From IMG/VR virus record IMGVR_UViG_3300030333_004442, positions 1 through 55,561 of that record: a DNA stretch of 55,561 nt, one strand, 5' to 3'. The notes beneath the pieces are model-generated. The model did not search any database and was not told where the DNA came from. It worked only from the letters and a program-made list of their open reading frames with translations. Below are positions 1 to 55,561 of the stretch, piece after piece. The translations under genes were made by a program, and so were the position numbers. How positions within the stretch are numbered: position 1 is the stretch's first letter; the number at the start of each line of letters is the position of its first letter. This stretch comes from a virus.

Positions 1-1849
1 CTCTTCTTACAATCGTGCCATCAGCATCGAGATAATAGAAGCTGTCAGCAGCTACGTTTACCGCAGTGTCAGTAACTCCACTCAAAGTCATCGTTCCCGA
101 AACTGTGGTGTTCGCCGCTTCAAGCTGACCCACGGTGAGTTTGGCAGCAGTACCCGCATTGGACAATACGCCATCAGTTTCTGCAACACCCGTAGCAAGA
201 CGGAAACCCGATGCTGAGTGGTCCCAACCCATGAAGTTGAGAGATGCAGATGAACCATCGTGCTGGTGAATCAACATTCCAATGTCCTTGGTCACTGCGC
301 CGGTTGGAGCAGCCTTGCCGACAGTGCCCATTTCAATGAGAGTGTCATCAAGTTGGATGGTTGTCCCATCTACTTGAAACTGAGCGCCGTTAACAACCAA
401 GTTGCCAGTAACAGTAAGATTGCCTGAAACAGAACCATTACCAGTAATATCTACTCCCGATGTGGTCATATCAATAATCTTAGTCGCACCCGCGTAGAAA
501 TCAATATTATCGTCTGCGGTAGCAAAGTCAATATAAGTATCGCCAGCGGCTCTACCCATCTTGAGATTAGTATTGTAGACTGTTTGAATAGTTGTTTGAG
601 CAGCAGCCACACTAAGTGTAGAACCGCCACCGCCAGCAATACCAGTGCCTTGTGTTGAAAGTCGAAGATTCTCAGAACCATCGTCTTCAAGACCAGTACC
701 AGCAAAGTCCGAAACATCAACTGACAAGACGCCAGCAGTGTCATCAAGACCGTCACCAGACAATTTAGCCGCCATATGGTCGAACGTGATTTTCTTGGTT
801 GGGTCGCCAGACTCAGCTTCCTGAACAATAGCGAAGGTGTCACCAGATGCAATTGCAGTTACTGCGGTCAACTCTTTGAGGTCAACTGCCATGACAGCAG
901 AAGATGCAGACAGACCGACGCCAGCAAAAAGAGTTGCAAGGTCATCAACGGTGTCTTTCTTCGATGAGTTGTCGGTTGAATCGACAAGAGCGAGGAAGTC
1001 ACCAGAAGCAACATCAACAGCACTCAGTTCATGCAAGTCAAGGCTGAGAGCAGAGCCCCCACCACCAGCAAGACCAGTGCCTGCGGCTGCGGCAGCAATA
1101 CGAAGGTTTTCAGAACCATCGTCTTCAAGACCAGTACCGGCAAAATCAGAAACGTCAACTGCCATAACAGCACTTGAAGCCTGAAGTCCGTCACCGGCAA
1201 AAAGAGTTGCAATATCGTCAATGCTCTCTTTCTTGGTTGAGTTGTCAGTTGAATCGACAATAGCAACAAAGTCGCCAGAGGCAATCTGGACTGCGGACAA
1301 CTCATGCAAGTCAAGAGAAATGACCGCTGAAGAAGCAGCAAGCCCGGTTCCTGCGAAAAGAGTCGCAATGTCATCAATGCTCTCTTTCTTGGTTGAGTTG
1401 TCAGTTGAATCGACAATAGCAACAAAGTCACCAGAGGCAATTTGAACTGCGGTCAACTCATGCAAGTCAAGTGCCATGACAGCAGAAGATGCTGAAAGAC
1501 CGACACCAGCAAAAAGAGTTGCAAGGTCGTCAATAGTATCTTTATGAGTGCCGTTGTCGGTGCTATCGACAAAAGCCAAGAAATCGCCGCTGGCGATTTG
1601 CTCATGTACAAGCTCATTGAGGTCCACAGAAAGGACACCAGAAGCCGAAGCAAGCCCGACGCCAGCTACGTCAGACTTGAGCATAGCAGCTTCGATAACG
1701 CCGTCGCTGCTCATGTAGTGAAGTTGTGCCGTGTCGCCTTTACGCATTACAAGGTCATAATCCCCTCCACTTGGAACATCGGCAGAAGCCGAAGATGAAG
1801 AGAGAGTCGGTTTTGCTAAATCCGCTCCCAATATTTTTTGATTAGCCAT
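1..1849 (-). CDS. Repeat-rich tail fibre-like structural protein (3' end off left edge)
   Basis: The frame stays open from an ATG at 1849 to the window edge, giving the first ~616 residues of a longer protein. A GGGAGG ribosome binding site lies about 10 nt upstream of the ATG, so this start is well supported. Residues ~75-370 carry at least five copies of a ~52-residue unit with the core SGDFxAxVDSTDNSTKK followed by DDxATLFAG and ASSAV. A second module (DFAGTGLEDDGSENL, then GTGxAGGGGS) occurs twice, between units. After the repeats comes a GNLTVTGNLVVNG segment and a possible shaft of short beta repeats, a style common in tail fibres and virion structural proteins of marine T4-like phages. 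It is the last gene of the run visible here. A host-contact fibre is the likely role, by inference; the C-terminal tip that would bind a receptor is outside the window. Confidence 0.75.
   Translation of the reverse strand, partial: MANQKILGADLAKPTLSSSSASADVPSGGDYDLVMRKGDTAQLHYMSSDGVIEAAMLKSDVAGVGLASASGVLSVDLNELVHEQIASGDFLAFVDSTDNGTHKDTIDDLATLFAGVGLSASSAVMALDLHELTAVQIASGDFVAIVDSTDNSTKKESIDDIATLFAGTGLAASSAVISLDLHELSAVQIASGDFVAIVDSTDNSTKKESIDDIATLFAGDGLQASSAVMAVDVSDFAGTGLEDDGSENLRIAAAAAGTGLAGGGGSALSLDLHELSAVDVASGDFLALVDSTDNSSKKDTVDDLATLFAGVGLSASSAVMAVDLKELTAVTAIASGDTFAIVQEAESGDPTKKITFDHMAAKLSGDGLDDTAGVLSVDVSDFAGTGLEDDGSENLRLSTQGTGIAGGGGSTLSVAAAQTTIQTVYNTNLKMGRAAGDTYIDFATADDNIDFYAGATKIIDMTTSGVDITGNGSVSGNLTVTGNLVVNGAQFQVDGTTIQLDDTLIEMGTVGKAAPTGAVTKDIGMLIHQHDGSSASLNFMGWDHSASGFRLATGVAETDGVLSNAGTAAKLTVGQLEAANTTVSGTMTLSGVTDTAVNVAADSFYYLDADGTIVRR
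780..1600 (-). repeat. In-frame ~156-nt repeats in the tail fibre-like gene
   Basis: Units recur with a 156-nt (52-codon) period: anchor points at about 1218, 1374 and 1530 are exactly 156 nt apart, and another unit begins near 945 after an insertion of 39 codons. The stretch 1218-1273 is identical to 1374-1429 (56 nt). Because the period is a multiple of three, recombination between units would change fibre length without breaking the frame. Confidence 0.8.
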
Positions 1850-1885
1850 AATTTTTTTTCCTCCCGAATGATATCAATTATGAAA

Positions 1886-1916
1886 AGAACGCAGTCCGTT
1901 TCCGAATGTGCGTTCT
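1886..1916 (-). terminator. Hairpin with short T run between two structural genes
   Basis: An 8-bp perfect inverted repeat (AGAACGCA at 1886-1893, TGCGTTCT at 1909-1916) with a 15-nt loop sits in the 114-nt gap before the tail fibre-like gene. In the direction of transcription it is followed by TTTTC. The stem is strong but the T run is short, so this may be a partial terminator or an RNA-stabilising hairpin that tunes fibre expression. Confidence 0.4.
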
Positions 1917-1963
1917 GGAGTAATTAGTTTGAAATTATGCTAAAATCGGGGGGTATCGGTCAG

Positions 1964-2344
1964 CTAGTTGCCAATAACCACTGTATATGCCGTTGCAGAA
2001 TCTGTAGTGTCGAAAAAAAATTTAATTTTATTTGCATACCGTATTGAAGGGACTTGAATCACTTGGTCGTTAGAATCGAAGACCTGATAGATGATGCTTT
2101 TTGTCCCTAAATTGTGTGTCAACTCGTATTCACCGTTTCCTATTGGGACTTCGATTGAATGAGTCACAAACTCTTGAGCGCGGTCGCTGGCTGCACCGAG
2201 GTCTACTTCTTCACCACTGCGCTTTATTACGATTATGGAGCCATTGACAATTTTAATGTCTTGAAGAGCTTGACGGTCAATACCACCGCCACCCCCAGTA
2301 ACATTCTTTCCAGTCGAGCCGCCTGAATTTTTACCCGTTGACAT
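1964..2344 (-). CDS. Small structural protein, tail/fibre accessory-like
   Basis: A 126-residue protein. The ATG at 2344 is preferred over a TTG two codons upstream because AGGAGG lies 8 nt before the ATG and only 2 nt before the TTG. The N-terminus is a Gly/Ser/Thr/Lys linker (GGSTGKNVTGGGGG), followed by a short beta segment (IKIVNGSIIVIKRSGEEVDL). The C-terminal half (HNLGTKSIIYQVFD ... IKFFFDTTDSATAYTVVIG) reads like the small beta-sandwich that caps many phage fibre and tail proteins. No enzyme motif is seen. Its place directly upstream of the fibre-like gene suggests a virion accessory role, by inference; the exact function is unknown. Confidence 0.6.
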   Translation of the reverse strand: MSTGKNSGGSTGKNVTGGGGGIDRQALQDIKIVNGSIIVIKRSGEEVDLGAASDRAQEFVTHSIEVPIGNGEYELTHNLGTKSIIYQVFDSNDQVIQVPSIRYANKIKFFFDTTDSATAYTVVIGN

Positions 2345-2361
2345 AGCCAATACCTCCTTGG

Positions 2362-3135
2362 CTAACCAACACCATCCGAATTAGAAGTTGAGATTGGCCA
2401 AATCTTCGTCAAGTTGCTATCAACATTCGCAGCAGACTTCTTAGTTGACTGTACACCGTAAGGCTTATCAAAGCCTTCGTGGTCAAGCACTGCTGTAACC
2501 AGAATTGAAACAGCGTCCAAGGCATTCGCAGCAGCACCGACTTGAAGCCCAGCCGTCGTGTTTCCACCACTGCCGTCGCCTGCAACATCTGTAAAGATTG
2601 TCGAACCCGCAAAGTTTTGAATTAGGATAAAGACACCCTTGGTTCTTGCATTAATTGTTGCAGTGTCGCCGCGACCGATTTCAATAAAGTTACCATTAGT
2701 GATTGGCTGCATTGTATCTGTACTAGACGTGGGAACCCCATTGGCATCCAAAGCGGTCACAACCTGACCCGGTGCAGTGAGCATAACCTTCAAGCGGATA
2801 TTGTTGTTTGCAGTAGCAGCGGCTGTATTGTCCACAGCCCTTTCTGCTGCTTCCAACTGAACAGAAAGTGTTCTGGTGGTTGCTGGGAATTCAACAAAAA
2901 GAAGTTCGCCTTCGTCACCACCAGCGCCTGCGTTCCAAGCTTTTCTATCGCCATCGGTTTCAGAACCATCTGTGCGAAAGGACACGTTTCCGCTACTGTC
3001 AATGGCGCAAGTAAGCCCATCGGCGGGCGGCGAGCCTGTCGCTGTACCATCTATTCTCGTAATTCTTCTAATATAAGGCTTACCTGTTGCCAACCCTGTT
3101 GCGGAGACACCGCCTAATACAAAACTTCTTGCCAT
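2362..3135 (-). CDS. Hypothetical virion structural protein, 257 aa
   Basis: The ATG at 3135 follows a GAGG ribosome binding site at normal spacing, and the stop is 17 nt before the next gene's ATG. The protein is rich in Ala, Gly, Thr, Ser and Asp with alternating hydrophobic residues (for example LLFVEFPATTRTLSVQLEAAE and KGVFILIQNFAG), as expected for an all-beta virion protein. There is no signal peptide, membrane segment or catalytic motif. I do not recognise the family. Its neighbours are structural genes on both sides, so decoration, neck or fibre-attachment roles are possible but unproven. Confidence 0.55.
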   Translation of the reverse strand: MARSFVLGGVSATGLATGKPYIRRITRIDGTATGSPPADGLTCAIDSSGNVSFRTDGSETDGDRKAWNAGAGGDEGELLFVEFPATTRTLSVQLEAAERAVDNTAAATANNNIRLKVMLTAPGQVVTALDANGVPTSSTDTMQPITNGNFIEIGRGDTATINARTKGVFILIQNFAGSTIFTDVAGDGSGGNTTAGLQVGAAANALDAVSILVTAVLDHEGFDKPYGVQSTKKSAANVDSNLTKIWPISTSNSDGVG

Positions 3136-3162
3136 TTTTAAATCCTCATGTTGAGCTTACCT

Positions 3163-3171
3163 TTAAATAGT
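3163..3171 (+). promoter_or_regulatory. AT-rich motif TTAAATAGT in intergenic gap
   Basis: This 9-mer, followed by CA, lies in the 50-nt gap between the bS21-like gene and the 257-residue protein. It matches 8 of 9 positions of ATAAATAGT found twice in the gap at 22500-22525, and resembles the T4 late promoter core TATAAATA, but it is oriented against the genes. A regulatory role is speculative. Confidence 0.2.
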
Positions 3172-3185
3172 CAGATAAACCCAAA

Positions 3186-3449
3186 TTATCTTCTCATTTT
3201 TCTCATTCTTGCTTCGCGCTTCAGCTTGCGCTTCAATGCTCGATAAGCCTCGCTTCTTCTGCGGCGTGCTGCTTGGTCCTGCTTGTGCTTCTTTTTCAAA
3301 CTTTTCTTTGAAACTTGCCGACACTCTGGAGTCCCATGAACGGGGTCTTTAATCTCGTCCATCGCTTTTGAATTACGCTGCTTTCTCAAGAAGCGTCGGA
3401 TGACTTGCTCGCTTGATTCGCCTCGCCTTGCTCTTACATACAATCCCAT
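3186..3449 (-). CDS. rpsU-like: Ribosomal protein bS21-like small basic protein
   Basis: 87 residues, extremely basic. The N-terminus (YVRARRGESSEQVIRRFLRK) matches the start of bacterial S21: a beta strand, the GE(S/P) turn, then a helix with RRF. The middle (EIKDPVHGTPECRQVSKK) lines up loosely with the S21 segment that normally reads R-x-[FY]-E-K-P-S. The C-terminus is the usual Lys/Arg/Ala helix (KKKHKQDQAARRRR and onward), slightly longer than in the ~70-residue cellular protein. In the 30S subunit bS21 sits near the anti-Shine-Dalgarno region, and phage-borne bS21 genes are known from environmental phages, where they are thought to bias translation to viral mRNA. The alternative is an unrelated basic DNA-binding internal head protein; the GESxEQxxRRF signature favours bS21. 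Located between head and fibre genes. Confidence 0.55.
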   Translation of the reverse strand: MGLYVRARRGESSEQVIRRFLRKQRNSKAMDEIKDPVHGTPECRQVSKKSLKKKHKQDQAARRRRSEAYRALKRKLKREARMRKMRR

Positions 3450-3451
3450 AA

Positions 3452-3925
3452 TTATTTCTTACCACCTTCTGCCAATTTCTTCCAGACGCCACCAAGCTGT
3501 TCTGTAAGGGAATCAATATTTACACCGGGGTCAGACGGGTCAACCCCACTAAATGGACCTTGACTTGAGGGACCACCTGAAGGGGTGCCACCAGATTTGA
3601 GAGGGGTTGTCCCTTCAAACAAATCAACGCCATTGTAAGCTCCTTGACCAATCGAATCCAAAAGATTCTTTTTTGTCTTCCGAAGCTCTGCTCTTTTCTG
3701 TTCTGCTGCCCGCTGAGAATTCTTATTTTCATTTGTTCTCACGCGAGCGGGGGCGGGCGCAGGCTCAGAAGCTCTCGCTTCTGTAATAACGGCTTGGTTC
3801 CCAGCTACAACACCTTGCACCACCTCTGCGATAATTGAACTAAGTAAGCCGCTCTCATATAGCGACTCTTTAATGCACTCTTTGACAATCGGCTTCAGCA
3901 TCTTTTTCAATTCGTCTTTTTTCAT
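3452..3925 (-). CDS. Hypothetical head-region protein, 157 aa (scaffold-like position)
   Basis: The ATG at 3925 follows GAGG and comes directly after the prohead protease stop. The N-terminus is a charged amphipathic helix (MKKDELKKMLKPIVKECIKE) followed by a hydrophobic helix (LLSSIIAEVVQGVVAG), a Pro/Ala linker, a Lys/Arg/Glu-rich helix (RAAEQKRAELRKTKKNLL) and a Gly/Ser/Pro-rich tail. It occupies the place of the gene 22 scaffold in T4, just downstream of gene 21, but it is shorter than T4 gp22 and I see no clear similarity. The glutamates after hydrophobic residues in the N-terminus could be prohead protease sites. Scaffold or internal head protein is an inference from position. Confidence 0.55.
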   Translation of the reverse strand: MKKDELKKMLKPIVKECIKESLYESGLLSSIIAEVVQGVVAGNQAVITEARASEPAPAPARVRTNENKNSQRAAEQKRAELRKTKKNLLDSIGQGAYNGVDLFEGTTPLKSGGTPSGGPSSQGPFSGVDPSDPGVNIDSLTEQLGGVWKKLAEGGKK

Positions 3926-3926
3926 C

Positions 3927-4529
3927 TTAGTCCTCGACTATCTCGTTCAACAAACGATTAATCTTATCTGCCTTTGTAAAAATGTTTGGCTGCTTGTTCT
4001 CCTTCATCATATACGCACCTTGCGTAGAAGGCTCCGATACGAAATCAAAACAAATAAGCTGGAAATCGTCCTCAACCACGGTCGAGCCAGCGTCCTCATG
4101 GACGGAGCCAAGACCACGGGATGAAATCCCCAGCTTCACACCAGAATCAACAAGAGAGCGGAGAATCTGACCCGATGGAGTATCAAGCACCTTGACCTTG
4201 CCCATCACATCATTACCATTCCACCAAACCTTCGTCACCATGTGAGAAGCGTTCTTCAAATTAATAACAGAATCTTCTGGGTGGTCAAGCTCACCAAGGG
4301 CGCGGTTTTCTTGGACCAGTTTTGCATAGTTTCCCAACTCACGGTCAAGCACCCGCTTAGGGTACACTCTGCCGTTGCCATTTTCAGCGTCTGCTCGCTG
4401 CATGACACCTGTCAAATACATGGCTCCGTTCTGAATCTCGACCTTCTCCGACTCGGTTAAAAAGTCTTGGCAGACTCCACCTTCGCAAAGCTCATAATAT
4501 TCCCTTAGAAGTAATTTGTTATCGCTCAT
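3927..4529 (-). CDS. gp21: Prohead core scaffold and protease, T4 gp21-like
   Basis: 200 residues, close to the T4 gp21 length. Recognisable family blocks are VMQRADAENGNGRVYPKRVL (residues ~42-61), GELDHPE with the probable catalytic His83, LDTPSGQ, GISSRGLGS with the probable catalytic serine at 136/137, and the conserved FQLICFDFVSEPST block. This serine protease of the herpesvirus assemblin-like fold sits inside the prohead, cleaves scaffold and N-terminal propeptides after glutamate in [LI]-x-E type sites, and then destroys itself so that DNA can enter. It starts inside the end of the 101-residue gene (11-nt overlap), suggesting coupled translation, and is followed immediately by the 157-residue gene. 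Confidence 0.92.
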   Translation of the reverse strand: MSDNKLLLREYYELCEGGVCQDFLTESEKVEIQNGAMYLTGVMQRADAENGNGRVYPKRVLDRELGNYAKLVQENRALGELDHPEDSVINLKNASHMVTKVWWNGNDVMGKVKVLDTPSGQILRSLVDSGVKLGISSRGLGSVHEDAGSTVVEDDFQLICFDFVSEPSTQGAYMMKENKQPNIFTKADKINRLLNEIVED

Positions 4530-4824
4530 TCTTATTTGCCCTCTCTTTTAGACGCTCCCTAACGAGTGGAGCCTTTTGCATGTCTTTAAATAGGCTCTTT
4601 TCCACCCAAAGGACTTTTATGGGCGAACGATAAACATTAGCTTCTTCTTTTGAAACACCGATAGCGTGCCACGCATCCGAACCTTGCCAACCCATGTTGA
4701 CACAAGTGAACGAACCCTCCGAAACGAATTCTCGCTTCTCATGCGGATACCAAAAATTGTAATGACCAGCCTGAGATGGTCTAATTTTCGCACCGGCTGG
4801 AACTCTATATTTTTCTGAAGGCAT
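4519..4824 (-). CDS. Hypothetical protein, 101 aa, upstream of prohead protease
   Basis: The ATG at 4824 is preceded by AAAAGGAAGAGG at usable spacing, and the stop overlaps the protease start by 11 nt. The protein has an aromatic-rich middle (GHYNFWYPHEKREF, MGWQGSDAWHAIG) and a basic C-terminal helix (LVRERLKERANKNER). No signal peptide, membrane span or catalytic motif is apparent, and I do not recognise the family. In T4 the genes between portal and protease encode small prohead core proteins (67, 68), so a head-assembly role is possible, but the sequence itself does not show it. A reading frame opposite in phase at 4617-4862 is a shadow. Confidence 0.5.
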   Translation of the reverse strand: MPSEKYRVPAGAKIRPSQAGHYNFWYPHEKREFVSEGSFTCVNMGWQGSDAWHAIGVSKEEANVYRSPIKVLWVEKSLFKDMQKAPLVRERLKERANKNER

Positions 4825-4852
4825 TGCCTCTTCCTTTTTAAATTTAAATTTA

Positions 4853-4867
4853 GCGGGCGCAACCCGC
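4853..4867 (-). terminator. GC hairpin followed by AT-rich tail
   Basis: GCGGG (4853-4857) and CCCGC (4863-4867) form a 5-bp GC-only stem with a 5-nt loop; an alternative stem CGGGC/GCCCG overlaps it. In the transcription direction it follows the small ORF stop at 4873 and is followed by TAAATTTAAATTTAAAAA rather than a clean T run. A weak terminator or an RNA processing/stability element ahead of the 101-residue gene. Confidence 0.35.
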
Positions 4868-4872
4868 CCGAG

Positions 4873-4968
4873 CTAAGAGCCCTTGCAGCATCGGCGTACT
4901 GGTTGAAGCATCCACTTGCCAGTCATAGCGTCAGCCAAATCATTCATCATCTGCACAATCAACGACAT
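4873..4968 (-). CDS. Small ORF of 31 aa with a strong ribosome binding site
   Basis: An ATG at 4968 is preceded by a near-perfect Shine-Dalgarno AGGAGG with 8-nt spacing, one of the best in the window. The peptide begins MSLIVQMMNDLADAMTGKW and ends RRCCKGS, so it has a short amphipathic helix and a Cys-Cys pair near the C-terminus. It overlaps the end of the upstream membrane-protein gene by 29 nt in another frame and ends 6 nt before a GC hairpin. The Shine-Dalgarno and the fit between two genes argue for translation; no function can be assigned. It could also be a leader whose translation opens the way to the next gene. Confidence 0.45.
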   Translation of the reverse strand: MSLIVQMMNDLADAMTGKWMLQPVRRCCKGS

Positions 4969-5284
4969 TTTGGCAACCTCCTAAAAATTTGTGTTCTACT
5001 TTGAATCCACAGTCACCAAATACCATGCTCAACGCATATGACGTTCCTGAACTCAAGCAACCAAGCAAAAATCCAGTCACAGGACTGTAGTCATAAGTAA
5101 ATAGTTGTGTTTGATTATTTGCCCCCCACAAAATCACTCCAACCCAAAAGCCAAGGCACATGGGGCAGTGAAATAACTCTCCCAATTTGCCTTTGGTCGG
5201 GCGTATCCGGTCAAAAATACTTCCGTATACTAAAATCTGTGTTAACCCATAAGCAGCAGCAACGAAAGTTACCAATTCAATCAT
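4940..5284 (-). CDS. Small membrane protein with CPMC motif, DUF1360-like
   Basis: I take the ATG at 5284 (114 residues) because GGCGAGG lies just upstream and it overlaps the previous stop by 8 nt; an ATG at 5308 would add 8 residues but lacks a convincing ribosome binding site. Hydrophobic segments lie at residues ~1-24 (IELVTFVAAAYGLTQILVYG), ~40-55 (LGFWVGVILWGA) and ~68-90 (VTGFLLGCLSSGTSYALSMVF). The HCPMCLGFW motif resembles the CxxC-GFW signature of the DUF1360 family of small membrane proteins, whose function is not established. Further cysteines lie near the C-terminus (DCGF, GGCQNVVDC). Why a membrane protein sits among head genes is unclear; membrane association during head assembly or superinfection exclusion are guesses. 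Confidence 0.55.
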   Translation of the reverse strand: MIELVTFVAAAYGLTQILVYGSIFDRIRPTKGKLGELFHCPMCLGFWVGVILWGANNQTQLFTYDYSPVTGFLLGCLSSGTSYALSMVFGDCGFKVEHKFLGGCQNVVDCADDE

Positions 5285-5879
5285 TGTCGCCTCGCCGCTT
5301 GGACTCATACACTCTATAATAAGATTTCATCGCAGGGAACACATCGACACTACCCTTCTCGGCTGAGTGTGGAACATCGCCCAACTCAGTCTGGTCTGGC
5401 TCTTGTGGCTCCGTAAGTCTCCGCGTCAACTCAGCCTCAAGCGCAACATCATGTGCATAATAAGGCTCTTCTTCTTTTAAAAACTTTCCAATCGTGAATA
5501 GCACGATATCATCAGCATTACCTCCGACTTGCGTATCGGGATACTTACCCTGCATCGAGCCATAGACATTACCAGAGTGAACCGAGTCTTCAACAATCAC
5601 GCCCTTCTTTCTTAAAAAATTAAAAAGCCTGTCTTGTGCGCCATAGACCTCATCACACATCTCGTTCTTCGGCATCGCAAGAATCTTTCGGCTGGCAGGA
5701 ATGACCACAATATCCAAATCATAATGGTCATTAATTGCGTAATCACCACTCATGGTTTTCCGCATATCCAATTCTAATTTTGGTGCTGGTGGGGGTGGCG
5801 GTCCTTGGTCGCCAATCGGCTCTCCGCGCCTTACTTTTTCGGCGTCATCGCCAACTGCAATCTGAATACCTTCAGCCAT
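5277..5879 (-). CDS. Hypothetical head-region protein, 200 aa
   Basis: The ATG at 5879 is preceded by GGGAGG at 9-nt spacing and overlaps the previous stop by 8 nt; an in-frame TTG three codons upstream sits on the ribosome binding site and is rejected. The N-terminus has a poly-proline stretch (GPPPPPAPKLELDM). The middle (YDLDIVVIPASRKILAMPKN and VYGSMQGKYPDT) and the acidic C-terminal part, which ends with a basic segment (YRVYESKRRGDND), show no catalytic motif I recognise. It lies between the portal and the prohead protease genes. A role in head assembly is inferred from position only. Confidence 0.5.
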   Translation of the reverse strand: MAEGIQIAVGDDAEKVRRGEPIGDQGPPPPPAPKLELDMRKTMSGDYAINDHYDLDIVVIPASRKILAMPKNEMCDEVYGAQDRLFNFLRKKGVIVEDSVHSGNVYGSMQGKYPDTQVGGNADDIVLFTIGKFLKEEEPYYAHDVALEAELTRRLTEPQEPDQTELGDVPHSAEKGSVDVFPAMKSYYRVYESKRRGDND

Positions 5880-6720
5880 TTTGTTCAACCTCCCTTACCA
5901 ACTCTTGAATCTTCAGAATTTTCTTAATTTCCGTCTCAGTCAGCGGAGTCTTGTGTAGAGAATCTAAATATTCTACAACCCGCTTGGCATTGGTCAGCAT
6001 CCGCGTATCCTTGCGGATTTCATCAAGCTCATATGACTGCTTCACGGCTTCGCGGAGGCGGTCCACTTCTTCATTCAAGTAAGATTTAAGGCTAACACCA
6101 TTGTCCGAAATTGAATAGACGAATCTGGTTAGCACCTCTCTTTGTTCGTCCTGCAAGTGCTGCGAATATTGCTCATTAAACTTGGTTGCGAAAGTCTTAT
6201 AAACAAGATTGTCGATGGGCTCCATCGGCTTATCTTCTGGCTTCGCAACTGTCTTAACAATCATCGTTTCCATCAGCGTATCTTCCAAAAGAACCGTTTT
6301 CTTAACTGTGGTTGCATCAGAAAATAACTGAGCAATACTGGCAAGGTTTTTATAGTTTGGCACGAAATTTGCATACACATCGCTACCCAAATTATGATTA
6401 ATCTTGCGAATCAAGTCAGACTGCTCGTTGAACACTCTCTTAGAATTCAACTTCGATGCCTGATGCCGAGCCTCAATTATAATTCTTCTAGCCACATCCT
6501 CAGTAACTTCTTTTGTTTCACTAATTGCTTTATAAAGCTGTAGCTCTTGATAAAGGGCTGTGTCTTTGGCGAAGTGCTGTTTGATAATCTGAGCTACGGT
6601 TGCTTGCCGCCTTGTGTCCTTGCTCAAAACACACTTTGCCATCTCTTTAATCAACGCTTCAAATAAAAAAGCGGTGTTTCTCTTCTTATTGTGTCGATAT
6701 CGACCTGTCTTTGTTGCCAT
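5872..6720 (-). CDS. Helical head-region protein, 282 aa, downstream of portal
   Basis: The ATG at 6720 is preceded by AGAGGA, and the gene starts 6 nt after the portal stop. The protein is basic at the N-terminus (TKTGRYRHNKKRN) and then almost wholly alpha-helical and charged, with no signal peptide or membrane span. Segments such as NTAFLFEALIKEM, HFAKDTALYQELQLYKAI and VREVEQNG suggest an extended helical bundle. The position immediately after the portal corresponds to the prohead core genes 67/68 of T4, which are much smaller. A core or scaffold role would fit the helical composition, but it is an inference and no close relative is recognised. Confidence 0.55.
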   Translation of the reverse strand: MATKTGRYRHNKKRNTAFLFEALIKEMAKCVLSKDTRRQATVAQIIKQHFAKDTALYQELQLYKAISETKEVTEDVARRIIIEARHQASKLNSKRVFNEQSDLIRKINHNLGSDVYANFVPNYKNLASIAQLFSDATTVKKTVLLEDTLMETMIVKTVAKPEDKPMEPIDNLVYKTFATKFNEQYSQHLQDEQREVLTRFVYSISDNGVSLKSYLNEEVDRLREAVKQSYELDEIRKDTRMLTNAKRVVEYLDSLHKTPLTETEIKKILKIQELVREVEQNG

Positions 6721-6726
6721 CTTCTT

Positions 6727-8661
6727 TTATTCCTCTAGCTTGCTGTTTAAGCCATCAATCAGATTTTGAACTTCCTGTGACGAAAGCTCCCGATTAACTT
6801 CAAAAAGAAGTTTTTCATCGTCCTCACCGTAAATAGTTTCTGAAATCCCTTTTGATAAAGAAACTAAATCACCCAAACCCTTGAAAGTGTTCTGGGTTGT
6901 GTTTTGTGTGCTGTCATACGCCCACTTTGAACGGATAGAGCGTTTGCGTGCGCCCATATCTCTTGTGTCGTCTGTGACCTTGGTGTACATCTTCCCATTT
7001 GCGCCGGGGGTCGTATATGTCTCTCGCTTCGCGGGTGCCGCCAGAAGGTCGCCTGTCTCTGGCTCTTCTTCACCACCTTCTTCATCGCCGCCTCCAAGGT
7101 CACCGCCAAGACCACCGCCTTCGTCGCCGCCTCCAAGCTCATCACCGCCGCCCATGTCGCCGCCTTCAGCGCCACCAGCTTCTTCTTCGACCGGCTCATC
7201 TTCTTCGGCTGCTTTCTCAAGCTGTGCCTCAAATTTCTTATCATAGAACATTTCACGCTGTACTCGCAGCACCTCTTCTTCAGAGAGAGCAAAGATGTTC
7301 CGATAGACCCACTGCTTGGAGAAGTAGCCTTCTGTTGCCGCCCCTGCAACGTCAAACTTGGTGCGGAGATGTTCAAGCTCCTGCATCGCAGCAATCTGAG
7401 ATGGATTATTTAATTTCAGTTGAAAGGCAACGAGGTCGTCGCCTCGATAACCAAGAGTGTAAAGATGAATAATCCCAATCTTCTCAAGCTCGGCTACCAC
7501 TGAGCGTTGGAGCCTTTGAATTGTGCGAGCGAATCGAATATCTTTCTGAGCAAGAGTTGTCTTGTCCTCATCCGCTCCTTCACCACGGGATAGATACGAT
7601 TGCGGCACTTTGAGGGCTGCGAACAGCTTATCTCGCAGATATTTAACATCGTCAATATCTCCAGTGTAGCTTCCACCGGGCAGAGATTCAATTCTGGATG
7701 ACTCTCCACCACGAACGGGAATAAAGTAATCCTCGTCAATGCTCATTGGGTTGTATCGAAGGTCTACTCGCCCGGTTGAGCTATCCACAACCTGTGAACG
7801 CTTCATCTGAGTCATAACCTTCTGCATGTACTGCTCAACATCTTGTGGTGCGATGTTTCCGATATCAATATAGAACGCACGGCGCTCTGGAGAGCGTGTA
7901 ATACGATAGCTCATCATCGCATCTTCAAGGAGGTGCAACTGACGCCAGATGCGACGGGCTGGCTCCAAAATAGATGTACCATAGGGTGCGTACCGGTCGT
8001 TCCCCAAAATACGGAAATGGGCAACCTGCCAATTTTCAAAAGTCAGACCAGCAGAGTTCCACTGAAACTGGACATAGTTTGGATTGGTCGGGTCTTCGCC
8101 CTCAAGCCGCTCAACCTCTGCAACTGGCATGGGTACGAATGATTTGACGCCTGTAGTTTCATCAATATCGACATACAGAAAATAATCACCATACTTGCAC
8201 ATTGTACGACACCAGCCATACAAGTTGAAGTCGATGTTCAAAACATTTTTATAAAGCGTGAGAAGCGTACCCTTAATTTCTTCATTAACACACTCAATAT
8301 TAATGATGGGCTTCAACTCATTATGATACGTCATCTCATCGGCGTAAATATCCAATGCTGATGCAATAATGGGCTCGTATTCCATCTGGTCAAAGTCAAC
8401 ATACCGCTCATTCCTGAGCCGGTTGTTCATCGCCTCGGAAGTAATCTGCTCAAACGGATTATAGTGCGTTTTCTGGAATTGTTTACCAGAAGCAGACACA
8501 AATCGGGTCGCGTAATTGTCGAGCGCCTTTCTTCTAAATTTTCTTCGGTTCTGTTGTCTACGATTTACAATAGGACCAGAGAACAACCTTGTAAGCCTCT
8601 TGAAAAGTGCCGATTGTTCATTCTTGATGTTCTGATTATTGTTGATGTTGTCGTCAGCCAT
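6727..8661 (-). CDS. gp20: Portal vertex protein, T4 gp20-like
   Basis: 644 residues, against 524 in T4 gp20. Family blocks are clear: YEPIIASALDIYADE near residue 100, NLYGWCRTMCKYGDYFLYVD, the RRAFYIDIGN block, the RYNPMSIDEDYFIPVR block followed by SLPGG, and LRDKLFAALKVPQSYL. The dodecameric portal sits at one capsid vertex, nucleates head assembly, and is the channel through which the terminase drives DNA. The extra length is mostly a Gly/Glu/Asp-rich low-complexity insertion at about residues 485-540 followed by a ~100-residue C-terminal region with basic (GARKRSIRSKW) and acidic parts. It starts 7 nt after the terminase stop, which supports co-expression of the packaging pair. Confidence 0.95.
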   Translation of the reverse strand: MADDNINNNQNIKNEQSALFKRLTRLFSGPIVNRRQQNRRKFRRKALDNYATRFVSASGKQFQKTHYNPFEQITSEAMNNRLRNERYVDFDQMEYEPIIASALDIYADEMTYHNELKPIINIECVNEEIKGTLLTLYKNVLNIDFNLYGWCRTMCKYGDYFLYVDIDETTGVKSFVPMPVAEVERLEGEDPTNPNYVQFQWNSAGLTFENWQVAHFRILGNDRYAPYGTSILEPARRIWRQLHLLEDAMMSYRITRSPERRAFYIDIGNIAPQDVEQYMQKVMTQMKRSQVVDSSTGRVDLRYNPMSIDEDYFIPVRGGESSRIESLPGGSYTGDIDDVKYLRDKLFAALKVPQSYLSRGEGADEDKTTLAQKDIRFARTIQRLQRSVVAELEKIGIIHLYTLGYRGDDLVAFQLKLNNPSQIAAMQELEHLRTKFDVAGAATEGYFSKQWVYRNIFALSEEEVLRVQREMFYDKKFEAQLEKAAEEDEPVEEEAGGAEGGDMGGGDELGGGDEGGGLGGDLGGGDEEGGEEEPETGDLLAAPAKRETYTTPGANGKMYTKVTDDTRDMGARKRSIRSKWAYDSTQNTTQNTFKGLGDLVSLSKGISETIYGEDDEKLLFEVNRELSSQEVQNLIDGLNSKLEE

Positions 8662-8668
8662 TTATTAT

Positions 8669-10255
8669 CTACCCCTTAAATAAGCTCGGAAATTCTTTCA
8701 TTAATTCTTCAGTCTGCTTTGCTTCCGCTTCATACTTCGTGCCACTATATCCTATCATACCTGATATCTTTGTGTTAAGTGTTGAATTCGTCTTTGTCAT
8801 AGCGTTCATAAAAGCCTTTCTGTACTCTGTATCCCTCTGATTGGAAACCAACGCCGTATCTCTCACCCAACATCCGATTGCCATCGACATAACAAGGTCA
8901 TCGTTATATCCCTTCATCGCTTCGGGCTTCCCGTTGTTCCACACAAAGGTTTTTAATTCATTATATAGTCTTGAGGACTTGACAGTAATTAGGTCGTTCC
9001 GCACAAACTCTTCCAGCTTTGCGATAATAAGCGGTCTGGTCTTCATCGAGGTGGTGAAACCCGGCACGGCATTTGACTGACTTCTGGCAGCATATGACTC
9101 CACATACTCATGGCTTCCCTTGGTGGAATAATATAAATTCGTATACTGCATATCCTCCAGCTTGGTCAACACGGCATATCCAACATTGTTGTTCTCAACC
9201 ACTATCATAGCGTTCCCAAACTGCTTGCCCGTATCGGAAAGAAACATGGCATACATATCCAACTCGACCTTGCCCTGATATTCGGCAACCTGTGTCATAT
9301 CTGTAATATCAATAACGTGAAATGCAGAATAATCACGACCATCACCTCTCGCTACGTCAGCCACCAATAAATATGAATGTTCTGGGTCGTATTCATCCCA
9401 CAGCCACAGGTTCCTATCAAAGCCCGCACGATGGCGCGGTGTTTGAACGATGCCCTCCATCTTCACAATATCATCTGGATGAATGACCGTCTCACCAGAC
9501 ATGTTGAAGTTACATTCTAACTCTTGAGCAACCTGCCTGCGGGACATATTCTTGGTTTCATTTTCAAACCATGCCAAGTCTCTATCAGGATGCACATCCC
9601 AAGGGAGCTTTGTCGGATAGAAATCATTTGACTGTTCCTCTGCGCCGACATAGGCTTGGTGGAACCAGTTACCAACACCATTAGGGGTGGAAAGGGCGAT
9701 ACACCGACCACCAGTTGACAGCGTTGGGTACAGACCTGTCCACAGTTCTTCAAGCCCATCGACGTGTGCTGCCTCGTCAATTACAAGAAGCGACAACGCC
9801 TCTGAACGACCAGCATCGGCACTAGTAGAAGATGCCTTAATCTGTGAGCCGTTGGTCAACTCAAACGATGTGCGGTTATCAACATTAATGCTTGCAATTC
9901 TAATCCAGTCTGGCAAATGCCGCATAATGTTTTTAACTTTCTTAACGAGGTTGGCTGCTGTACCGAACTTCGTCGCCATGACCAACACGTTCTTATCTCG
10001 GTGGAACAGCATCATCCAAACAACATAGCCCGCAGTGATGGTAGAGATACCAAGCTGGCGAGCCTTTAAGATTACATTGAAGCGATGGTCATTGAAGTCA
10101 CTAAGCAGTTGTTGCTGAAAGTCATAAGTCCGAAATGGAATCAGCCCGTGCATCGGGTGTGAAATTTTAGCGTAATTGTTTAAAAAATAGGTCGGGTCTT
10201 TGCCGCACTGGACAATCTCTTTCAGCATCTGTTGTTTCGTTAGTGGGTAAGACAT
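8669..10255 (-). CDS. gp17: Large terminase subunit, T4 gp17-like
   Basis: 528 residues with both terminase activities visible. ATPase domain: Walker A-like LKARQLGIST (residues ~63-72), Walker B LLVIDEAAH (~156-164, with the catalytic Glu161) and coupling motif ALSTPNG (~187-193). Nuclease domain with RNase H fold: LVADVARGDGRDYS (Asp300, Asp308), VVENNNVG (Glu354) and YNDDLVMSM (Asp452/453). The protein cuts concatemeric DNA and pumps it through the portal encoded next door. It lacks a long N-terminal extension compared with T4 gp17 (610 residues). The ATG at 10255 lies 8 nt after the previous stop. No recognisable small terminase subunit is seen nearby. Confidence 0.96.
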   Translation of the reverse strand: MSYPLTKQQMLKEIVQCGKDPTYFLNNYAKISHPMHGLIPFRTYDFQQQLLSDFNDHRFNVILKARQLGISTITAGYVVWMMLFHRDKNVLVMATKFGTAANLVKKVKNIMRHLPDWIRIASINVDNRTSFELTNGSQIKASSTSADAGRSEALSLLVIDEAAHVDGLEELWTGLYPTLSTGGRCIALSTPNGVGNWFHQAYVGAEEQSNDFYPTKLPWDVHPDRDLAWFENETKNMSRRQVAQELECNFNMSGETVIHPDDIVKMEGIVQTPRHRAGFDRNLWLWDEYDPEHSYLLVADVARGDGRDYSAFHVIDITDMTQVAEYQGKVELDMYAMFLSDTGKQFGNAMIVVENNNVGYAVLTKLEDMQYTNLYYSTKGSHEYVESYAARSQSNAVPGFTTSMKTRPLIIAKLEEFVRNDLITVKSSRLYNELKTFVWNNGKPEAMKGYNDDLVMSMAIGCWVRDTALVSNQRDTEYRKAFMNAMTKTNSTLNTKISGMIGYSGTKYEAEAKQTEELMKEFPSLFKG

Positions 10256-10263
10256 TCATTTCT

Positions 10264-10557
10264 CTACTTCTTCTTTTTTTCATATAGGTCATCATCGTCA
10301 AAGTCGCCGCTGTACATCATATCAGCATCCATCTGTGCTTCTTCATAAGCTTTGTACAACGCTTCCGCAGCTTCGGGGAATCTACTCTTGAGAGCATCCC
10401 GCACAGCCGCTGCCGTTGGGGGTTGTCCAGCCAGCGTATACCCAAGCTGCTTTGCAGCTTCTATTTGCTTCTTCCCTTGACCAGCGGTGATGTTTTCTTT
10501 CACAGCCTTATATTCTTCTCTGATAATCTGTTCGATTTGTTCTTTAGTGATTTTCAT
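10264..10557 (-). CDS. Small acidic-tailed protein, 97 aa, directly upstream of terminase
   Basis: The ATG at 10557 is chosen because AGGAG lies 7 nt upstream; an upstream start would place the ribosome binding site inside the gene. The N-terminus MKITKEQIEQIIREEY is an amphipathic helix of the same type as in the 169-residue gene at 11047-11556. The rest is helical, with QPPTAAAVRDALKSRFPEAAEALYKAYEEA, then a very acidic run (DFDDDDLYE) and four lysines. Position directly before the large terminase is where a small terminase subunit would be expected, but length and composition do not clearly support that. A prohead-protease-cleaved internal head protein is the other option. Confidence 0.5.
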   Translation of the reverse strand: MKITKEQIEQIIREEYKAVKENITAGQGKKQIEAAKQLGYTLAGQPPTAAAVRDALKSRFPEAAEALYKAYEEAQMDADMMYSGDFDDDDLYEKKKK

Positions 10558-10567
10558 TTGTAAACTC

Positions 10568-11035
10568 CTACGATTGCTTCGACGCAACAAAATATTCTAC
10601 ATCAACTGATGCAGTGTTAGCTTGAGCAGCGATATTGTCCAGCGATGCAAATGCTGCAAAAGCTGAACCGTCTGTCTTTACCTCAAGCTTGTTATCATAA
10701 AACACCATCGTCTGCCCAGCAGCCAATTTAAAATATGCAGTATCCGCGCTGGCATCAATAAGCTGAAGTGTCACATAGTTGGTATCATCAAGGTTTGTGA
10801 TGCGAATATATTTAACATCTCCAGCAACATATGTTCCGGCAGAACCTGTGGAGCCGCTGTTATCAAAAGAAATTAAATTGGTTTGGGCTGAAGTTGGGAC
10901 ACGAATAATTCTCTGAGCGGTTGTGTTGATGCCAGCCACCGAGTACACATTATTATAAACATGTTCAACCCCGTTGACCTTCACAGCCTCAGTTACACTA
11001 ACTTGCAGCTTTCCAACTTTAACCTTCGTTGCCAT
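10568..11035 (-). CDS. Hypothetical beta-rich structural protein, 155 aa
   Basis: The ATG at 11035 follows GGAG at 8-nt spacing. The composition is rich in Val, Thr, Ala, Ser, Asn and Asp, with alternating strands such as KVKVGKLQVSVTEAVKVNG, VKYIRITNLDDTNYVTLQL and FKLAAGQTMVFYDNKLEV. There are no cysteines, no signal peptide and no membrane segment. This pattern suits a jelly-roll or Ig-like virion protein, for example a head decoration or neck protein. I do not recognise a specific family. It lies within the packaging/head group, which supports a virion role. Confidence 0.55.
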   Translation of the reverse strand: MATKVKVGKLQVSVTEAVKVNGVEHVYNNVYSVAGINTTAQRIIRVPTSAQTNLISFDNSGSTGSAGTYVAGDVKYIRITNLDDTNYVTLQLIDASADTAYFKLAAGQTMVFYDNKLEVKTDGSAFAAFASLDNIAAQANTASVDVEYFVASKQS

Positions 11036-11046
11036 CTCTTATACTC

Positions 11047-11556
11047 CTACTGTGGCACCGACTTTGCGCCGTCCGCTGCCATATGGGGAAGCGGTGCAGG
11101 CTCAACACCCTGCATCTGTGCGACCAAATCAGTAATCATTTCGTCAAGATACTCAAGCCGGTCAAGGATTGCTGGGTCTTCCGTCAGCCCAGCCATCTGA
11201 ACAATTTCATCACCAATCTTTTCAATCTGAGTGATTGTTCTGGAGTGGTCATCTCCTTCAGCGAGGTCATCGCCACCTTGGTTGTGCTTCTCAAGCGCAA
11301 CCATTGCGTCAACAATAATGTTTGCCTGCTTGATGACATAAGATGCATACTCGGAAGCAGAATCAGTCGAGCCTGCTCCTGCCATATCCTCTCCAGCCTT
11401 CAACAATCCCATTGCCGCGCCCTTAGCATCGTTCTGGTACTGCATGATAAGTCGGTCTGGTGCTTCAGACAAAGAGGTGCCACCATTGGGGTTGCGCCTA
11501 AGATTGTCCATTTCTTCTGCAATAATCTGCTTTAATCTTGTTTTAGTTACTTTCAT
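11047..11556 (-). CDS. Helical protein, 169 aa, with N-terminal KVTKTRLKQIIAEE motif
   Basis: The ATG at 11556 lies 7 nt after GGAGG and shares one base with the previous stop (TGATG), so translation is probably coupled; a GTG one codon earlier is possible. The N-terminus MKVTKTRLKQIIAEEM is an amphipathic helix like that of the 97-residue gene. The rest is predicted mostly helical and acidic (EYASYVIKQANIIVDAMVALEKH, RTITQIEKIGDEIVQMAG), ending with a Pro/Ala segment. IIAEE contains an [LI]-x-E site of the kind cut by T4-type prohead proteases, so an internal head protein with a removable targeting tag is plausible but inferred. Family not recognised. Confidence 0.5.
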   Translation of the reverse strand: MKVTKTRLKQIIAEEMDNLRRNPNGGTSLSEAPDRLIMQYQNDAKGAAMGLLKAGEDMAGAGSTDSASEYASYVIKQANIIVDAMVALEKHNQGGDDLAEGDDHSRTITQIEKIGDEIVQMAGLTEDPAILDRLEYLDEMITDLVAQMQGVEPAPLPHMAADGAKSVPQ

Positions 11557-12110
11557 CACTTGTCCTCCTTCTCGGCAGGGCGCTTGTCGTTCTTCGCCTT
11601 ACCCTTTCTACCTTGGTCGAGCCAGCTTCTGATAGACTTATCGAGCCTATCTTCGCTGCTGCCCTGAAGGGCTGGTTCAACATCTTCGCCCAAGGTGCCA
11701 ATCTCATAAATACAAGTGGCTTGGACCCAGTTGCGGTGGGCACCAACCGACTGAACATATGCATCCATGTCTCCAGACTTTTTCAAGTTGAGAGATGACT
11801 TGGTTACTTTGCGATATTCTTTCTTGATAAACGATGTGATGTTCTCAAGGCGACCGTAAAGGTCTGACTCAAAGTTTTTATCGTGGGCTTCTTCCATTGT
11901 CACTTCGCCATGATATTTGACTTGCAATTGATTGCCGACCATAGAAACACGAAAGCCATCCATGACACGGGGGTCGCGGATGCCTACTTCTTCTTCTCTG
12001 CGGAGCCCAATCTTGACTGGGTTTCCTTCTTCATCGAGGGCACCATCATGCGTGTTCGCAACTGCTTGTGAAATGCCTCTAACAATATCTAATACGCTCA
12101 TTTCAGCCAT
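11556..12110 (-). CDS. Hypothetical protein, 184 aa
   Basis: The ATG at 12110 overlaps the previous stop by 8 nt and has a weak GAGAGAAG ahead of it; an alternative ATG three codons later would give MSVLDIVRG. The N-terminal part (SVLDIVRGISQAVANTHDG) is followed by a beta region (GFRVSMVGNQLQVKYHGEVTME) and a helical, basic region (SFIKKEYRKVTKSSLNLKK), then a segment WVQATCIYEIGTLG and a highly charged C-terminus. No catalytic or membrane motif is seen. The family is not recognised; similar mid-size proteins are common next to the terminase in marine T4-like genomes, with unknown function. Confidence 0.5.
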   Translation of the reverse strand: MAEMSVLDIVRGISQAVANTHDGALDEEGNPVKIGLRREEEVGIRDPRVMDGFRVSMVGNQLQVKYHGEVTMEEAHDKNFESDLYGRLENITSFIKKEYRKVTKSSLNLKKSGDMDAYVQSVGAHRNWVQATCIYEIGTLGEDVEPALQGSSEDRLDKSIRSWLDQGRKGKAKNDKRPAEKEDK

Positions 12111-12780
12111 TTTTTCTTCTCTCCCTGAGTGCTTTTAATTTCCTGCGCCCGCGCTGTCTTCTAATCTCAGCAAGAGCAATCTTCTCAATATAATCCATTG
12201 CCTTCTTCAAGCTACCATCCTTAGTCTGACCTTGAATCTGGTCCCATTCATCAGCGACGGAATCAAGCAAGTCCAAAAGAGCAGGAGTATCGTCTGTCGG
12301 CTCTCCACCGCCTTCGCCTTCCGGTCCACCGCCGCCTTCGCCACCAGCCTTCTCCATTGCATCGCCCTGCTGACGAACCTGTGCAATCAGAGCATCAACC
12401 TTCTTGGCAGCTTCAGGGTCATCGGCTGCTTTATCCTTGAGTGCGTCAAGGTTAGCTTCCATGTCATCCATAGCCTCGCCAGCAGCTTCACCGCCATCGG
12501 AAGCCACGTCCTGAGCAAGCTCTTCAGGCTCTGGTACTTCATCGCCCAGAACCCCTTCTTTATCGGGTCCAAGCAAGTCTTCGATTACCTCTGCATAAGC
12601 CTTAAAGACATTCACATATGATTTGACGATTTTCTTTCCACCGCCTTTTAGTTTGTCCCAGAATCCTTCTTCCAGAACGCTGTCTCCATATTCCTCTTGG
12701 AGCATCGAAACAAATTCTTCTTTTACCACCCGCTCATATTGCTCTTGGGTGATGTTATATTTAGGGTCGCCAGCCGTCAT
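12103..12780 (-). CDS. Acidic low-complexity protein, 225 aa
   Basis: The ATG at 12780 is preferred: AGAGGA lies just upstream, and a more distal ATG at 12807 would increase overlap with the zinc-ribbon gene without a ribosome binding site. The N-terminus (KYNITQEQYERVVKEEFVSML) resembles the helical N-terminal motif of neighbouring genes. A helical middle is followed by an acidic Ala/Glu/Asp stretch (residues ~85-130), a Gly/Glu-rich run (near 12300-12350) and a strongly basic C-terminus (EIRRQRGRRKLKALRERRK). This bipolar charge layout is typical of scaffold or internal head proteins, which is an inference. It overlaps the zinc-ribbon gene by 20 nt. Confidence 0.5.
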   Translation of the reverse strand: MTAGDPKYNITQEQYERVVKEEFVSMLQEEYGDSVLEEGFWDKLKGGGKKIVKSYVNVFKAYAEVIEDLLGPDKEGVLGDEVPEPEELAQDVASDGGEAAGEAMDDMEANLDALKDKAADDPEAAKKVDALIAQVRQQGDAMEKAGGEGGGGPEGEGGGEPTDDTPALLDLLDSVADEWDQIQGQTKDGSLKKAMDYIEKIALAEIRRQRGRRKLKALRERRKNG

Positions 12781-13147
12781 TCCATCTTTCCTCTCTGTCT
12801 TGAACATAGTCTATGTAGCAAGACCAGCAACACTGAAATTTGGTCATGTACAAGTCGTCTTTCGGATTGAAAGAATAGTTTTTGCACACTGGGCAAACTT
12901 TAGTAGCGCGGTCTTCAGTGTTAAGTAGTTTCTTGGAAACAAAAACGCCATCATCGACCTCGACCTTTTCCGTCTTGGAGCGCCACAACCTCTCTTTCTC
13001 AGCCATCCCCTTTAGTTGGTCAAGATATTCAGCCTCCGATTCATCTGTCCAATCAGCTTTAGGGTTCTTGATGGCTTCTTCGCCATACTGCTCCTTTACA
13101 GCTTTTTCTATCTTTGCGATGCGGTCCCAATTCTTTTTTTCGCTCAT
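12761..13147 (-). CDS. Zinc-ribbon protein of unknown function, 128 aa
   Basis: I take the ATG at 13147, which forms an ATGA overlap with the previous stop; a longer frame exists upstream but lies inside the previous gene. The N-terminal ~75 residues are charged and helical (WDRIAKIEKAVKEQYGEEA). The C-terminal part holds CPVC (Cys85, Cys88) and CCWSC (Cys106/107, Cys110), a four-cysteine zinc ribbon separated by an 18-residue loop, followed by IDYVQDREERWNDGWRP. The ribbon is compact and could bind DNA, RNA or protein. No catalytic motif is present. It sits between the lysis-like genes and the head-region genes. Confidence 0.55.
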   Translation of the reverse strand: MSEKKNWDRIAKIEKAVKEQYGEEAIKNPKADWTDESEAEYLDQLKGMAEKERLWRSKTEKVEVDDGVFVSKKLLNTEDRATKVCPVCKNYSFNPKDDLYMTKFQCCWSCYIDYVQDREERWNDGWRP

Positions 13148-13620
13148 TGGTTCACCGCATATGTAATCCCAACTGTGACGCCCGCGCCCACAACAAATGA
13201 AGTTAAAATCGCAACCGGTAGAACCCAATCGGGTCGTTTATTAATTGCAATTTCTTCCAGTGACTCAATCCTTCTCAATTGAGACTCAAAGATTTCTTCA
13301 TGCATTGTTCGCTCTGATAAACGCAGTGCCTGTTCTGCGTCCAACTGCAACTGAACCCGCTGCAAAGAAAAATTAAAATTACTTTCAGCAATCGACAAAC
13401 TCAATGCATGGTCATACTGAATCTTGGTCATCGCATCGCCAGTCAACAAGATACCAGCGAAGGGTGCCGGTGCGCCCTCAGCTAAATCTGTCACCCTCAA
13501 ATCCAAATTCAAGCTCAACCCGGCTGGTGCTTCGGGTAAAGTCACTTCAGGGTCGTCTGCTACGGCAACTGTTGAAAACAAAAGAGACGCTGCTGTCATC
13601 ATAGCAATAATTTTCTTCAT
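13144..13620 (-). CDS. Secreted coiled-coil protein with C-terminal membrane anchor, possible spanin
   Basis: 158 residues. The N-terminus is a clear signal peptide: positive MKK, hydrophobic core AMMTAASLLFSTVA, likely signal peptidase I cleavage after AVA. No lipobox cysteine is present. Then comes a Pro/Ala-rich stretch (EGAPAPFAGILLTGDAM), a helical region of ~65 residues likely to form a coiled coil, and a C-terminal transmembrane helix (VLPVAILTSFVVGAGVTVGI). A periplasmic coiled coil between membranes recalls spanins; a unimolecular spanin has an outer-membrane lipid anchor and an inner-membrane C-terminal helix, and here the lipid anchor is missing. It follows two other membrane genes, so a lysis role is plausible but not proven. 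Confidence 0.55.
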   Translation of the reverse strand: MKKIIAMMTAASLLFSTVAVADDPEVTLPEAPAGLSLNLDLRVTDLAEGAPAPFAGILLTGDAMTKIQYDHALSLSIAESNFNFSLQRVQLQLDAEQALRLSERTMHEEIFESQLRRIESLEEIAINKRPDWVLPVAILTSFVVGAGVTVGITYAVNQ

Positions 13621-13628
13621 ATATACTC

Positions 13629-14024
13629 CTAATCTACTTTGGTCAAGCCATACTTCGCAGCCAACTCACCGACCACATGGTCAAGAGGCTTGTCGCGGTT
13701 CTCAAGTATTTCTCTTTCAAAGTCTTCACCGTGTTCTCTGATAATCTCGCCAACCGCTGCTTTCTGTTCTTCACTAAGACTATCCATTTTCTCGTTGAGA
13801 ATTCTCATAACTTCCTCGGTGCGCTCTTGGGCGCTCTGTCGAGAAGTGCGCTCTTCTTCTTCTGCCTGACGGCGAATATCCAAAACCTCTTTGGCTTTGT
13901 TACCGCGTGAGCCTGCAATAAAGCCGAAAACGCCGATGACCGCAGCTAAGAAAAATAGCCACTGGTCAACGACGAATTTCCAAGCCTTCTTACAGAATTC
14001 TTTTACTGCCAGCCAAGTTAACAA
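13629..14024 (-). CDS. Membrane-anchored coiled-coil protein, spanin-like (Rz-like layout)
   Basis: Starts without ATG. A TTG at 14024 has AAGGGG 6-7 nt upstream, giving 131 residues; a GTG at 14051 would add nine residues but lacks a ribosome binding site and overlaps the holin-like gene. One transmembrane helix (WLFFLAAVIGVFGFIAG, within the first ~45 residues) is followed by ~90 residues of charged heptad-like helix (RRQAEEEERTSRQSAQERTE, EEQKAAVGEIIREHGEDF). A short N-terminal inner-membrane anchor plus a long coiled coil is the layout of an i-spanin such as Rz. The neighbours are a holin-like gene and a secreted coiled-coil gene. Alternative: a membrane-associated scaffold of unknown use. 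Confidence 0.5.
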   Translation of the reverse strand: MLTWLAVKEFCKKAWKFVVDQWLFFLAAVIGVFGFIAGSRGNKAKEVLDIRRQAEEEERTSRQSAQERTEEVMRILNEKMDSLSEEQKAAVGEIIREHGEDFEREILENRDKPLDHVVGELAAKYGLTKVD

Positions 14025-14026
14025 AA

Positions 14027-14230
14027 CTATCCCCTTGGTCCGTGTTTCCACGCAGTAGCCATATCAACTAATGCTTGTGTGCCAATGTATGCCAATGTCA
14101 CAGCAACCCAATCGCTGCTACTAACCAGCCCATAACCACAGAGCCCAGTGGCTGTAAGCCATGCTAAAAACTTTCTTGAAATGAACCTCTCTACATGTTT
14201 ATCGGCTAATGCCTTAACTCTATCCATCAT
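14027..14230 (-). CDS. Holin-like small membrane protein, 67 aa
   Basis: The ATG at 14230 follows GGGAGG at 6-nt spacing. The protein has a basic N-terminus (MMDRVKALADKHVERFISRK) and two hydrophobic helices (FLAWLTATGLCGYGLV and WVAVTLAYIGTQALVDMAT) separated by a short polar turn (SSSD), ending in a short charged tail (WKHGPRG). Size, two-helix topology and neighbours fit a class II-like holin, which makes the membrane lesion that times lysis. There is no endolysin in the window to confirm a lysis cassette. Its ribosome binding site can pair with an upstream CCTCCC (see the hairpin at 14237-14267), which may delay its translation. Confidence 0.55.
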   Translation of the reverse strand: MMDRVKALADKHVERFISRKFLAWLTATGLCGYGLVSSSDWVAVTLAYIGTQALVDMATAWKHGPRG

Positions 14231-14236
14231 TCAACA

Positions 14237-14267
14237 CCTCCCTGATGTGTTACTATAAATAGGGAGG
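14237..14267 (-). promoter_or_regulatory. Hairpin that sequesters the holin-like gene's ribosome binding site
   Basis: On the transcribed strand, CCTCCCT (pairing bases 14261-14267) can form a 7-bp GC-rich stem with AGGGAGG (14237-14243), the Shine-Dalgarno of the gene starting at 14230; the loop is 17 nt. This would hide the ribosome binding site completely. An alternative AACA/TGTT pairing around the same site is possible. The loop contains a TATTTATA motif. Likely effect, by inference: low or delayed translation of the holin-like protein. Confidence 0.4.
14255..14263 (+). promoter_or_regulatory. TATAAATA-type motif in intergenic gap
   Basis: The + strand reads CTATAAATAGG here, a perfect match to the T4 late promoter core TATAAATA, but pointing against the genes, toward the 3' end of the nuclease fusion gene. 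Within the 48-nt gap between that gene and the holin-like gene. It may be chance, an antisense promoter, or simply the loop of the hairpin. Confidence 0.25.
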
Positions 14268-14278
14268 AAATGGTAAAG

Positions 14279-17200
14279 TTACTGATTCACATATGCCATT
14301 TTCGATTTCTTGTCAATCGAAATCTGCGTATCTACACTGTCCTTCAAGCTGTCCAAATGTGAAATAAGTAGCACGGTTTTATAATACGTCCTCACAACGT
14401 CGAGGATGCGAACGAACCCCTCCATGTTCTCTTCGTCCAATGCCGTGCCCGGTTCATCCAGAATGAACACGTCACCCTTCGGCATCGAAGAAACATTGAG
14501 CAAAGCAAGGCGAATCGCCATCGCAGCTATCGTTTTTTCCGCACCCGAACCCATTTCCAACGGGCGCGGGTCAAACTTAGGATGTTTAATCAAAATGTCA
14601 AGTCTTTTTTCATCATTTTCCATAAAAACTTCAAAGTCCACAACATTTGCAAGCACTTTGGCAATTTCTTCATTGATTCTGGGAAGCTCGCGCTTGATAA
14701 CGTCCAGAGAAATACCATTACTGTGCATACAACTCATAAAAAGGTCGCTTGCAGAGTATTGTTCTCGCAAATCAGACAATTCTTGCTGCTGTGCTGTTAG
14801 ATTCTCCAGCTTCTGTTGTAAAAAGCCGTGGGAGCGATACATTTCGTGAACCTTAGACTGACATTCCTCAATTTCTCCCTTTTTAGCTCCAATATTCACT
14901 TCCATTTCAGCTTTCTGGGCAATTAATGTCTCCAAGCTCTCTATTGCCTCTCTATTTTCCTCATACAAGGCAATATCCTTCTCCAATGTTGCCGCTTCAG
15001 CCTTCAGCTTGACAATTTTCGTCTTATTCTTAGCATTTTCAACCTCAAATTTGGCATTTTCGGAAATCAATGCAGACCTTCGTTCCAAAACTTGTTGATA
15101 TTTCTCTAAGTGACTCTCGACAACCTCTGGCTCCAGCCCACTCAACTCCTTTGCAGCTTCGTTCTTCTTGCCAGATAGGTTTGTTATCTCTTCTTTGGTG
15201 ATGCCAAGACTCTCAAGTGCAGCGTAGGCATCGCGAATAAACTTGCAGTGGCTAAATTCTTCCCCGCATGGCACCTGATTGAGCAATTCAACCTTTTTTT
15301 CTTCAACCTTCTTCTTCGTTTCTGCTCTTGTAATGAGGCGACTCAAGTCATCCAAATCGCCTTGACATTCTTCTATTTTCTTCAGCTTATCTTGATACGA
15401 ACCAACGTCAAATTGCTTCTCAAAGTTATCAATCTTAGAAAGAGTTTCGATGTTCGTCTTGAGGTTCTTTCCCAAGACATAATTCCGCTCCACGTTCTCA
15501 TCAACCTCCTTGTTTACCTCGGACAAGCGAGCAGTGATTTCTTCAATATTGATAATCCTTGTCGGGGTCGCTTCGATTGTAGATACAAGTGTTCGATGTT
15601 GCTCTGTGATGGTTTCGACCTCAGCCTTTAAGACCTCACAACGCTGCTGCTGCGTGGCAGTCTCGGCAAGGGTCACCTCCAGTTTGCCGCTAAGGTCAGC
15701 GACTTCTTCTTCAAAGTCAATTTCTTCAAGACGCTTGATAGCCCCCTTCATATCCGCTGCTGAATCTTTGCACAACTTATACTTCTGTTCAAAGAATTCC
15801 AAATCCAAAAACTTAGCAAGAATTTCTTTTCGCTTTGTCGAACCTTCACCGATGAACGCAAGCGCATCAAGCTGTGACGACATGGAGGTCAACAAGAAAT
15901 CTTCCAGCGTCCCAAAATACTTTCTAATATTCTTGTCCGTGTTGTTTCGCGTCTCCCCATTCAGGGACAGCTTCTCGCCGGTCACCATATCCTCAACCCA
16001 AAAATCAAGCGTGGTCTTGGCTTCTACCGATTCTTCTCCGCGCAACTTTTTAATATACTTCTCGGCTCGCCGTTCAACAATAAACTGCTTACCCGCAATT
16101 TCGATAACAGCACGTCCGCGACCATATTCCCGGTTTTGATTGATGATATCGAGGCTCTTTCGATTTCGCTTGGAAGTAGAGTTGAAAAGCGTCCACAACA
16201 GGCTGTCGATAATGCTCGACTTCCCAGAGAAATTCTTTCCAAAAATACCAACGATGCCATCCAAATGTTCAAACTCGACCTTGTTGCCTTCCCCGTAGTT
16301 GAAAAGGTTATCAAACTCCAGAGTCTTCAAGGTCCAGTTTACATTTCTCTGGACTTCTTCTTGCGCCTCGACAATAGAGTTGTACCTACGGTTGATTTTA
16401 TAAACCTGCTCAAGAACCGAATCCTCGATTTCATAATCACTCAAATATTCTTTAATCAGCCCCTCTTGAACTGCAACGTCTCGCAAGTTTTCCTTTTGGA
16501 AGTCTCCGTCTACATCAACGCTTCCACGGTCGCCTGCTGCCCTGTTAAGGAACGTAATGGACTCAGGCTTGAATCGCTTCTTCGCAACGTCTACAGCCCG
16601 CTTCAGGCGGTCGAGAGGGATACCATAGTTTGCAACCAAGCGCAAGCGTGCCCCCGGCTGAATGTCAGTGCCTCTCGGGATTCGCCCCTTGGGTGTAAGA
16701 TTGATGGTCACAAAGGGCTTGGGATTTTCCAGCACATAATGTTCAACGGAAAAGTCATCCTTGCTCTGAATATCCCAAATCAGAAAGCCCTTGTCGTTTG
16801 ACTCACCGTGATTCTGCTGGACTGTGGAACCACAATATCGGACGCGCCCCTCTGTATCCAAAATCTGATTGGTCTTATGAATGTCACCAAGGAAGGCAAA
16901 GTCATGACCATCAAAAACCTCGATGGGGTGTTCACCATGCTCCATAACCCAGCCAGAGTCAGTAACAACACCGGACACAGAACCATGATACAAGGCAATA
17001 TTAATCTTGCTATCATCGCTGGGGCTAACCCAGTTGTCCTCGTCAAAAACACTCAAGACGTTCAGGCAATGCTTGTCGTCAATGTTGGTTTCGCCAGCGC
17101 CCTTTAACAAGTGCAAATTTGGCAAGCTCAACGCATCAATGATTGGCGTTAGCGCGTCTTGGCGACTGCTGTTTTTCAGATTGCCGTCGTGGTTACCAAG

Positions 17201-17428
17201 AATAATATACGTCGGCGCAATCGCTGCCAAGTTGGTAAAGAAATCTGCCGCCATTTGTACAAACTCGGGCGAAATCTGTGTCTTGGTGTGTGCAATGTCA
17301 CCACAATGAACAATGTAATCTACTTCCTGTTCCTTGAGAATTTCATACAACCTCTCAAAGACCTTTCGGTACTCATAGTGAAACTTCAAATTTCGGATAT
17401 GAGTATCCGCGATGTGTGCGAACTTCAT
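14279..17428 (-). CDS. gp47-gp46: Fused SbcD-SbcC (Mre11-Rad50, gp47-gp46) recombination nuclease
   Basis: One 1049-residue frame holds both subunits. Mre11/gp47 half: metallophosphatase motifs ADTH (Asp8, His10), HCGD (Asp44), GNHD (Asn79, His80), YHGS (His148) and GDIH (Asp182, His184), followed by a capping domain. A helical linker at ~320-370 leads into the Rad50/gp46 half: Walker A GIFGKNFSGKSS (394-405), a Q-loop-like MSSQLDAL, a coiled coil of ~300 residues, a hook with Cys721 and Cys728, signature EMGSGAEK (958-965), Walker B DVFILDEP (986-993), and a switch histidine (1024). In T4 the two proteins are separate and form a complex that resects DNA ends for recombination-dependent replication. 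The fusion fixes 1:1 stoichiometry. GGGAG precedes the ATG. No internal stop or frameshift is seen. Confidence 0.95.
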   Translation of the reverse strand: MKFAHIADTHIRNLKFHYEYRKVFERLYEILKEQEVDYIVHCGDIAHTKTQISPEFVQMAADFFTNLAAIAPTYIILGNHDGNLKNSSRQDALTPIIDALSLPNLHLLKGAGETNIDDKHCLNVLSVFDEDNWVSPSDDSKINIALYHGSVSGVVTDSGWVMEHGEHPIEVFDGHDFAFLGDIHKTNQILDTEGRVRYCGSTVQQNHGESNDKGFLIWDIQSKDDFSVEHYVLENPKPFVTINLTPKGRIPRGTDIQPGARLRLVANYGIPLDRLKRAVDVAKKRFKPESITFLNRAAGDRGSVDVDGDFQKENLRDVAVQEGLIKEYLSDYEIEDSVLEQVYKINRRYNSIVEAQEEVQRNVNWTLKTLEFDNLFNYGEGNKVEFEHLDGIVGIFGKNFSGKSSIIDSLLWTLFNSTSKRNRKSLDIINQNREYGRGRAVIEIAGKQFIVERRAEKYIKKLRGEESVEAKTTLDFWVEDMVTGEKLSLNGETRNNTDKNIRKYFGTLEDFLLTSMSSQLDALAFIGEGSTKRKEILAKFLDLEFFEQKYKLCKDSAADMKGAIKRLEEIDFEEEVADLSGKLEVTLAETATQQQRCEVLKAEVETITEQHRTLVSTIEATPTRIINIEEITARLSEVNKEVDENVERNYVLGKNLKTNIETLSKIDNFEKQFDVGSYQDKLKKIEECQGDLDDLSRLITRAETKKKVEEKKVELLNQVPCGEEFSHCKFIRDAYAALESLGITKEEITNLSGKKNEAAKELSGLEPEVVESHLEKYQQVLERRSALISENAKFEVENAKNKTKIVKLKAEAATLEKDIALYEENREAIESLETLIAQKAEMEVNIGAKKGEIEECQSKVHEMYRSHGFLQQKLENLTAQQQELSDLREQYSASDLFMSCMHSNGISLDVIKRELPRINEEIAKVLANVVDFEVFMENDEKRLDILIKHPKFDPRPLEMGSGAEKTIAAMAIRLALLNVSSMPKGDVFILDEPGTALDEENMEGFVRILDVVRTYYKTVLLISHLDSLKDSVDTQISIDKKSKMAYVNQ

Positions 17429-17437
17429 GTGTCTCCC

Positions 17438-18370
17438 TTATATAGATGCGATTGCTTTGACGAGGAACGAATCATTCGTCATCAAAGCAGCGGAATCCTT
17501 TCGCTTCTGGTATTCCTCTTTCGACATTTCTCCAACGTCCGTGTATGGATTAATATCTACTTTATACAATTCGATATCAAATGTCAACAACTTTTTTATC
17601 AATTTTAGTGCCTTCTTCTCGGCATCAGGGTCTAGCGCGATGTAGACCGGCGTATCATTTTCCACTACATTTTTAATAAGCCTTGAATCCTCTCTGAGTG
17701 ACGAACCCAAAATGGGCACAGCATTACCAGCAACGATGGCATCGAAGACGCCCTCAACAATCGAAAGGTCACTCTGCCAATCGACGTACAACTCATTAAA
17801 AACAATATTCCTCTTGACAGAGGGGTTCATATACTTCTTCCAGTTGCCATCATATGTGCGCCCAACAAAATAGCTCACCTTCCCATCACAGTTGAAAGAA
17901 GGGATGACGATGCGCCCTGCATATTCGCCTGACGGACAGTAGCCAATCTTCCAACGCAATATATCTTCTCGGGTGATGCCGCGCTCCATCAAATACCTGC
18001 GTGCAGGTTTCGCAGCAAGGGATGTTGCGACTGTTGCGAGCGATTTAAACTCAGATGGCAATGAAAGGGTAATCACTTCTTCTTCGTCTTCCCCGCCGAA
18101 GAACACTTCTTCAAATCGGCTGATTTCAATATCCGGTTCAAAATGTGCCCACTTCTTCTGGTGGGAATAGTTGCCGTATCGACGAACAAGCCGACGCACT
18201 GACGAGCCATGATAATCACAGACCCAGCATTTGAATTTATCCTTGTCGATGTTCACCGACATTTTCTTCTTGTGATGATTGCACTTGGGGCAGAAAAACA
18301 ACTGCTCGCCACCGGAACGGTAGCTCTCCCCAAGAATGTCTTTCAAGATGGTGAGTTTTTCTTTATACAC
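17438..18370 (-). CDS. gp61: DnaG-type primase, T4 gp61-like
   Basis: 310 residues from a GTG start at 18370 that overlaps the resolvase gene by 28 nt; the next in-frame methionine lies beyond the first zinc ligands, so the GTG is required. Zinc-binding domain: Cys27-x2-Cys30 and Cys48-x2-Cys51 (FFCPKC, CWVC). RNA polymerase core: GRIVIPSFN and FVGRTYDG near 152-174, then TOPRIM motifs SIVEGVFDA (Glu206) and YIALDPDAE (Asp247, Asp249). It makes RNA primers for lagging-strand synthesis together with a replicative helicase, which is not encoded here. The protein is short and lacks an obvious extra helicase-binding domain, as in T4 gp61 (342 residues). Placement beside the nuclease and resolvase forms a DNA-metabolism group. 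Confidence 0.88.
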   Translation of the reverse strand: MYKEKLTILKDILGESYRSGGEQLFFCPKCNHHKKKMSVNIDKDKFKCWVCDYHGSSVRRLVRRYGNYSHQKKWAHFEPDIEISRFEEVFFGGEDEEEVITLSLPSEFKSLATVATSLAAKPARRYLMERGITREDILRWKIGYCPSGEYAGRIVIPSFNCDGKVSYFVGRTYDGNWKKYMNPSVKRNIVFNELYVDWQSDLSIVEGVFDAIVAGNAVPILGSSLREDSRLIKNVVENDTPVYIALDPDAEKKALKLIKKLLTFDIELYKVDINPYTDVGEMSKEEYQKRKDSAALMTNDSFLVKAIASI

Positions 18371-18879
18371 CTATGCCCTGCCCGTGCGATTACAATACTG
18401 TCTGCCCGGTCATACGATTCGGGCTTTGGGTTTCCATACTTTGTATACATTATAACAAAATCTGGCTCGTTGTCAAGTAAAAATTGTAAAACTTTTTCTT
18501 TGGCGTTATCGCCACGCTTTATCGGGACACCAACTGTCTTTCTGGCTGAAGATGCCGAAATCATCTGTGGCTCGACCCCAAATATATTCCAGCACTGCCA
18601 TGAAACCACTCCGTTGAATCTCGACAAGGTTGAGAGCGTCTTCGCGGATGAAAATCCGCTCCTGAAGCTCTGCAAAGATTGTTCAATATAAATATAACCT
18701 ATGTCGAACCGCTTGTCAAGCTCTTTTAATTTATTTTTTACAAAATCTGCCTTGTGATACAAGGTGGGGAAATGATTCTTATTTCTGGTATCCCACGATT
18801 CACAAAAGACAATGTTATCTTCCTCATCCAACACCGTAGCACCTGTGATGGATGTGGATATATCTAACCCAAGCAGCAT
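18343..18879 (-). CDS. RuvC-like Holliday junction resolvase
   Basis: 178 residues. The RNase H-like fold is signalled by LGLDISTSITG at the N-terminus (Asp6), YIYIEQSL (Glu66) and YDRADSIVIA (Asp157, Asp160), the spacing of the four acidic residues in RuvC-type nucleases. It would cleave four-way junctions or other branched DNA so that the terminase can package linear DNA, the job that gp49 does in T4 with an unrelated fold. The ATG at 18879 overlaps the previous stop by one base (TAATG). Similar RuvC-like genes are seen in other environmental T4-like phages. Transfer from a host ruvC or from a poxvirus/phage lineage cannot be judged here. Confidence 0.85.
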   Translation of the reverse strand: MLLGLDISTSITGATVLDEEDNIVFCESWDTRNKNHFPTLYHKADFVKNKLKELDKRFDIGYIYIEQSLQSFRSGFSSAKTLSTLSRFNGVVSWQCWNIFGVEPQMISASSARKTVGVPIKRGDNAKEKVLQFLLDNEPDFVIMYTKYGNPKPESYDRADSIVIARAGHRCIKKNSPS

Positions 18880-20240
18880 TAAAAATCCATTTTAATTTTA
18901 AACGTGTATTCCCGGTCAATAGTCTTCTTCACCGGGGTTGCAACCTTTGCAATTGCAATCAAATTCCTATCCTCGTCATAGATACCCACCTTGGAAATGT
19001 AGGTGGTCTTCTCAAAACTTTCACTATAGTTAGTATACACTGATTTTACAATATTGGTAAGTGCTTTTTCATCTTTTTCAACAAATTGTTTTCCGTCCAA
19101 CAGCGGCTGCTCATCTTGCCCCTTCTGGATGAAGGTCGGATTGTTAGAGTGATTAAGGTCGCCACGGGGAGCATGTGCGAGCATCGTAAGCACCGAAACA
19201 TAGTTAGTGCCATTGAACTCAATCCCCCATGATGCGGACGGACACAACGTAACACTGTACGGTCCTGAGTCCTTGTCAATTGGAAAATGGGAGCCTCCCG
19301 AATCCAACAACTCGTTGCAGGTATCATCGTCTGGATTCCCTTGTGTACCCCACAGGGTCCAAGTCGGAGCAACGGGGTCTGGGAGCGAGTCACCATCGGA
19401 GCCGTCAGGATGTGCTGTCTTACAGTCGGGGCAGGACAAAAAATAATCTTTATAGGATGAGTGTAAGTCCCAGCTACCAGTCAAAGCCATAATGCCCTCG
19501 TTATACAGCACAACGCCTGCAACCTTGCCCTTGTTTGCATCAGCAGGAAGGACTTGTACCAACTCACCATTCCTATATGAATCTTCAAGCTGTCCAACCA
19601 GAGAACCGGTAACATAGAATTTTAATTTAACTGTTCCCTTCTTAATTGAAGAACCATAAAAGATTGACGGTACGCTCACCAATGACATTTCTTGTGTGTT
19701 CTTTGACCAAGTGCCAAGCGCAGGACTTGATGCTTCCCATGCATAGTGTGGAGACATATAAGAATAATGTTCAAAGGTGTTCCTGAGAGAGTTTACATGC
19801 CGCCTCAACTGCGTACAGCCTGTTGGTACAGCGCCCACCGCCCGGTGGTGTTCCACGGCTACAGAAGCCGACAGCGGGTAGCTGCTGGACATGATATCGC
19901 CATATGAGAAAGACTGGAACGAGGATGCTGAGACGGTCTTGAACGCCGTCAGGGAGCCAGCCTTCGTGATGAACGGGTAAGCCATAGCAGTGACGCCGGA
20001 TTCCGTTGATGCATCGTAAGTGTGAGCCGACTCAAACTTATCTACATTAATCTCATAAAGGCTGAGATATCCAGATGGCGTATGCTTCAGCTTACGCGCC
20101 TTGGTAGTATCAATACGACCCGTCGCTGGTATCTCACTGTTATAAACAATGGTGCCGTTGTTGATAACGAATGACGTTCTCGGATGCGTCTTTACTCTGT
20201 TTCTAAATACGTCATTCGTGCTGAACTTGTATAAGGGCAT
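18879..20240 (-). CDS. Virion structural protein, 453 aa, paralogue of the next upstream gene
   Basis: The ATG at 20240 follows GGGGGA. The C-terminal ~60 residues (SKVGIYDEDRNLIAIAKVAT and YTFKIKMDF) align with those of the 414-residue neighbour (TTVGLYSSDNEMLAVAKLSE and VTLRVRLDY), and both contain the block GD-x-NHSNNPTF / NDFNYSSNPTY and a 'VLYNEGIMALTG' / 'IFYQAGIVVLTT' strand. The two are therefore probably tandem paralogues. The protein is mostly beta with many Ser, Thr, Tyr and Asn, and four cysteines lie in one stretch (CPDCKTAH and nearby). No catalytic motif. It belongs to the tail/baseplate periphery group; the exact location in the virion is unknown. Confidence 0.65.
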   Translation of the reverse strand: MPLYKFSTNDVFRNRVKTHPRTSFVINNGTIVYNSEIPATGRIDTTKARKLKHTPSGYLSLYEINVDKFESAHTYDASTESGVTAMAYPFITKAGSLTAFKTVSASSFQSFSYGDIMSSSYPLSASVAVEHHRAVGAVPTGCTQLRRHVNSLRNTFEHYSYMSPHYAWEASSPALGTWSKNTQEMSLVSVPSIFYGSSIKKGTVKLKFYVTGSLVGQLEDSYRNGELVQVLPADANKGKVAGVVLYNEGIMALTGSWDLHSSYKDYFLSCPDCKTAHPDGSDGDSLPDPVAPTWTLWGTQGNPDDDTCNELLDSGGSHFPIDKDSGPYSVTLCPSASWGIEFNGTNYVSVLTMLAHAPRGDLNHSNNPTFIQKGQDEQPLLDGKQFVEKDEKALTNIVKSVYTNYSESFEKTTYISKVGIYDEDRNLIAIAKVATPVKKTIDREYTFKIKMDF

Positions 20241-20255
20241 GAATGTATCCCCCTT

Positions 20256-21500
20256 TTAATAGTCCAGCCTCACTCGCAGCGTAACATCGTTGGTTGGGTC
20301 TTTGCGTAAGGGTTCTGAAAGTTTTGCAACTGCAAGCATCTCATTGTCAGACGAATATAACCCAACTGTCGTAATGTAAGAAACCGGAGCATCTGATTGC
20401 GTGTTCTTAACCCGAATCTGGCTTGAACTGAGATATGTCGGATTAGAACTGTAATTGAAATCGTTGTGGTTGATTCGGCAGAAATAAATTGTCGAGTTCA
20501 ACTCTGTTGTGTTGTTGAAACAGATTTTTGCAATTCTCTTTCTAATGTTTGTCAACAACTGGTCGTTGGTCAGCTTATCAGCATTATTCTCGTTGATTGC
20601 TCTGTCGATTGTGAAACTCTTTCCTGCGGAGGGTCGCCAGATTTCTACGGAAGTGTTTCCATCAGCACCTTTAATCTTTCCTGTTGTTTTAACATGGGTG
20701 CCGGGTTGGTCATCATCCCACACAGTTGATGATGCGTACTTCACAAAAACATCAGTGGTCAAGACAACAATACCGGCTTGGTAAAAAATAAGCCCGCATT
20801 TGGGGTCGGCAACTGTGGATGAGTCGGTAGAAGTGGTGTCTGTCGTGACTTTAAGAATACCATACTCGCCAGCGGGAGAGTTAACACGATAATCTGTTGC
20901 AGCGCCTTCGTCCTTGATTGTTAGATACTCAGCGTGCATAGCTGCTGCTTGTGCAAGAGTTGTGCCTGCACCGTGGGTGCTGGTCTGAGCTTCATAGTCT
21001 TTGTGAACACCAAGAACAATCTCAAACGAACCCTTCTTAATTTCATCCTTGTTCAAAAGGCGAGCAAAGTTGAGGAAAATGCAGGATGTATACTTGTCAC
21101 CACCAGCAATAATATCGCCGTCAGCATCAAACTTCTGGATGTTTCCTGAAGTGTCGTGTCCAACAAGAATTTGAGCCATCTGATTATAAATGTTCTTTCT
21201 CTTGGAGTAGTAGTCATGTTGCGTCTCCCCGACGCCATCAGACCGAGTTGCATTACCATCGTCCGCGTGGTATCCATAAGCAATATCAAAAATATGGTTT
21301 GCCGATGAACTCAAATAAGGATAATCGTAGACTGATTGGAACATTCCATGTGCGAAAGTCTTTACATGCTTTTCATTTGCTACAGGACCATCACCATAAG
21401 TCCCGTATACAATCGAACCCGTGATTGGAATAGCCTCATGAAGAAGCGTGCGCGTTGTTACAACGTCATCATTCAAAAATGTTTTATATGTACTTGCCAT
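20256..21500 (-). CDS. Virion structural protein, 414 aa, paralogue of the 453-aa gene
   Basis: The ATG at 21500 follows GGGGA. The N-terminus (FLNDDVVTTRTLLHEAIPIT) resembles in layout the first 40 residues of the 453-residue paralogue (FSTNDVFRNRVKTHPRTSFV), with a following GSIVYGTYGDG or GTIVYNSEIP strand. A beta-rich body with many Thr, Ser and Asn ends in the shared VGLYSSDNEMLAVAKLSEPL motif. There is no signal peptide or membrane segment. A role in the baseplate or tail fibre attachment is inferred from the block of structural genes upstream. Confidence 0.65.
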   Translation of the reverse strand: MASTYKTFLNDDVVTTRTLLHEAIPITGSIVYGTYGDGPVANEKHVKTFAHGMFQSVYDYPYLSSSANHIFDIAYGYHADDGNATRSDGVGETQHDYYSKRKNIYNQMAQILVGHDTSGNIQKFDADGDIIAGGDKYTSCIFLNFARLLNKDEIKKGSFEIVLGVHKDYEAQTSTHGAGTTLAQAAAMHAEYLTIKDEGAATDYRVNSPAGEYGILKVTTDTTSTDSSTVADPKCGLIFYQAGIVVLTTDVFVKYASSTVWDDDQPGTHVKTTGKIKGADGNTSVEIWRPSAGKSFTIDRAINENNADKLTNDQLLTNIRKRIAKICFNNTTELNSTIYFCRINHNDFNYSSNPTYLSSSQIRVKNTQSDAPVSYITTVGLYSSDNEMLAVAKLSEPLRKDPTNDVTLRVRLDY

Positions 21501-21520
21501 TGTTTATTTAATCCCCTTAT

Positions 21521-22480
21521 TTAGCTGGAACAATTCTCTTTGCACTTCATGAAGCGAACCGGAATATCTACTGACCGACCGGTGGTTGCACCAGTTACTC
21601 TGATGTGTGTATCAATGTAATAATAGATTGGGTCAGGGTCAAGCGAAGTCGCGGGCTGAACGGTAGTGCCGCCGCCCAAAGTCGTGAACAAGTGCGTGCT
21701 GGTGTTCAACTCCAGCGATGACTGAACCTTGAATTCTAAGAAGGTTCCTCTTGGACCATCAATAACCTGCGCGGTACTGACCTCTGTCTCATCATTGTTC
21801 GACACATATTCCGTTTCGGAGCCATAAGAAAAGTAGTAACTCGCAATATTATCGTCGTCAATGTACGATACGTTTGCGGGTGTCTGTGATGTTGCTGAAA
21901 CGATGCGCCCGAAGCGATTGTCAATCTGGACAATGTAACTCGTCTCAATCAAGTCAGGGTCAATCTGCATGGACGGTGGAATCTGCGTGGTGTCCAACCC
22001 TTGGTCAACGCGGATGCGTGCCCCAGAAGTAGGATTCTCACCCTTCAAGATTCCTTTTCCATCTGCCAACTCTGTCGATGAGATGAGTGTGTCCTCCGTC
22101 TTCTTATCCACAGCACATGCAAATGTGCCATTCAATTCAGATACTCCCGTTACCATGCTCACATTAGCATCAAAAACTGTATTCAATTGAATCTCTGGGA
22201 GGAACAGCAAGTTGGTTCTCGGTAGTGAGATAAGCTTGTGCTTCATTGAAGAAGTGTTGTTTGTAAACGCCTCCAAAAGTGGAGTTTGCATAATCTCTAA
22301 GTCGTAATATGCAGAGCCGCTTGCGTGCGATTTGTTGTAGAGACTGTAATCAATCTCGTCGTCACCAAGAGCAAACTTGGTAATTTTAAAAGTCCCGTCA
22401 CCCTTGGCGAGCCGCGCCCTGCCGGTGTCAGTCAGAACGGCATCCAAAATAATGTCGCCTGAGTTATCTAAGAAAGCCAT
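21521..22480 (-). CDS. Virion structural protein, 319 aa, with shared N-terminal module
   Basis: The ATG at 22480 follows GGAGGG at good spacing. The N-terminus DIILDAVLTDTGRARLAKG, then FKITKFALGDDEIDY, is a conserved opening seen in structural proteins of marine T4-like phages. The same arrangement (LT-x-x-G-x-x-x-L-x-K-G-x-F ... DD-x-I-x-Y) recurs in the 366-residue protein at 28757-29857. The body is beta-rich and the C-terminus (RVTGATTGRSVDIPVRFMKC) resembles the SKSTGRKMDFNVSF ending of the 879-residue neighbour. Likely a tail or baseplate component; function beyond that is unknown. Confidence 0.65.
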   Translation of the reverse strand: MAFLDNSGDIILDAVLTDTGRARLAKGDGTFKITKFALGDDEIDYSLYNKSHASGSAYYDLEIMQTPLLEAFTNNTSSMKHKLISLPRTNLLFLPEIQLNTVFDANVSMVTGVSELNGTFACAVDKKTEDTLISSTELADGKGILKGENPTSGARIRVDQGLDTTQIPPSMQIDPDLIETSYIVQIDNRFGRIVSATSQTPANVSYIDDDNIASYYFSYGSETEYVSNNDETEVSTAQVIDGPRGTFLEFKVQSSLELNTSTHLFTTLGGGTTVQPATSLDPDPIYYYIDTHIRVTGATTGRSVDIPVRFMKCKENCSS

Positions 22481-22499
22481 CTATTGTTTCCCTCCGCAA

Positions 22500-22525
22500 A
22501 TAAATAGTCATTTTGTATAAATAGT
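22500..22525 (+). promoter_or_regulatory. Tandem ATAAATAGT motif in intergenic gap
   Basis: ATAAATAGT occurs at 22500-22508 and again at 22517-22525, 17 nt apart, in the 64-nt gap between the 879- and 319-residue genes. The second copy is part of TATAAATAG, matching the T4 late promoter core, but oriented against the genes. On the coding strand it reads ACTATTTAT twice. Possible regulatory element of unknown polarity; the same sequence also occurs by chance inside a gene near 45449. Confidence 0.3.
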
Positions 22526-22544
22526 TCCTCTAAGGCAAAAAACT

Positions 22545-25184
22545 TTAATCTCTGTTCTTCAGTTTCAAATGTTGGTGTTCAAATGAAACATTGAAGTCCA
22601 TCTTGCGACCAGTTGATTTTGAAGTCAATCTGATTTTAAACTTCTTGCCCCATACGGTTTCCTCTGAAATACTAAGGTTGAGTTTGTCAAGATTCGCAAC
22701 CGTTCCAACTTCTATCAAACCAGAATTTTCTTCATTGACAAGAAGCTGTGGCATCGTCGGTTGAATATGAATATATCTCCTGCCACCTATCGCTGGTTGG
22801 CTCTCAAATTCTGGTGCGAATTCACATATCCTGACAATAGGATAAATCGAACCAGCATCATCGACCATCTCTACTTCATAAATAGGCGATGGGTATGAAA
22901 TGTGCCCGTGATTATCTATAGCGCGAATACAATAGTAATATTTTGTATTCGGCTTAATCTTATCCACGATGCCCATGCCCGAGGAAATCATCTCTGTATT
23001 TTTGAGAGTGGTGCTGGCGAGCTTGATTTTCTTCCCGGCGAAGTCGCCAAAAGATTTGGGCTTCTTCAACATTCTACGAACCTCAAAGAACGCTGGGTAA
23101 TCATCAGTCTCGTACATTAGGGTGTTGTCAGTGTGCAGCTTGTTCTGCGCTCTCTTGTGCTTATTGACTTGCTCCATCTCTTCCGACTCGATGATTTCAA
23201 AAGGAATATCATATCTGCCGACGCCGCTGTTCACCAAAATTTTAATTTTATTGTTGATACCCTTGTAGGGAACAAATTCTACCTCTGGGTGGATTGGGGG
23301 GTTGTCGAGAACCCGATTTGTGTGAACGTAAATGGGAACCTCGACCAATCTCAGTGATGGCTCATTGATGACTTGCACTGCCGCCCACTTACCATACTGC
23401 ACCTTTGACACCAGTTCCTGATATTGATATTTGTTTCCAACTACAAGCTCATAAGCAGTAATGGAGTAGGTATACTGGGTGTCATACTTGACTTGTGTAT
23501 CTATGTAGGTAAACACATCCAAGTCATTTGAGTTGGGAATATAAAAACTTTGAATAGGCTCACCATTCGTATTTGGTCCAGCATATTTTGAAACCTTGTA
23601 GAGTACCGTTTCGTGATATGCCGACTTGCCCTCAAAAACTTCTTGCACGGTTCGCATATGTTTTTTCAATAATTTCTTCACCTTGCCCTTCAAGATGATT
23701 GCCAGAAGGCTTTTATAAAATCTGTACTTGGGGTGGTTAGAAACCACATCGGAAAATTTATATGTTCCCAAGAATGTGGAAAAGAGAGTGTCCAGTCCGA
23801 CACTGGTGGAGTCGGTAAGACTATCACTATCAATAGTGTCCATCCATGTTGTTAGGTCAAAAATTCTACGGTTATTGTTTGCGTAAACCTGCTTCATCAT
23901 CGGGCTGGCTTCCGGCGAAGCTATACTCTGAGCAGTGACCCCATTCATGGGAACCGTTCTGGCTTCAAACGTCTTCGCGATGGGCAGAGCGTTGGTCTTT
24001 ATGGCATCCAGCAACTTTGCTTGCAGCAGACCCATTAGCTGTGAGTCCTTCAATGTTTCTGCAAACTCAGTCATCTTGTCTGTTGTAAATTCAATATGCA
24101 TCCACATGGGAAATAATTCTTTGTGCGCCTCATATTGTGCCAAGGTCGCCATGTCATCTGCTGAAAATAAAATGTTCTGATAGCTACGATTCAAATTGAA
24201 CACTGTGCCGTTAGAAATCGCATTGGCATACGTTCGTGTCCATGCGGCAAAGTATTTCTCGGATGGGGTTGCCCTAACCTGAGCGTTTGAACTCTGAAGG
24301 TGGAACATATCATCGTGATTTGTCAAATCTATTTGATTGTTCAAGGACAGAAGCTGCTTAAAGGCTGGATTCGGGTCTTCCGAATCCTGATAGGCGAAAA
24401 ACACATACATGTTGGGAAGCGTATTGGGCTTAACCGCAATATTGTGAATGGTGCTCTCGTACCTTCTGTCAAGGTAGTTATAGTCTCCATGCACATCAGC
24501 ATAAGAATATGTCGCGGAGCCGTACTGTTCATCAATTTCTGACTTAGAGGTAAGCTGTGTAATTGAAGTGGTGTAATCGGTCTGCGTTCCATCTTGCCTT
24601 GTGGCATCATATGACGACACCAAATAAGCATTGAAAAGAGTTGCATCAAAAGTGTTCACCTCGGAGGCGGGTAGGTCATTTTGACTCGCAGGGTCGATAA
24701 TGGGTGCATACCCAGAATTACCCTCAAGCAGAATCCACTCTATTGTGCGACCAAGCTCGTCTTCTTCTGGTGCAGCCAAAGTATTGAAATGCATCTTCAG
24801 GGGAATGGAAGTCTCTGTCACTGTGGCATCGACCGACCTCATATAACACAATTGATTTTTGGTTTGTGCGTCCGTTCCTAATTGGGATATCTTGTCAGTC
24901 CAGTACAGTCCTGCTCCACCGCGCAAGCGGTCAGAAATATTTGGATGAGCAGCGAACCGCCCCGCTTTGGCTTCGTAATATTTTTTATATCCAAACGCTT
25001 GGTCAACAACTTTAGGCGAAGCCATAAACACAGAAGTTTTACCAAGCTGCGGGGTTCTATAGACCGGGGCAACCGCCTGATTGGTTATCGCTTCTACAGC
25101 TTTTTGAAGACTGTCAATGTAGCCCGCAGCATTAAAATTTTGAAAATTGCTAAGATGTACTGCGATTTCTTCTTTGGTTGCCAT
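22545..25184 (-). CDS. Large virion structural protein, 879 aa, with Fn3-like segment
   Basis: The ATG at 25184 lies 12 nt after GGAG. The N-terminal ~130 residues are helical (HLSNFQNFNAAGYIDSLQKA). A long central region of mixed composition follows, with helical blocks such as ILKGKVKKLLKKHMRTVQEV. Two segments look like fibronectin type III sheets: DTQYTYSITAYELVVGNKYQ, and KIKPNTKYYYCIRAIDNHGH followed by ISYPSPIYEVEM. The C-terminus (WGKKFKIRLTSKSTGRKMDF) is a small beta domain shared in style with the 319-residue protein. Fn3-like domains are common in phage tail proteins that touch the cell surface. Specific role not recognised. Confidence 0.6.
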   Translation of the reverse strand: MATKEEIAVHLSNFQNFNAAGYIDSLQKAVEAITNQAVAPVYRTPQLGKTSVFMASPKVVDQAFGYKKYYEAKAGRFAAHPNISDRLRGGAGLYWTDKISQLGTDAQTKNQLCYMRSVDATVTETSIPLKMHFNTLAAPEEDELGRTIEWILLEGNSGYAPIIDPASQNDLPASEVNTFDATLFNAYLVSSYDATRQDGTQTDYTTSITQLTSKSEIDEQYGSATYSYADVHGDYNYLDRRYESTIHNIAVKPNTLPNMYVFFAYQDSEDPNPAFKQLLSLNNQIDLTNHDDMFHLQSSNAQVRATPSEKYFAAWTRTYANAISNGTVFNLNRSYQNILFSADDMATLAQYEAHKELFPMWMHIEFTTDKMTEFAETLKDSQLMGLLQAKLLDAIKTNALPIAKTFEARTVPMNGVTAQSIASPEASPMMKQVYANNNRRIFDLTTWMDTIDSDSLTDSTSVGLDTLFSTFLGTYKFSDVVSNHPKYRFYKSLLAIILKGKVKKLLKKHMRTVQEVFEGKSAYHETVLYKVSKYAGPNTNGEPIQSFYIPNSNDLDVFTYIDTQVKYDTQYTYSITAYELVVGNKYQYQELVSKVQYGKWAAVQVINEPSLRLVEVPIYVHTNRVLDNPPIHPEVEFVPYKGINNKIKILVNSGVGRYDIPFEIIESEEMEQVNKHKRAQNKLHTDNTLMYETDDYPAFFEVRRMLKKPKSFGDFAGKKIKLASTTLKNTEMISSGMGIVDKIKPNTKYYYCIRAIDNHGHISYPSPIYEVEMVDDAGSIYPIVRICEFAPEFESQPAIGGRRYIHIQPTMPQLLVNEENSGLIEVGTVANLDKLNLSISEETVWGKKFKIRLTSKSTGRKMDFNVSFEHQHLKLKNRD

Positions 25185-25211
25185 TACTTTTTCGCGCTCC
25201 AGTGCATATAA

Positions 25212-28200
25212 TTAGAAGGGAATCGGATTCGTGGACCCATATTGTCTCGCTCCGACATTAGACTTTTGATGCCTTGCTTCTAAATCAGTGGCAATTATAA
25301 TCCAAGTATCATTTACTGGATTTGCTGGCGACCTCGTAAATGGAGTTAAAATAAAGTATGCATCGTACATCGGCGCATCAATTCCCTCGGGTCTTTTAAT
25401 CCCAAGTTGGTCACAAGTATATTCACTGAGCCTGCACAAAATTTCCTCACCCTGTGCATTTGTAAAAAATTCCTCATCCATAGTAACCCACCGAGGTCTT
25501 TTAATTGATGGAAGCGCACCAACCGTAACTTTATAATCTTGTGTCATCGGAATGACATTCTCAAAGCCATCGAAGCGTTCCACCATCGCCAGAAACTGAT
25601 AGTTGATATTAAACTTTGGCTCTTCTACCCAGCTATCTTGGCTCGGCACCGTCACCACCTTGTCAGGGCTGACGCTCCCAATAACAATCCCCTTAATCTG
25701 ATTCGGCATTGAAGAATATGCCACCTCCAGTGTGCTACCCTCAGTTCCGTTTGAGGTGCAAATGGAAGAAGCGACTGCTTGGTCTGTCAACATTGTGTCA
25801 AAGATGTTATCTTTCTTAGTGATGGTAAGCGCATCGCTTGGAGAAATGGCATCACCAACCTGACCCATCGAGCCGGGTGCAGTATCCGCAACAACAATGG
25901 AATCAGATATTTTAGCAAAAAAATCTGAAAAATCCGAATTCGCAGAGCCGATAGGCTCTTCTGTCACATGGTTACCAATGGGAACAATGTTTCCACTTTC
26001 GTCCATGTTCCATGCCGGATACGGGTCCACTGCTTGAAGCTGCTGGCTTTCACAGGCTGTTAACTCTGGTGGAGGGGTTGCCGCTTGGTGGAACGGAATT
26101 GGCAATTTCTGCGTCGATGGCATGATAGTTAAATTGTAGTCCGACCAAACCTGCCCCATGCTGGACTGGTATGCCTTCTGCTCATCTGACTGATTTGTGC
26201 CCGACGAAATATTAGGAATCGTGGGGAACATATTTTTAGAAGAAGACAATAGTGCTGCCTCAAGATTTATGTAATAGTCTGGGTCCGAATCCGTCTGAGT
26301 CGAGTATGCGTGGTCGCCTGCGACGACAACCGAAGGGGAGAGGAATCCGTGTGCCCCGCTTGCCAAAGTGTCTCCGCGACTAATAGTAAGATTTCCATAC
26401 ACCAAATCCGTGCCAGCGGTAGGGTCTTCAAAATATTTCTCTGTTTCTGCTTGTACCCTTTGGGTCCAATAGCCGCCATCCACCAATTTCAAACCACGCT
26501 GCTGATTGTTGCCGAACACCACATCTGCATATTCTGCTGTACCCATTATTTGGGTCGCCAAGCCGAGTCCGTCGGATGGGGCGCTCATATTCGTCAGATA
26601 ATCAAAGCCGGTTGTCTTACCTACATTGGAATCGAAAACATCATTGAAGAACCAGTTTTCACATTTTAAAATAACTCCCGGTATATTCTCGCCACTCGTA
26701 ACACTTGAACCTGAAGGGTTCGATGGGTGTGGAGTCATACTGGCTCGTCCGCGATTGCGATAATCGTCGCCAGTCAACATCTGATATTTTGAGATGAGAA
26801 TTTCAAACAAATTCATAACAGCCATGATGCCTTGTGGGGTGCCAGAAGTAGGAGCCATAAGTTTTGAAATTTTCGTTCCGATGTTATTCTCACCGGTCAA
26901 CAATGCGCTTTCCGCTTCCTGAGAAATCAAAGCAAGTGCTTCTGTGTATTTTGCGGGCGCATAGACCCAAGGATACTTCTGATAGAATGGGGCTGTGGGA
27001 GTCTGATGCTGCTCTTCCATGAATTCTGAGAACCTGTTCGTAAATCTATTTTTGATGGGGTCATAATGCCCGCCTGTTTCCAGATATGATGCCAGACGCT
27101 CATTGTCGTGTTTGATGTGTGGGTCAGCAACCTCTTGCAAATACTTCGTCATACCAAGGCGCATAGAGTAATCAAGATATAATTTTAAATCTTCATTAAT
27201 GTGAAGCAATTCGGCGGTCTTCTTCCGAAGGTGCTCTTGAATCCCGTCCTCCATGTCAATCCGCACTCCATACTGGTAAAGACCATCTGTCATGAGCTTC
27301 ATGGTTTTATCTTGCCCAGTGTAATATTGAATTCCAACATCGTCGTTGCCTGAAGAAATTAATAAATTGGATTCCCTGATGGACGCAGCACCACCGTTGC
27401 GTTCGTTCAGAAAATTGCCATCGCCATTGGCTGTCATAACAAGACTAACATATGGTTCATCTTTGTCAAATAATATTTCTCCAGTATACGGAGAGCCCAG
27501 CTTGTTAAGCGATTTAACGTCCTTGACCCTTCTTCTTAAAATGGTCATGTTCCTGACACTTGCTGCATTGAGGATTACATTTCTTGTTGATTCACTAAGG
27601 CGCTCAAGCATCCAACCATAAACTGAGTTGCGCTGCAAAAATGATTTCTTGTCAAAAGCAAACATGAAACGCGCTGTTCCATCCGTATCTCTCGACAACC
27701 AAAGGTCAGAGAAATACAAATACTTGTGGTCAACAAATGGTCTATCTTTGCCACAATATTTATTCTTTCGTACCGCGCTCAGTGCATCTTCGATATCGGC
27801 ATCCAAAGAATATTTCATAATCTCGGCTACATCACGAAAATCTTGCACCACATCATTCGGGATGGTGCGTTTGGTCAGCTTAGTCGAAGATGCCGTCGAT
27901 GTGCTGCCTGTTGCCCACGAAGCGGCACCGGTCTGGTGAATGGGACCAGTCCAATACTCTCCAGAAGGAGTCAGCCAGACGTTCGATGTTGAAGTAACGC
28001 TACCCCTCTTGATGACTATCTCTGAAACAACTTTTCCATTCTGATTGTCAAGCGTTCCCTCGTTGTACTCTAAATCATAGTCTTCCTTCAACGCACCCAA
28101 GTCAAGATAAGACACTGCAAAAATGCCAAGGTCTTGGGGGTCCACATTGTTCACTTCAAAAACAGCCCGATAAGTAAAATCATGAATGGATACTCCATTT

Positions 28201-28757
28201 TCATTGACCGAGCTTGAAACTTGAATTGGGTCGGAGTTGTCGCCAATCACATCTGCCGACACAGACATTATTGCGCCTTGTATGTGACCAGTGTTGTGAA
28301 GCGTTTCCCACTCACTGTCGCTCACATAGCTCCGACGAATTTCAAGCTCTTCTTGGCTCCATGTACTCTCGCCGTTATTGTTTGCCGCACTTCCTGCGGC
28401 GTTGATGCCCTCCGAAGCAAAATTAATCATATTTTGACTGTGAGAGAAAAGTTGAATTGCGCCCTTGTGCGTACTCATGGTAACCCACAGCTTCAAGTAT
28501 TTATGAAACTCCTGCTCTCTAAACCAAGAACCGATTAAGGTATTGTCAAGCTGCTCTTTTAAGCAAAGGTCAACGCTAATACGCAATGTCCTGTTCTCCG
28601 CAGCCTCAGTGTACGCAACGACTGATGCGGCTTCCCTATCGTGCAAGATGTGGGGGTTATCTTCAATAGCGGGTGTGCCAGAGGACTCCAATGTAACTCC
28701 GTCGATATAAACATCTGGAATCAACATCCCGAGCAAGCTTTCTTGTGAAATAGCCAT
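25212..28757 (-). CDS. Large virion structural protein, 1181 aa
   Basis: The ATG at 28757 shares one base with the previous stop (TGATG) and has GGAG about 10 nt upstream; a TTG two codons earlier is possible. The first ~240 residues are beta-rich (LGMLIPDVYIDGVTLESSG, RTLRISVDLCLKEQLDNT, LKLWVTMSTHKGAIQLFSHS). A helical middle follows (SLDADIEDALSAVRKNKYCG, IQEHLRKKTAELLHINEDLK), then a long Ser/Thr/Gly/Asn-rich region and a C-terminal ~150 residues with VMERFDG-type strands ending RQYGSTNPIPF. No enzyme, membrane or signal motif is seen. The size and neighbourhood place it in the tail tip or baseplate; the family was not recognised. Confidence 0.6.
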   Translation of the reverse strand: MAISQESLLGMLIPDVYIDGVTLESSGTPAIEDNPHILHDREAASVVAYTEAAENRTLRISVDLCLKEQLDNTLIGSWFREQEFHKYLKLWVTMSTHKGAIQLFSHSQNMINFASEGINAAGSAANNNGESTWSQEELEIRRSYVSDSEWETLHNTGHIQGAIMSVSADVIGDNSDPIQVSSSVNENGVSIHDFTYRAVFEVNNVDPQDLGIFAVSYLDLGALKEDYDLEYNEGTLDNQNGKVVSEIVIKRGSVTSTSNVWLTPSGEYWTGPIHQTGAASWATGSTSTASSTKLTKRTIPNDVVQDFRDVAEIMKYSLDADIEDALSAVRKNKYCGKDRPFVDHKYLYFSDLWLSRDTDGTARFMFAFDKKSFLQRNSVYGWMLERLSESTRNVILNAASVRNMTILRRRVKDVKSLNKLGSPYTGEILFDKDEPYVSLVMTANGDGNFLNERNGGAASIRESNLLISSGNDDVGIQYYTGQDKTMKLMTDGLYQYGVRIDMEDGIQEHLRKKTAELLHINEDLKLYLDYSMRLGMTKYLQEVADPHIKHDNERLASYLETGGHYDPIKNRFTNRFSEFMEEQHQTPTAPFYQKYPWVYAPAKYTEALALISQEAESALLTGENNIGTKISKLMAPTSGTPQGIMAVMNLFEILISKYQMLTGDDYRNRGRASMTPHPSNPSGSSVTSGENIPGVILKCENWFFNDVFDSNVGKTTGFDYLTNMSAPSDGLGLATQIMGTAEYADVVFGNNQQRGLKLVDGGYWTQRVQAETEKYFEDPTAGTDLVYGNLTISRGDTLASGAHGFLSPSVVVAGDHAYSTQTDSDPDYYINLEAALLSSSKNMFPTIPNISSGTNQSDEQKAYQSSMGQVWSDYNLTIMPSTQKLPIPFHQAATPPPELTACESQQLQAVDPYPAWNMDESGNIVPIGNHVTEEPIGSANSDFSDFFAKISDSIVVADTAPGSMGQVGDAISPSDALTITKKDNIFDTMLTDQAVASSICTSNGTEGSTLEVAYSSMPNQIKGIVIGSVSPDKVVTVPSQDSWVEEPKFNINYQFLAMVERFDGFENVIPMTQDYKVTVGALPSIKRPRWVTMDEEFFTNAQGEEILCRLSEYTCDQLGIKRPEGIDAPMYDAYFILTPFTRSPANPVNDTWIIIATDLEARHQKSNVGARQYGSTNPIPF

Positions 28758-29857
28758 CAGCAATCATCTCCATATGGACCGTTTGAAGTGTCACCAGAAC
28801 GTGTTGAGCTTGAATACAAGCCGCTGGTGCCTGTGCGCTCTTCACAGTCTAAGAAGCCATTGTCAAGACCACCACACTTGTTGGGGTCGGCAGCTACACC
28901 GGAATCACACAAGACTTGAGGATTGATTTCTCTATCTACACGGATATCTAAATAGTGTTCAACAAAAGTTGGGTCATAATTGTATATCTGCGGTGGAGCA
29001 GGGTCATCAACCAACACCCCGTTGACAATGTTGCTCCATCGCCTTCCAAATTTTAGTGGAATAAGTTTTTCAATTTTGCTCTGCTCAGAAGCAGCCAGAC
29101 CGGGGGTGGAAACCTTACCGGTCATGTCCACTTCTTCGATGAGAAAGACTTCAATATCAAAATTTTCTTTCAAGCAATCAGTGTTCTGTTCGTCAATCTC
29201 CAACAAGAGATGGTCGGAGGTCACTTGAATATACGAACCGTCCTCATATTGTTGAGTTGCCATCTGTAGCTCACCAGAAGTACCAGTGGAGCCAAAGCTG
29301 CCTGCCTGATGTATACCGGGCGTTTCATTACCTTCTGGGTCTGGAGGTGCCTCTGTTTTTATTTCTGTCCAACACTTCACGTTTGCAACATTTAATTGTG
29401 GAATCATTAAAGTGGGCTGTGCGCCCTGCTGGTAACGAAAGGCACCTGAGAAGCTTCCGCGCAAAGTCGTAGCCGACCACGATGGGGCATAAGTTGTTCT
29501 CGCAGTAGATTTGCCTAACGGCGCAGAGAGTGCATAGTGCTTCTCTGGTGTCTGCTGTGCCTTCTTGTCGCGGAGCCCAGTACGGTTGTTGCGAATAAGC
29601 TCGTTTATTTCAGTGACATTCGATTCTCTCCCAGAGAAAACATATTGTGGTTTAGGCGAAGGAGTCTCAGTCAAAATCCTATCTTGAGCATAGTTTTGTT
29701 CCTCTGCGGAGTCGCCAGTGTATTGCCAATCATAAGTAATGTCATCATCAAAGAAAGAATAATACACGGGTGCAAATTCGCCCTTAGAAAGCAAATGTTT
29801 CCCATACTGGGTCAACTCGATGTGCATTACTTCTTCTTTCTTATCAAAAAATGACAT
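28757..29857 (-). CDS. Virion structural protein, 366 aa, with shared N-terminal module
   Basis: The ATG at 29857 overlaps the giant gene's stop by one base (TAATG) and has GAGGAT just upstream. The N-terminus (FFDKKEEVMHIELTQYGKHL, LSKGEFAPVYYSFFDDDITY) is a conserved opening known from structural proteins of marine T4-like phages and matches that of the 319-residue protein. After a charged helix (INELIRNNRTGLRDKKAQQT) comes a beta region with several cysteines (NTDCLKENFDIEVFLIEEVD) and a C-terminus with five cysteines in the last 45 residues, ending GDDC. No enzymatic motif is evident. It follows the giant protein and may be an assembly partner, by inference. Confidence 0.65.
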   Translation of the reverse strand: MSFFDKKEEVMHIELTQYGKHLLSKGEFAPVYYSFFDDDITYDWQYTGDSAEEQNYAQDRILTETPSPKPQYVFSGRESNVTEINELIRNNRTGLRDKKAQQTPEKHYALSAPLGKSTARTTYAPSWSATTLRGSFSGAFRYQQGAQPTLMIPQLNVANVKCWTEIKTEAPPDPEGNETPGIHQAGSFGSTGTSGELQMATQQYEDGSYIQVTSDHLLLEIDEQNTDCLKENFDIEVFLIEEVDMTGKVSTPGLAASEQSKIEKLIPLKFGRRWSNIVNGVLVDDPAPPQIYNYDPTFVEHYLDIRVDREINPQVLCDSGVAADPNKCGGLDNGFLDCEERTGTSGLYSSSTRSGDTSNGPYGDDC

Positions 29858-32800
29858 TATCTATCCTCTTCTGTACCGAACGTGAATGTTGCCGGGGCTC
29901 GGCTCATGTCCTGTACGCTACTCTCCTTCACTGCACCAATCTGTCTCCGAACCTCTGAGCTAGAAATCTCATCTTGTGATGAGGTTACCTGTGGGACTTG
30001 AAGCAATTGATTTTCAAAAATATCAAGCCCAGCCTCGACCTGAATCAACTCCAGCATGGTGAAGTAATCATATGGCCAATTGTAACTATATTTGGGTGGC
30101 GTTTTACCCATTTCAAAATCAAAGGAAAATCTTCCATCGTCTGTACCGCGAGCGGTCGCCTCAAAATAATCCTCTTTCGCACGCTTCTTGACCTTGAATG
30201 TCATCCATCGCACATGCCTTGGCAAATTATTTTCTTCAAAAAAGTCAACGGGGCTCAAGTCATGGATGAGCGTCGATGAGTCATGTTCTGCGGTCACTGC
30301 AATCTTCGGTGGCAAGCCTTGCCAAATGTCTGCCAAGTCTTGCTTATCGAACCGATGATTGAATTCAAAGATGTACATGACGAACGGGTCTTCTGATGCC
30401 TCCATTGGGTATCGAACGAAATCGAATTTGGGTGGAAGGTTATATTTCTTCATGAGCTTAATCATCTTACTGATAGAAGTCTCTTGAATTTCCTGATTTG
30501 AGGTGACTCCAAACCACTGCATCGGTTTTACTGCCGGGTCGCCTGCTTCAATATTGTTCTTCTGCATGTTAAAAAGGTCTTTATTAATTTTAAAGAAATG
30601 TCTGCCGTCCACAACAATGGTTTCTGCTGTAGTGTCTGATTCTTTGTCAACAAACGGAATCATCACCACCGCTTCGGAGATTTCTTTTGATGGGGCGATT
30701 TCACCAACCTTCTGTTTTTGGGGCTGGAAGCCGCACACATCAATAAGCGAACCGTGGGCGAGAGAGTGAGACTTTGTTGCAGATGAGATTGTCGATTCTT
30801 CAATTGTCACAAACACACCTTGTGCTTCTGCCGGTATCACACCGTATGAAGACCAGATTCCCATGCCGCTGTTCTCACCTTCTGTAGTGGTATCTTTAAT
30901 CACATACCCATTCTCTGACTGGGCTATCTGCAAATCCGAATCTGACCATGCGGGTGTGAGGGCAAGCTGGGCTCGACCACTGGGTAACCCGAAGGCTCCC
31001 GCTTCAAAGTCCGACAATGCTGGCACAGCCATCGTAGAGAGTGCCGGTGCAGTGTAAAAATTCAAAATCGGGCACTCCCATTTCGTTCCGATGGTCCACA
31101 CATCGCCACTGCTGCCCTGTGAATCGGTGGCTGTCAGTGGCACAAACTTTTGTAATGACTCGTCAAGGTCATCTCGCAAGTTAGCAAGTTGAGCACGGTA
31201 TTCAATTTGTTTGATACTCGTCTTTCCGAAGAGATTCATGGATGCCGAGATTGTTGTCCGTGCCTTCCATGCCGGGGAACTCGAAATTTCGCGACTGTTA
31301 TACCAGATATCGCCATTGTCCTCTTGGGCACACTTGACAAATCGCTGCCATGCTTCAGGGGAGATGTTCGTGACTTTAGCACCAGCGAAGATTTCCTCCA
31401 ACGTAAACTTCTTTGTTATAGATGGTGTAAAAGAAATTCTTGCCGTTTGTTTACCATAAAGATAGGGAGGAACATACGGTGCTTGGGCTGGGTCGCGAAG
31501 CATCTGAGCCTCTATACTGTTCAAGCCTGCTTCGTCGTTAATCCTATAGTCGTCCAAACCTTTCCACTGGAAGGCTGGACCATAATATCTGCCCTCCATA
31601 GTGAACACGCTCGTACCTGTCTCGCCAAACGCAATCTTGTTTGGTCGCCCGAGCGCGTAAGAATCTGAATATGGGCTGGCAAGTGTGGTAAAGTTTTCTG
31701 ACTGATTCATGGAAACATTCATGTAATAGGTCTTGCCAGCTTCCATCACCTTAAACTGCGATTCTGGTTTTGATGCGAATGAGACGAGCTTGCTATCCTT
31801 CAAGAAGAAATTTGGAACCTCTGCCAAGAAGTTGTGCATAGCCATTTCAAAACGAGGGTCGCCGTTGTTCCCTTGATATTCAAAATAGGGATAACAATAA
31901 TTTCGCCAGTTGGATGCATATGCCTTACCCGTGTCGCCGCCGCCTGATTCATTACCAGCACCAACATAATATTCTGGGACCATTAGATAAATTTGGTGAG
32001 GCTTTGGTGTCACACGGATTTGATTAATATCTTCTGCGGTGTATCCACCGTACAATGTGAATGGTCCTTGTTGTGGTTTTGCTGATTCTTCCATGACCGC
32101 TACGTTGCTTCCCGTTCTCTCTGAAAATGTGCTCTCAACGCCCAAAGTCTCATCTTGCGTAAAAAGGTAAGACGCATCATTTTGAAAGGATTGAAGCCCT
32201 CCATCCCACGCGAATCCACCGGATATCGACTGAATGCCGCCACTAACAGTATCGTATCTCCTTTGGTCATTGTAGTTACCCTTCATGGTTACACCGTCTG
32301 CACTGACTTGTCTAATTCCCAACTCTGTGTCAACGCTGTATTTAGCAGAGCCCTTCCAACCCCAACCATCAATCCACTCACACAGCGCCAAGGTTCCAAG
32401 ATGGCGTGTAATCGACACAGCGCAAACATCGCCAAGGATGGCACCATCGACCATATCGGAAGCCTTCTCTGCACCACCAGTAAAGAAGCACCAAGGCTCG
32501 ACACTTCCAGCACGCATCCAATAAGATGGTGCGTCCTGCCCAGCCCCGCCAGTGTAGGGATACTCATAATCGGATAGTGAATTGCCCGTGTCGTCCGTAT
32601 TTTGGAAAGGATTGACCAAATGAAGCACCTTCCAGTTGAGGGGGATGTGCTTGACGGCTTCGGAATGAAGGCTCTGATGAATCCAGTGCTGAGGGCAACC
32701 TGCTGGTCCCTCTTCAGAATAAATATCTTCCTCATTTTCAATAAGCATCGCTGAATTAATAAACCCGCCACCACCAGCTTTTGCCATACTGGTGTGATTT

Positions 32801-35800
32801 GTATTCCCAGTATCATAGGGGCTGTAATCGTCGGTGCTGAAGCTGTCCTCGCTACAAGATGATTCAGAGGCGACACCCTCCCAAGGCTTCATTCCCAATT
32901 CAGTGATGGAGTTCGCAGCAAACCCGAAGCTGTTGCTGTCCGATGCTACCTCAGTGTGACTTAATTCCACTTGAGCCAAATCCAACCTCATCTTTGGCGG
33001 TCCAACATAAACAAGGCGAATTCGCCACGTCCCACTGTGTTGCCTTCCAACTCTGGGTGGTGCCATTGTATCGGGCTTGAACAACTCGGGCTTGTTCCAC
33101 AGATTATTCACATAGCTTGCGCCGTGGTCCTTGTAGGGGTCAAGGGTGTCGTCGGTGGTTGTGGGCGCGAGGTCATCTTTGGAAATACCAAATATCTCTG
33201 GGTAAACCGCTGGGAAAATACGAGCAACGGCGTCACCATTCCATTTGCGGTCGTGGTCCGTGCGGTCGCTCCATTTATATGAAATAAGTTGACCGGGGAT
33301 GGCAACAAAATGAATATCGGGACGTTCATGATTGATGTGGTAACACAGCTTCACGGCTATCTCTTCATTCATCTCATCAAGAGTGATTGGGTCGGCATTG
33401 GAGTACGGGGGGATGGACCACTGAGCATCGCTCTCGCCTGCGAAAGTCGATGAACCATCTTGATTAAAGCTGGGCATCCCGAAACCCTTTGGTGGTCTTT
33501 GGAAATCCACATTAACGTCCCAGTCCGAGCCGCCTATTTCCCTGTCTCTATCTCCGATGGTGACTGAATGTGAACGAATAGTGTAGTTGCCTGCCCACTC
33601 ATCATTGCCGTCTGGGTATTCGCTATCGTCGTTTTGCGCGGCAAACAACGCCTCTGGTTGCTTAAAAGTAATTTCGACACCTTCACAGTCCCATCCAGAA
33701 ATCTCAAGGTCAACATATTTAAAATCACCCTCGTCAATAGTGGAGCCCAGCGACTCCAAATTATCGCTCGACTTTGGCAGAACAGAGTCCAAAGACACCA
33801 AGCCCTCAAACGGAATTCTAATATCTGGCTCTGCACGAATAATGTATCCGTTGGCAGCATCAGCACAAGCCCCGCCTTCGCCCTGTTCGACACCTTCGGA
33901 CAAACATGCAAAAAACTTCGGCTGGGCTTTGTATAGCTTCTTTAGTTGATTTGCCTGCTGTTGGACAATATATTCCTCAGCTTCTGCGGCGTCGGCATCA
34001 CTTGTGAATTTTTCATACTCTGCAAGTAGACCTTCGTCGGGGCTGTATGGGTTGGCACGCGGACTGAACCAATTTGGAACAATAGACGAAAGCTGAACCT
34101 CTGGTCCTCTGTCGCCAAGGAGAGCATCCGTCAGCATCTTGGCGTGCCACGCCTCTGATGATAAACCGTGTATATCTTCGTTGTAAAATGGCAAAGTACA
34201 TTGTGAGTTGGGATAAACAGGCTCAAGCCCTGTGGCGTTTGTAAATGCTGGCCAATCTACTGCGATACCTGCTTTAATGGAATTGTAAAGAATACCCGGC
34301 GCGAAGAATGGTTGCATAGCTGCCTGCATTGCCTGTTCCTCAAGAAGAATGGTTGTATCAGCACCTGTGATGCTGGCTTTCATTTTCTGAGTAAACAATT
34401 CTGCAAGCTGAAGCGTTCTGTCCTGTGGGTAGAATCCACGGTACGGCATCAGCTTCTTGAGTGCGTTCACCTTGAAGCGAAGCCTGCGGCGAGCGGTGGG
34501 AGAAATCCCATCGTGGTCTTCCACAATCGCATCATAAAATTGAATTGTGTCTGTGTGGACATACGAATTGAAAAACTCATCATCCCAGTCCTCACACATC
34601 TCGCCAATGTTGATGGTCGGATGAACACCAAGACGGTGCCAGACAGCGAGTTTGCATGTCGAACACGATGCTTCAGTAGTCAACCCAATTTGCGTCTGCG
34701 AATAACTGATAGCTCCGGTGGCGGTTTTCACCGTTCCCTCTCTCATGTTTGAAACAGTAAGAACTCCCGTGGGGGCATTATTTCCCCACTCTTCTTGGGC
34801 AACACTGAGCTTGGTATAGCCACCAAGGACTTCACCATTCAAGTACCCTTCAAGCAGGTTTTTAGGTTGCGGGCGAATCCAATTAATATCAGCTTTGCTA
34901 AGAACACCAGCCCACATTGAAAATTCCATAAGCTCGCCATTAAAATACCAATACTCATCTTCCCTGCGCTTTGTTGCCAATATACGATTGTCTGTCACAT
35001 CAGCAAACACAGCCTTTCCAATCTTGTAATCGTAATTGTACATGAAGTTGTTATTGTCTGCGCTGAAATCGTTGCCACCCCAACCATATTCTTCACCCCA
35101 TGCAGCAGTCTTGCCTACGGGCACAACACTGTAAACCGTCTTTCTATAGGTGGTGTTTGTCAACGCAGAGCGGTGGATTCCATAAAGGACTTCCGAGTAA
35201 AGCTTGTTGGTCGTTTCGTCGCCATCTGGTCGGGTCTTGGAGTTTGTCAAAGTCATTTTAATTTTAGGTGGCTTGCTGCCAATCGCCGGAAGAATCTGTA
35301 AAACGACATTATTCCACTCACCCTCTGGTAAGGTCGCTGGAACCCACTTGTCGTTGTTATCGTCGCTATCACCTTGCGTATCCCGCCTGAAGAAGTGATA
35401 AATGTTCTTTTCATCCCAGTCAAAGCTTGGATGCTTGTCTATTGCATTTACGCCAAGCATGGTTTCGCGACGGTGGTCGTCGCCAGCTTGATTCATGAAG
35501 AATGTTAATCCCATGCCAAATGGATAATCGTCTCTAAGTTCTACTGGAGCAGGGAAGTTTGCGTACACGCCCCAAGCGCCCTCGGCAGAGTGAATATCTC
35601 TACGCCAGTTACCGGGTGACTTTTGGTTCTTCGGATTCACCTCAAAGTCAACCCTTTGACTTTCTTGGTTGAAGTGTGCGTTGATATATGAACCGAACAC
35701 ATAAAGCCCAACAGGAACATTGTCATAAACGGCTTGGTCAGTAGAACACCCCGTGACCTCTGGTTTAGCCCATACGGAAATTGTGATAGGCGTGCCCTTG

Positions 35801-38800
35801 GTATTGGTGGTGGCATCTGAAGCATACAACTCCAATCTGGCTTGGGAAGTCGCGCCGCTTTCAGAAGCTGCATCAGAAGGCACCCTGAGCGTATCATAGT
35901 GTCTTTTTTCCGTCATCTTCCCGAAAGGGCTAACTCCATATATGTTTGTATCATTCGCGCTCGTCGTTGTGTATTTATCCCATAAGGTTATTTGACCATG
36001 CATATACTCATCAGTTGCACCATTCATATTAAACTTCATGCACGCCAAAGCAGGGTCGGCTGTTGACTTGTCGTTGGAAAATGGTGTTATTGATTTCCAC
36101 TCGGAGAAGCTGTTTGCTTCTCTGTAGACAGGGGGCAAATCAGGGTTGCCAGTCCCGCTGGTGGTGGCGGTCAAATCGGGGTCATCATAACCAAAAATGC
36201 CGTCAGCGTCGGAGTCACCACCCTTATAGGAAGTGGTCGCGCCATCCTCGACCTCCGTCAACAACTCTTCTCCCGCAGCGAACCAACTGTGACGACCCGT
36301 TCCGTCGTCGGCTGTGCCTTGACCCCACGATACGCGACCGTCCCAAGGAGAGGACGGAAGAATCTGAGCATAGCCGCCTTCTCCCATTACTGGAATCAGC
36401 GTTGCATTGCAGTTTTCGATAGACATGTTACCACCAACATAAATCGGATTCTGGAACACATAATCAGTATATGCGCTTGGAGAATTAAAAGTCCCGCGAC
36501 CTTCGCTATTTGAAAACGCATTGTTCATTGTTTTAATTCTATTTTGTAGATATTCAAATCCGGTCGTGGGGTCATCAGAATCTACACTGAGGTCTTGCCA
36601 GCCAGAATACATCTCATCAGAGTGGGGGAACTCGCTAACTACATTCTCATATGTGCCATCAGGCGAATAAACCTTCTCACTGGGATATGTGACCTTGCCA
36701 CTCCACGCAGTTTCGTGCGTAGCATAGTGTGGCGCAACAGTGTTGTAACTGGCACCGTGTAGTGAAAGAAAGTTAAAATTCTTGGTGCGGAAATCGCCGC
36801 CATCAATCATTAAATACTTGTCCATATGTTCCGAGACACGGAACTCGGCAACGACACCATAGTTTTGTGCCATGCAGCGTGTCTCCAAGCTGAAATCAAT
36901 ATATTTGTCATACCAAGGATTCTTACCAGCCATCTCGTTGGTCTTGTAGCGCCAAGCGCCTTCTCGCTTTTCTTCTCCATGAGGATTGTAATACAGTTGC
37001 ACAACCACTTCCGGCGAAATGCATCTAGGGGATATTTCGGCGCGGGTTGCCGTTTCGATATTCACAGTGTGGTCGCTGACCACAATATCGTCGTACCCAC
37101 CACCTCCGTCGAGCGTAGCATCTGCGCCCATTTTAGGCTCGCCACCATAGAAGCCAACCTTCGTGCCGCCAACCACTTCAGACCTATAGCCATCAAAAGT
37201 CAAGCCAATTACTTCCGCATACTTTTGTGACGAATTGCTGTTCCTGTTATAATGTACCTCTGCTTTAGGACCGCCGCCACCGGTAGCCATCATATCGGGT
37301 ATCTGTAGATATTCTCTTATGCTGCCTGTAAAGCCCATGCCGATGCCACCATCAAAGTGGCTTTGTAGCGAGTAATCAAACTTCCCCAGCGCAGCTTGTA
37401 TTAGATTCGTACCGAGCTTGTCCTCAAGGTTTGAAACATCAAGATTGGCATAATTTACATAATCGGTTTGTGGCGTGAATTCACAGCTTCGATTTATAAT
37501 CCACGACATATAAGTTGGCCAACCAACATACTGAAGGTCACCTTTACATGTCCACTCCGCAGTCGCACCGGTCGCGTCCTCTCTGTCGTACACAAAGTTA
37601 TCCATTGCAAAAATACTGCGGGATTGGTTCCAGCTATCCAAAGAGGTTCCATCCTCTTCAAGCAAATAACTTGGCTTGTAAGCTGAAGTGTAGCCAATGG
37701 CGTTAACGGTTGTTGATATCGGTCCTTTAATTCTTTCAAAAACATTGTTCTTCCAGAAAATTCTCAATTGACCTGTCGGTATAGAAGAAATATCTTCTGC
37801 CGCAACATCATCCCATGAGGCGCGTGCCCTAGTTTTAAGGAGTCCAACATTTCTATTCTTCGGAAAAATATATTCTTTGTAGAAGAGCCCCACGAAATCC
37901 AGTTCAGGCTGGGTGGCGTTGAATGGTGAATATTTATCAAACAAAACATCGTAATTTTGAGATGTATCTTTTATATCGAACCCCGTCTTGTAGGACAGCT
38001 TGGGGTTCGCAAATGTCTTTAAGTTATTGCTATAGCTATGAACGGCAGTGACACCAATGTTATCAGTCTTCTCTGAAAGCATGTGCTGCATTGGCATGTT
38101 CCAAGTTGCTGCCGGTTCAATATATTTGGTATGATTGTCTGAGCGTCTGTCGTTATATCTCCAAGAACGCACCTTCTCATCGGCACCACCTTGGAAATAA
38201 ACGGTGATTTTTTTATTACCGCTATCATCCGCTATCACCAAGCCGGTCGAGGAAGCCTCAATCGGGAGTGAATGGTCGTTCGCCGTCGTCTTGATGGACG
38301 CGGCTTCTGTGAAGTAAAGGGCAGAAGAATCTGTCAGATTCCCGCTACTGGTCGCAACATCGGCAGCGGGCAAAGTTACTACAATTGAATTAAGGTTGAC
38401 AAGAGCGCCGGTTTCAACTGTTTCGATGACAACAATGTTCGACCCCTCGGTGGAGGACGCTGAAATCTTCGATGTGCCATCAATTTTGCCCAGAACATTA
38501 TAGACTTCATCAAGCTCATTAATCTTGCCTGCAATATAGTTGGCTATCGCTTGCACCGCACCATCTCCCGAGAACTGAGCAACGGGCACGGTCACCGTCC
38601 ATTCCGCAGCAGTGTCTGTCTCTTCAATCAAGGGGTCCGCTGTAATTGTGAAATCTGCTGATGGGACCGAGTTAACATAAATCTTTATCGCACCGTTAAT
38701 AGCTTCCTTCTTGTTTTCATACAGCTTGTTGCTGTCGGGGGTGTTTTGGATAGTGATGACATTTCGCTGCCTTTGTTGTCTGACAATCGGACTGTATCCA

Positions 38801-41800
38801 TTTTGAAGCATCTTCCAGCTTGCACCCTGATATGGACCATTGCGATTCAACAGCAGGGCGTTTAGTGTAGCATTGCCCGCCGCTGGCTTCTGTGTGCCCG
38901 TTCCATATTCAGCGAGTGGTCGATTTAATTCACAAGATGGGCATGAGGCTCCAATAAGATTGTTGGTCCAATCCACTGGGTCCACAACAATATAATTTCC
39001 ATAAACAAAGTCAACATCAACATTGACTGTGGTTGAGGTGCCGCCGCTGTTATATGTGATGCCGAGGGAGCCAGAAGTGAGTAGCCCCGGTGACGAAACT
39101 TCCTGACCAGCACCGGCACCGGTCAAAATCCAGTCAAGGCTTCCGCTAACTCCAATGGTCGCATTAGGATAGTCTGTAATATATCCAGACAACCTTGGGT
39201 GAAAAATTAATTTATCTGTCGAATCGCCGTCGCCGTCATTATTCCAAGGAAAAACTGTGGGAGTATAAGCAGCGCGTTCTTCATCGTCGTACTCCTGTAG
39301 CGCAGGTTGACCAGAAATATTAAAATGTACAGCAGACGAAGTAATCCAATGGTATTGCCAATCACTCTGTGGAATCTGGTGGCTAATATAAAAGTTGTCA
39401 TAGCGCCGTCTGGTTTCAACCTGCGTCGGGGAATGGAGATACATTCTTGTCAAAGGATTGCGATTGTTCTTGTGCCATGCGCCGACATTGGCAGTATTGC
39501 CGCCGAAGTCATTAGAGACGCCACCGATTGCATCTGACTCAGTTCCATGAATATAATCTTCTCTATATCCAAACTGCGCTGTGTGTTCCTTGTGCCAGAA
39601 ATTAAGATGATTTCTAACGCGAAGGTTTCTGTAATTCAACGAGTTGTATGCAGAGAATTCCTCAGCTTGAATATCAAGCGCACCTCTTGAAAGAGTTGCC
39701 GGTTCGCCGGGAGCGGAAAATCTTTCCACAAAAACATGCTCGGTTCTTCCGAAAGATTCATCTGCACTGTTCTTCGTCCTATCTGGTAGAGAGAAGTCAT
39801 ACAATCCAGTAATATAAGTTGACACAATGCTGTCTGGTGTGTATTCGGGATTCCTGACGTGCCATCGGTTATTCTGAGAGCGACCAGAGGTCTGAACCAC
39901 TTCGTAATCTCTCGTATAGTTTCCAAGCTTGGGTGTGCCGGTGTAAGTCGTATAGTTGTCTTCATTGACAGCAGTATTGATGTTTGCAATATTGAATGCT
40001 CGTTTCGCTGTGCCGTCGCGTGTCCAGCGTGCTGCTGGATGGTCGGTGTTAACATCGTGTGGGTGCTTGATTGTGTTACCGCCCGTGACCTTATAAAGTT
40101 CCGCACGGGTTGCCTCGGCATTGAGTGCGCCATCAAGGAATTTATTTAAATCAATATGCCTATGCTGGTTTCCACCTACCCACTCGGATGCGAACACACC
40201 CTGCATGGGAACTTCGTGGTCCTGACCATAAGAATCATGGTGGACGTTTCGCCAAGTAGGGCTTGCATCATTTGGGTATGCTCCGTATCGAGGGTGTGTA
40301 ATCAAAGAGCCCTTGAGCGGAGTAGTGGTACTTAAAACGGTATCAGCAAGAGTCACGATATGTGCCCGCCGCTTCTCACCTATGGGACCGTCTTGAATAG
40401 TGTATTCGTCTTGACAAATCGGGGCATCATCTTGCAGAGAAGTGATTTGAATATTGTGACCCATGCGCGTCGATGAGCGCATCATGTCATTCGGACTGGC
40501 TGGTGTTGCGTTAGCAAAGTTAGGTCCACCAGCGATTATCGGTGACTGGTCCAAGTTAAGTTTGTAGGGTCTTGACAAGCGGCGAGTCGCATAGGTGCTG
40601 CCCTCGTAATGCTTGGCAGTCTTGATATCATAAAGGGTCGGCTCGCCTTGTTCGACAAACCCGCCCGTACTAACCTCGACCATCTTGTTTTGACCAAGAA
40701 CATCACGGACTTTTGATTTGCGAATCGTTTCTCTTTCGATATCAACTGCTGTTGCTGGTAAGAAACCAAGGTCAGTGCGAATTGCACGCTCGTTCCACCA
40801 CAAACAATGGTCGGGGGAGTCGGAGCCTATACCGCCTGTAAAGTCAGTTGCCGTGACAGTCGTAACACCAGACATGTCAATGGCAGTGTTACCAGAAGCA
40901 CTAAGACCATGTTGTGTAAGGGTCATAGCACCGCCACTAGTTTCGGTGGCAGTCATGGCAAGGTCAGATGCATTGATGGCTGCTCTAATTCTATCTCCCA
41001 CGGATGCGGCGTGACCAGACGCACCACTAACCCCAATGATAACATTGTCGCCATCCTTGGTGCCATCTACAGTGGTGACGCCAGTTTTAAAAACAAAAGT
41101 GACAGCCAGCCCAGCGGCATCTGTAAGGGTAAAAGTTTCATTGTTGCTCGGATTGCCCGTGGTCGTAATTGTTCCAGTAGCTTTTGTCATACTGGTGATG
41201 GGGGCGTGTCCATGCTCCCAATCATATGTCATCTCCCGAATACCACGCAAGGTTGCTGCTGGCGGGTCTTGTTTCATTTCAAGAGTAGGAAACTTCGTCC
41301 AATACTTGCTGCGCTCAAGAAGGTGATTCTCGACCATATTACGCATTGATTCAGAGAAGTTTCCAGATGCAGGAATCAATTGTTGCATCATCAGCCCGAC
41401 AGACGAATCAAGCCACTTATAGAAAGCTACGAATTTCTCAAACGAGGGAACATTCTCCACTCGCTCATAGAACAGGCTTCTAAATTTTTGTAACGTCTTG
41501 TATTCCATGCGATAACGATGGACAGGCTGACCTATCAAATCATTAAACTCAAGAACACTTGCAAAGAGAGTAAGCATCTCTTGCGAGATGACCTGATACA
41601 TACTCTTCTCAATCGCCCAGAAATGATTAATTGGCTTGGCGTTCTTGCCAAACGTATCATCATCTTGAGTGCGAATCTCAACCATATCGTCACCGCTCAA
41701 CACCTCTGGCAAACGATGGATTGCTGAATATGTATACTCTCTGTTAATGACATTTGTGTCGTTAGCACAGGATGCAGCGTCAAACGATGCAACGCCAGTG

Positions 41801-44800
41801 TGACGATAGCCAATAAGATTAGTGAACCATCCATAACGCGCTTCGGTAATGTATGAAGCGCCGCCGCCAGAAACATCATCAATAGTAAACAAACCAGAAG
41901 CGTCGGACTGGGTATTGTTAGAGAAGTCCCAATGAAGCGCCAAAGTATCCTTCCTTGGTACGCGAATATCAGAGACTGTCCCGTCGCTCAACTCTGAAAA
42001 GAAAGCGTATGCATCGTCATTAGGATACAGCCGTCCAGTATTGGTAACATCGGTTGAGTGAATTTTAATTTCCTGAGACTCTAACTTGTCGAACCAATAC
42101 ATCAAGTCTGTAACCTTAACGTCTGAGTATAGGGTGCCCGCATTTACAGCAAAATTATCACGGTAATGACCAATGTAGAATATCTTCGGTGTTGCAATCA
42201 TTGCGCGAGCTTTCGCAACCGCAGTAGCTCCATTATAAAATGCGTTCAGCTTGAACTCATTTAGCACTTCACCAAGCTGCAACTGGACGCCATAGAAATC
42301 TATACTATATTTTGATGCAGTAGCGCCCGTAACATAATCACCGAGTGCGGCGTCAGTCGGAACAATTCTGACCGCGAAATTCCAAGTTGAGTTGTCCCAC
42401 ACATCTTTGTACTCGTCAGAAATTATTTCATGGTCACCGTCCGCGTCGGTATAAATTAATTTGAACCTTGCCGAAGTAACATCTCGCGTCGAAGAACTAT
42501 ATTCGTTCGCGCCCATAATCGCTTGAATCTGCATCCGACCAATTTGATTTGTGCCTGTTTGGTCATAAAGCTCATACGCACCTGTAAAGTTAGTTGCCGT
42601 GACAGTTGTGACGCCAGACATATCAACAGCGGTGTGTCCGGCAGTACCGAAGCCATCTTGCGTAAGCCTCACCACCCCACCAGACACTTCAGTTGCGGTC
42701 ATCGCAACGTCAGATGCGTTGATGGCAGCGATTATCCTCTCTCCCACAGCCGCAGCGGAGCCTGCTGCGCCACTGGTTCCAATGATTACGTTATCCCCGT
42801 CCTTGGTGCCGTCTGCGGTGGCGACACCAGTTTTGAAAACAAACGTGACAGCTAACCCAGCAGCATCTGTAAGGACAAATGTTTCATCATTTGAAGGGTT
42901 GCCTGTGGTGGTAATTGTTGCAGTAGCACAAACATGGTTTGCCTCCTTGCAACCAAAGAGAGAGATTGTATTAAACCCTTTATGATAAAATGATGGATGG
43001 TCTGTGTCAAGCTGGAGCGGAAAAATAACTTGGGCAGTCATAGTTGTTGATAACAATTTTGCTTGGTCGGTCGTAACGCCAGCCACATAGCCGCGCTCAT
43101 CTGAACTTGAAGCATATACATCTTTAGAAAATGCTACACCGTCCTTACGGTCAACATGATTAAAATCAATATAATTTTTCTTGACCGATGAGTTAGTGCG
43201 TCTGCCGTCCAGAGTATAGTCTACCCCGTCAGCATAAAGATTAAGCTTGACAAGCTCATCATCAACCCCGAAACAACGGATTAAATTTCGGAATGATTTC
43301 TCTGTTCCCTTTGTCTTATAAATGTATGAAATGTTGTTATAGATGTTTTGATAGATTACGTTTTTAATATCTTGAATCCGATTCTCAAACATATCTTGTT
43401 CGCCGCGTGACACAATTTCTTCAAGCGATGATGCCTCGCTAAAAATATCAACCACATCGAAGCCGACCGAACGGAGCAACTGTTTTGCAAAAAAGACAGG
43501 TTTTGTCTGTGAATCACCAAGGTCAAAATATTTTGAGTCACGAATCTCTCCAAGCATATCAATTTGACTATGGATGGTGTCAAGATAACTTGCCAAAGTC
43601 TGAACAAGAGTTTTGATGACCATGCTGTCATTGTCTTCTTCCAAAATCCACCCCGGCATCGTATGATAAAAGGATGCGTTATTTTGGTTATCCCACATCG
43701 AACCAGACAACATCAAATTTGTTTTAAGGGTTTCAATTTCAGTATGAGTCGCATACATGGTGGGGTCTTTAGGTTCAGTGACGCCCATCTCAATAACCTT
43801 TGTGGACTCATCCATTGCTGATGTTGTTACTCGGACGGCAGTAGAGTAGTTACTGATTGTTCCATTAGAAATCCGACCAGAATAATCTAAGCACTGTGCA
43901 TCTGTTGTAGTCGGCGTGGTGTCGTCGTAAACCCCCTCGTTAAACTTAAAATAAACCCCCAAGTCAACATTAATGCCAGCGTCTTTGTCGTACTTTGTAT
44001 TGTCAGTGTTTGTACCACCAAAGCAGGGAGTGAACCAATAGCGCCCAATCTCTTTTGCGTTCCGAGTCTTTTTCCAATATCTAAACTCGTCCAGATACAA
44101 GCCTTTTGCACCGCCATCGCCGTCAGTAAGAGCAGCAGGACTGCTATTCAAAGGCTTCGTTCTCAAAGCGTTGATGTTGGCTACGAACCCCTCTTGTGAA
44201 ATAGTTGAGGTAATCTTATTACCTGCTGTAACAGTTGTAGAATATGTACCATCAATAAAGAGGTCAATTTTAATTCCCGAATCTGTATTGGAAACGGCAA
44301 AGGCATAGTGATGCCAGTTCTGCATCCACGTTGCACCACTCGTTGCACCCATCGTATCCAAGGTTGCAGTTGGAATCGTTAGCCCAGCCTCTTCGACGCC
44401 CTCTGCGGCATTACCGTATTTGTATGTAACATGGAAGTGCGTGCCAGCAGACGACGGTGCGCCGGGTACTGAGATTGTAAATCGGGTGTAATTTGCGGCA
44501 GTGTGTGCTGCGCCGTTCCACAAGTCAAACAAACACACCGATTGATTAGTCGCAAGGAGCGCGTCTCTTTTAGCCCAAAACTCAATCGTGTTTCCGTAGG
44601 ATGGGTTGATGCCAAGATTTGATTCTCGGAACATTTCATCGTCCCAAATATTAGCTCGACCACCTTTAGGCGGGAACTGCTTGCTCAACTCATACTCATC
44701 ATCTTCCTGAACATCTGGGTCTTTGTGAGGACCACCTTTAATAGTGATGTGCTGGCCAGTATTGGCAGCATAACGATACCAAACCCCACTTCCCGTGTCT

Positions 44801-45171
44801 GAGTATGTTGTGGCGGCTGTCACCGATGAATTTAATTTAACATGCCCAACGGCACTGGGAAAATGATAATCAAGAATATATTCATCAAGCCCAGACGCTT
44901 CGTTGCGCCATTCCATCTTTTCAGTCTCAGAGCCGTCGTAGGGATAGGACTTTAAGATGTGGTTTATAGCATCTTCATAATATTTCTCAGCAGAACCATA
45001 GCGGGCAAAATTCTCAGGCGCAGAATAATCAATCCGTGGAATCAGCTTGTTGTTTTTATCTGTGTTCGCGGTGATGAGGTCGTAGGATTCCACCTCGTCG
45101 TCAAGCTTGTCTAATTCTGCCTTGCCGACGACTTTATTTGACGTTTTACCAAATAAATCTTTGATGCTCAT
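29857..45171 (-). CDS. Giant virion protein, 5104 aa, baseplate wedge/tail-associated
   Basis: A single uninterrupted 15.3-kb gene, far longer than any T4 protein. Residues ~140-400 look like a LamG/concanavalin-like jelly roll (NTIEFWAKRDALLATNQSV, NWHHYAFAV, LYLDEFRYWKK). Near 610-640, YIYKTKGTEKSFRNLIRCFG recalls the tail protein I / gp7-like wedge motif. A second jelly roll, at ~700-1040, is interrupted at ~749-865 by an inserted beta domain; a near copy of that domain lies at ~1331-1447 and a divergent one at ~2134-2294. Another LamG-like unit lies at ~3130-3430 (ITISVWAKPE, EWNNVVLQI). The remainder is beta-rich with no catalytic motif seen. The position directly after gp6 and the 608-residue gene corresponds to gp7/gp8 in T4. 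Probably a baseplate-peripheral protein with glycan-binding domains, inferred. Confidence 0.75.
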   Translation of the reverse strand: MSIKDLFGKTSNKVVGKAELDKLDDEVESYDLITANTDKNNKLIPRIDYSAPENFARYGSAEKYYEDAINHILKSYPYDGSETEKMEWRNEASGLDEYILDYHFPSAVGHVKLNSSVTAATTYSDTGSGVWYRYAANTGQHITIKGGPHKDPDVQEDDEYELSKQFPPKGGRANIWDDEMFRESNLGINPSYGNTIEFWAKRDALLATNQSVCLFDLWNGAAHTAANYTRFTISVPGAPSSAGTHFHVTYKYGNAAEGVEEAGLTIPTATLDTMGATSGATWMQNWHHYAFAVSNTDSGIKIDLFIDGTYSTTVTAGNKITSTISQEGFVANINALRTKPLNSSPAALTDGDGGAKGLYLDEFRYWKKTRNAKEIGRYWFTPCFGGTNTDNTKYDKDAGINVDLGVYFKFNEGVYDDTTPTTTDAQCLDYSGRISNGTISNYSTAVRVTTSAMDESTKVIEMGVTEPKDPTMYATHTEIETLKTNLMLSGSMWDNQNNASFYHTMPGWILEEDNDSMVIKTLVQTLASYLDTIHSQIDMLGEIRDSKYFDLGDSQTKPVFFAKQLLRSVGFDVVDIFSEASSLEEIVSRGEQDMFENRIQDIKNVIYQNIYNNISYIYKTKGTEKSFRNLIRCFGVDDELVKLNLYADGVDYTLDGRRTNSSVKKNYIDFNHVDRKDGVAFSKDVYASSSDERGYVAGVTTDQAKLLSTTMTAQVIFPLQLDTDHPSFYHKGFNTISLFGCKEANHVCATATITTTGNPSNDETFVLTDAAGLAVTFVFKTGVATADGTKDGDNVIIGTSGAAGSAAAVGERIIAAINASDVAMTATEVSGGVVRLTQDGFGTAGHTAVDMSGVTTVTATNFTGAYELYDQTGTNQIGRMQIQAIMGANEYSSSTRDVTSARFKLIYTDADGDHEIISDEYKDVWDNSTWNFAVRIVPTDAALGDYVTGATASKYSIDFYGVQLQLGEVLNEFKLNAFYNGATAVAKARAMIATPKIFYIGHYRDNFAVNAGTLYSDVKVTDLMYWFDKLESQEIKIHSTDVTNTGRLYPNDDAYAFFSELSDGTVSDIRVPRKDTLALHWDFSNNTQSDASGLFTIDDVSGGGASYITEARYGWFTNLIGYRHTGVASFDAASCANDTNVINREYTYSAIHRLPEVLSGDDMVEIRTQDDDTFGKNAKPINHFWAIEKSMYQVISQEMLTLFASVLEFNDLIGQPVHRYRMEYKTLQKFRSLFYERVENVPSFEKFVAFYKWLDSSVGLMMQQLIPASGNFSESMRNMVENHLLERSKYWTKFPTLEMKQDPPAATLRGIREMTYDWEHGHAPITSMTKATGTITTTGNPSNNETFTLTDAAGLAVTFVFKTGVTTVDGTKDGDNVIIGVSGASGHAASVGDRIRAAINASDLAMTATETSGGAMTLTQHGLSASGNTAIDMSGVTTVTATDFTGGIGSDSPDHCLWWNERAIRTDLGFLPATAVDIERETIRKSKVRDVLGQNKMVEVSTGGFVEQGEPTLYDIKTAKHYEGSTYATRRLSRPYKLNLDQSPIIAGGPNFANATPASPNDMMRSSTRMGHNIQITSLQDDAPICQDEYTIQDGPIGEKRRAHIVTLADTVLSTTTPLKGSLITHPRYGAYPNDASPTWRNVHHDSYGQDHEVPMQGVFASEWVGGNQHRHIDLNKFLDGALNAEATRAELYKVTGGNTIKHPHDVNTDHPAARWTRDGTAKRAFNIANINTAVNEDNYTTYTGTPKLGNYTRDYEVVQTSGRSQNNRWHVRNPEYTPDSIVSTYITGLYDFSLPDRTKNSADESFGRTEHVFVERFSAPGEPATLSRGALDIQAEEFSAYNSLNYRNLRVRNHLNFWHKEHTAQFGYREDYIHGTESDAIGGVSNDFGGNTANVGAWHKNNRNPLTRMYLHSPTQVETRRRYDNFYISHQIPQSDWQYHWITSSAVHFNISGQPALQEYDDEERAAYTPTVFPWNNDGDGDSTDKLIFHPRLSGYITDYPNATIGVSGSLDWILTGAGAGQEVSSPGLLTSGSLGITYNSGGTSTTVNVDVDFVYGNYIVVDPVDWTNNLIGASCPSCELNRPLAEYGTGTQKPAAGNATLNALLLNRNGPYQGASWKMLQNGYSPIVRQQRQRNVITIQNTPDSNKLYENKKEAINGAIKIYVNSVPSADFTITADPLIEETDTAAEWTVTVPVAQFSGDGAVQAIANYIAGKINELDEVYNVLGKIDGTSKISASSTEGSNIVVIETVETGALVNLNSIVVTLPAADVATSSGNLTDSSALYFTEAASIKTTANDHSLPIEASSTGLVIADDSGNKKITVYFQGGADEKVRSWRYNDRRSDNHTKYIEPAATWNMPMQHMLSEKTDNIGVTAVHSYSNNLKTFANPKLSYKTGFDIKDTSQNYDVLFDKYSPFNATQPELDFVGLFYKEYIFPKNRNVGLLKTRARASWDDVAAEDISSIPTGQLRIFWKNNVFERIKGPISTTVNAIGYTSAYKPSYLLEEDGTSLDSWNQSRSIFAMDNFVYDREDATGATAEWTCKGDLQYVGWPTYMSWIINRSCEFTPQTDYVNYANLDVSNLEDKLGTNLIQAALGKFDYSLQSHFDGGIGMGFTGSIREYLQIPDMMATGGGGPKAEVHYNRNSNSSQKYAEVIGLTFDGYRSEVVGGTKVGFYGGEPKMGADATLDGGGGYDDIVVSDHTVNIETATRAEISPRCISPEVVVQLYYNPHGEEKREGAWRYKTNEMAGKNPWYDKYIDFSLETRCMAQNYGVVAEFRVSEHMDKYLMIDGGDFRTKNFNFLSLHGASYNTVAPHYATHETAWSGKVTYPSEKVYSPDGTYENVVSEFPHSDEMYSGWQDLSVDSDDPTTGFEYLQNRIKTMNNAFSNSEGRGTFNSPSAYTDYVFQNPIYVGGNMSIENCNATLIPVMGEGGYAQILPSSPWDGRVSWGQGTADDGTGRHSWFAAGEELLTEVEDGATTSYKGGDSDADGIFGYDDPDLTATTSGTGNPDLPPVYREANSFSEWKSITPFSNDKSTADPALACMKFNMNGATDEYMHGQITLWDKYTTTSANDTNIYGVSPFGKMTEKRHYDTLRVPSDAASESGATSQARLELYASDATTNTKGTPITISVWAKPEVTGCSTDQAVYDNVPVGLYVFGSYINAHFNQESQRVDFEVNPKNQKSPGNWRRDIHSAEGAWGVYANFPAPVELRDDYPFGMGLTFFMNQAGDDHRRETMLGVNAIDKHPSFDWDEKNIYHFFRRDTQGDSDDNNDKWVPATLPEGEWNNVVLQILPAIGSKPPKIKMTLTNSKTRPDGDETTNKLYSEVLYGIHRSALTNTTYRKTVYSVVPVGKTAAWGEEYGWGGNDFSADNNNFMYNYDYKIGKAVFADVTDNRILATKRREDEYWYFNGELMEFSMWAGVLSKADINWIRPQPKNLLEGYLNGEVLGGYTKLSVAQEEWGNNAPTGVLTVSNMREGTVKTATGAISYSQTQIGLTTEASCSTCKLAVWHRLGVHPTINIGEMCEDWDDEFFNSYVHTDTIQFYDAIVEDHDGISPTARRRLRFKVNALKKLMPYRGFYPQDRTLQLAELFTQKMKASITGADTTILLEEQAMQAAMQPFFAPGILYNSIKAGIAVDWPAFTNATGLEPVYPNSQCTLPFYNEDIHGLSSEAWHAKMLTDALLGDRGPEVQLSSIVPNWFSPRANPYSPDEGLLAEYEKFTSDADAAEAEEYIVQQQANQLKKLYKAQPKFFACLSEGVEQGEGGACADAANGYIIRAEPDIRIPFEGLVSLDSVLPKSSDNLESLGSTIDEGDFKYVDLEISGWDCEGVEITFKQPEALFAAQNDDSEYPDGNDEWAGNYTIRSHSVTIGDRDREIGGSDWDVNVDFQRPPKGFGMPSFNQDGSSTFAGESDAQWSIPPYSNADPITLDEMNEEIAVKLCYHINHERPDIHFVAIPGQLISYKWSDRTDHDRKWNGDAVARIFPAVYPEIFGISKDDLAPTTTDDTLDPYKDHGASYVNNLWNKPELFKPDTMAPPRVGRQHSGTWRIRLVYVGPPKMRLDLAQVELSHTEVASDSNSFGFAANSITELGMKPWEGVASESSCSEDSFSTDDYSPYDTGNTNHTSMAKAGGGGFINSAMLIENEEDIYSEEGPAGCPQHWIHQSLHSEAVKHIPLNWKVLHLVNPFQNTDDTGNSLSDYEYPYTGGAGQDAPSYWMRAGSVEPWCFFTGGAEKASDMVDGAILGDVCAVSITRHLGTLALCEWIDGWGWKGSAKYSVDTELGIRQVSADGVTMKGNYNDQRRYDTVSGGIQSISGGFAWDGGLQSFQNDASYLFTQDETLGVESTFSERTGSNVAVMEESAKPQQGPFTLYGGYTAEDINQIRVTPKPHQIYLMVPEYYVGAGNESGGGDTGKAYASNWRNYCYPYFEYQGNNGDPRFEMAMHNFLAEVPNFFLKDSKLVSFASKPESQFKVMEAGKTYYMNVSMNQSENFTTLASPYSDSYALGRPNKIAFGETGTSVFTMEGRYYGPAFQWKGLDDYRINDEAGLNSIEAQMLRDPAQAPYVPPYLYGKQTARISFTPSITKKFTLEEIFAGAKVTNISPEAWQRFVKCAQEDNGDIWYNSREISSSPAWKARTTISASMNLFGKTSIKQIEYRAQLANLRDDLDESLQKFVPLTATDSQGSSGDVWTIGTKWECPILNFYTAPALSTMAVPALSDFEAGAFGLPSGRAQLALTPAWSDSDLQIAQSENGYVIKDTTTEGENSGMGIWSSYGVIPAEAQGVFVTIEESTISSATKSHSLAHGSLIDVCGFQPQKQKVGEIAPSKEISEAVVMIPFVDKESDTTAETIVVDGRHFFKINKDLFNMQKNNIEAGDPAVKPMQWFGVTSNQEIQETSISKMIKLMKKYNLPPKFDFVRYPMEASEDPFVMYIFEFNHRFDKQDLADIWQGLPPKIAVTAEHDSSTLIHDLSPVDFFEENNLPRHVRWMTFKVKKRAKEDYFEATARGTDDGRFSFDFEMGKTPPKYSYNWPYDYFTMLELIQVEAGLDIFENQLLQVPQVTSSQDEISSSEVRRQIGAVKESSVQDMSRAPATFTFGTEEDR
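38290..38770 (-). repeat. Divergent third copy of the inserted beta domain in the giant gene
   Basis: The encoded segment (IKIYVNSVPSADFTI, then IANYIAGKINELDEVYNVLG and ISASSTEGSNIVVIE) has the same order of strands and central helix as the two closely related copies at 40831-41181 and 42578-42927, but little direct identity. Assigned by pattern only. Confidence 0.35.
40831..41181 (-). repeat. Inserted beta domain, copy A, in the giant gene
   Basis: About 117 codons with the pattern TITTTGNPSN, ETFTLTDAAGLAVTFVFKTG, VIIGVSGASG, then a helix RIRAAINASD, LTQ and DMSGVTTVTATDFTGG. Copy B at 42578-42927 has almost the same protein sequence and high DNA similarity, so the pair arose by a fairly recent internal duplication or exchange. 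Domains of this kind occur scattered through structural proteins of marine phages. Confidence 0.8.
42578..42927 (-). repeat. Inserted beta domain, copy B, in the giant gene
   Basis: Near-identical to copy A (TITTTGNPSN, FVLTDAAGLAVTFVFKTGVA, IIGTSGAAGSAAAVGERI, VDMSGVTTVTATNFTG). It interrupts a concanavalin-like fold: the strand ISLFGCKEANHVC lies before it and QTGTNQIGRMQIQAI after it, and these would join smoothly if the insert were removed. Confidence 0.8.
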
Positions 45172-45173
45172 TA

Positions 45174-47000
45174 TCAGTCTACCCTAAACTTAAAAACTTC
45201 TTCTTGTTCAGTGATGACTCCATCAATCGAAGTCAAGAACCGAATCCCATACATATAGCCAGCCTCCAGCAACGACATATCGAAATCAAAATAGCTTCCT
45301 TCGCCATCATAAGAGAGTTTGGTGTGGTCATTGCTTGTAGTGGCGGTCCCTCTGCCATAATCAAACAAGACTTCATCGTCTACAACTCTAAAGATTTTGA
45401 AGTAAACATTGTCAACGATTTTGTTCTGCAAAGACCTCCTAGCTACTGTATAAATAGTTGGCGACCAATCTTTTAATCGTGTGTAAACCCGAAAACGTGG
45501 CGACTCACTTCTTGTATAAGAGTTTTTAAGGTTAGTGATGTTGAAAATATATCTATCTTTCTTTTCTGATGTGGTAAGGCTTCTCTGATTGACGGAGATT
45601 GACCCAGTGTGAAGCACTTCCCATGTCGATTCATCTGCACCACCAGTTGCTGCCGAATACCACTTGTCATACACAATCGAGCCCGTCGTATCGACAACAC
45701 AAGAAACTTTGTATACACCAGTGGAGGGGTTCGTCGCAGCGAGTGCAGTCGCAGAATTGAAGCTATCGTTAGGGTCTTTCACTGACGCCAACTGAGTGTA
45801 ATCTGGGTCTGTATAAAATCTAACATACAATTCCTCACCAGATGGGAATGTATAATTGCTCCTGCTGCCCCCAACAGAATTATAAAGAAAGAGGTTGTTC
45901 GTGTTCTGGGCATTTGTAAACATCTTACTTTCTGCATGAAAATTAGACCTCTGGTCTTGTTCCGAGGCATCCCAACGAGCTTCGATGCATGGTCGTTTAA
46001 AGAAATACTGAGAAGTGCGGGCAAAGAATTTCTTAGTATAGAATGATTTGCCAACATTCTCGTTTGTAATTTTAATAATGAACCCTTTGTGTGAAGCCTG
46101 CATATCGCTTAATGAGCGAAGCGAGCCGCTACTCCAAATAACACTTTCCATATGCGATGTAATGTCGAGCAGGATATCTTCCTCGCCTGTAGTAAAATCC
46201 TGCGATACAACTGCACTGCCGCCATAATCACCCGTGTTGATGCCCATTGCTGTGCCCCATTCCGTATAATCAAGACCACTAGTCATGTAATAACTCGCTG
46301 TCTGAAAGGTGCCAGAATCTGCACTGATAGAATAGGGGTAGTTTCCGACTGCGCCCGCTGATGCCGCAGTCAATGTGACAACACCAGAAGAATTCGTAGC
46401 AGACACTTTGTCCGTAGCTGCCTCGATTGCGTCTTTAATAGCCTCGCCCACATTCGTTTTAGTTGGCGAACCGGGGGCGGTAGCGGTGATGCTGGTATCT
46501 CCTATCTTTATGGAAATTTCTTCTGCCGCATTTGGAACAGTTTGAACCGTAATCTTACCAGTCCCTGTGCCGCCTGCTGTATCATTACGATATTTCCATG
46601 ATGCCGCACCCTCATCTGTATACTCGCCCATGTCGAGTCCACTTCCCTCGGTCCATGTGCTGGAGAGCGTATGAACGCTTAGATTAAAATTACGAGGCAG
46701 AGTTTCCGCATGAACAGCGTTGAAAAGCCGCAAAATATATTTTGGCTTATTGGACGCATCCGGTGTTGGTAAATCACCAGCGACAAGCGATGCTCGGAGC
46801 GTTTCCATATCAAACCTAATCAAGATGCGGGCTATCTCTTTAGAGTCGTTCCCAGTTGAGGTGACCTGACCATGAAGGACAAACACCTCAAGAATGTCAG
46901 CAACACCCATGTTGGCTTTTACGCCGCGCTCTGTCAAGCCTTCTTTATACGCATTTGTAATTGTTGTATCGGCTTCCGCTGCCAACCTGTAGATGCTCAT
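45174..47000 (-). CDS. Baseplate/tail structural protein, 608 aa
   Basis: The ATG at 47000 overlaps the gp6 stop by one base (TAATG). The N-terminal ~150 residues (IYRLAAEADTTITNAYKEGL, ARILIRFDMETLRASLVAGD, LPRNFNLSVHTLSSTW) look like a carbohydrate-binding-like beta sandwich of the kind that starts with a 'DTTI' strand. An inserted beta domain follows at ~145-245 (GKITVQTVPN, ISIKIGDTSITAT, VGEAIKDAIEAA), related in pattern to those in the giant gene. The C-terminal part is a beta domain with FRVYTRLKDWSPTIYTVARR and GYMYGIRFLTSIDGV, ending in EEVFKFRVD. Position after gp6 suggests a wedge or wedge-attached component. Confidence 0.65.
   Translation of the reverse strand: MSIYRLAAEADTTITNAYKEGLTERGVKANMGVADILEVFVLHGQVTSTGNDSKEIARILIRFDMETLRASLVAGDLPTPDASNKPKYILRLFNAVHAETLPRNFNLSVHTLSSTWTEGSGLDMGEYTDEGAASWKYRNDTAGGTGTGKITVQTVPNAAEEISIKIGDTSITATAPGSPTKTNVGEAIKDAIEAATDKVSATNSSGVVTLTAASAGAVGNYPYSISADSGTFQTASYYMTSGLDYTEWGTAMGINTGDYGGSAVVSQDFTTGEEDILLDITSHMESVIWSSGSLRSLSDMQASHKGFIIKITNENVGKSFYTKKFFARTSQYFFKRPCIEARWDASEQDQRSNFHAESKMFTNAQNTNNLFLYNSVGGSRSNYTFPSGEELYVRFYTDPDYTQLASVKDPNDSFNSATALAATNPSTGVYKVSCVVDTTGSIVYDKWYSAATGGADESTWEVLHTGSISVNQRSLTTSEKKDRYIFNITNLKNSYTRSESPRFRVYTRLKDWSPTIYTVARRSLQNKIVDNVYFKIFRVVDDEVLFDYGRGTATTSNDHTKLSYDGEGSYFDFDMSLLEAGYMYGIRFLTSIDGVITEQEEVFKFRVD
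46275..46575 (-). repeat. Inserted beta domain in the 608-aa gene
   Basis: The segment GKITVQTVPNAAEEISIKIG to the VTLTAASAGAVGNYPYSI strand repeats the strand-helix-strand order of the domain found three times in the giant gene, with the GEAIKDAIEA helix in the place of ERIIAAINAS. It sits between a WTEGSGLDMGEYTDEGAASW block and SGLDYTEWGTAMG, which would otherwise be contiguous. Confidence 0.45.
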
Positions 47001-48844
47001 TAGATAATCACTCCTGAAATATCATTTGCTGGATACTTAATTTCATATATTACATTCAGTGGCATTTCAATATAACGACCGTCTGCTGAGGTCGAAGCTT
47101 CAAGGTCGAAACGAATGTCTGAATAGGAACGAGTACCAGAGTTACCGAGCCTCTGTGTGATGCGTACATCGGTAACATCTACCAGACCATCGACCTTTTT
47201 TAGTTCTTTGTACACATCGGTAATAAAGAATGGTTCGCCAATGTCGGGATACCTCATATAATAATTTATTAACCGCTCGCGGGCAGCTTTTAACACATCG
47301 TGCTTGGGAACCTCGACAGACGCAATAGCAGTAAAATCAATGCCGATGTTTATGACCTTTGCATCCATGATATCAATCGTATCATTAATCATCTTGTTCT
47401 TTGTCAGCCACGTTTTAAGATTCTTTTTCACCACATCGTTTGCTTGAGTCAAGGTGCCGCCCCTATTCTCACACAAAACATAAAGATTCAAATTTCTCTT
47501 TAGAGAGTCGTGGTCACGAAGTATTTTGCATCTTTTAATTCCACCAAATTTTTCTGGCATCTTGTAGACATATGATTCATAATCTTGCTGTGTCACGGCT
47601 CTGTTTTGAGTCGCATAATTATCATAGATGCGATGCTTTAGCTCTGTGGCATCAGGCAACCTAACATATCCCACAATCGGGTCTTCGTTATCAATCTCCA
47701 ATGAGCCTCTGACGGCTTTAACATTGTTCGTGTCCAAGACTGTTAAGTCTTCAAACTCTAATCTTGCAGTCGCGACCTTGTTCAGTTGCCCGACTCGACA
47801 ATTGACATTTGAAGATGTATTCATTCGGTATGTCACGGATAAGACAGTGTTTGATGGACCAATACCAAACTTGTCACTTTCAATTAGTCGGGTCGGGTCA
47901 AACGCCTCGTCTGTAATATAATTCTTTCCATGAACCTTCATAACAACAGCCGATGGTTCTGCTATCATATCTTTGGGAAGCGCCACATCAGAACTCGCAC
48001 CAAACTGAACTATCGTCTTTCTTCTGTTACGCTCTGTGGTGAAACGGCGAGGAACCATAAACGGCTTCAAGATTTCTGCGGCTTGGTCACCAACGCTATA
48101 TGAATAGGTTGTGCTGCCACAGGTTTTATCACGGTTTGTGACACCTCGATAAATTACATTTTGTGAAAGGAAGTCGGTTTCATAATACTCGTTGCCCTCT
48201 TCATCTGTAATCTTCATAACCTCAGCAATGTCCAAAGCATTTAATTCAAGCCTTCTAAATTTCTTAAACGAGCCAATGGTGTGCCGTTCAATATAATACC
48301 TGCCAGACACGACTTGACCAAACGCCTTTACAGCAAACGCAGTTGGCGTTCCAGTATCCTCGTTCTGTCGAGCAACGCGAACTTCATTGTTAGGGTTTCC
48401 AAAATGAACATCTTCGTTCAAAATAAATCCCGCGCCGGTTGAAGCTTTGAATGTACTGCCTCTGCGGAGAACTGGCATGTATCTCTTATCTGGACCAAGC
48501 CCCGATGAAGTTGCAGGAATCAAAACATAAAAGGTTGCAATGCCATATGATGACGGTGCAGTCTTAAACTTCCAGCCCAGTTGACGACCCAGCTTAATGA
48601 TGTTATTGTATTCGACCGATGTATGGAGGAATGTTTCGTTTGCCTGATAGTCAAGGTAGAATGACAACATGTCACCAATATAGGCAACTGTATCAATCAT
48701 CAGAGAACCAAAACTTGCTTCATTAAAATCTCGATAGGTGTCGGGATAATACCTTCTTACATAATCCGTCAAATCCTTCTTGATAGTGTCGAACTCTCGA
48801 CTAGTATATTTGATTGCTATAGCTCTGACCTTTTTATCGCTCAT
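47000..48844 (-). CDS. gp6: Baseplate wedge protein, T4 gp6-like (baseplate J family)
   Basis: 614 residues, close to the 660 of T4 gp6. The N-terminus IAIKYTSREFDTIKKDLTDY, DFNEASFGSLMIDTVAYIGD and MLSFYLDYQANETFLHTS is the hallmark of gp6/baseplate J-like proteins (the SFG-x-x-L-x-D-x-x-A-x-x-GD-x-L block). The C-terminal half carries DYESYVYKMPEKFGGIKRCK and the PFFITDVYKELKKVDGLVDV segment typical of the family. gp6 dimers clamp together the inner baseplate and pair with gp25 and gp53. Here gp25 lies 24 nt upstream, the same association as in T4 baseplates and type VI secretion. GAGGAA precedes the ATG. Confidence 0.92.
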   Translation of the reverse strand: MSDKKVRAIAIKYTSREFDTIKKDLTDYVRRYYPDTYRDFNEASFGSLMIDTVAYIGDMLSFYLDYQANETFLHTSVEYNNIIKLGRQLGWKFKTAPSSYGIATFYVLIPATSSGLGPDKRYMPVLRRGSTFKASTGAGFILNEDVHFGNPNNEVRVARQNEDTGTPTAFAVKAFGQVVSGRYYIERHTIGSFKKFRRLELNALDIAEVMKITDEEGNEYYETDFLSQNVIYRGVTNRDKTCGSTTYSYSVGDQAAEILKPFMVPRRFTTERNRRKTIVQFGASSDVALPKDMIAEPSAVVMKVHGKNYITDEAFDPTRLIESDKFGIGPSNTVLSVTYRMNTSSNVNCRVGQLNKVATARLEFEDLTVLDTNNVKAVRGSLEIDNEDPIVGYVRLPDATELKHRIYDNYATQNRAVTQQDYESYVYKMPEKFGGIKRCKILRDHDSLKRNLNLYVLCENRGGTLTQANDVVKKNLKTWLTKNKMINDTIDIMDAKVINIGIDFTAIASVEVPKHDVLKAARERLINYYMRYPDIGEPFFITDVYKELKKVDGLVDVTDVRITQRLGNSGTRSYSDIRFDLEASTSADGRYIEMPLNVIYEIKYPANDISGVII

Positions 48845-48868
48845 TCAAATCTTCCTCGCGTGTTGTAA

Positions 48869-49291
48869 TTAGGCACTATTCTGAGATACTGTCGCAGTAT
48901 CCTCACCAGTAACATAGAGGTCCAACCCATCTACACTGTCCAGTGGTAAAATTCGGTATGTCAACTTAATTGACAGCGTATTCGCTCCATATATAGGATT
49001 GTCATCTTGTGTTCCGAAATCGACGCTAATGACCTTTACAAATGGCATATATTTTTTAGTCTGCTTCTTAATTCTGGCTTCAATCGTTCCCCAAGTCTTA
49101 GCATGGTTTTGTTCAAACAAAAAGTTACGCAACCCGACACCGAACATTGGGTCCATCATCCGTTCGCCGGGAGCAGTCAAAATCAACATTTTCATGTTCT
49201 GCTTGACCATCTCTTTATATGTTTTTGTTAGCTTATATCCGTCGCTTGGATGCAAGGACATTGGCAACTTTGGTGACAAACCTTCTGGCAT
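48869..49291 (-). CDS. gp25: Baseplate wedge protein, T4 gp25-like (GPW/gp25/TssE family)
   Basis: 140 residues, close to the 132 of T4 gp25. The core ILTAPGERMMDPMFGVGLRN, then FLFEQN, is the family signature (GER-x-x-x-P-x-FG-x-GL-x-x-x-LFE), followed by the helix IEARIKKQTKKYMPFVKVIS and a two-strand end (LSIKLTYRI). In the baseplate gp25 anchors the wedge to the hub and seeds sheath assembly; its relatives do the same in type VI secretion systems. The N-terminus KLPMSLHPSDGYKLTKTYKE is typical. AAGGAG sits 9 nt before the ATG. It comes just before gp6, the conserved order. Confidence 0.92.
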   Translation of the reverse strand: MPEGLSPKLPMSLHPSDGYKLTKTYKEMVKQNMKMLILTAPGERMMDPMFGVGLRNFLFEQNHAKTWGTIEARIKKQTKKYMPFVKVISVDFGTQDDNPIYGANTLSIKLTYRILPLDSVDGLDLYVTGEDTATVSQNSA

Positions 49292-49308
49292 AGTGTATTT
49301 CTCCTTCT

Positions 49309-49317
49309 ATAAATATC
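49309..49317 (+). promoter_or_regulatory. TATAAATA-type motif before gp25 gene
   Basis: The + strand reads CTATAAATATC at 49307-49317 in the 54-nt gap upstream of the gp25 gene. It is oriented against the genes. The coding strand also has an AAATAAATAA tract at the end of the upstream gene (49340-49350) that could be a late-promoter-like element in the right direction. Both are weak calls. Confidence 0.22.
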
Positions 49318-49345
49318 TTGCTGGATAGAAAGTGGGATTATTTAT

Positions 49346-52300
49346 TTAATCCTCGTCCTTTAACACCACAGTAATGGGCTTGAACTCTGGGATGGTGTCG
49401 GAGTCCTTGAGTTTGAGTGTGATGGTTGCTCCCGACAAATCAATGCCTTCGCTACCATCTGGCGCTGACCAGTCAACAGCACCTCCGTCAATAAAGCTGT
49501 CGGGGAGCGAGAAATTAGACACATTTTGCTGAACCCATGCATTGCTCAAGTCGTATGAAAGGGTTCCTTGTTGGGCATCCCATTCACTTGAGCCATCCGT
49601 AGAGTCTTCTTCGCATGTGTCGGGTGGAGTAAGGGACACAGGTTGACCCACCCCAAGCGCACTCAATTGGCTATTGGTTTCATCTGCTTGGTCACCATCT
49701 CCGTCTTTTGTTCGCTTAAACAAGCCAAGCCCAAGGGCGTGATAGATAATAGAAACGGGACCAAGTATCGGACCAATTGGAGCGAAGGGGAAGATGTTTG
49801 CTGGGAGAATCATAAATGACCATGCCAGAGTATTGATGTTCACACCGCCCATCTTAGAAACCATCATCAGCTTATGTGCCAACGAAATATTCGGGTCATG
49901 CTTCTCAGCCCATCGCTTGAACATCTTCTGTAAAGCCTCTGCTGTTGCTTTCGCCAACAATTCTAATCCAAGTCCCTTGACCGGCTGACCCCATCCCACG
50001 GGCATGTTATAATTCCATGAGCTATCACCTACTGGCATATCCTTTAGACCAAACTCATTCTGCATCATCTTTTCTAATCCTGCAAGCCCGCCCACTGCTT
50101 CTAACGCTGGGTCTTTCTGCTTGTAATCTCCCTTAGAATTGATAGCAAAGAAAACTGTGCGGAGCCTATCTTTTGTATCTGTCATCGCGGTTGCAACTTC
50201 TTGTTTTGATGAAGTAGCTTGAAAACAATAGAGAGATAAGATGCTCTGCATTCTTGATATTGGAAAAATGTACTTAATAAAAGCTTTCCACTCATCCGAG
50301 GCTAACATTGATGCCTGCAAGTCTGTGACGGATACTGATGCGGGGGAGTCCTCAAAGGAAACATCTGGACCTATAAATCCAATAGGGCTCATCGAAAAAT
50401 TATAATCAAGGATGGGAACCGGATTTGTCTCTTTGATAAGGTATGCCTTAGCCACACCCGTTCCGCTCTGCCACCCGGTCCCTGCGGAATTCGCCGTTCC
50501 AAACTTCAAGGTGCTAGACGACCTCACCGTTTCTAAAACTTTAAATGCCTTTGTTTTTATCGCTGTTTCCTTTGTCAGCCCCAACCGTACTGTCTCCCCT
50601 GAGCCGTCAGGTGTTGCGCTGGCTCCGGTCACCATATTGAAATCACCGTTAGCGGCAGTGTTAAAAGCCTCGTCCATTGAATAGCTCATAGACGCTTCCC
50701 ACGCTGCATCAAATTTTTCAGCATCGGTCGGGTCAAAATCTGCAAAGGCTCCAGCACTAGCACCGACGGAGGCATCAGTCTGTGATAGAGTCACCGGAAT
50801 AAGATTAGTCTCTGTTGTGGGGGGCAGATACATAATCCTCATTCCACGCTTGACTGCTCGGACTGCGCTTTTGACCTCGCCACCGTCGATATCTATAGTC
50901 ATGCCCGACATGCCATTCATTGTAACATCTTCCGGCAAGTCATTGTCAAGTGCCGCATAATCTTCATCACTCACTACGCCGTAGTAGCGATAATAACTTG
51001 CATCGGAATCATCACTATAGGCGTGCCCCCTTCCGCTCCACTTTTCAGTCTCTCCCATTGAGTCATCCCACCAAGACGGCTTTGTGTCCCAGTCTTCAAG
51101 TAAATAATAATACTCCACATAAAGATTGCCATTGGACCAATCAATGTCTGATAATTGGCGACCGTCAACGCTTGTAGTTGTCTCCGACCCAGAAAGACGG
51201 TCTGCATAATCGGAGGTATCATCAGCGAAACCCTCCGTTCTTAATGAAAGTGATGACGCATTACTGGCGTAAGTTACAACCGTTTCATCACCCAGAGTCA
51301 CCGTGCTGCCGCCTTCAGCAGCGCCCTTATGTGACTTCGATAAGTCAGCGCCACCTTTCATAAAAAATTTGTTTCCCATCTTCCCATAATCAGCGATTGA
51401 AATCTCTGGCAAATAATCATTGAGAAACATTTCTTCAATATCTGTTGTGTCAGAAGCCGCAACAAGATTTTCCATTTGGGTCATGACTGTCGAATAGGCT
51501 TTTTCAATTTGTTGACCAACAGCCATTACTTCAGATACTTCACCACCGGGCACTTCGGGGTCTTGTATTTCCACATCGTCTGGCTTCTCATACATTCTCA
51601 CGCATTCTGCGATGAAGTCATCCATATATGTTCCATGTGGTCGCGCTGCCTTACGTTCACCAGTCGGCATCGTAACATAATTCGGCATATCATATGCCGC
51701 CATGTCAGCCAAAATAAACCCCGCAACGTGATTGATGTAAGCCTCGTCTGGTTCATCTGGCATTTTAAAAATAGAATTTGAAAAGAGCCCTCTAAGATAA
51801 TGGTCAGCCATGTAGGTCTGGACAATGGTTTCAACGGCGACCTTCATCAATTCCTTTTCAGTGTCAGATAAATCTGCTGCTGGCGAGCCATCTGTGGGTC
51901 TGCTAAAATCAACGCACTGATTGTTTTTAATATTTTCCTTCATGCACTTCTTTTTTTGTTGCAAGCCGAGAGGGTGCGGGCTAACCCCGTCAACCTGTTG
52001 TTGGGCTGTGGGCTCTGGGTCAAGCTCAAGGAATTCCACAACTGGTGTGGAAGAATTCGTTCCGCTTCTTCCAGAGGCAGATGAAGAAGTGATGTTCTGA
52101 AAATAAGGACCAGCAGCAATTCGATTAGCAATGTATGCAAATATATCGCGGCTCAATTCACTGTAGTACCCATCAGTGCTGGCACATGCGGCATACACAA
52201 GGTGAACGTGGGATATGGAGGCTCCCGCATCCATCCAACGATTGTAGACCAAGCTCGCAAACCGCTGTTGCGGTGCGGAAGCACTAGCGTCGGTTTCGTA

Positions 52301-55300
52301 CACTTGGTCATGCAGTTCAAACTCGTCGCTCTCAAGAACACCAAGGACAGCCTCGTCTGGTGAAGTCGTAGATACGGCTCTATACACAACCCGCTCAGAA
52401 GATACACCGTTTAGTGTTAGTGTCTCTGTAACAACCATTAAAAACGTATTAATGTTCGTACCATCTTGAACCTCGCTGATGAATAGCTTTGGTAAAATAT
52501 AAAAAAGTTTCCAAGTGGGCGTTGCACTTGACATTTGATTCATAAGGTTGTTGATTTTGGTTCTGGTGTCTGCATCTATATCTGCATCGCCTACTCCGCT
52601 CAAGGCAGAAGAAATTTCAGCAATATCGTTCTCGCCCATCCTTGGCAATACCAACTCGACACCATAGCCGCCGTTATCAAACGGGAAGTCATCAGCGATG
52701 CCTTCGACATTCACCGGCTCAAATAAAATACTATCCGCTGCAAAATCCTTAAACACCAGAGAGTCGTTTGTCTCCATTTGCTTTAAAGCTTGGTGGAGTG
52801 GGGGAAGTGCTTTTCTCACTTTCTTGTTTCGTGCAACGTAGGCGTCCTTGCTCGTATAATCCACATCTGCATTATCTGCCCACTTGAAGAACATATCTTT
52901 ATCACCAAATTCCGCTTTGAGTTCTGGATTTAATATCGCCTTCTCCCAGTCGAACTTCTTCTCGTCGCCATCTCCGGTTTCGTCGGTGTTCATCCAAATA
53001 TAAGTGTTATCCGGCTCTTCTTTGTTTGTATCGCTGACATAAGTCTTCGGATACATTTTCATTTCTCTGCTATAGGAAATCTCAACCGGGACAAATAAAT
53101 TCTCACTGGCAGTGTCAACTGCAAAATCAATTGATTCGTGTTCCAGATTTACAAGCCCACCTTGCGTATCCATACCCGGCACATTATTGGCTGCTGCATT
53201 GTTTGGTGTTGCTGCATTCTTCGGGGTCGCGTTCTTTTGACAAGTGACTGGTGGTGGTTCATAATTATCCGACAAGGGACCATTGTTTACAATGTCAATA
53301 AGAACCTTGGCAGCGTTTACTTTTCTTTGTTTGAGATTATCGAGAATGGCATCAATCTGGTCATCTGTAATATCATCACCCTTGTTGCGAAGCATCTCTT
53401 TTCTCAAGTCGCGCATATCGCCAGATGAACACATAACATCACCCAAGATTGGACCTTGGGAAGTCGTCAGCGGAGTCTCGATAATCCGACAAATAGACGG
53501 GTCAATCAAGCCACCAAATGCCTTGAAGAAATCAGAAGTTTTTGTTCTGGTGGACAGCCCCATATCGGGATATCTCTTGGCAATAAAGTTTCTCGCGAGT
53601 AGCACAACCTTGGAGGATGCCTTGCCATTAATCAGTGAACAAAGCTCCATTGGCGTGAACATTAAAGAAACATCGTCAAGCATCGCGGTCATCTCACGCC
53701 GTACCTCTGGCGTGACCGCTGCGCGGGCTGCTTCTGAATTTGGATTTCGTCGGGCTGCTGCTGCGCCTGCACCGGACAAGCCCGTGCCCAATGCCGCCAT
53801 CAAGCCTGCCAACGGGTCAGCAAGTCCAGTATTATTCGGGCTACTATCAAGCATATCATTGAGGTTTTCTTTACCAGCTTGCGTCGGGTTTTCGCCGCAG
53901 TTCTCAAGCATCTGTTCTAAGACTGCCTTGACCATCGCAACAAATAATTCTTGAAGAAACATTGTCAATGCGTCTTCAATCATCTCAGACATAGAGCCCA
54001 TAATATCTTCAGTGGGCAAATTGTCTGCTAATGTGATAGCAAGGTCTGCAATAAGTTTTGGTGCGCCTTGTTCAAACGGATTTTCCCCAACACTCAAGCT
54101 GCCTGCCATATCTTCAAGCTTACCCATCGCAGCGTCAAACTCTTGAGTGAATTCTGTGGACAAGCCTTCGATACTCTCCATATCAACACCCAAGCTGTCA
54201 ATACCCAAGTTTTCAAGCTCACCGACAACCCCATCAAGCCCCAACTCTTCAAACTTGCCTTTTAGCCCAGCCAAGTCCGCACCACTCAAACCGAGAGCGT
54301 CCATATCCAAGTTCGCCAACCCTAAGTCGCTCATGTTGATTCCATCAAGCCCAAGCTCACCAATGTTGAACGAATCCAAGCCGAGGGAGCCTAAGCTGAA
54401 GTCATCTAATCCAAGAGAGCCGATGGTGGTGTCGCAGCCACAACCAACCACAGGCAGGGCATCCAAATTCAAATCAAGCTCGCCCACATTGTAACCAGAT
54501 AAGTTTATTTTAGCCATGCCAACATCATCAAGCTCAAAGCCTTCCTCACCGATGATGGCATTCTCTTTTCCCAATTCCGCGAACGTGAGATGAGACGAAT
54601 CAAGGGTTGACAAATCATGCCCCATGCTTTCAACATCGAGATTGTTCAAGCCCAAGTCTTCTATATCCAACCCAACATTGGAAATCCTAACGTCCGACCA
54701 TCCAATATCAGCAATCGAAAGAGAGCTAAGGTCTAAATCCAAATCACCGACTGTCAGCACCCCGAAGTCAAGGTCAGCAAAGCTCTTATCAAATATTCCA
54801 ATTGAATCAAGGTTTACTCCAAGCTCGCCAATTGTTTTATTAGCAATGCCCGCCATGTCACAGACACCGATATCTCCAATGCCAAGAGAACCAAGAGTAA
54901 AGTCGCTGATACCCAAGTCTGCTATGCTCATGCTGCCCAGACCCAAATCTCCGAAGCTAACATCGCCAAGCCCGAGACTATCAACACTCATTGAACCCAT
55001 GTTTGCAAGCTCCATGTTTGTATTCATTCCCGGTATTGATGGGTTCGACCAATCATAGTCAACACCTACGTCGGGAATGTCTCCAACCCCGATGCCCGAA
55101 CCTAAATCGACACCATCCAAGCCTCCAGAAATATCTGAAGAAATATCTGAAATAGAAGATAGCTCAGGGGCGATAGCCGATAAGCATTGTTGAATAAGGT
55201 CAGCAATACTAATCTTATCCAAGACCTCACCAAAGGCATCATCAACTGTACTAATCTTATCCAAGGTCTTTTGTAAGCCTTCACAAGATGCCACGGCTGC

Positions 55301-55561
55301 CCCTACAAATTCATGAGCGTCTTTTCTAGCCTCATACAACTTTGATTTAAAATCTGGGTCGCCCAGCTTCCGGTCTTCCAGCAGTTTCTCTGGGTATGTC
55401 TTAATTGGCAATTCATCAGACTTCTTCGCTTCTGCTGAAGCCGGGTCTTCCACATCTGTTATGTCACCGGGAGAATCTTCGCCGGGTGCGCCGGGAATAA
55501 TTGTTGGAGCATCTGGTAATGTAAATGCTTTAACAAATTCTACCCAAGGTCTGTCCGCGTA
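49346..55561 (-). CDS. Very large structural protein with decapeptide repeats (5' end off right edge)
   Basis: The frame is open from the stop at 49346 to the window edge, so at least 2071 residues are encoded and the start lies outside; the first possible in-window start (GTG at 55453) has no ribosome binding site and the frame continues upstream without a break. Residues corresponding to 55000-54180 consist of decapeptide-like repeats (LGLGDVSFGD, LGLGSMSIAD). A helical, Asn/Ala/Arg-rich block follows (RNPNSEAARAAVTPEVRREM), then a long mixed region and a hydrophobic segment near 49720-49840 (AWSFMILPANIFPFAPIGPI). No enzyme motif is seen. Its place just before gp25 and gp6 suggests a baseplate hub, wedge or tape-measure-like role; I cannot decide between them. 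Confidence 0.7.
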   Translation of the reverse strand, partial: YADRPWVEFVKAFTLPDAPTIIPGAPGEDSPGDITDVEDPASAEAKKSDELPIKTYPEKLLEDRKLGDPDFKSKLYEARKDAHEFVGAAVASCEGLQKTLDKISTVDDAFGEVLDKISIADLIQQCLSAIAPELSSISDISSDISGGLDGVDLGSGIGVGDIPDVGVDYDWSNPSIPGMNTNMELANMGSMSVDSLGLGDVSFGDLGLGSMSIADLGISDFTLGSLGIGDIGVCDMAGIANKTIGELGVNLDSIGIFDKSFADLDFGVLTVGDLDLDLSSLSIADIGWSDVRISNVGLDIEDLGLNNLDVESMGHDLSTLDSSHLTFAELGKENAIIGEEGFELDDVGMAKINLSGYNVGELDLNLDALPVVGCGCDTTIGSLGLDDFSLGSLGLDSFNIGELGLDGINMSDLGLANLDMDALGLSGADLAGLKGKFEELGLDGVVGELENLGIDSLGVDMESIEGLSTEFTQEFDAAMGKLEDMAGSLSVGENPFEQGAPKLIADLAITLADNLPTEDIMGSMSEMIEDALTMFLQELFVAMVKAVLEQMLENCGENPTQAGKENLNDMLDSSPNNTGLADPLAGLMAALGTGLSGAGAAAARRNPNSEAARAAVTPEVRREMTAMLDDVSLMFTPMELCSLINGKASSKVVLLARNFIAKRYPDMGLSTRTKTSDFFKAFGGLIDPSICRIIETPLTTSQGPILGDVMCSSGDMRDLRKEMLRNKGDDITDDQIDAILDNLKQRKVNAAKVLIDIVNNGPLSDNYEPPPVTCQKNATPKNAATPNNAAANNVPGMDTQGGLVNLEHESIDFAVDTASENLFVPVEISYSREMKMYPKTYVSDTNKEEPDNTYIWMNTDETGDGDEKKFDWEKAILNPELKAEFGDKDMFFKWADNADVDYTSKDAYVARNKKVRKALPPLHQALKQMETNDSLVFKDFAADSILFEPVNVEGIADDFPFDNGGYGVELVLPRMGENDIAEISSALSGVGDADIDADTRTKINNLMNQMSSATPTWKLFYILPKLFISEVQDGTNINTFLMVVTETLTLNGVSSERVVYRAVSTTSPDEAVLGVLESDEFELHDQVYETDASASAPQQRFASLVYNRWMDAGASISHVHLVYAACASTDGYYSELSRDIFAYIANRIAAGPYFQNITSSSASGRSGTNSSTPVVEFLELDPEPTAQQQVDGVSPHPLGLQQKKKCMKENIKNNQCVDFSRPTDGSPAADLSDTEKELMKVAVETIVQTYMADHYLRGLFSNSIFKMPDEPDEAYINHVAGFILADMAAYDMPNYVTMPTGERKAARPHGTYMDDFIAECVRMYEKPDDVEIQDPEVPGGEVSEVMAVGQQIEKAYSTVMTQMENLVAASDTTDIEEMFLNDYLPEISIADYGKMGNKFFMKGGADLSKSHKGAAEGGSTVTLGDETVVTYASNASSLSLRTEGFADDTSDYADRLSGSETTTSVDGRQLSDIDWSNGNLYVEYYYLLEDWDTKPSWWDDSMGETEKWSGRGHAYSDDSDASYYRYYGVVSDEDYAALDNDLPEDVTMNGMSGMTIDIDGGEVKSAVRAVKRGMRIMYLPPTTETNLIPVTLSQTDASVGASAGAFADFDPTDAEKFDAAWEASMSYSMDEAFNTAANGDFNMVTGASATPDGSGETVRLGLTKETAIKTKAFKVLETVRSSSTLKFGTANSAGTGWQSGTGVAKAYLIKETNPVPILDYNFSMSPIGFIGPDVSFEDSPASVSVTDLQASMLASDEWKAFIKYIFPISRMQSILSLYCFQATSSKQEVATAMTDTKDRLRTVFFAINSKGDYKQKDPALEAVGGLAGLEKMMQNEFGLKDMPVGDSSWNYNMPVGWGQPVKGLGLELLAKATAEALQKMFKRWAEKHDPNISLAHKLMMVSKMGGVNINTLAWSFMILPANIFPFAPIGPILGPVSIIYHALGLGLFKRTKDGDGDQADETNSQLSALGVGQPVSLTPPDTCEEDSTDGSSEWDAQQGTLSYDLSNAWVQQNVSNFSLPDSFIDGGAVDWSAPDGSEGIDLSGATITLKLKDSDTIPEFKPITVVLKDED
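54180..55000 (-). repeat. Decapeptide repeat region, L-G-[LI]-x-[DS]-x-[STIL]-x-[GA]-[DSE]
   Basis: About 270 codons built from a loose 10-residue period in which Leu-Gly-Leu/Ile/Val recurs at least a dozen times, for example DFTLGSLGIGDIG, SLGLDDFSLGSLGLDSFNIG and ELGLDGINMSDLGLANLDM. The regular spacing of small and hydrophobic residues suggests a right-handed beta-solenoid, similar in logic to pentapeptide repeats though not matching that consensus. At DNA level the repeats are degenerate, so they are not a recent expansion. Confidence 0.7.

What the first reader, a model, noticed from the sequence alone, without database searches (positions are those of the whole stretch)
14279..17428. 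SbcD and SbcC (Mre11 and Rad50) fused into one polypeptide
All Mre11 phosphoesterase motifs are followed in the same frame by a complete Rad50 ATPase with coiled coil. In T4 and in bacteria these are two genes. A fused nuclease-ATPase fixes stoichiometry and constrains how the Mre11 dimer sits on the Rad50 heads.
Basis: seen in the sequence. Interest (0 to 1): 0.7.

Follow-up and report, generated by a model that had tools for sequence, protein, structure and literature searches.

The report
Phage-encoded fused Mre11-Rad50 DNA-end nuclease
A T4-like environmental phage makes the DNA-end-trimming nuclease Mre11 and its motor partner Rad50 as one protein; the fusion is real and conserved in many aquatic phages, but fusions of this kind were described in 2011, so it is a new example of a known architecture.

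Summary
Window 17428-14279 on the minus strand is one 1049-codon frame: a complete Mre11/SbcD nuclease (aa 1-356, with the Rad50-binding helix-loop-helix), a ~7-residue linker, and a complete Rad50/SbcC ATPase with coiled coil and zinc-hook cysteines (aa 364-1049). It is not an assembly error. All 98 viral loci fetched keep one frame (89 closed, 9 cut by contig ends), and codons 331-395 are under purifying selection (dN/dS about 0.03). Twelve long relatives (141-206 kb) and Microcystis phage Mel-JY01 carry only the fused version. Novelty is low. Mre11/Rad50 fusions in Mimivirus, a Bacillus phage, plasmids, bacteria and eukaryotes, with abundant aquatic viral homologues near primase genes, were published in 2011 (PMC3175470), and fused proteins also occur in Xanthomonas and Rhizobium phages. 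Trees reject one fusion event for the sampled proteins (p-AU 0.005 and 0.007). Most likely it works as a T4 gp46/47-type end-resection nuclease for recombination-dependent replication, beside primase and RuvC-like genes. Less expected is that the hook is usually C-x6-C rather than CXXC and switches type at least 15 times among relatives whose heads can be over 90% identical.

The parts
14279..17428 (-). Fused Mre11-Rad50 (SbcD-SbcC) gene, 1049 aa plus stop
16529..17428 (-). Mre11-like phosphoesterase and capping domain, aa 1-300 (D8, H10, D44, N79, H80, H148, D182, H184)
   Evidence: Pfam PF00149; column occupancy in 103 rows; AF2 model
16361..16477 (-). Rad50-binding helix-loop-helix of Mre11, aa 318-356
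   Evidence: two helices 318-332 and 336-356 in the AF2 model; conserved LRD..VQ..LI motif
16340..16360 (-). Junction, aa 357-363 (about 7 residues)
   Evidence: AF2 secondary structure, pLDDT about 87-90; dN/dS about 0.03 over codons 331-395
15749..16339 (-). Rad50 N-lobe, aa 364-560, with Walker A (K403, S404) and Q-loop (Q519)
14759..15748 (-). Antiparallel coiled coil, aa 561-890
   Evidence: AF2 helices between 544 and 901
15233..15274 (-). Hook apex aa 719-732, around VPCGEEFSHCKFIR (C721-x6-C728)
14282..14758 (-). Rad50 C-lobe, aa 891-1049: signature MGSGAEK, Walker B FILDE (D991, E992), D-loop D998, H1024
17438..18370 (-). Primase-like gene (CHC2 zinc finger, DNAG_N) immediately upstream
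   Evidence: found upstream in 83 of 88 eligible loci
18343..18879 (-). RuvC-like Holliday junction resolvase
   Evidence: phrog_159 E 2e-6; found in 69 of 88 eligible loci

Best explanation
This is the phage's only Mre11-Rad50 (gp47/gp46-type) complex, made as a single polypeptide. Two copies should pair through the Mre11 domains, the ATP-sandwiched Rad50 heads and, at the far end of the coiled coil, the zinc-hook cysteines. ATP binding and hydrolysis would open and close the nuclease to resect DNA ends (and possibly cut hairpins) for recombination-dependent replication and repair, together with the neighbouring primase-like and RuvC-like proteins. Shown here: one frame, both sets of motifs, selection on the junction, the conserved neighbourhood, and no second copy in long relatives. 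Inferred from the families: the activity, the dimer and the pathway.
For: Domain hits in order. Nuclease residues D8, H10, D44, N79, H80, H148, H184 and ATPase residues K403, S404, Q519, S961, G962, E964, D991, E992, D998 present in essentially all of 103 aligned proteins. AF2 model, mean pLDDT 84.5 (pTM 0.51), with the Mre11 helix-loop-helix running into the Rad50 N-lobe over about 7 residues. PDB fold matches to Mre11-Rad50 and SbcCD. The fused gene is the only convincing SbcC-type and SbcD-type match in 12 long relatives and Mel-JY01; a few have weak extra hits at E 1e-6 or worse. Purifying selection at the junction. Primase upstream in 83/88 and RuvC in 69/88 loci.
Against: No activity was tested. 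The metal-ligand His of GHxH is Asp (103 of 103), so the nuclease could differ in metal use or rate. pTM is only 0.51, so domain placement in the model is unsure. Window and relatives may be fragments, so absence of a separate copy is not fully proven.
Confidence: 0.88

Rival explanations
1. The fusion is a sequencing or assembly error that hides a stop/start pair.
For: Nothing found; the window is an environmental virus contig.
Against: 98 viral loci from many assemblies all keep one frame; junction codons evolve under purifying selection; cultured Mel-JY01 has the same architecture.
Confidence: 0.01
2. The gene gives both the fused protein and a separate Rad50 by internal initiation or cleavage, tuning stoichiometry.
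For: In-frame TTG codons at aa 315 (with a weak AGGA-like site upstream), 329 and 367.
Against: No ATG or conserved start in the junction and no ribosome-binding site at TTG 367; continuous confident structure across the junction.
Confidence: 0.05
3. The fused protein acts mainly in something other than end resection, such as host DNA degradation or attack on competing phages or plasmids.
For: T4 gp46/47 is annotated as required for recombination and host-DNA degradation; SMC/Rad50-like complexes serve in defence (PMC10586767, abstract only).
Against: It is the only MR gene found in long relatives and sits beside primase and RuvC genes, which points to the phage's own replication and recombination.
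Confidence: 0.08

Closest known systems
Mimivirus R555 and its relatives in giant viruses (Yoshida, Claverie, Ogata 2011, PMC3175470)
   Same: Mre11 then Rad50 in one chain; the same His-to-Asp change in the last nuclease motif; full-length structural matches to the Tupanvirus, Harvfovirus and Yasminevirus proteins; aquatic viral homologues near primase genes.
   Different: R555 is longer (1351 aa) and from a giant virus of amoebae; the window protein is 1049 aa from a T4-like phage (portal, terminase). R555 itself was not aligned here.
Fused protein of Microcystis phage Mel-JY01 (WWT39521.1, annotated 'AAA domain containing protein')
   Same: 31% identical over 99% of the length; primase-like gene just upstream; groups with the window in the Rad50 tree.
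   Different: CXXC hook (CKHC) rather than C-x6-C.
Bacteriophage T4 gp47/gp46
   Same: The same two enzymes and the likely same role in recombination-dependent replication.
   Different: Two genes separated by two small ORFs, GHxH nuclease motif, CPTC hook, shorter coiled coil.
Xanthomonas phage XacN1 ORF305 and Rhizobium phage RHph_Y65 EVB97_240
   Same: Single fused genes of 1099 and 959 aa with both domain sets.
   Different: Elsewhere in the trees: XacN1 with T4-type proteins (GHFH motif), RHph_Y65 on its own long branch; one fusion event for all is rejected.
E. coli SbcCD
   Same: Homologous domains and mechanism.
   Different: Two genes, GHIH nuclease motif, CPLC hook.

Membership tests
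Mre11/SbcD nuclease | Calcineurin-like phosphoesterase motifs with metal ligands | tested here: met
   D8, H10, D44, N79, H80, H148, H184 conserved; GHxH is GDIH, a change also reported for R555 and seen in unfused PSTCR5 as GDLH
Mre11/SbcD nuclease | C-terminal Rad50-binding helix-loop-helix | tested here: met
   helices 318-332 and 336-356 in the AF2 model; binding itself not tested
Rad50/SbcC ATPase | Walker A, Q-loop, ABC signature, Walker B, D-loop on two lobes joined by an antiparallel coiled coil | tested here: met
Rad50/SbcC ATPase | CXXC zinc hook at the coiled-coil apex | tested here: inconclusive
   two Cys at the apex but spaced C-x6-C in the window protein; relatives have CxxC, C-x7-C, C-x3-C or C-x-C; zinc binding not testable here
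Mre11/Rad50 fusion proteins (2011) | Both domains in one frame, Mre11 first | tested here: met
Mre11/Rad50 fusion proteins (2011) | Only MR version in the virus (as reported for Mimivirus and the Bacillus phage) | tested here: met
   12 long relatives and Mel-JY01; the window has a single copy but is a 55.6 kb record
Mre11-Rad50 complex | ATP-stimulated nuclease activity on DNA ends | not testable with these tools
   needs purified protein

The most novel reading that the evidence does not exclude
In this phage family the zinc hook is an exchangeable module that decides which MR proteins can pair. The apex switches between a C-x6-C type (VPCGxxFxxCKFIxDA), C-x7-C, HEYDPDCxxC and shorter CxxC or CxC forms, at least 15 times on the tree, sometimes between proteins whose heads are over 90% identical. 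This would stop mixed dimers with co-infecting relatives.
Probability: 0.2. Interest if true: 0.55.

Novelty: new member of a known kind. Interest (0 to 1): 0.27.

Why it matters
It adds a large, single-frame phage family to the known Mre11-Rad50 fusions and gives contig-scale support to the 2011 suggestion that the abundant aquatic homologues belong to phages. A fused, self-stoichiometric enzyme of about 120 kDa could be a handy system for structural work on how Mre11 sits on Rad50. The variable hook is a natural experiment on what the Rad50 hook needs.

Tried and rejected
Assembly error: rejected. Internal start for a separate Rad50: no good candidate. One fusion event for all sampled fused phage proteins: rejected (p-AU 0.005 on Mre11, 0.007 on Rad50), though long branches weaken the Mre11 tree. 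Rfam intron inside the interrupted huge-phage gene L002: no convincing hit. Bacillus phage 0305phi8-36 could not be fetched. Mimivirus R555 was not compared directly; I relied on the paper and on giant-virus relatives in the fold search. GDIH is not a mark of fusion, because unfused PSTCR5 has GDLH and fused XacN1 has GHFH. C-x6/7-C hooks are not unique to fused proteins: Moorella phage MTATph1's separate SbcC has C-x7-C. No paper found on hook dimerization specificity in phages.

Full report
Observation. Window 17428-14279 (minus strand) encodes one 1049-aa protein. Pfam places a calcineurin-like phosphoesterase at aa 1-184 and Rad50-type ATPase matches from about aa 367 to 1041; PHROGs gives the SbcD-like family from aa 1 to 361 and the SbcC-like family over the rest.

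It is real. Of 98 viral loci fetched (L005-L026, L033-L108), 89 are closed single ORFs over 950 aa and the other 9 are cut by a contig end; none is split by a stop or frameshift at the junction. Loci were ranked by match to the full-length query, so this says nothing about how common unfused versions are. Compared with the closest relative L005 (86% identical), junction codons 331-395 show dN 0.029 and dS 0.88. No ATG lies in the junction.

Anatomy. The AlphaFold2 model from 84 family members has mean pLDDT 84.5 and pTM 0.51. Helices 318-332 and 336-356 match the Rad50-binding helix-loop-helix of Mre11, about 7 residues follow, and Rad50 begins at strand 364-373. The 2011 paper estimated that a linker of 9-12 residues would span Mre11's C-terminus and Rad50's N-terminus in the T. 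maritima complex, so the geometry is roughly as expected. All catalytic columns checked are conserved in essentially all 103 aligned rows, except that the canonical GHxH motif is GDxH throughout. Best fold matches are giant-virus proteins of 969-1389 aa (Tupanvirus E 5e-63, Harvfovirus, Yasminevirus, Catovirus) and phage proteins of 1009-1318 aa from Tenacibaculum and Listeria phages, and solved Mre11-Rad50/SbcCD structures.

Context. A T4-type portal and terminase (nearest to Flavobacterium phage immuto, Mel-JY01 and huge phage LR756508) mark a T4-like phage. A primase-like gene lies 9 bases upstream and a RuvC-like gene before that. Primase is found upstream in 83 of 88 loci with room for it and RuvC in 69. 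In 12 long relatives (141-206 kb) and Mel-JY01 the fused gene is the only convincing SbcC or SbcD match. Flavobacterium phage immuto, the nearest by terminase, has no match at all.

What is known. Yoshida, Claverie and Ogata (2011, PMC3175470) described fusions in Mimivirus, Bacillus phage 0305phi8-36, C. kluyveri plasmids, Deferribacter and several eukaryotes. They noted that R555 homologues are abundant in aquatic viral fractions and may well belong to phages, with primases among the neighbours. The window fits that description. Annotated isolates with single fused genes include Mel-JY01, XacN1 and RHph_Y65. In trees the window family groups with Mel-JY01, two huge phages and a MAG contig (96/97 on Rad50; weak on Mre11, where holding them together is not rejected, p-AU 0.40), while XacN1 falls with T4-type proteins and RHph_Y65 apart. 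Holding all fused proteins together is rejected (p-AU 0.005 and 0.007), in line with the paper's recurrent-fusion view.

Hook. The window protein has C-x6-C at the hook apex. Among 84 proteins the types are C-x6-C (62), HxxxxxCxxC (9), C-x7-C (7), other CxxC (3), CxC (2) and C-x3-C (1); the tree, built without the hook columns, needs at least 15 changes. In the pair L067/L090 the head segments are 92-99% identical while the hook is 24%. The coiled coil also drifts fast where the hook is kept (P0001/L005: hook 93%, coil segments 52-80%), so part of this is ordinary coil divergence; replacement of the apex by recombination is an inference. A review-type source describes CXXC as highly conserved (PMC9569753).

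Verdict. A genuine, conserved, probably functional phage Mre11-Rad50 fusion of a kind known since 2011. The hook diversity is the part a specialist might not expect.

Noticed in passing
L102 6959-7896; L104 4164-5068; L073 8180-8353: GIY-YIG homing endonuclease genes sit right after the fused gene in L102 and L104, followed by a displaced extra copy of its last ~60 codons (aa 987-1047, from Walker B on); L073 has the displaced copy alone. This looks like an endonuclease insertion that brought its own replacement 3' end.
   Followed up: partly
L002 3944-8169 (huge phage LR756508): The fused gene is interrupted just after the nuclease motif GDIHKRQ by about 1 kb holding an HNH/TnsA-like endonuclease ORF; no Rfam intron was found, so intron, other insertion or split gene is open.
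   Followed up: partly
L111 (CP070664.1, 'WOR-3 bacterium' chromosome): A 698-aa truncated relative 60% identical to the window protein over aa 2-626 in a 2.8 Mb MAG chromosome: a prophage remnant, frameshift or mis-joined phage contig.
   Followed up: no
window 29857-45171 and 49346-55453, minus strand: ORFs of 5104 and 2035 aa; Pfam finds nothing in the C-terminal half of the first or in the second, and PHROGs nothing in the second.
   Followed up: no
MW353177.1 (Flavobacterium phage immuto, locus L127): The nearest isolate by terminase (46%) has no SbcC- or SbcD-type match in its whole 160 kb genome.
   Followed up: partly

What the first reader, a model, noticed from the sequence alone, without database searches (positions are those of the whole stretch)
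29857..45171. 5104-residue single-gene virion protein next to the baseplate genes
At 15.3 kb this one gene takes more than a quarter of the window and is several times the length of the longest T4 protein. It combines LamG-like jelly rolls at both ends of its first two-thirds, a motif like tail protein I/gp7, and inserted beta domains. The giant may have replaced several wedge and fibre genes (gp7, gp8, gp9-11 equivalents are otherwise not seen here) by fusion, which would be a new way to build a baseplate rim.
Basis: partly seen in the sequence, partly recalled or inferred. Interest (0 to 1): 0.7.

Follow-up and report, generated by a model that had tools for sequence, protein, structure and literature searches.

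The report
Giant gp7-type phage baseplate wedge protein
One 5,104-residue phage gene is an extremely enlarged version of a known tail-baseplate building block, joined to a second large module of unknown fold that many related aquatic phages also carry, sometimes as a separate neighbouring gene.

Summary
The 5,104-aa ORF is real: intact, under purifying selection, and syntenic (gp25–gp6–X–giant) in about 80 IMG/VR loci. It has two parts. Residues 1–1325 are homologous to the ~1.3-kaa genes that follow gp25–gp6 in Flavobacterium phage immuto and Microcystis phage Mel-JY01. They carry a LamG/pentraxin domain and a helical 'KGT' domain that matches tail protein I models (TIGR02242; no hit reaches the curated cut-off). 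That makes it, most likely, the gp7/gpI-type wedge protein. Residues ~1640–5104 have a conserved ~1,000-aa core, predicted as one compact fold with no PDB match, interrupted by lineage-specific inserts. Most relatives have N and C parts fused (about 100 ORFs, mostly 2.6–4.4 kaa), but at least four lineages have two adjacent genes; the fused state looks ancestral. The proposed gp7+gp8+gp9–11 fusion is not supported: no T4 gp8–gp11 resemblance was found in the C-part, and isolated relatives have the N-part alone in the regions read. Giant gp7-position proteins are already known in cyanophages (S-PM2, 3,048 aa; PHROG models of 4,179 and 6,136 positions). Verdict: a new, extreme variant of a known kind. 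The C-part, found in more than 560 loci, is the open question.

The parts
29857..45171 (-). Giant gene, 5,104 aa
   Evidence: purifying selection along the length; synteny
41197..45171 (-). N-part (residues 1-1325): gp7/gpI-type wedge portion; homologous to the 1,265-1,400 aa genes after gp25-gp6 in immuto, Mel-JY01 and LR756508
   Evidence: HMM E about 1e-18; hhalign 1e-12
43777..44853 (-). LamG/pentraxin-like (concanavalin-fold) domain 1, residues ~107-465
   Evidence: AF2 model of homologue L024; Foldseek and VIA Z 21 to the PAPP-A/pentraxin LamG domain
43207..43743 (-). Helical tail-protein-I-like domain, residues ~477-655
   Evidence: TIGR02242 matched by 23 of 41 members, best 3e-4; TIGR01634 by 2; genome-wide TIGR02242 hits fall in this gene in relatives
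43264..43341 (-). KGT motif (YNNISYIYKTKGTEKSFRNLIRCFGV), residues 611-636
   Evidence: A3 alignment; matched by TIGR02242; aligned to P2 gpI KGT (not significant alone)
41728..43203 (-). Second beta-sandwich (LamG-like), residues ~657-1148, carrying repeat insert 1
   Evidence: AF2 model; neurexin LNS-pair hits span both sandwiches
42568..42936 (-). Inserted repeat domain copy 1, residues 746-868
   Evidence: 79% aa and 75% nt identical to copy 2; absent from most relatives
41197..41727 (-). Second conserved helical block ending the N-part, residues ~1149-1325 (VENHLLERSKY)
   Evidence: conserved in ingroup and isolates
40828..41190 (-). Inserted repeat domain copy 2 at the N-part/C-part junction, residues 1328-1448
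   Evidence: sits where the most common gene split lies in relatives
29860..40248 (-). C-part, residues ~1642-5104: conserved core blocks plus variable inserts
   Evidence: separate gene in some relatives
38737..40248 (-). C-part conserved block 1642-2145
   Evidence: coverage by relatives
37672..38184 (-). C-part conserved block 2330-2500
   Evidence: inside the modelled core (pTM 0.82)
36727..36954 (-). C-part conserved block 2740-2815
34822..36024 (-). Insert, possible third LamG-like domain, residues ~3050-3450
   Evidence: hhalign to LamG1 P 0.003 only; inference from motif
34222..34584 (-). C-part conserved block 3530-3650 (LMPYRGFYPQ...FAPGILYNSIKAGIAV)
   Evidence: best-conserved scan pattern
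29860..31884 (-). C-part conserved block 4430-5104
47000..48844 (-). gp6-type wedge protein
   Evidence: phrog_219 8.8e-19, phrog_6 1.5e-17
48869..49291 (-). gp25-type wedge protein
   Evidence: phrog_261 4.8e-19
45174..47000 (-). X608, between gp6 and the giant in the window and in the IMG/VR relatives
   Evidence: insert matching phrog_165 tail sheath 3e-6

Best explanation
The giant is the gp7/gpI-type baseplate wedge protein of a large clade of aquatic T4-like myoviruses, hugely extended. Its helical KGT domain would dock with the gp6 dimer and gp25 in each of six wedges (inferred from homology and gene order). The LamG-type domains and other beta inserts would project outwards. The C-part, a conserved ~1,000-aa core of unknown fold with variable inserts, would form the wedge periphery that carries fibres or touches host glycans (inferred). 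N and C parts are separable modules: some relatives encode them as two adjacent genes. Shown here: homology, synteny, modularity, fold of the first LamG domain. Not shown: presence in virions, stoichiometry, contacts.
For: Gene order p2035-gp25-gp6-X-giant-p366-p1183 is kept in about 80 loci. The N-part HMM finds, in immuto, Mel-JY01 and LR756508, exactly the large gene shortly after gp25-gp6, E about 1e-18. TIGR02242 'phage tail protein domain' matches 23 of 41 members and its sister tail_P2_I matches 2. A whole-genome scan with TIGR02242 hits P2 gpI, the S-PM2 gp7-position giant, immuto gp162 and the giants of L020 and L021, one hit per genome. LamG/pentraxin fold Z 21. C-part core modelled with pTM 0.82. 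Split genes in relatives. The literature describes (gp6)2-gp7 as the conserved wedge, gp7 orthologues from 242 to 1,032 aa with fibre-binding parts (PMC10457771), and the gp7-like part as a hotspot of re-engineering (PMC8894135).
Against: No significant sequence match to T4 gp7 or P2 gpI. TIGR02242 scores stay below the curated cut-off, and the window's own copy scores only E 0.045 when the domain is scanned alone and does not pass in the genome-wide scan. The helical domain has low pLDDT, so its fold was not compared. A 608-aa gene stands between gp6 and the giant, unlike T4 or P2. No virion proteomics was seen for this clade.
Confidence: 0.78

Rival explanations
1. Fusion of several T4-type wedge proteins (gp7+gp8+gp9-11) into one chain that forms a new kind of baseplate rim.
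For: No separate gp7 or gp8-gp11 found by profile in window or relatives; the giant corresponds to two adjacent genes in some relatives.
Against: C-part has no profile similarity to T4 gp7, gp8, gp9, gp10 or gp11 and no PDB fold match; isolates with the N-part alone show no C-part nearby and equally lack gp8-gp11 profile hits; S-PM2 keeps a separate gp8 beside its giant.
Confidence: 0.06
2. Primarily an adsorption protein (giant tail fibre or glycan-binding adhesin) that only happens to sit beside the wedge genes.
For: LamG/pentraxin domain; variable inserts; expanded beta domains.
Against: The most conserved part is helical and matches tail protein I models; strict synteny with gp25-gp6; the N-part is far better conserved than the inserts, unlike a typical fibre.
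Confidence: 0.12
3. The fused gene arose recently in the window's lineage by joining two neighbouring genes.
For: Two-gene versions exist.
Against: In the tree the window, freshwater and other early groups are all fused, and the two-gene versions are nested in four places (4 changes, 2 forced by starred branches), so splits look derived; outgroup rooting is weak.
Confidence: 0.1

Closest known systems
T4 gp7 / P2 gpI / Vibrio phage XM1 gp17 wedge proteins
   Same: Gene position after gp25-gp6 and a helical KGT domain resembling tail protein I models
   Different: 5,104 aa against 1,032, 176 and 242; LamG and other beta inserts; long C-part of unknown fold; no direct sequence match to T4 gp7 or P2 gpI
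S-PM2p084 (3,048 aa 'virion structural protein' of cyanophage S-PM2) and PHROGs 4406, 2885, 701
   Same: Giant single protein directly after gp25-gp6; weak TIGR02242 match
   Different: No profile match to the N-part of this clade beyond chance; separate gp8 present
Flavobacterium phage immuto QQO91841.1 (1,265 aa) and Microcystis phage Mel-JY01 WWT39511.1 (1,336 aa)
   Same: Homologous N-part in the same gene order
   Different: A quarter of the length; no C-part homologue found within the regions read
Alg12/Pvc12/Afp12 of extracellular contractile injection systems (literature)
   Same: gp7-like part is a hotspot for added peripheral domains (PMC8894135)
   Different: [quoted passage not shown] here gp6 is separate

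Membership tests
gp7/gpI-type baseplate wedge protein | Gene in the cluster of the gp25-gp6 wedge genes of a contractile-tailed phage | tested here: met
   one gene (X608) intervenes
gp7/gpI-type baseplate wedge protein | Tail-protein-I helical domain with KGT motif | tested here: inconclusive
   TIGR02242 in 23 of 41 homologues, best 3e-4, and genome-wide hits in gp7-position genes, but all below the curated cut-off
gp7/gpI-type baseplate wedge protein | Core-bundle/trifurcation fold shared with gp7, gpI, TssG | tested here: inconclusive
   Helical region modelled with pLDDT about 30-45
gp7/gpI-type baseplate wedge protein | One copy per wedge, binding a gp6 dimer | not testable with these tools
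   Needs cryo-EM or reconstitution
T4 gp7 family proper (phrog_964) | Match to the T4 gp7 profile | tested here: not met
   No hit in window or relatives, while T4 scores E 0
Fusion with T4 gp8/gp9/gp10/gp11 | Sequence or fold similarity of C-part to gp8-gp11 | tested here: inconclusive
   Profile comparisons negative; fold searches list no such match, which does not exclude it
LamG/pentraxin (concanavalin-like) domain | Concanavalin-like jelly-roll fold | tested here: met
   Domain 1, Z 21.3, 214 aligned residues, rmsd 3.0, on homologue L024

The most novel reading that the evidence does not exclude
The C-part is a previously undescribed second baseplate wedge/rim component with a new large fold, functionally standing in for T4's peripheral wedge proteins. 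It is ancestrally fused to the gp7-type protein in a widespread aquatic phage clade and repeatedly re-split into its own gene.
Probability: 0.35. Interest if true: 0.55.

Novelty: new variant of a known kind. Interest (0 to 1): 0.36.

Why it matters
It shows how far a conserved wedge subunit can be expanded (about 5x T4 gp7) while keeping its gene position. It also provides a natural series of lengths and gene splits that marks the module boundaries. The C-part core is common in aquatic virus data (more than 560 loci from one scan), has no structural or functional description that I could find, and is a tractable target: short stand-alone versions of about 1,290-1,340 aa exist.

Tried and rejected
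Pfam and PHROG scans of the giant in pieces gave nothing significant. Profile search of PDB sequences gave only chance Rab-33B hits. The first phage-collection tblastn with the N-terminal 1,000 aa found nothing, so isolates had to be reached through gp6. P2 gpI relatives in IMG/VR were near-identical and useless for a profile. The PDB fold searches of the C-part list no T4 baseplate chain; I treat that as inconclusive. BFVD returned only unnamed or 'uncultured marine virus' relatives of the same protein. Host search in bacterial genomes gave two stray low-coverage MAG contigs (Flavobacteriales, Poseidoniales), probably mis-binned phage, so no host is claimed. Outgroup rooting by immuto, Mel-JY01 and LR756508 sits on a branch of length 3 with support near 50 and is not relied on. 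Some apparent splits (L051, L019, L221, L022) look like frameshifts or assembly breaks and were not counted as splits. In one search, the C ORF of L190 (1,503 aa) and the second ORFs of L051 and L221 were listed as fused because of minor N-part hits; they are not full fused genes. L035/L037 (2,705 aa plus a 1,265-aa ORF, split inside the C-part) were labelled fused, so they do not count among the four split places there.

Full report
What is there. The window is a 55,561-bp linear IMG/VR virus record. ORF 29857-45171 (minus) encodes 5,104 aa. Upstream of it in the direction of transcription lie a 2,035-aa gene, gp25, gp6 and a 608-aa gene. Downstream lie 366-, 1,183-, 879-, 319-, 414- and 453-aa genes, then a RuvC-like nuclease, a primase, SbcCD-like, terminase, portal and prohead protease genes. 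This is a T4-like myovirus. The long frame is a true gene: against L002 and L003, third codon positions differ by 0.48-0.71 and second positions by 0.06-0.43 in every bin, up to residue 4800.

How common it is. A scan with residues 500-700 found 481 related stretches in IMG/VR, and one with the C-part profile found at least 562. In about 80 loci the order p2035-gp25-gp6-X-giant-p366-p1183 is kept as far as the contigs reach. About 100 complete one-gene versions run mostly from 2.6 to 4.0 kaa, with a few open frames to 4.3-4.4 kaa. The window's 5,104 aa is the longest seen here. It is therefore an extreme of a common gene and not a singular object.

Anatomy. Coverage by relatives gives a very conserved N-part (1-1325, interrupted at 746-868), conserved C-part blocks (1642-2145, 2330-2500, 2740-2815, 3530-3650, 4430-5060) and long poorly conserved inserts (about 2150-2330, 2550-2730, 2820-3500, 3660-4400). 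The compact homologue L024 (2,658 aa) was modelled in two pieces. The N-part shows a confident LamG/pentraxin domain at L024 107-388 (VIA Z 21.3, rmsd 3.0, 214 residues), a second beta sandwich at 575-930, and low-confidence helical parts. The C-part core (pTM 0.82, mean pLDDT 72) has no PDB match better than E 0.1 or VIA Z 5.7; in BFVD it matches only viral relatives of itself. Two inserts at 746-868 and 1328-1448 are 79% identical duplicates, with a weak relative in the neighbouring 608-aa protein.

Why gp7/gpI type. The N-part profile finds, in Flavobacterium phage immuto, Microcystis phage Mel-JY01 and the uncultured phage LR756508, exactly one gene each, the 1,265-1,400-aa gene shortly after gp25-gp6 (colinear hhalign). 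Scanning the helical domain against all NCBIfam models, TIGR02242 (phage tail protein domain) is matched by 23 of 41 members and its sister tail_P2_I by 2; nothing else recurs. A scan of whole genomes with TIGR02242 gives a single hit per positive genome: P2 gpI, S-PM2's 3,048-aa gp7-position giant, immuto gp162, and the giants of L020 and L021. No hit passes the curated cut-off, T4 gp7 itself is not hit, and the window's copy does not pass in that scan, so this is strong circumstantial evidence and not proof of family membership.

Fusion or fission. In L029, L031, L032, L189, L196, L200 and L205 (split after ~1,230-1,247 aa), L015-L017 (1,693), L190, L203 and L204 (1,808-1,822) and L254 (2,538) the N-part and C-part are two adjacent genes. 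Three checked junctions of the first group have intergenic gaps of 2-7 nt, and the L015-L017 junction has 21 nt. On an N-part tree of 105 rows the split state appears in four separate places, nested among fused rows (midpoint root, at least two changes forced by well-supported branches). The simplest reading is an old fused gene that has been split several times. Whether the fused gene itself arose from a lone N-part gene, as in immuto and Mel-JY01 where no C-part was found nearby, is plausible but not shown.

The C-part profile shows nothing against T4 gp8, gp10, gp11, gp9 or gp7. Profiles for T4 gp7, gp8, gp10 and gp11 find nothing in the window or in relatives up to 183 kb, and gp9's finds only one marginal fragment. 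gp53-like fragments are weakly seen in some relatives. The same absences hold in immuto and Mel-JY01, in which no C-part was detected nearby, so the missing genes are not explained by fusion.

Precedent. S-PM2 carries a 3,048-aa virion protein in the gp7 position, with a separate gp8 and a further 2.7-kaa protein. PHROGs matched by it reach 4,179 positions ('baseplate wedge subunit') and 6,136 positions ('virion structural protein'). [quoted passage not shown] Giant size at this position is therefore known. The clade's C-part and its fused/split alternation appear undescribed in what I could search.

Noticed in passing
window 1-1850 (-): A protein cut by the window's end (about 600 aa or more, from MANQKILGADL...) with imperfect ~52-aa repeats (156-nt tandem unit); fibre- or decoration-like.
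   Followed up: no
window 14279-17428 (-): One 1,049-aa ORF matches both SbcD-like (1-361) and SbcC-like (208-1047) PHROG models, i.e. the two nuclease subunits appear fused; LR756508 has two ORFs.
   Followed up: partly
window 45174-47000 (-): 608-aa protein between gp6 and the giant in all relatives read; residues 139-220 match a tail sheath PHROG (3e-6) and weakly the giant's duplicated insert, suggesting a domain shared among tail proteins.
   Followed up: partly
window 18879-21500 (-) and L083:28990-37936: The 414- and 453-aa proteins are paralogues (C-terminal halves), and Mel-JY01 has five tandem relatives of the 414-aa protein.
   Followed up: partly
window 49346-55453 (-): 2,035-aa protein upstream of gp25, conserved at 1.3-1.7 kaa in relatives, with no family match; possibly a hub or spike component.
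   Followed up: no
L173, L174: Relatives of the giant's helical domain on short very-low-coverage contigs in Flavobacteriales and Poseidoniales MAGs; probably mis-binned phage, so no host inference.
   Followed up: no
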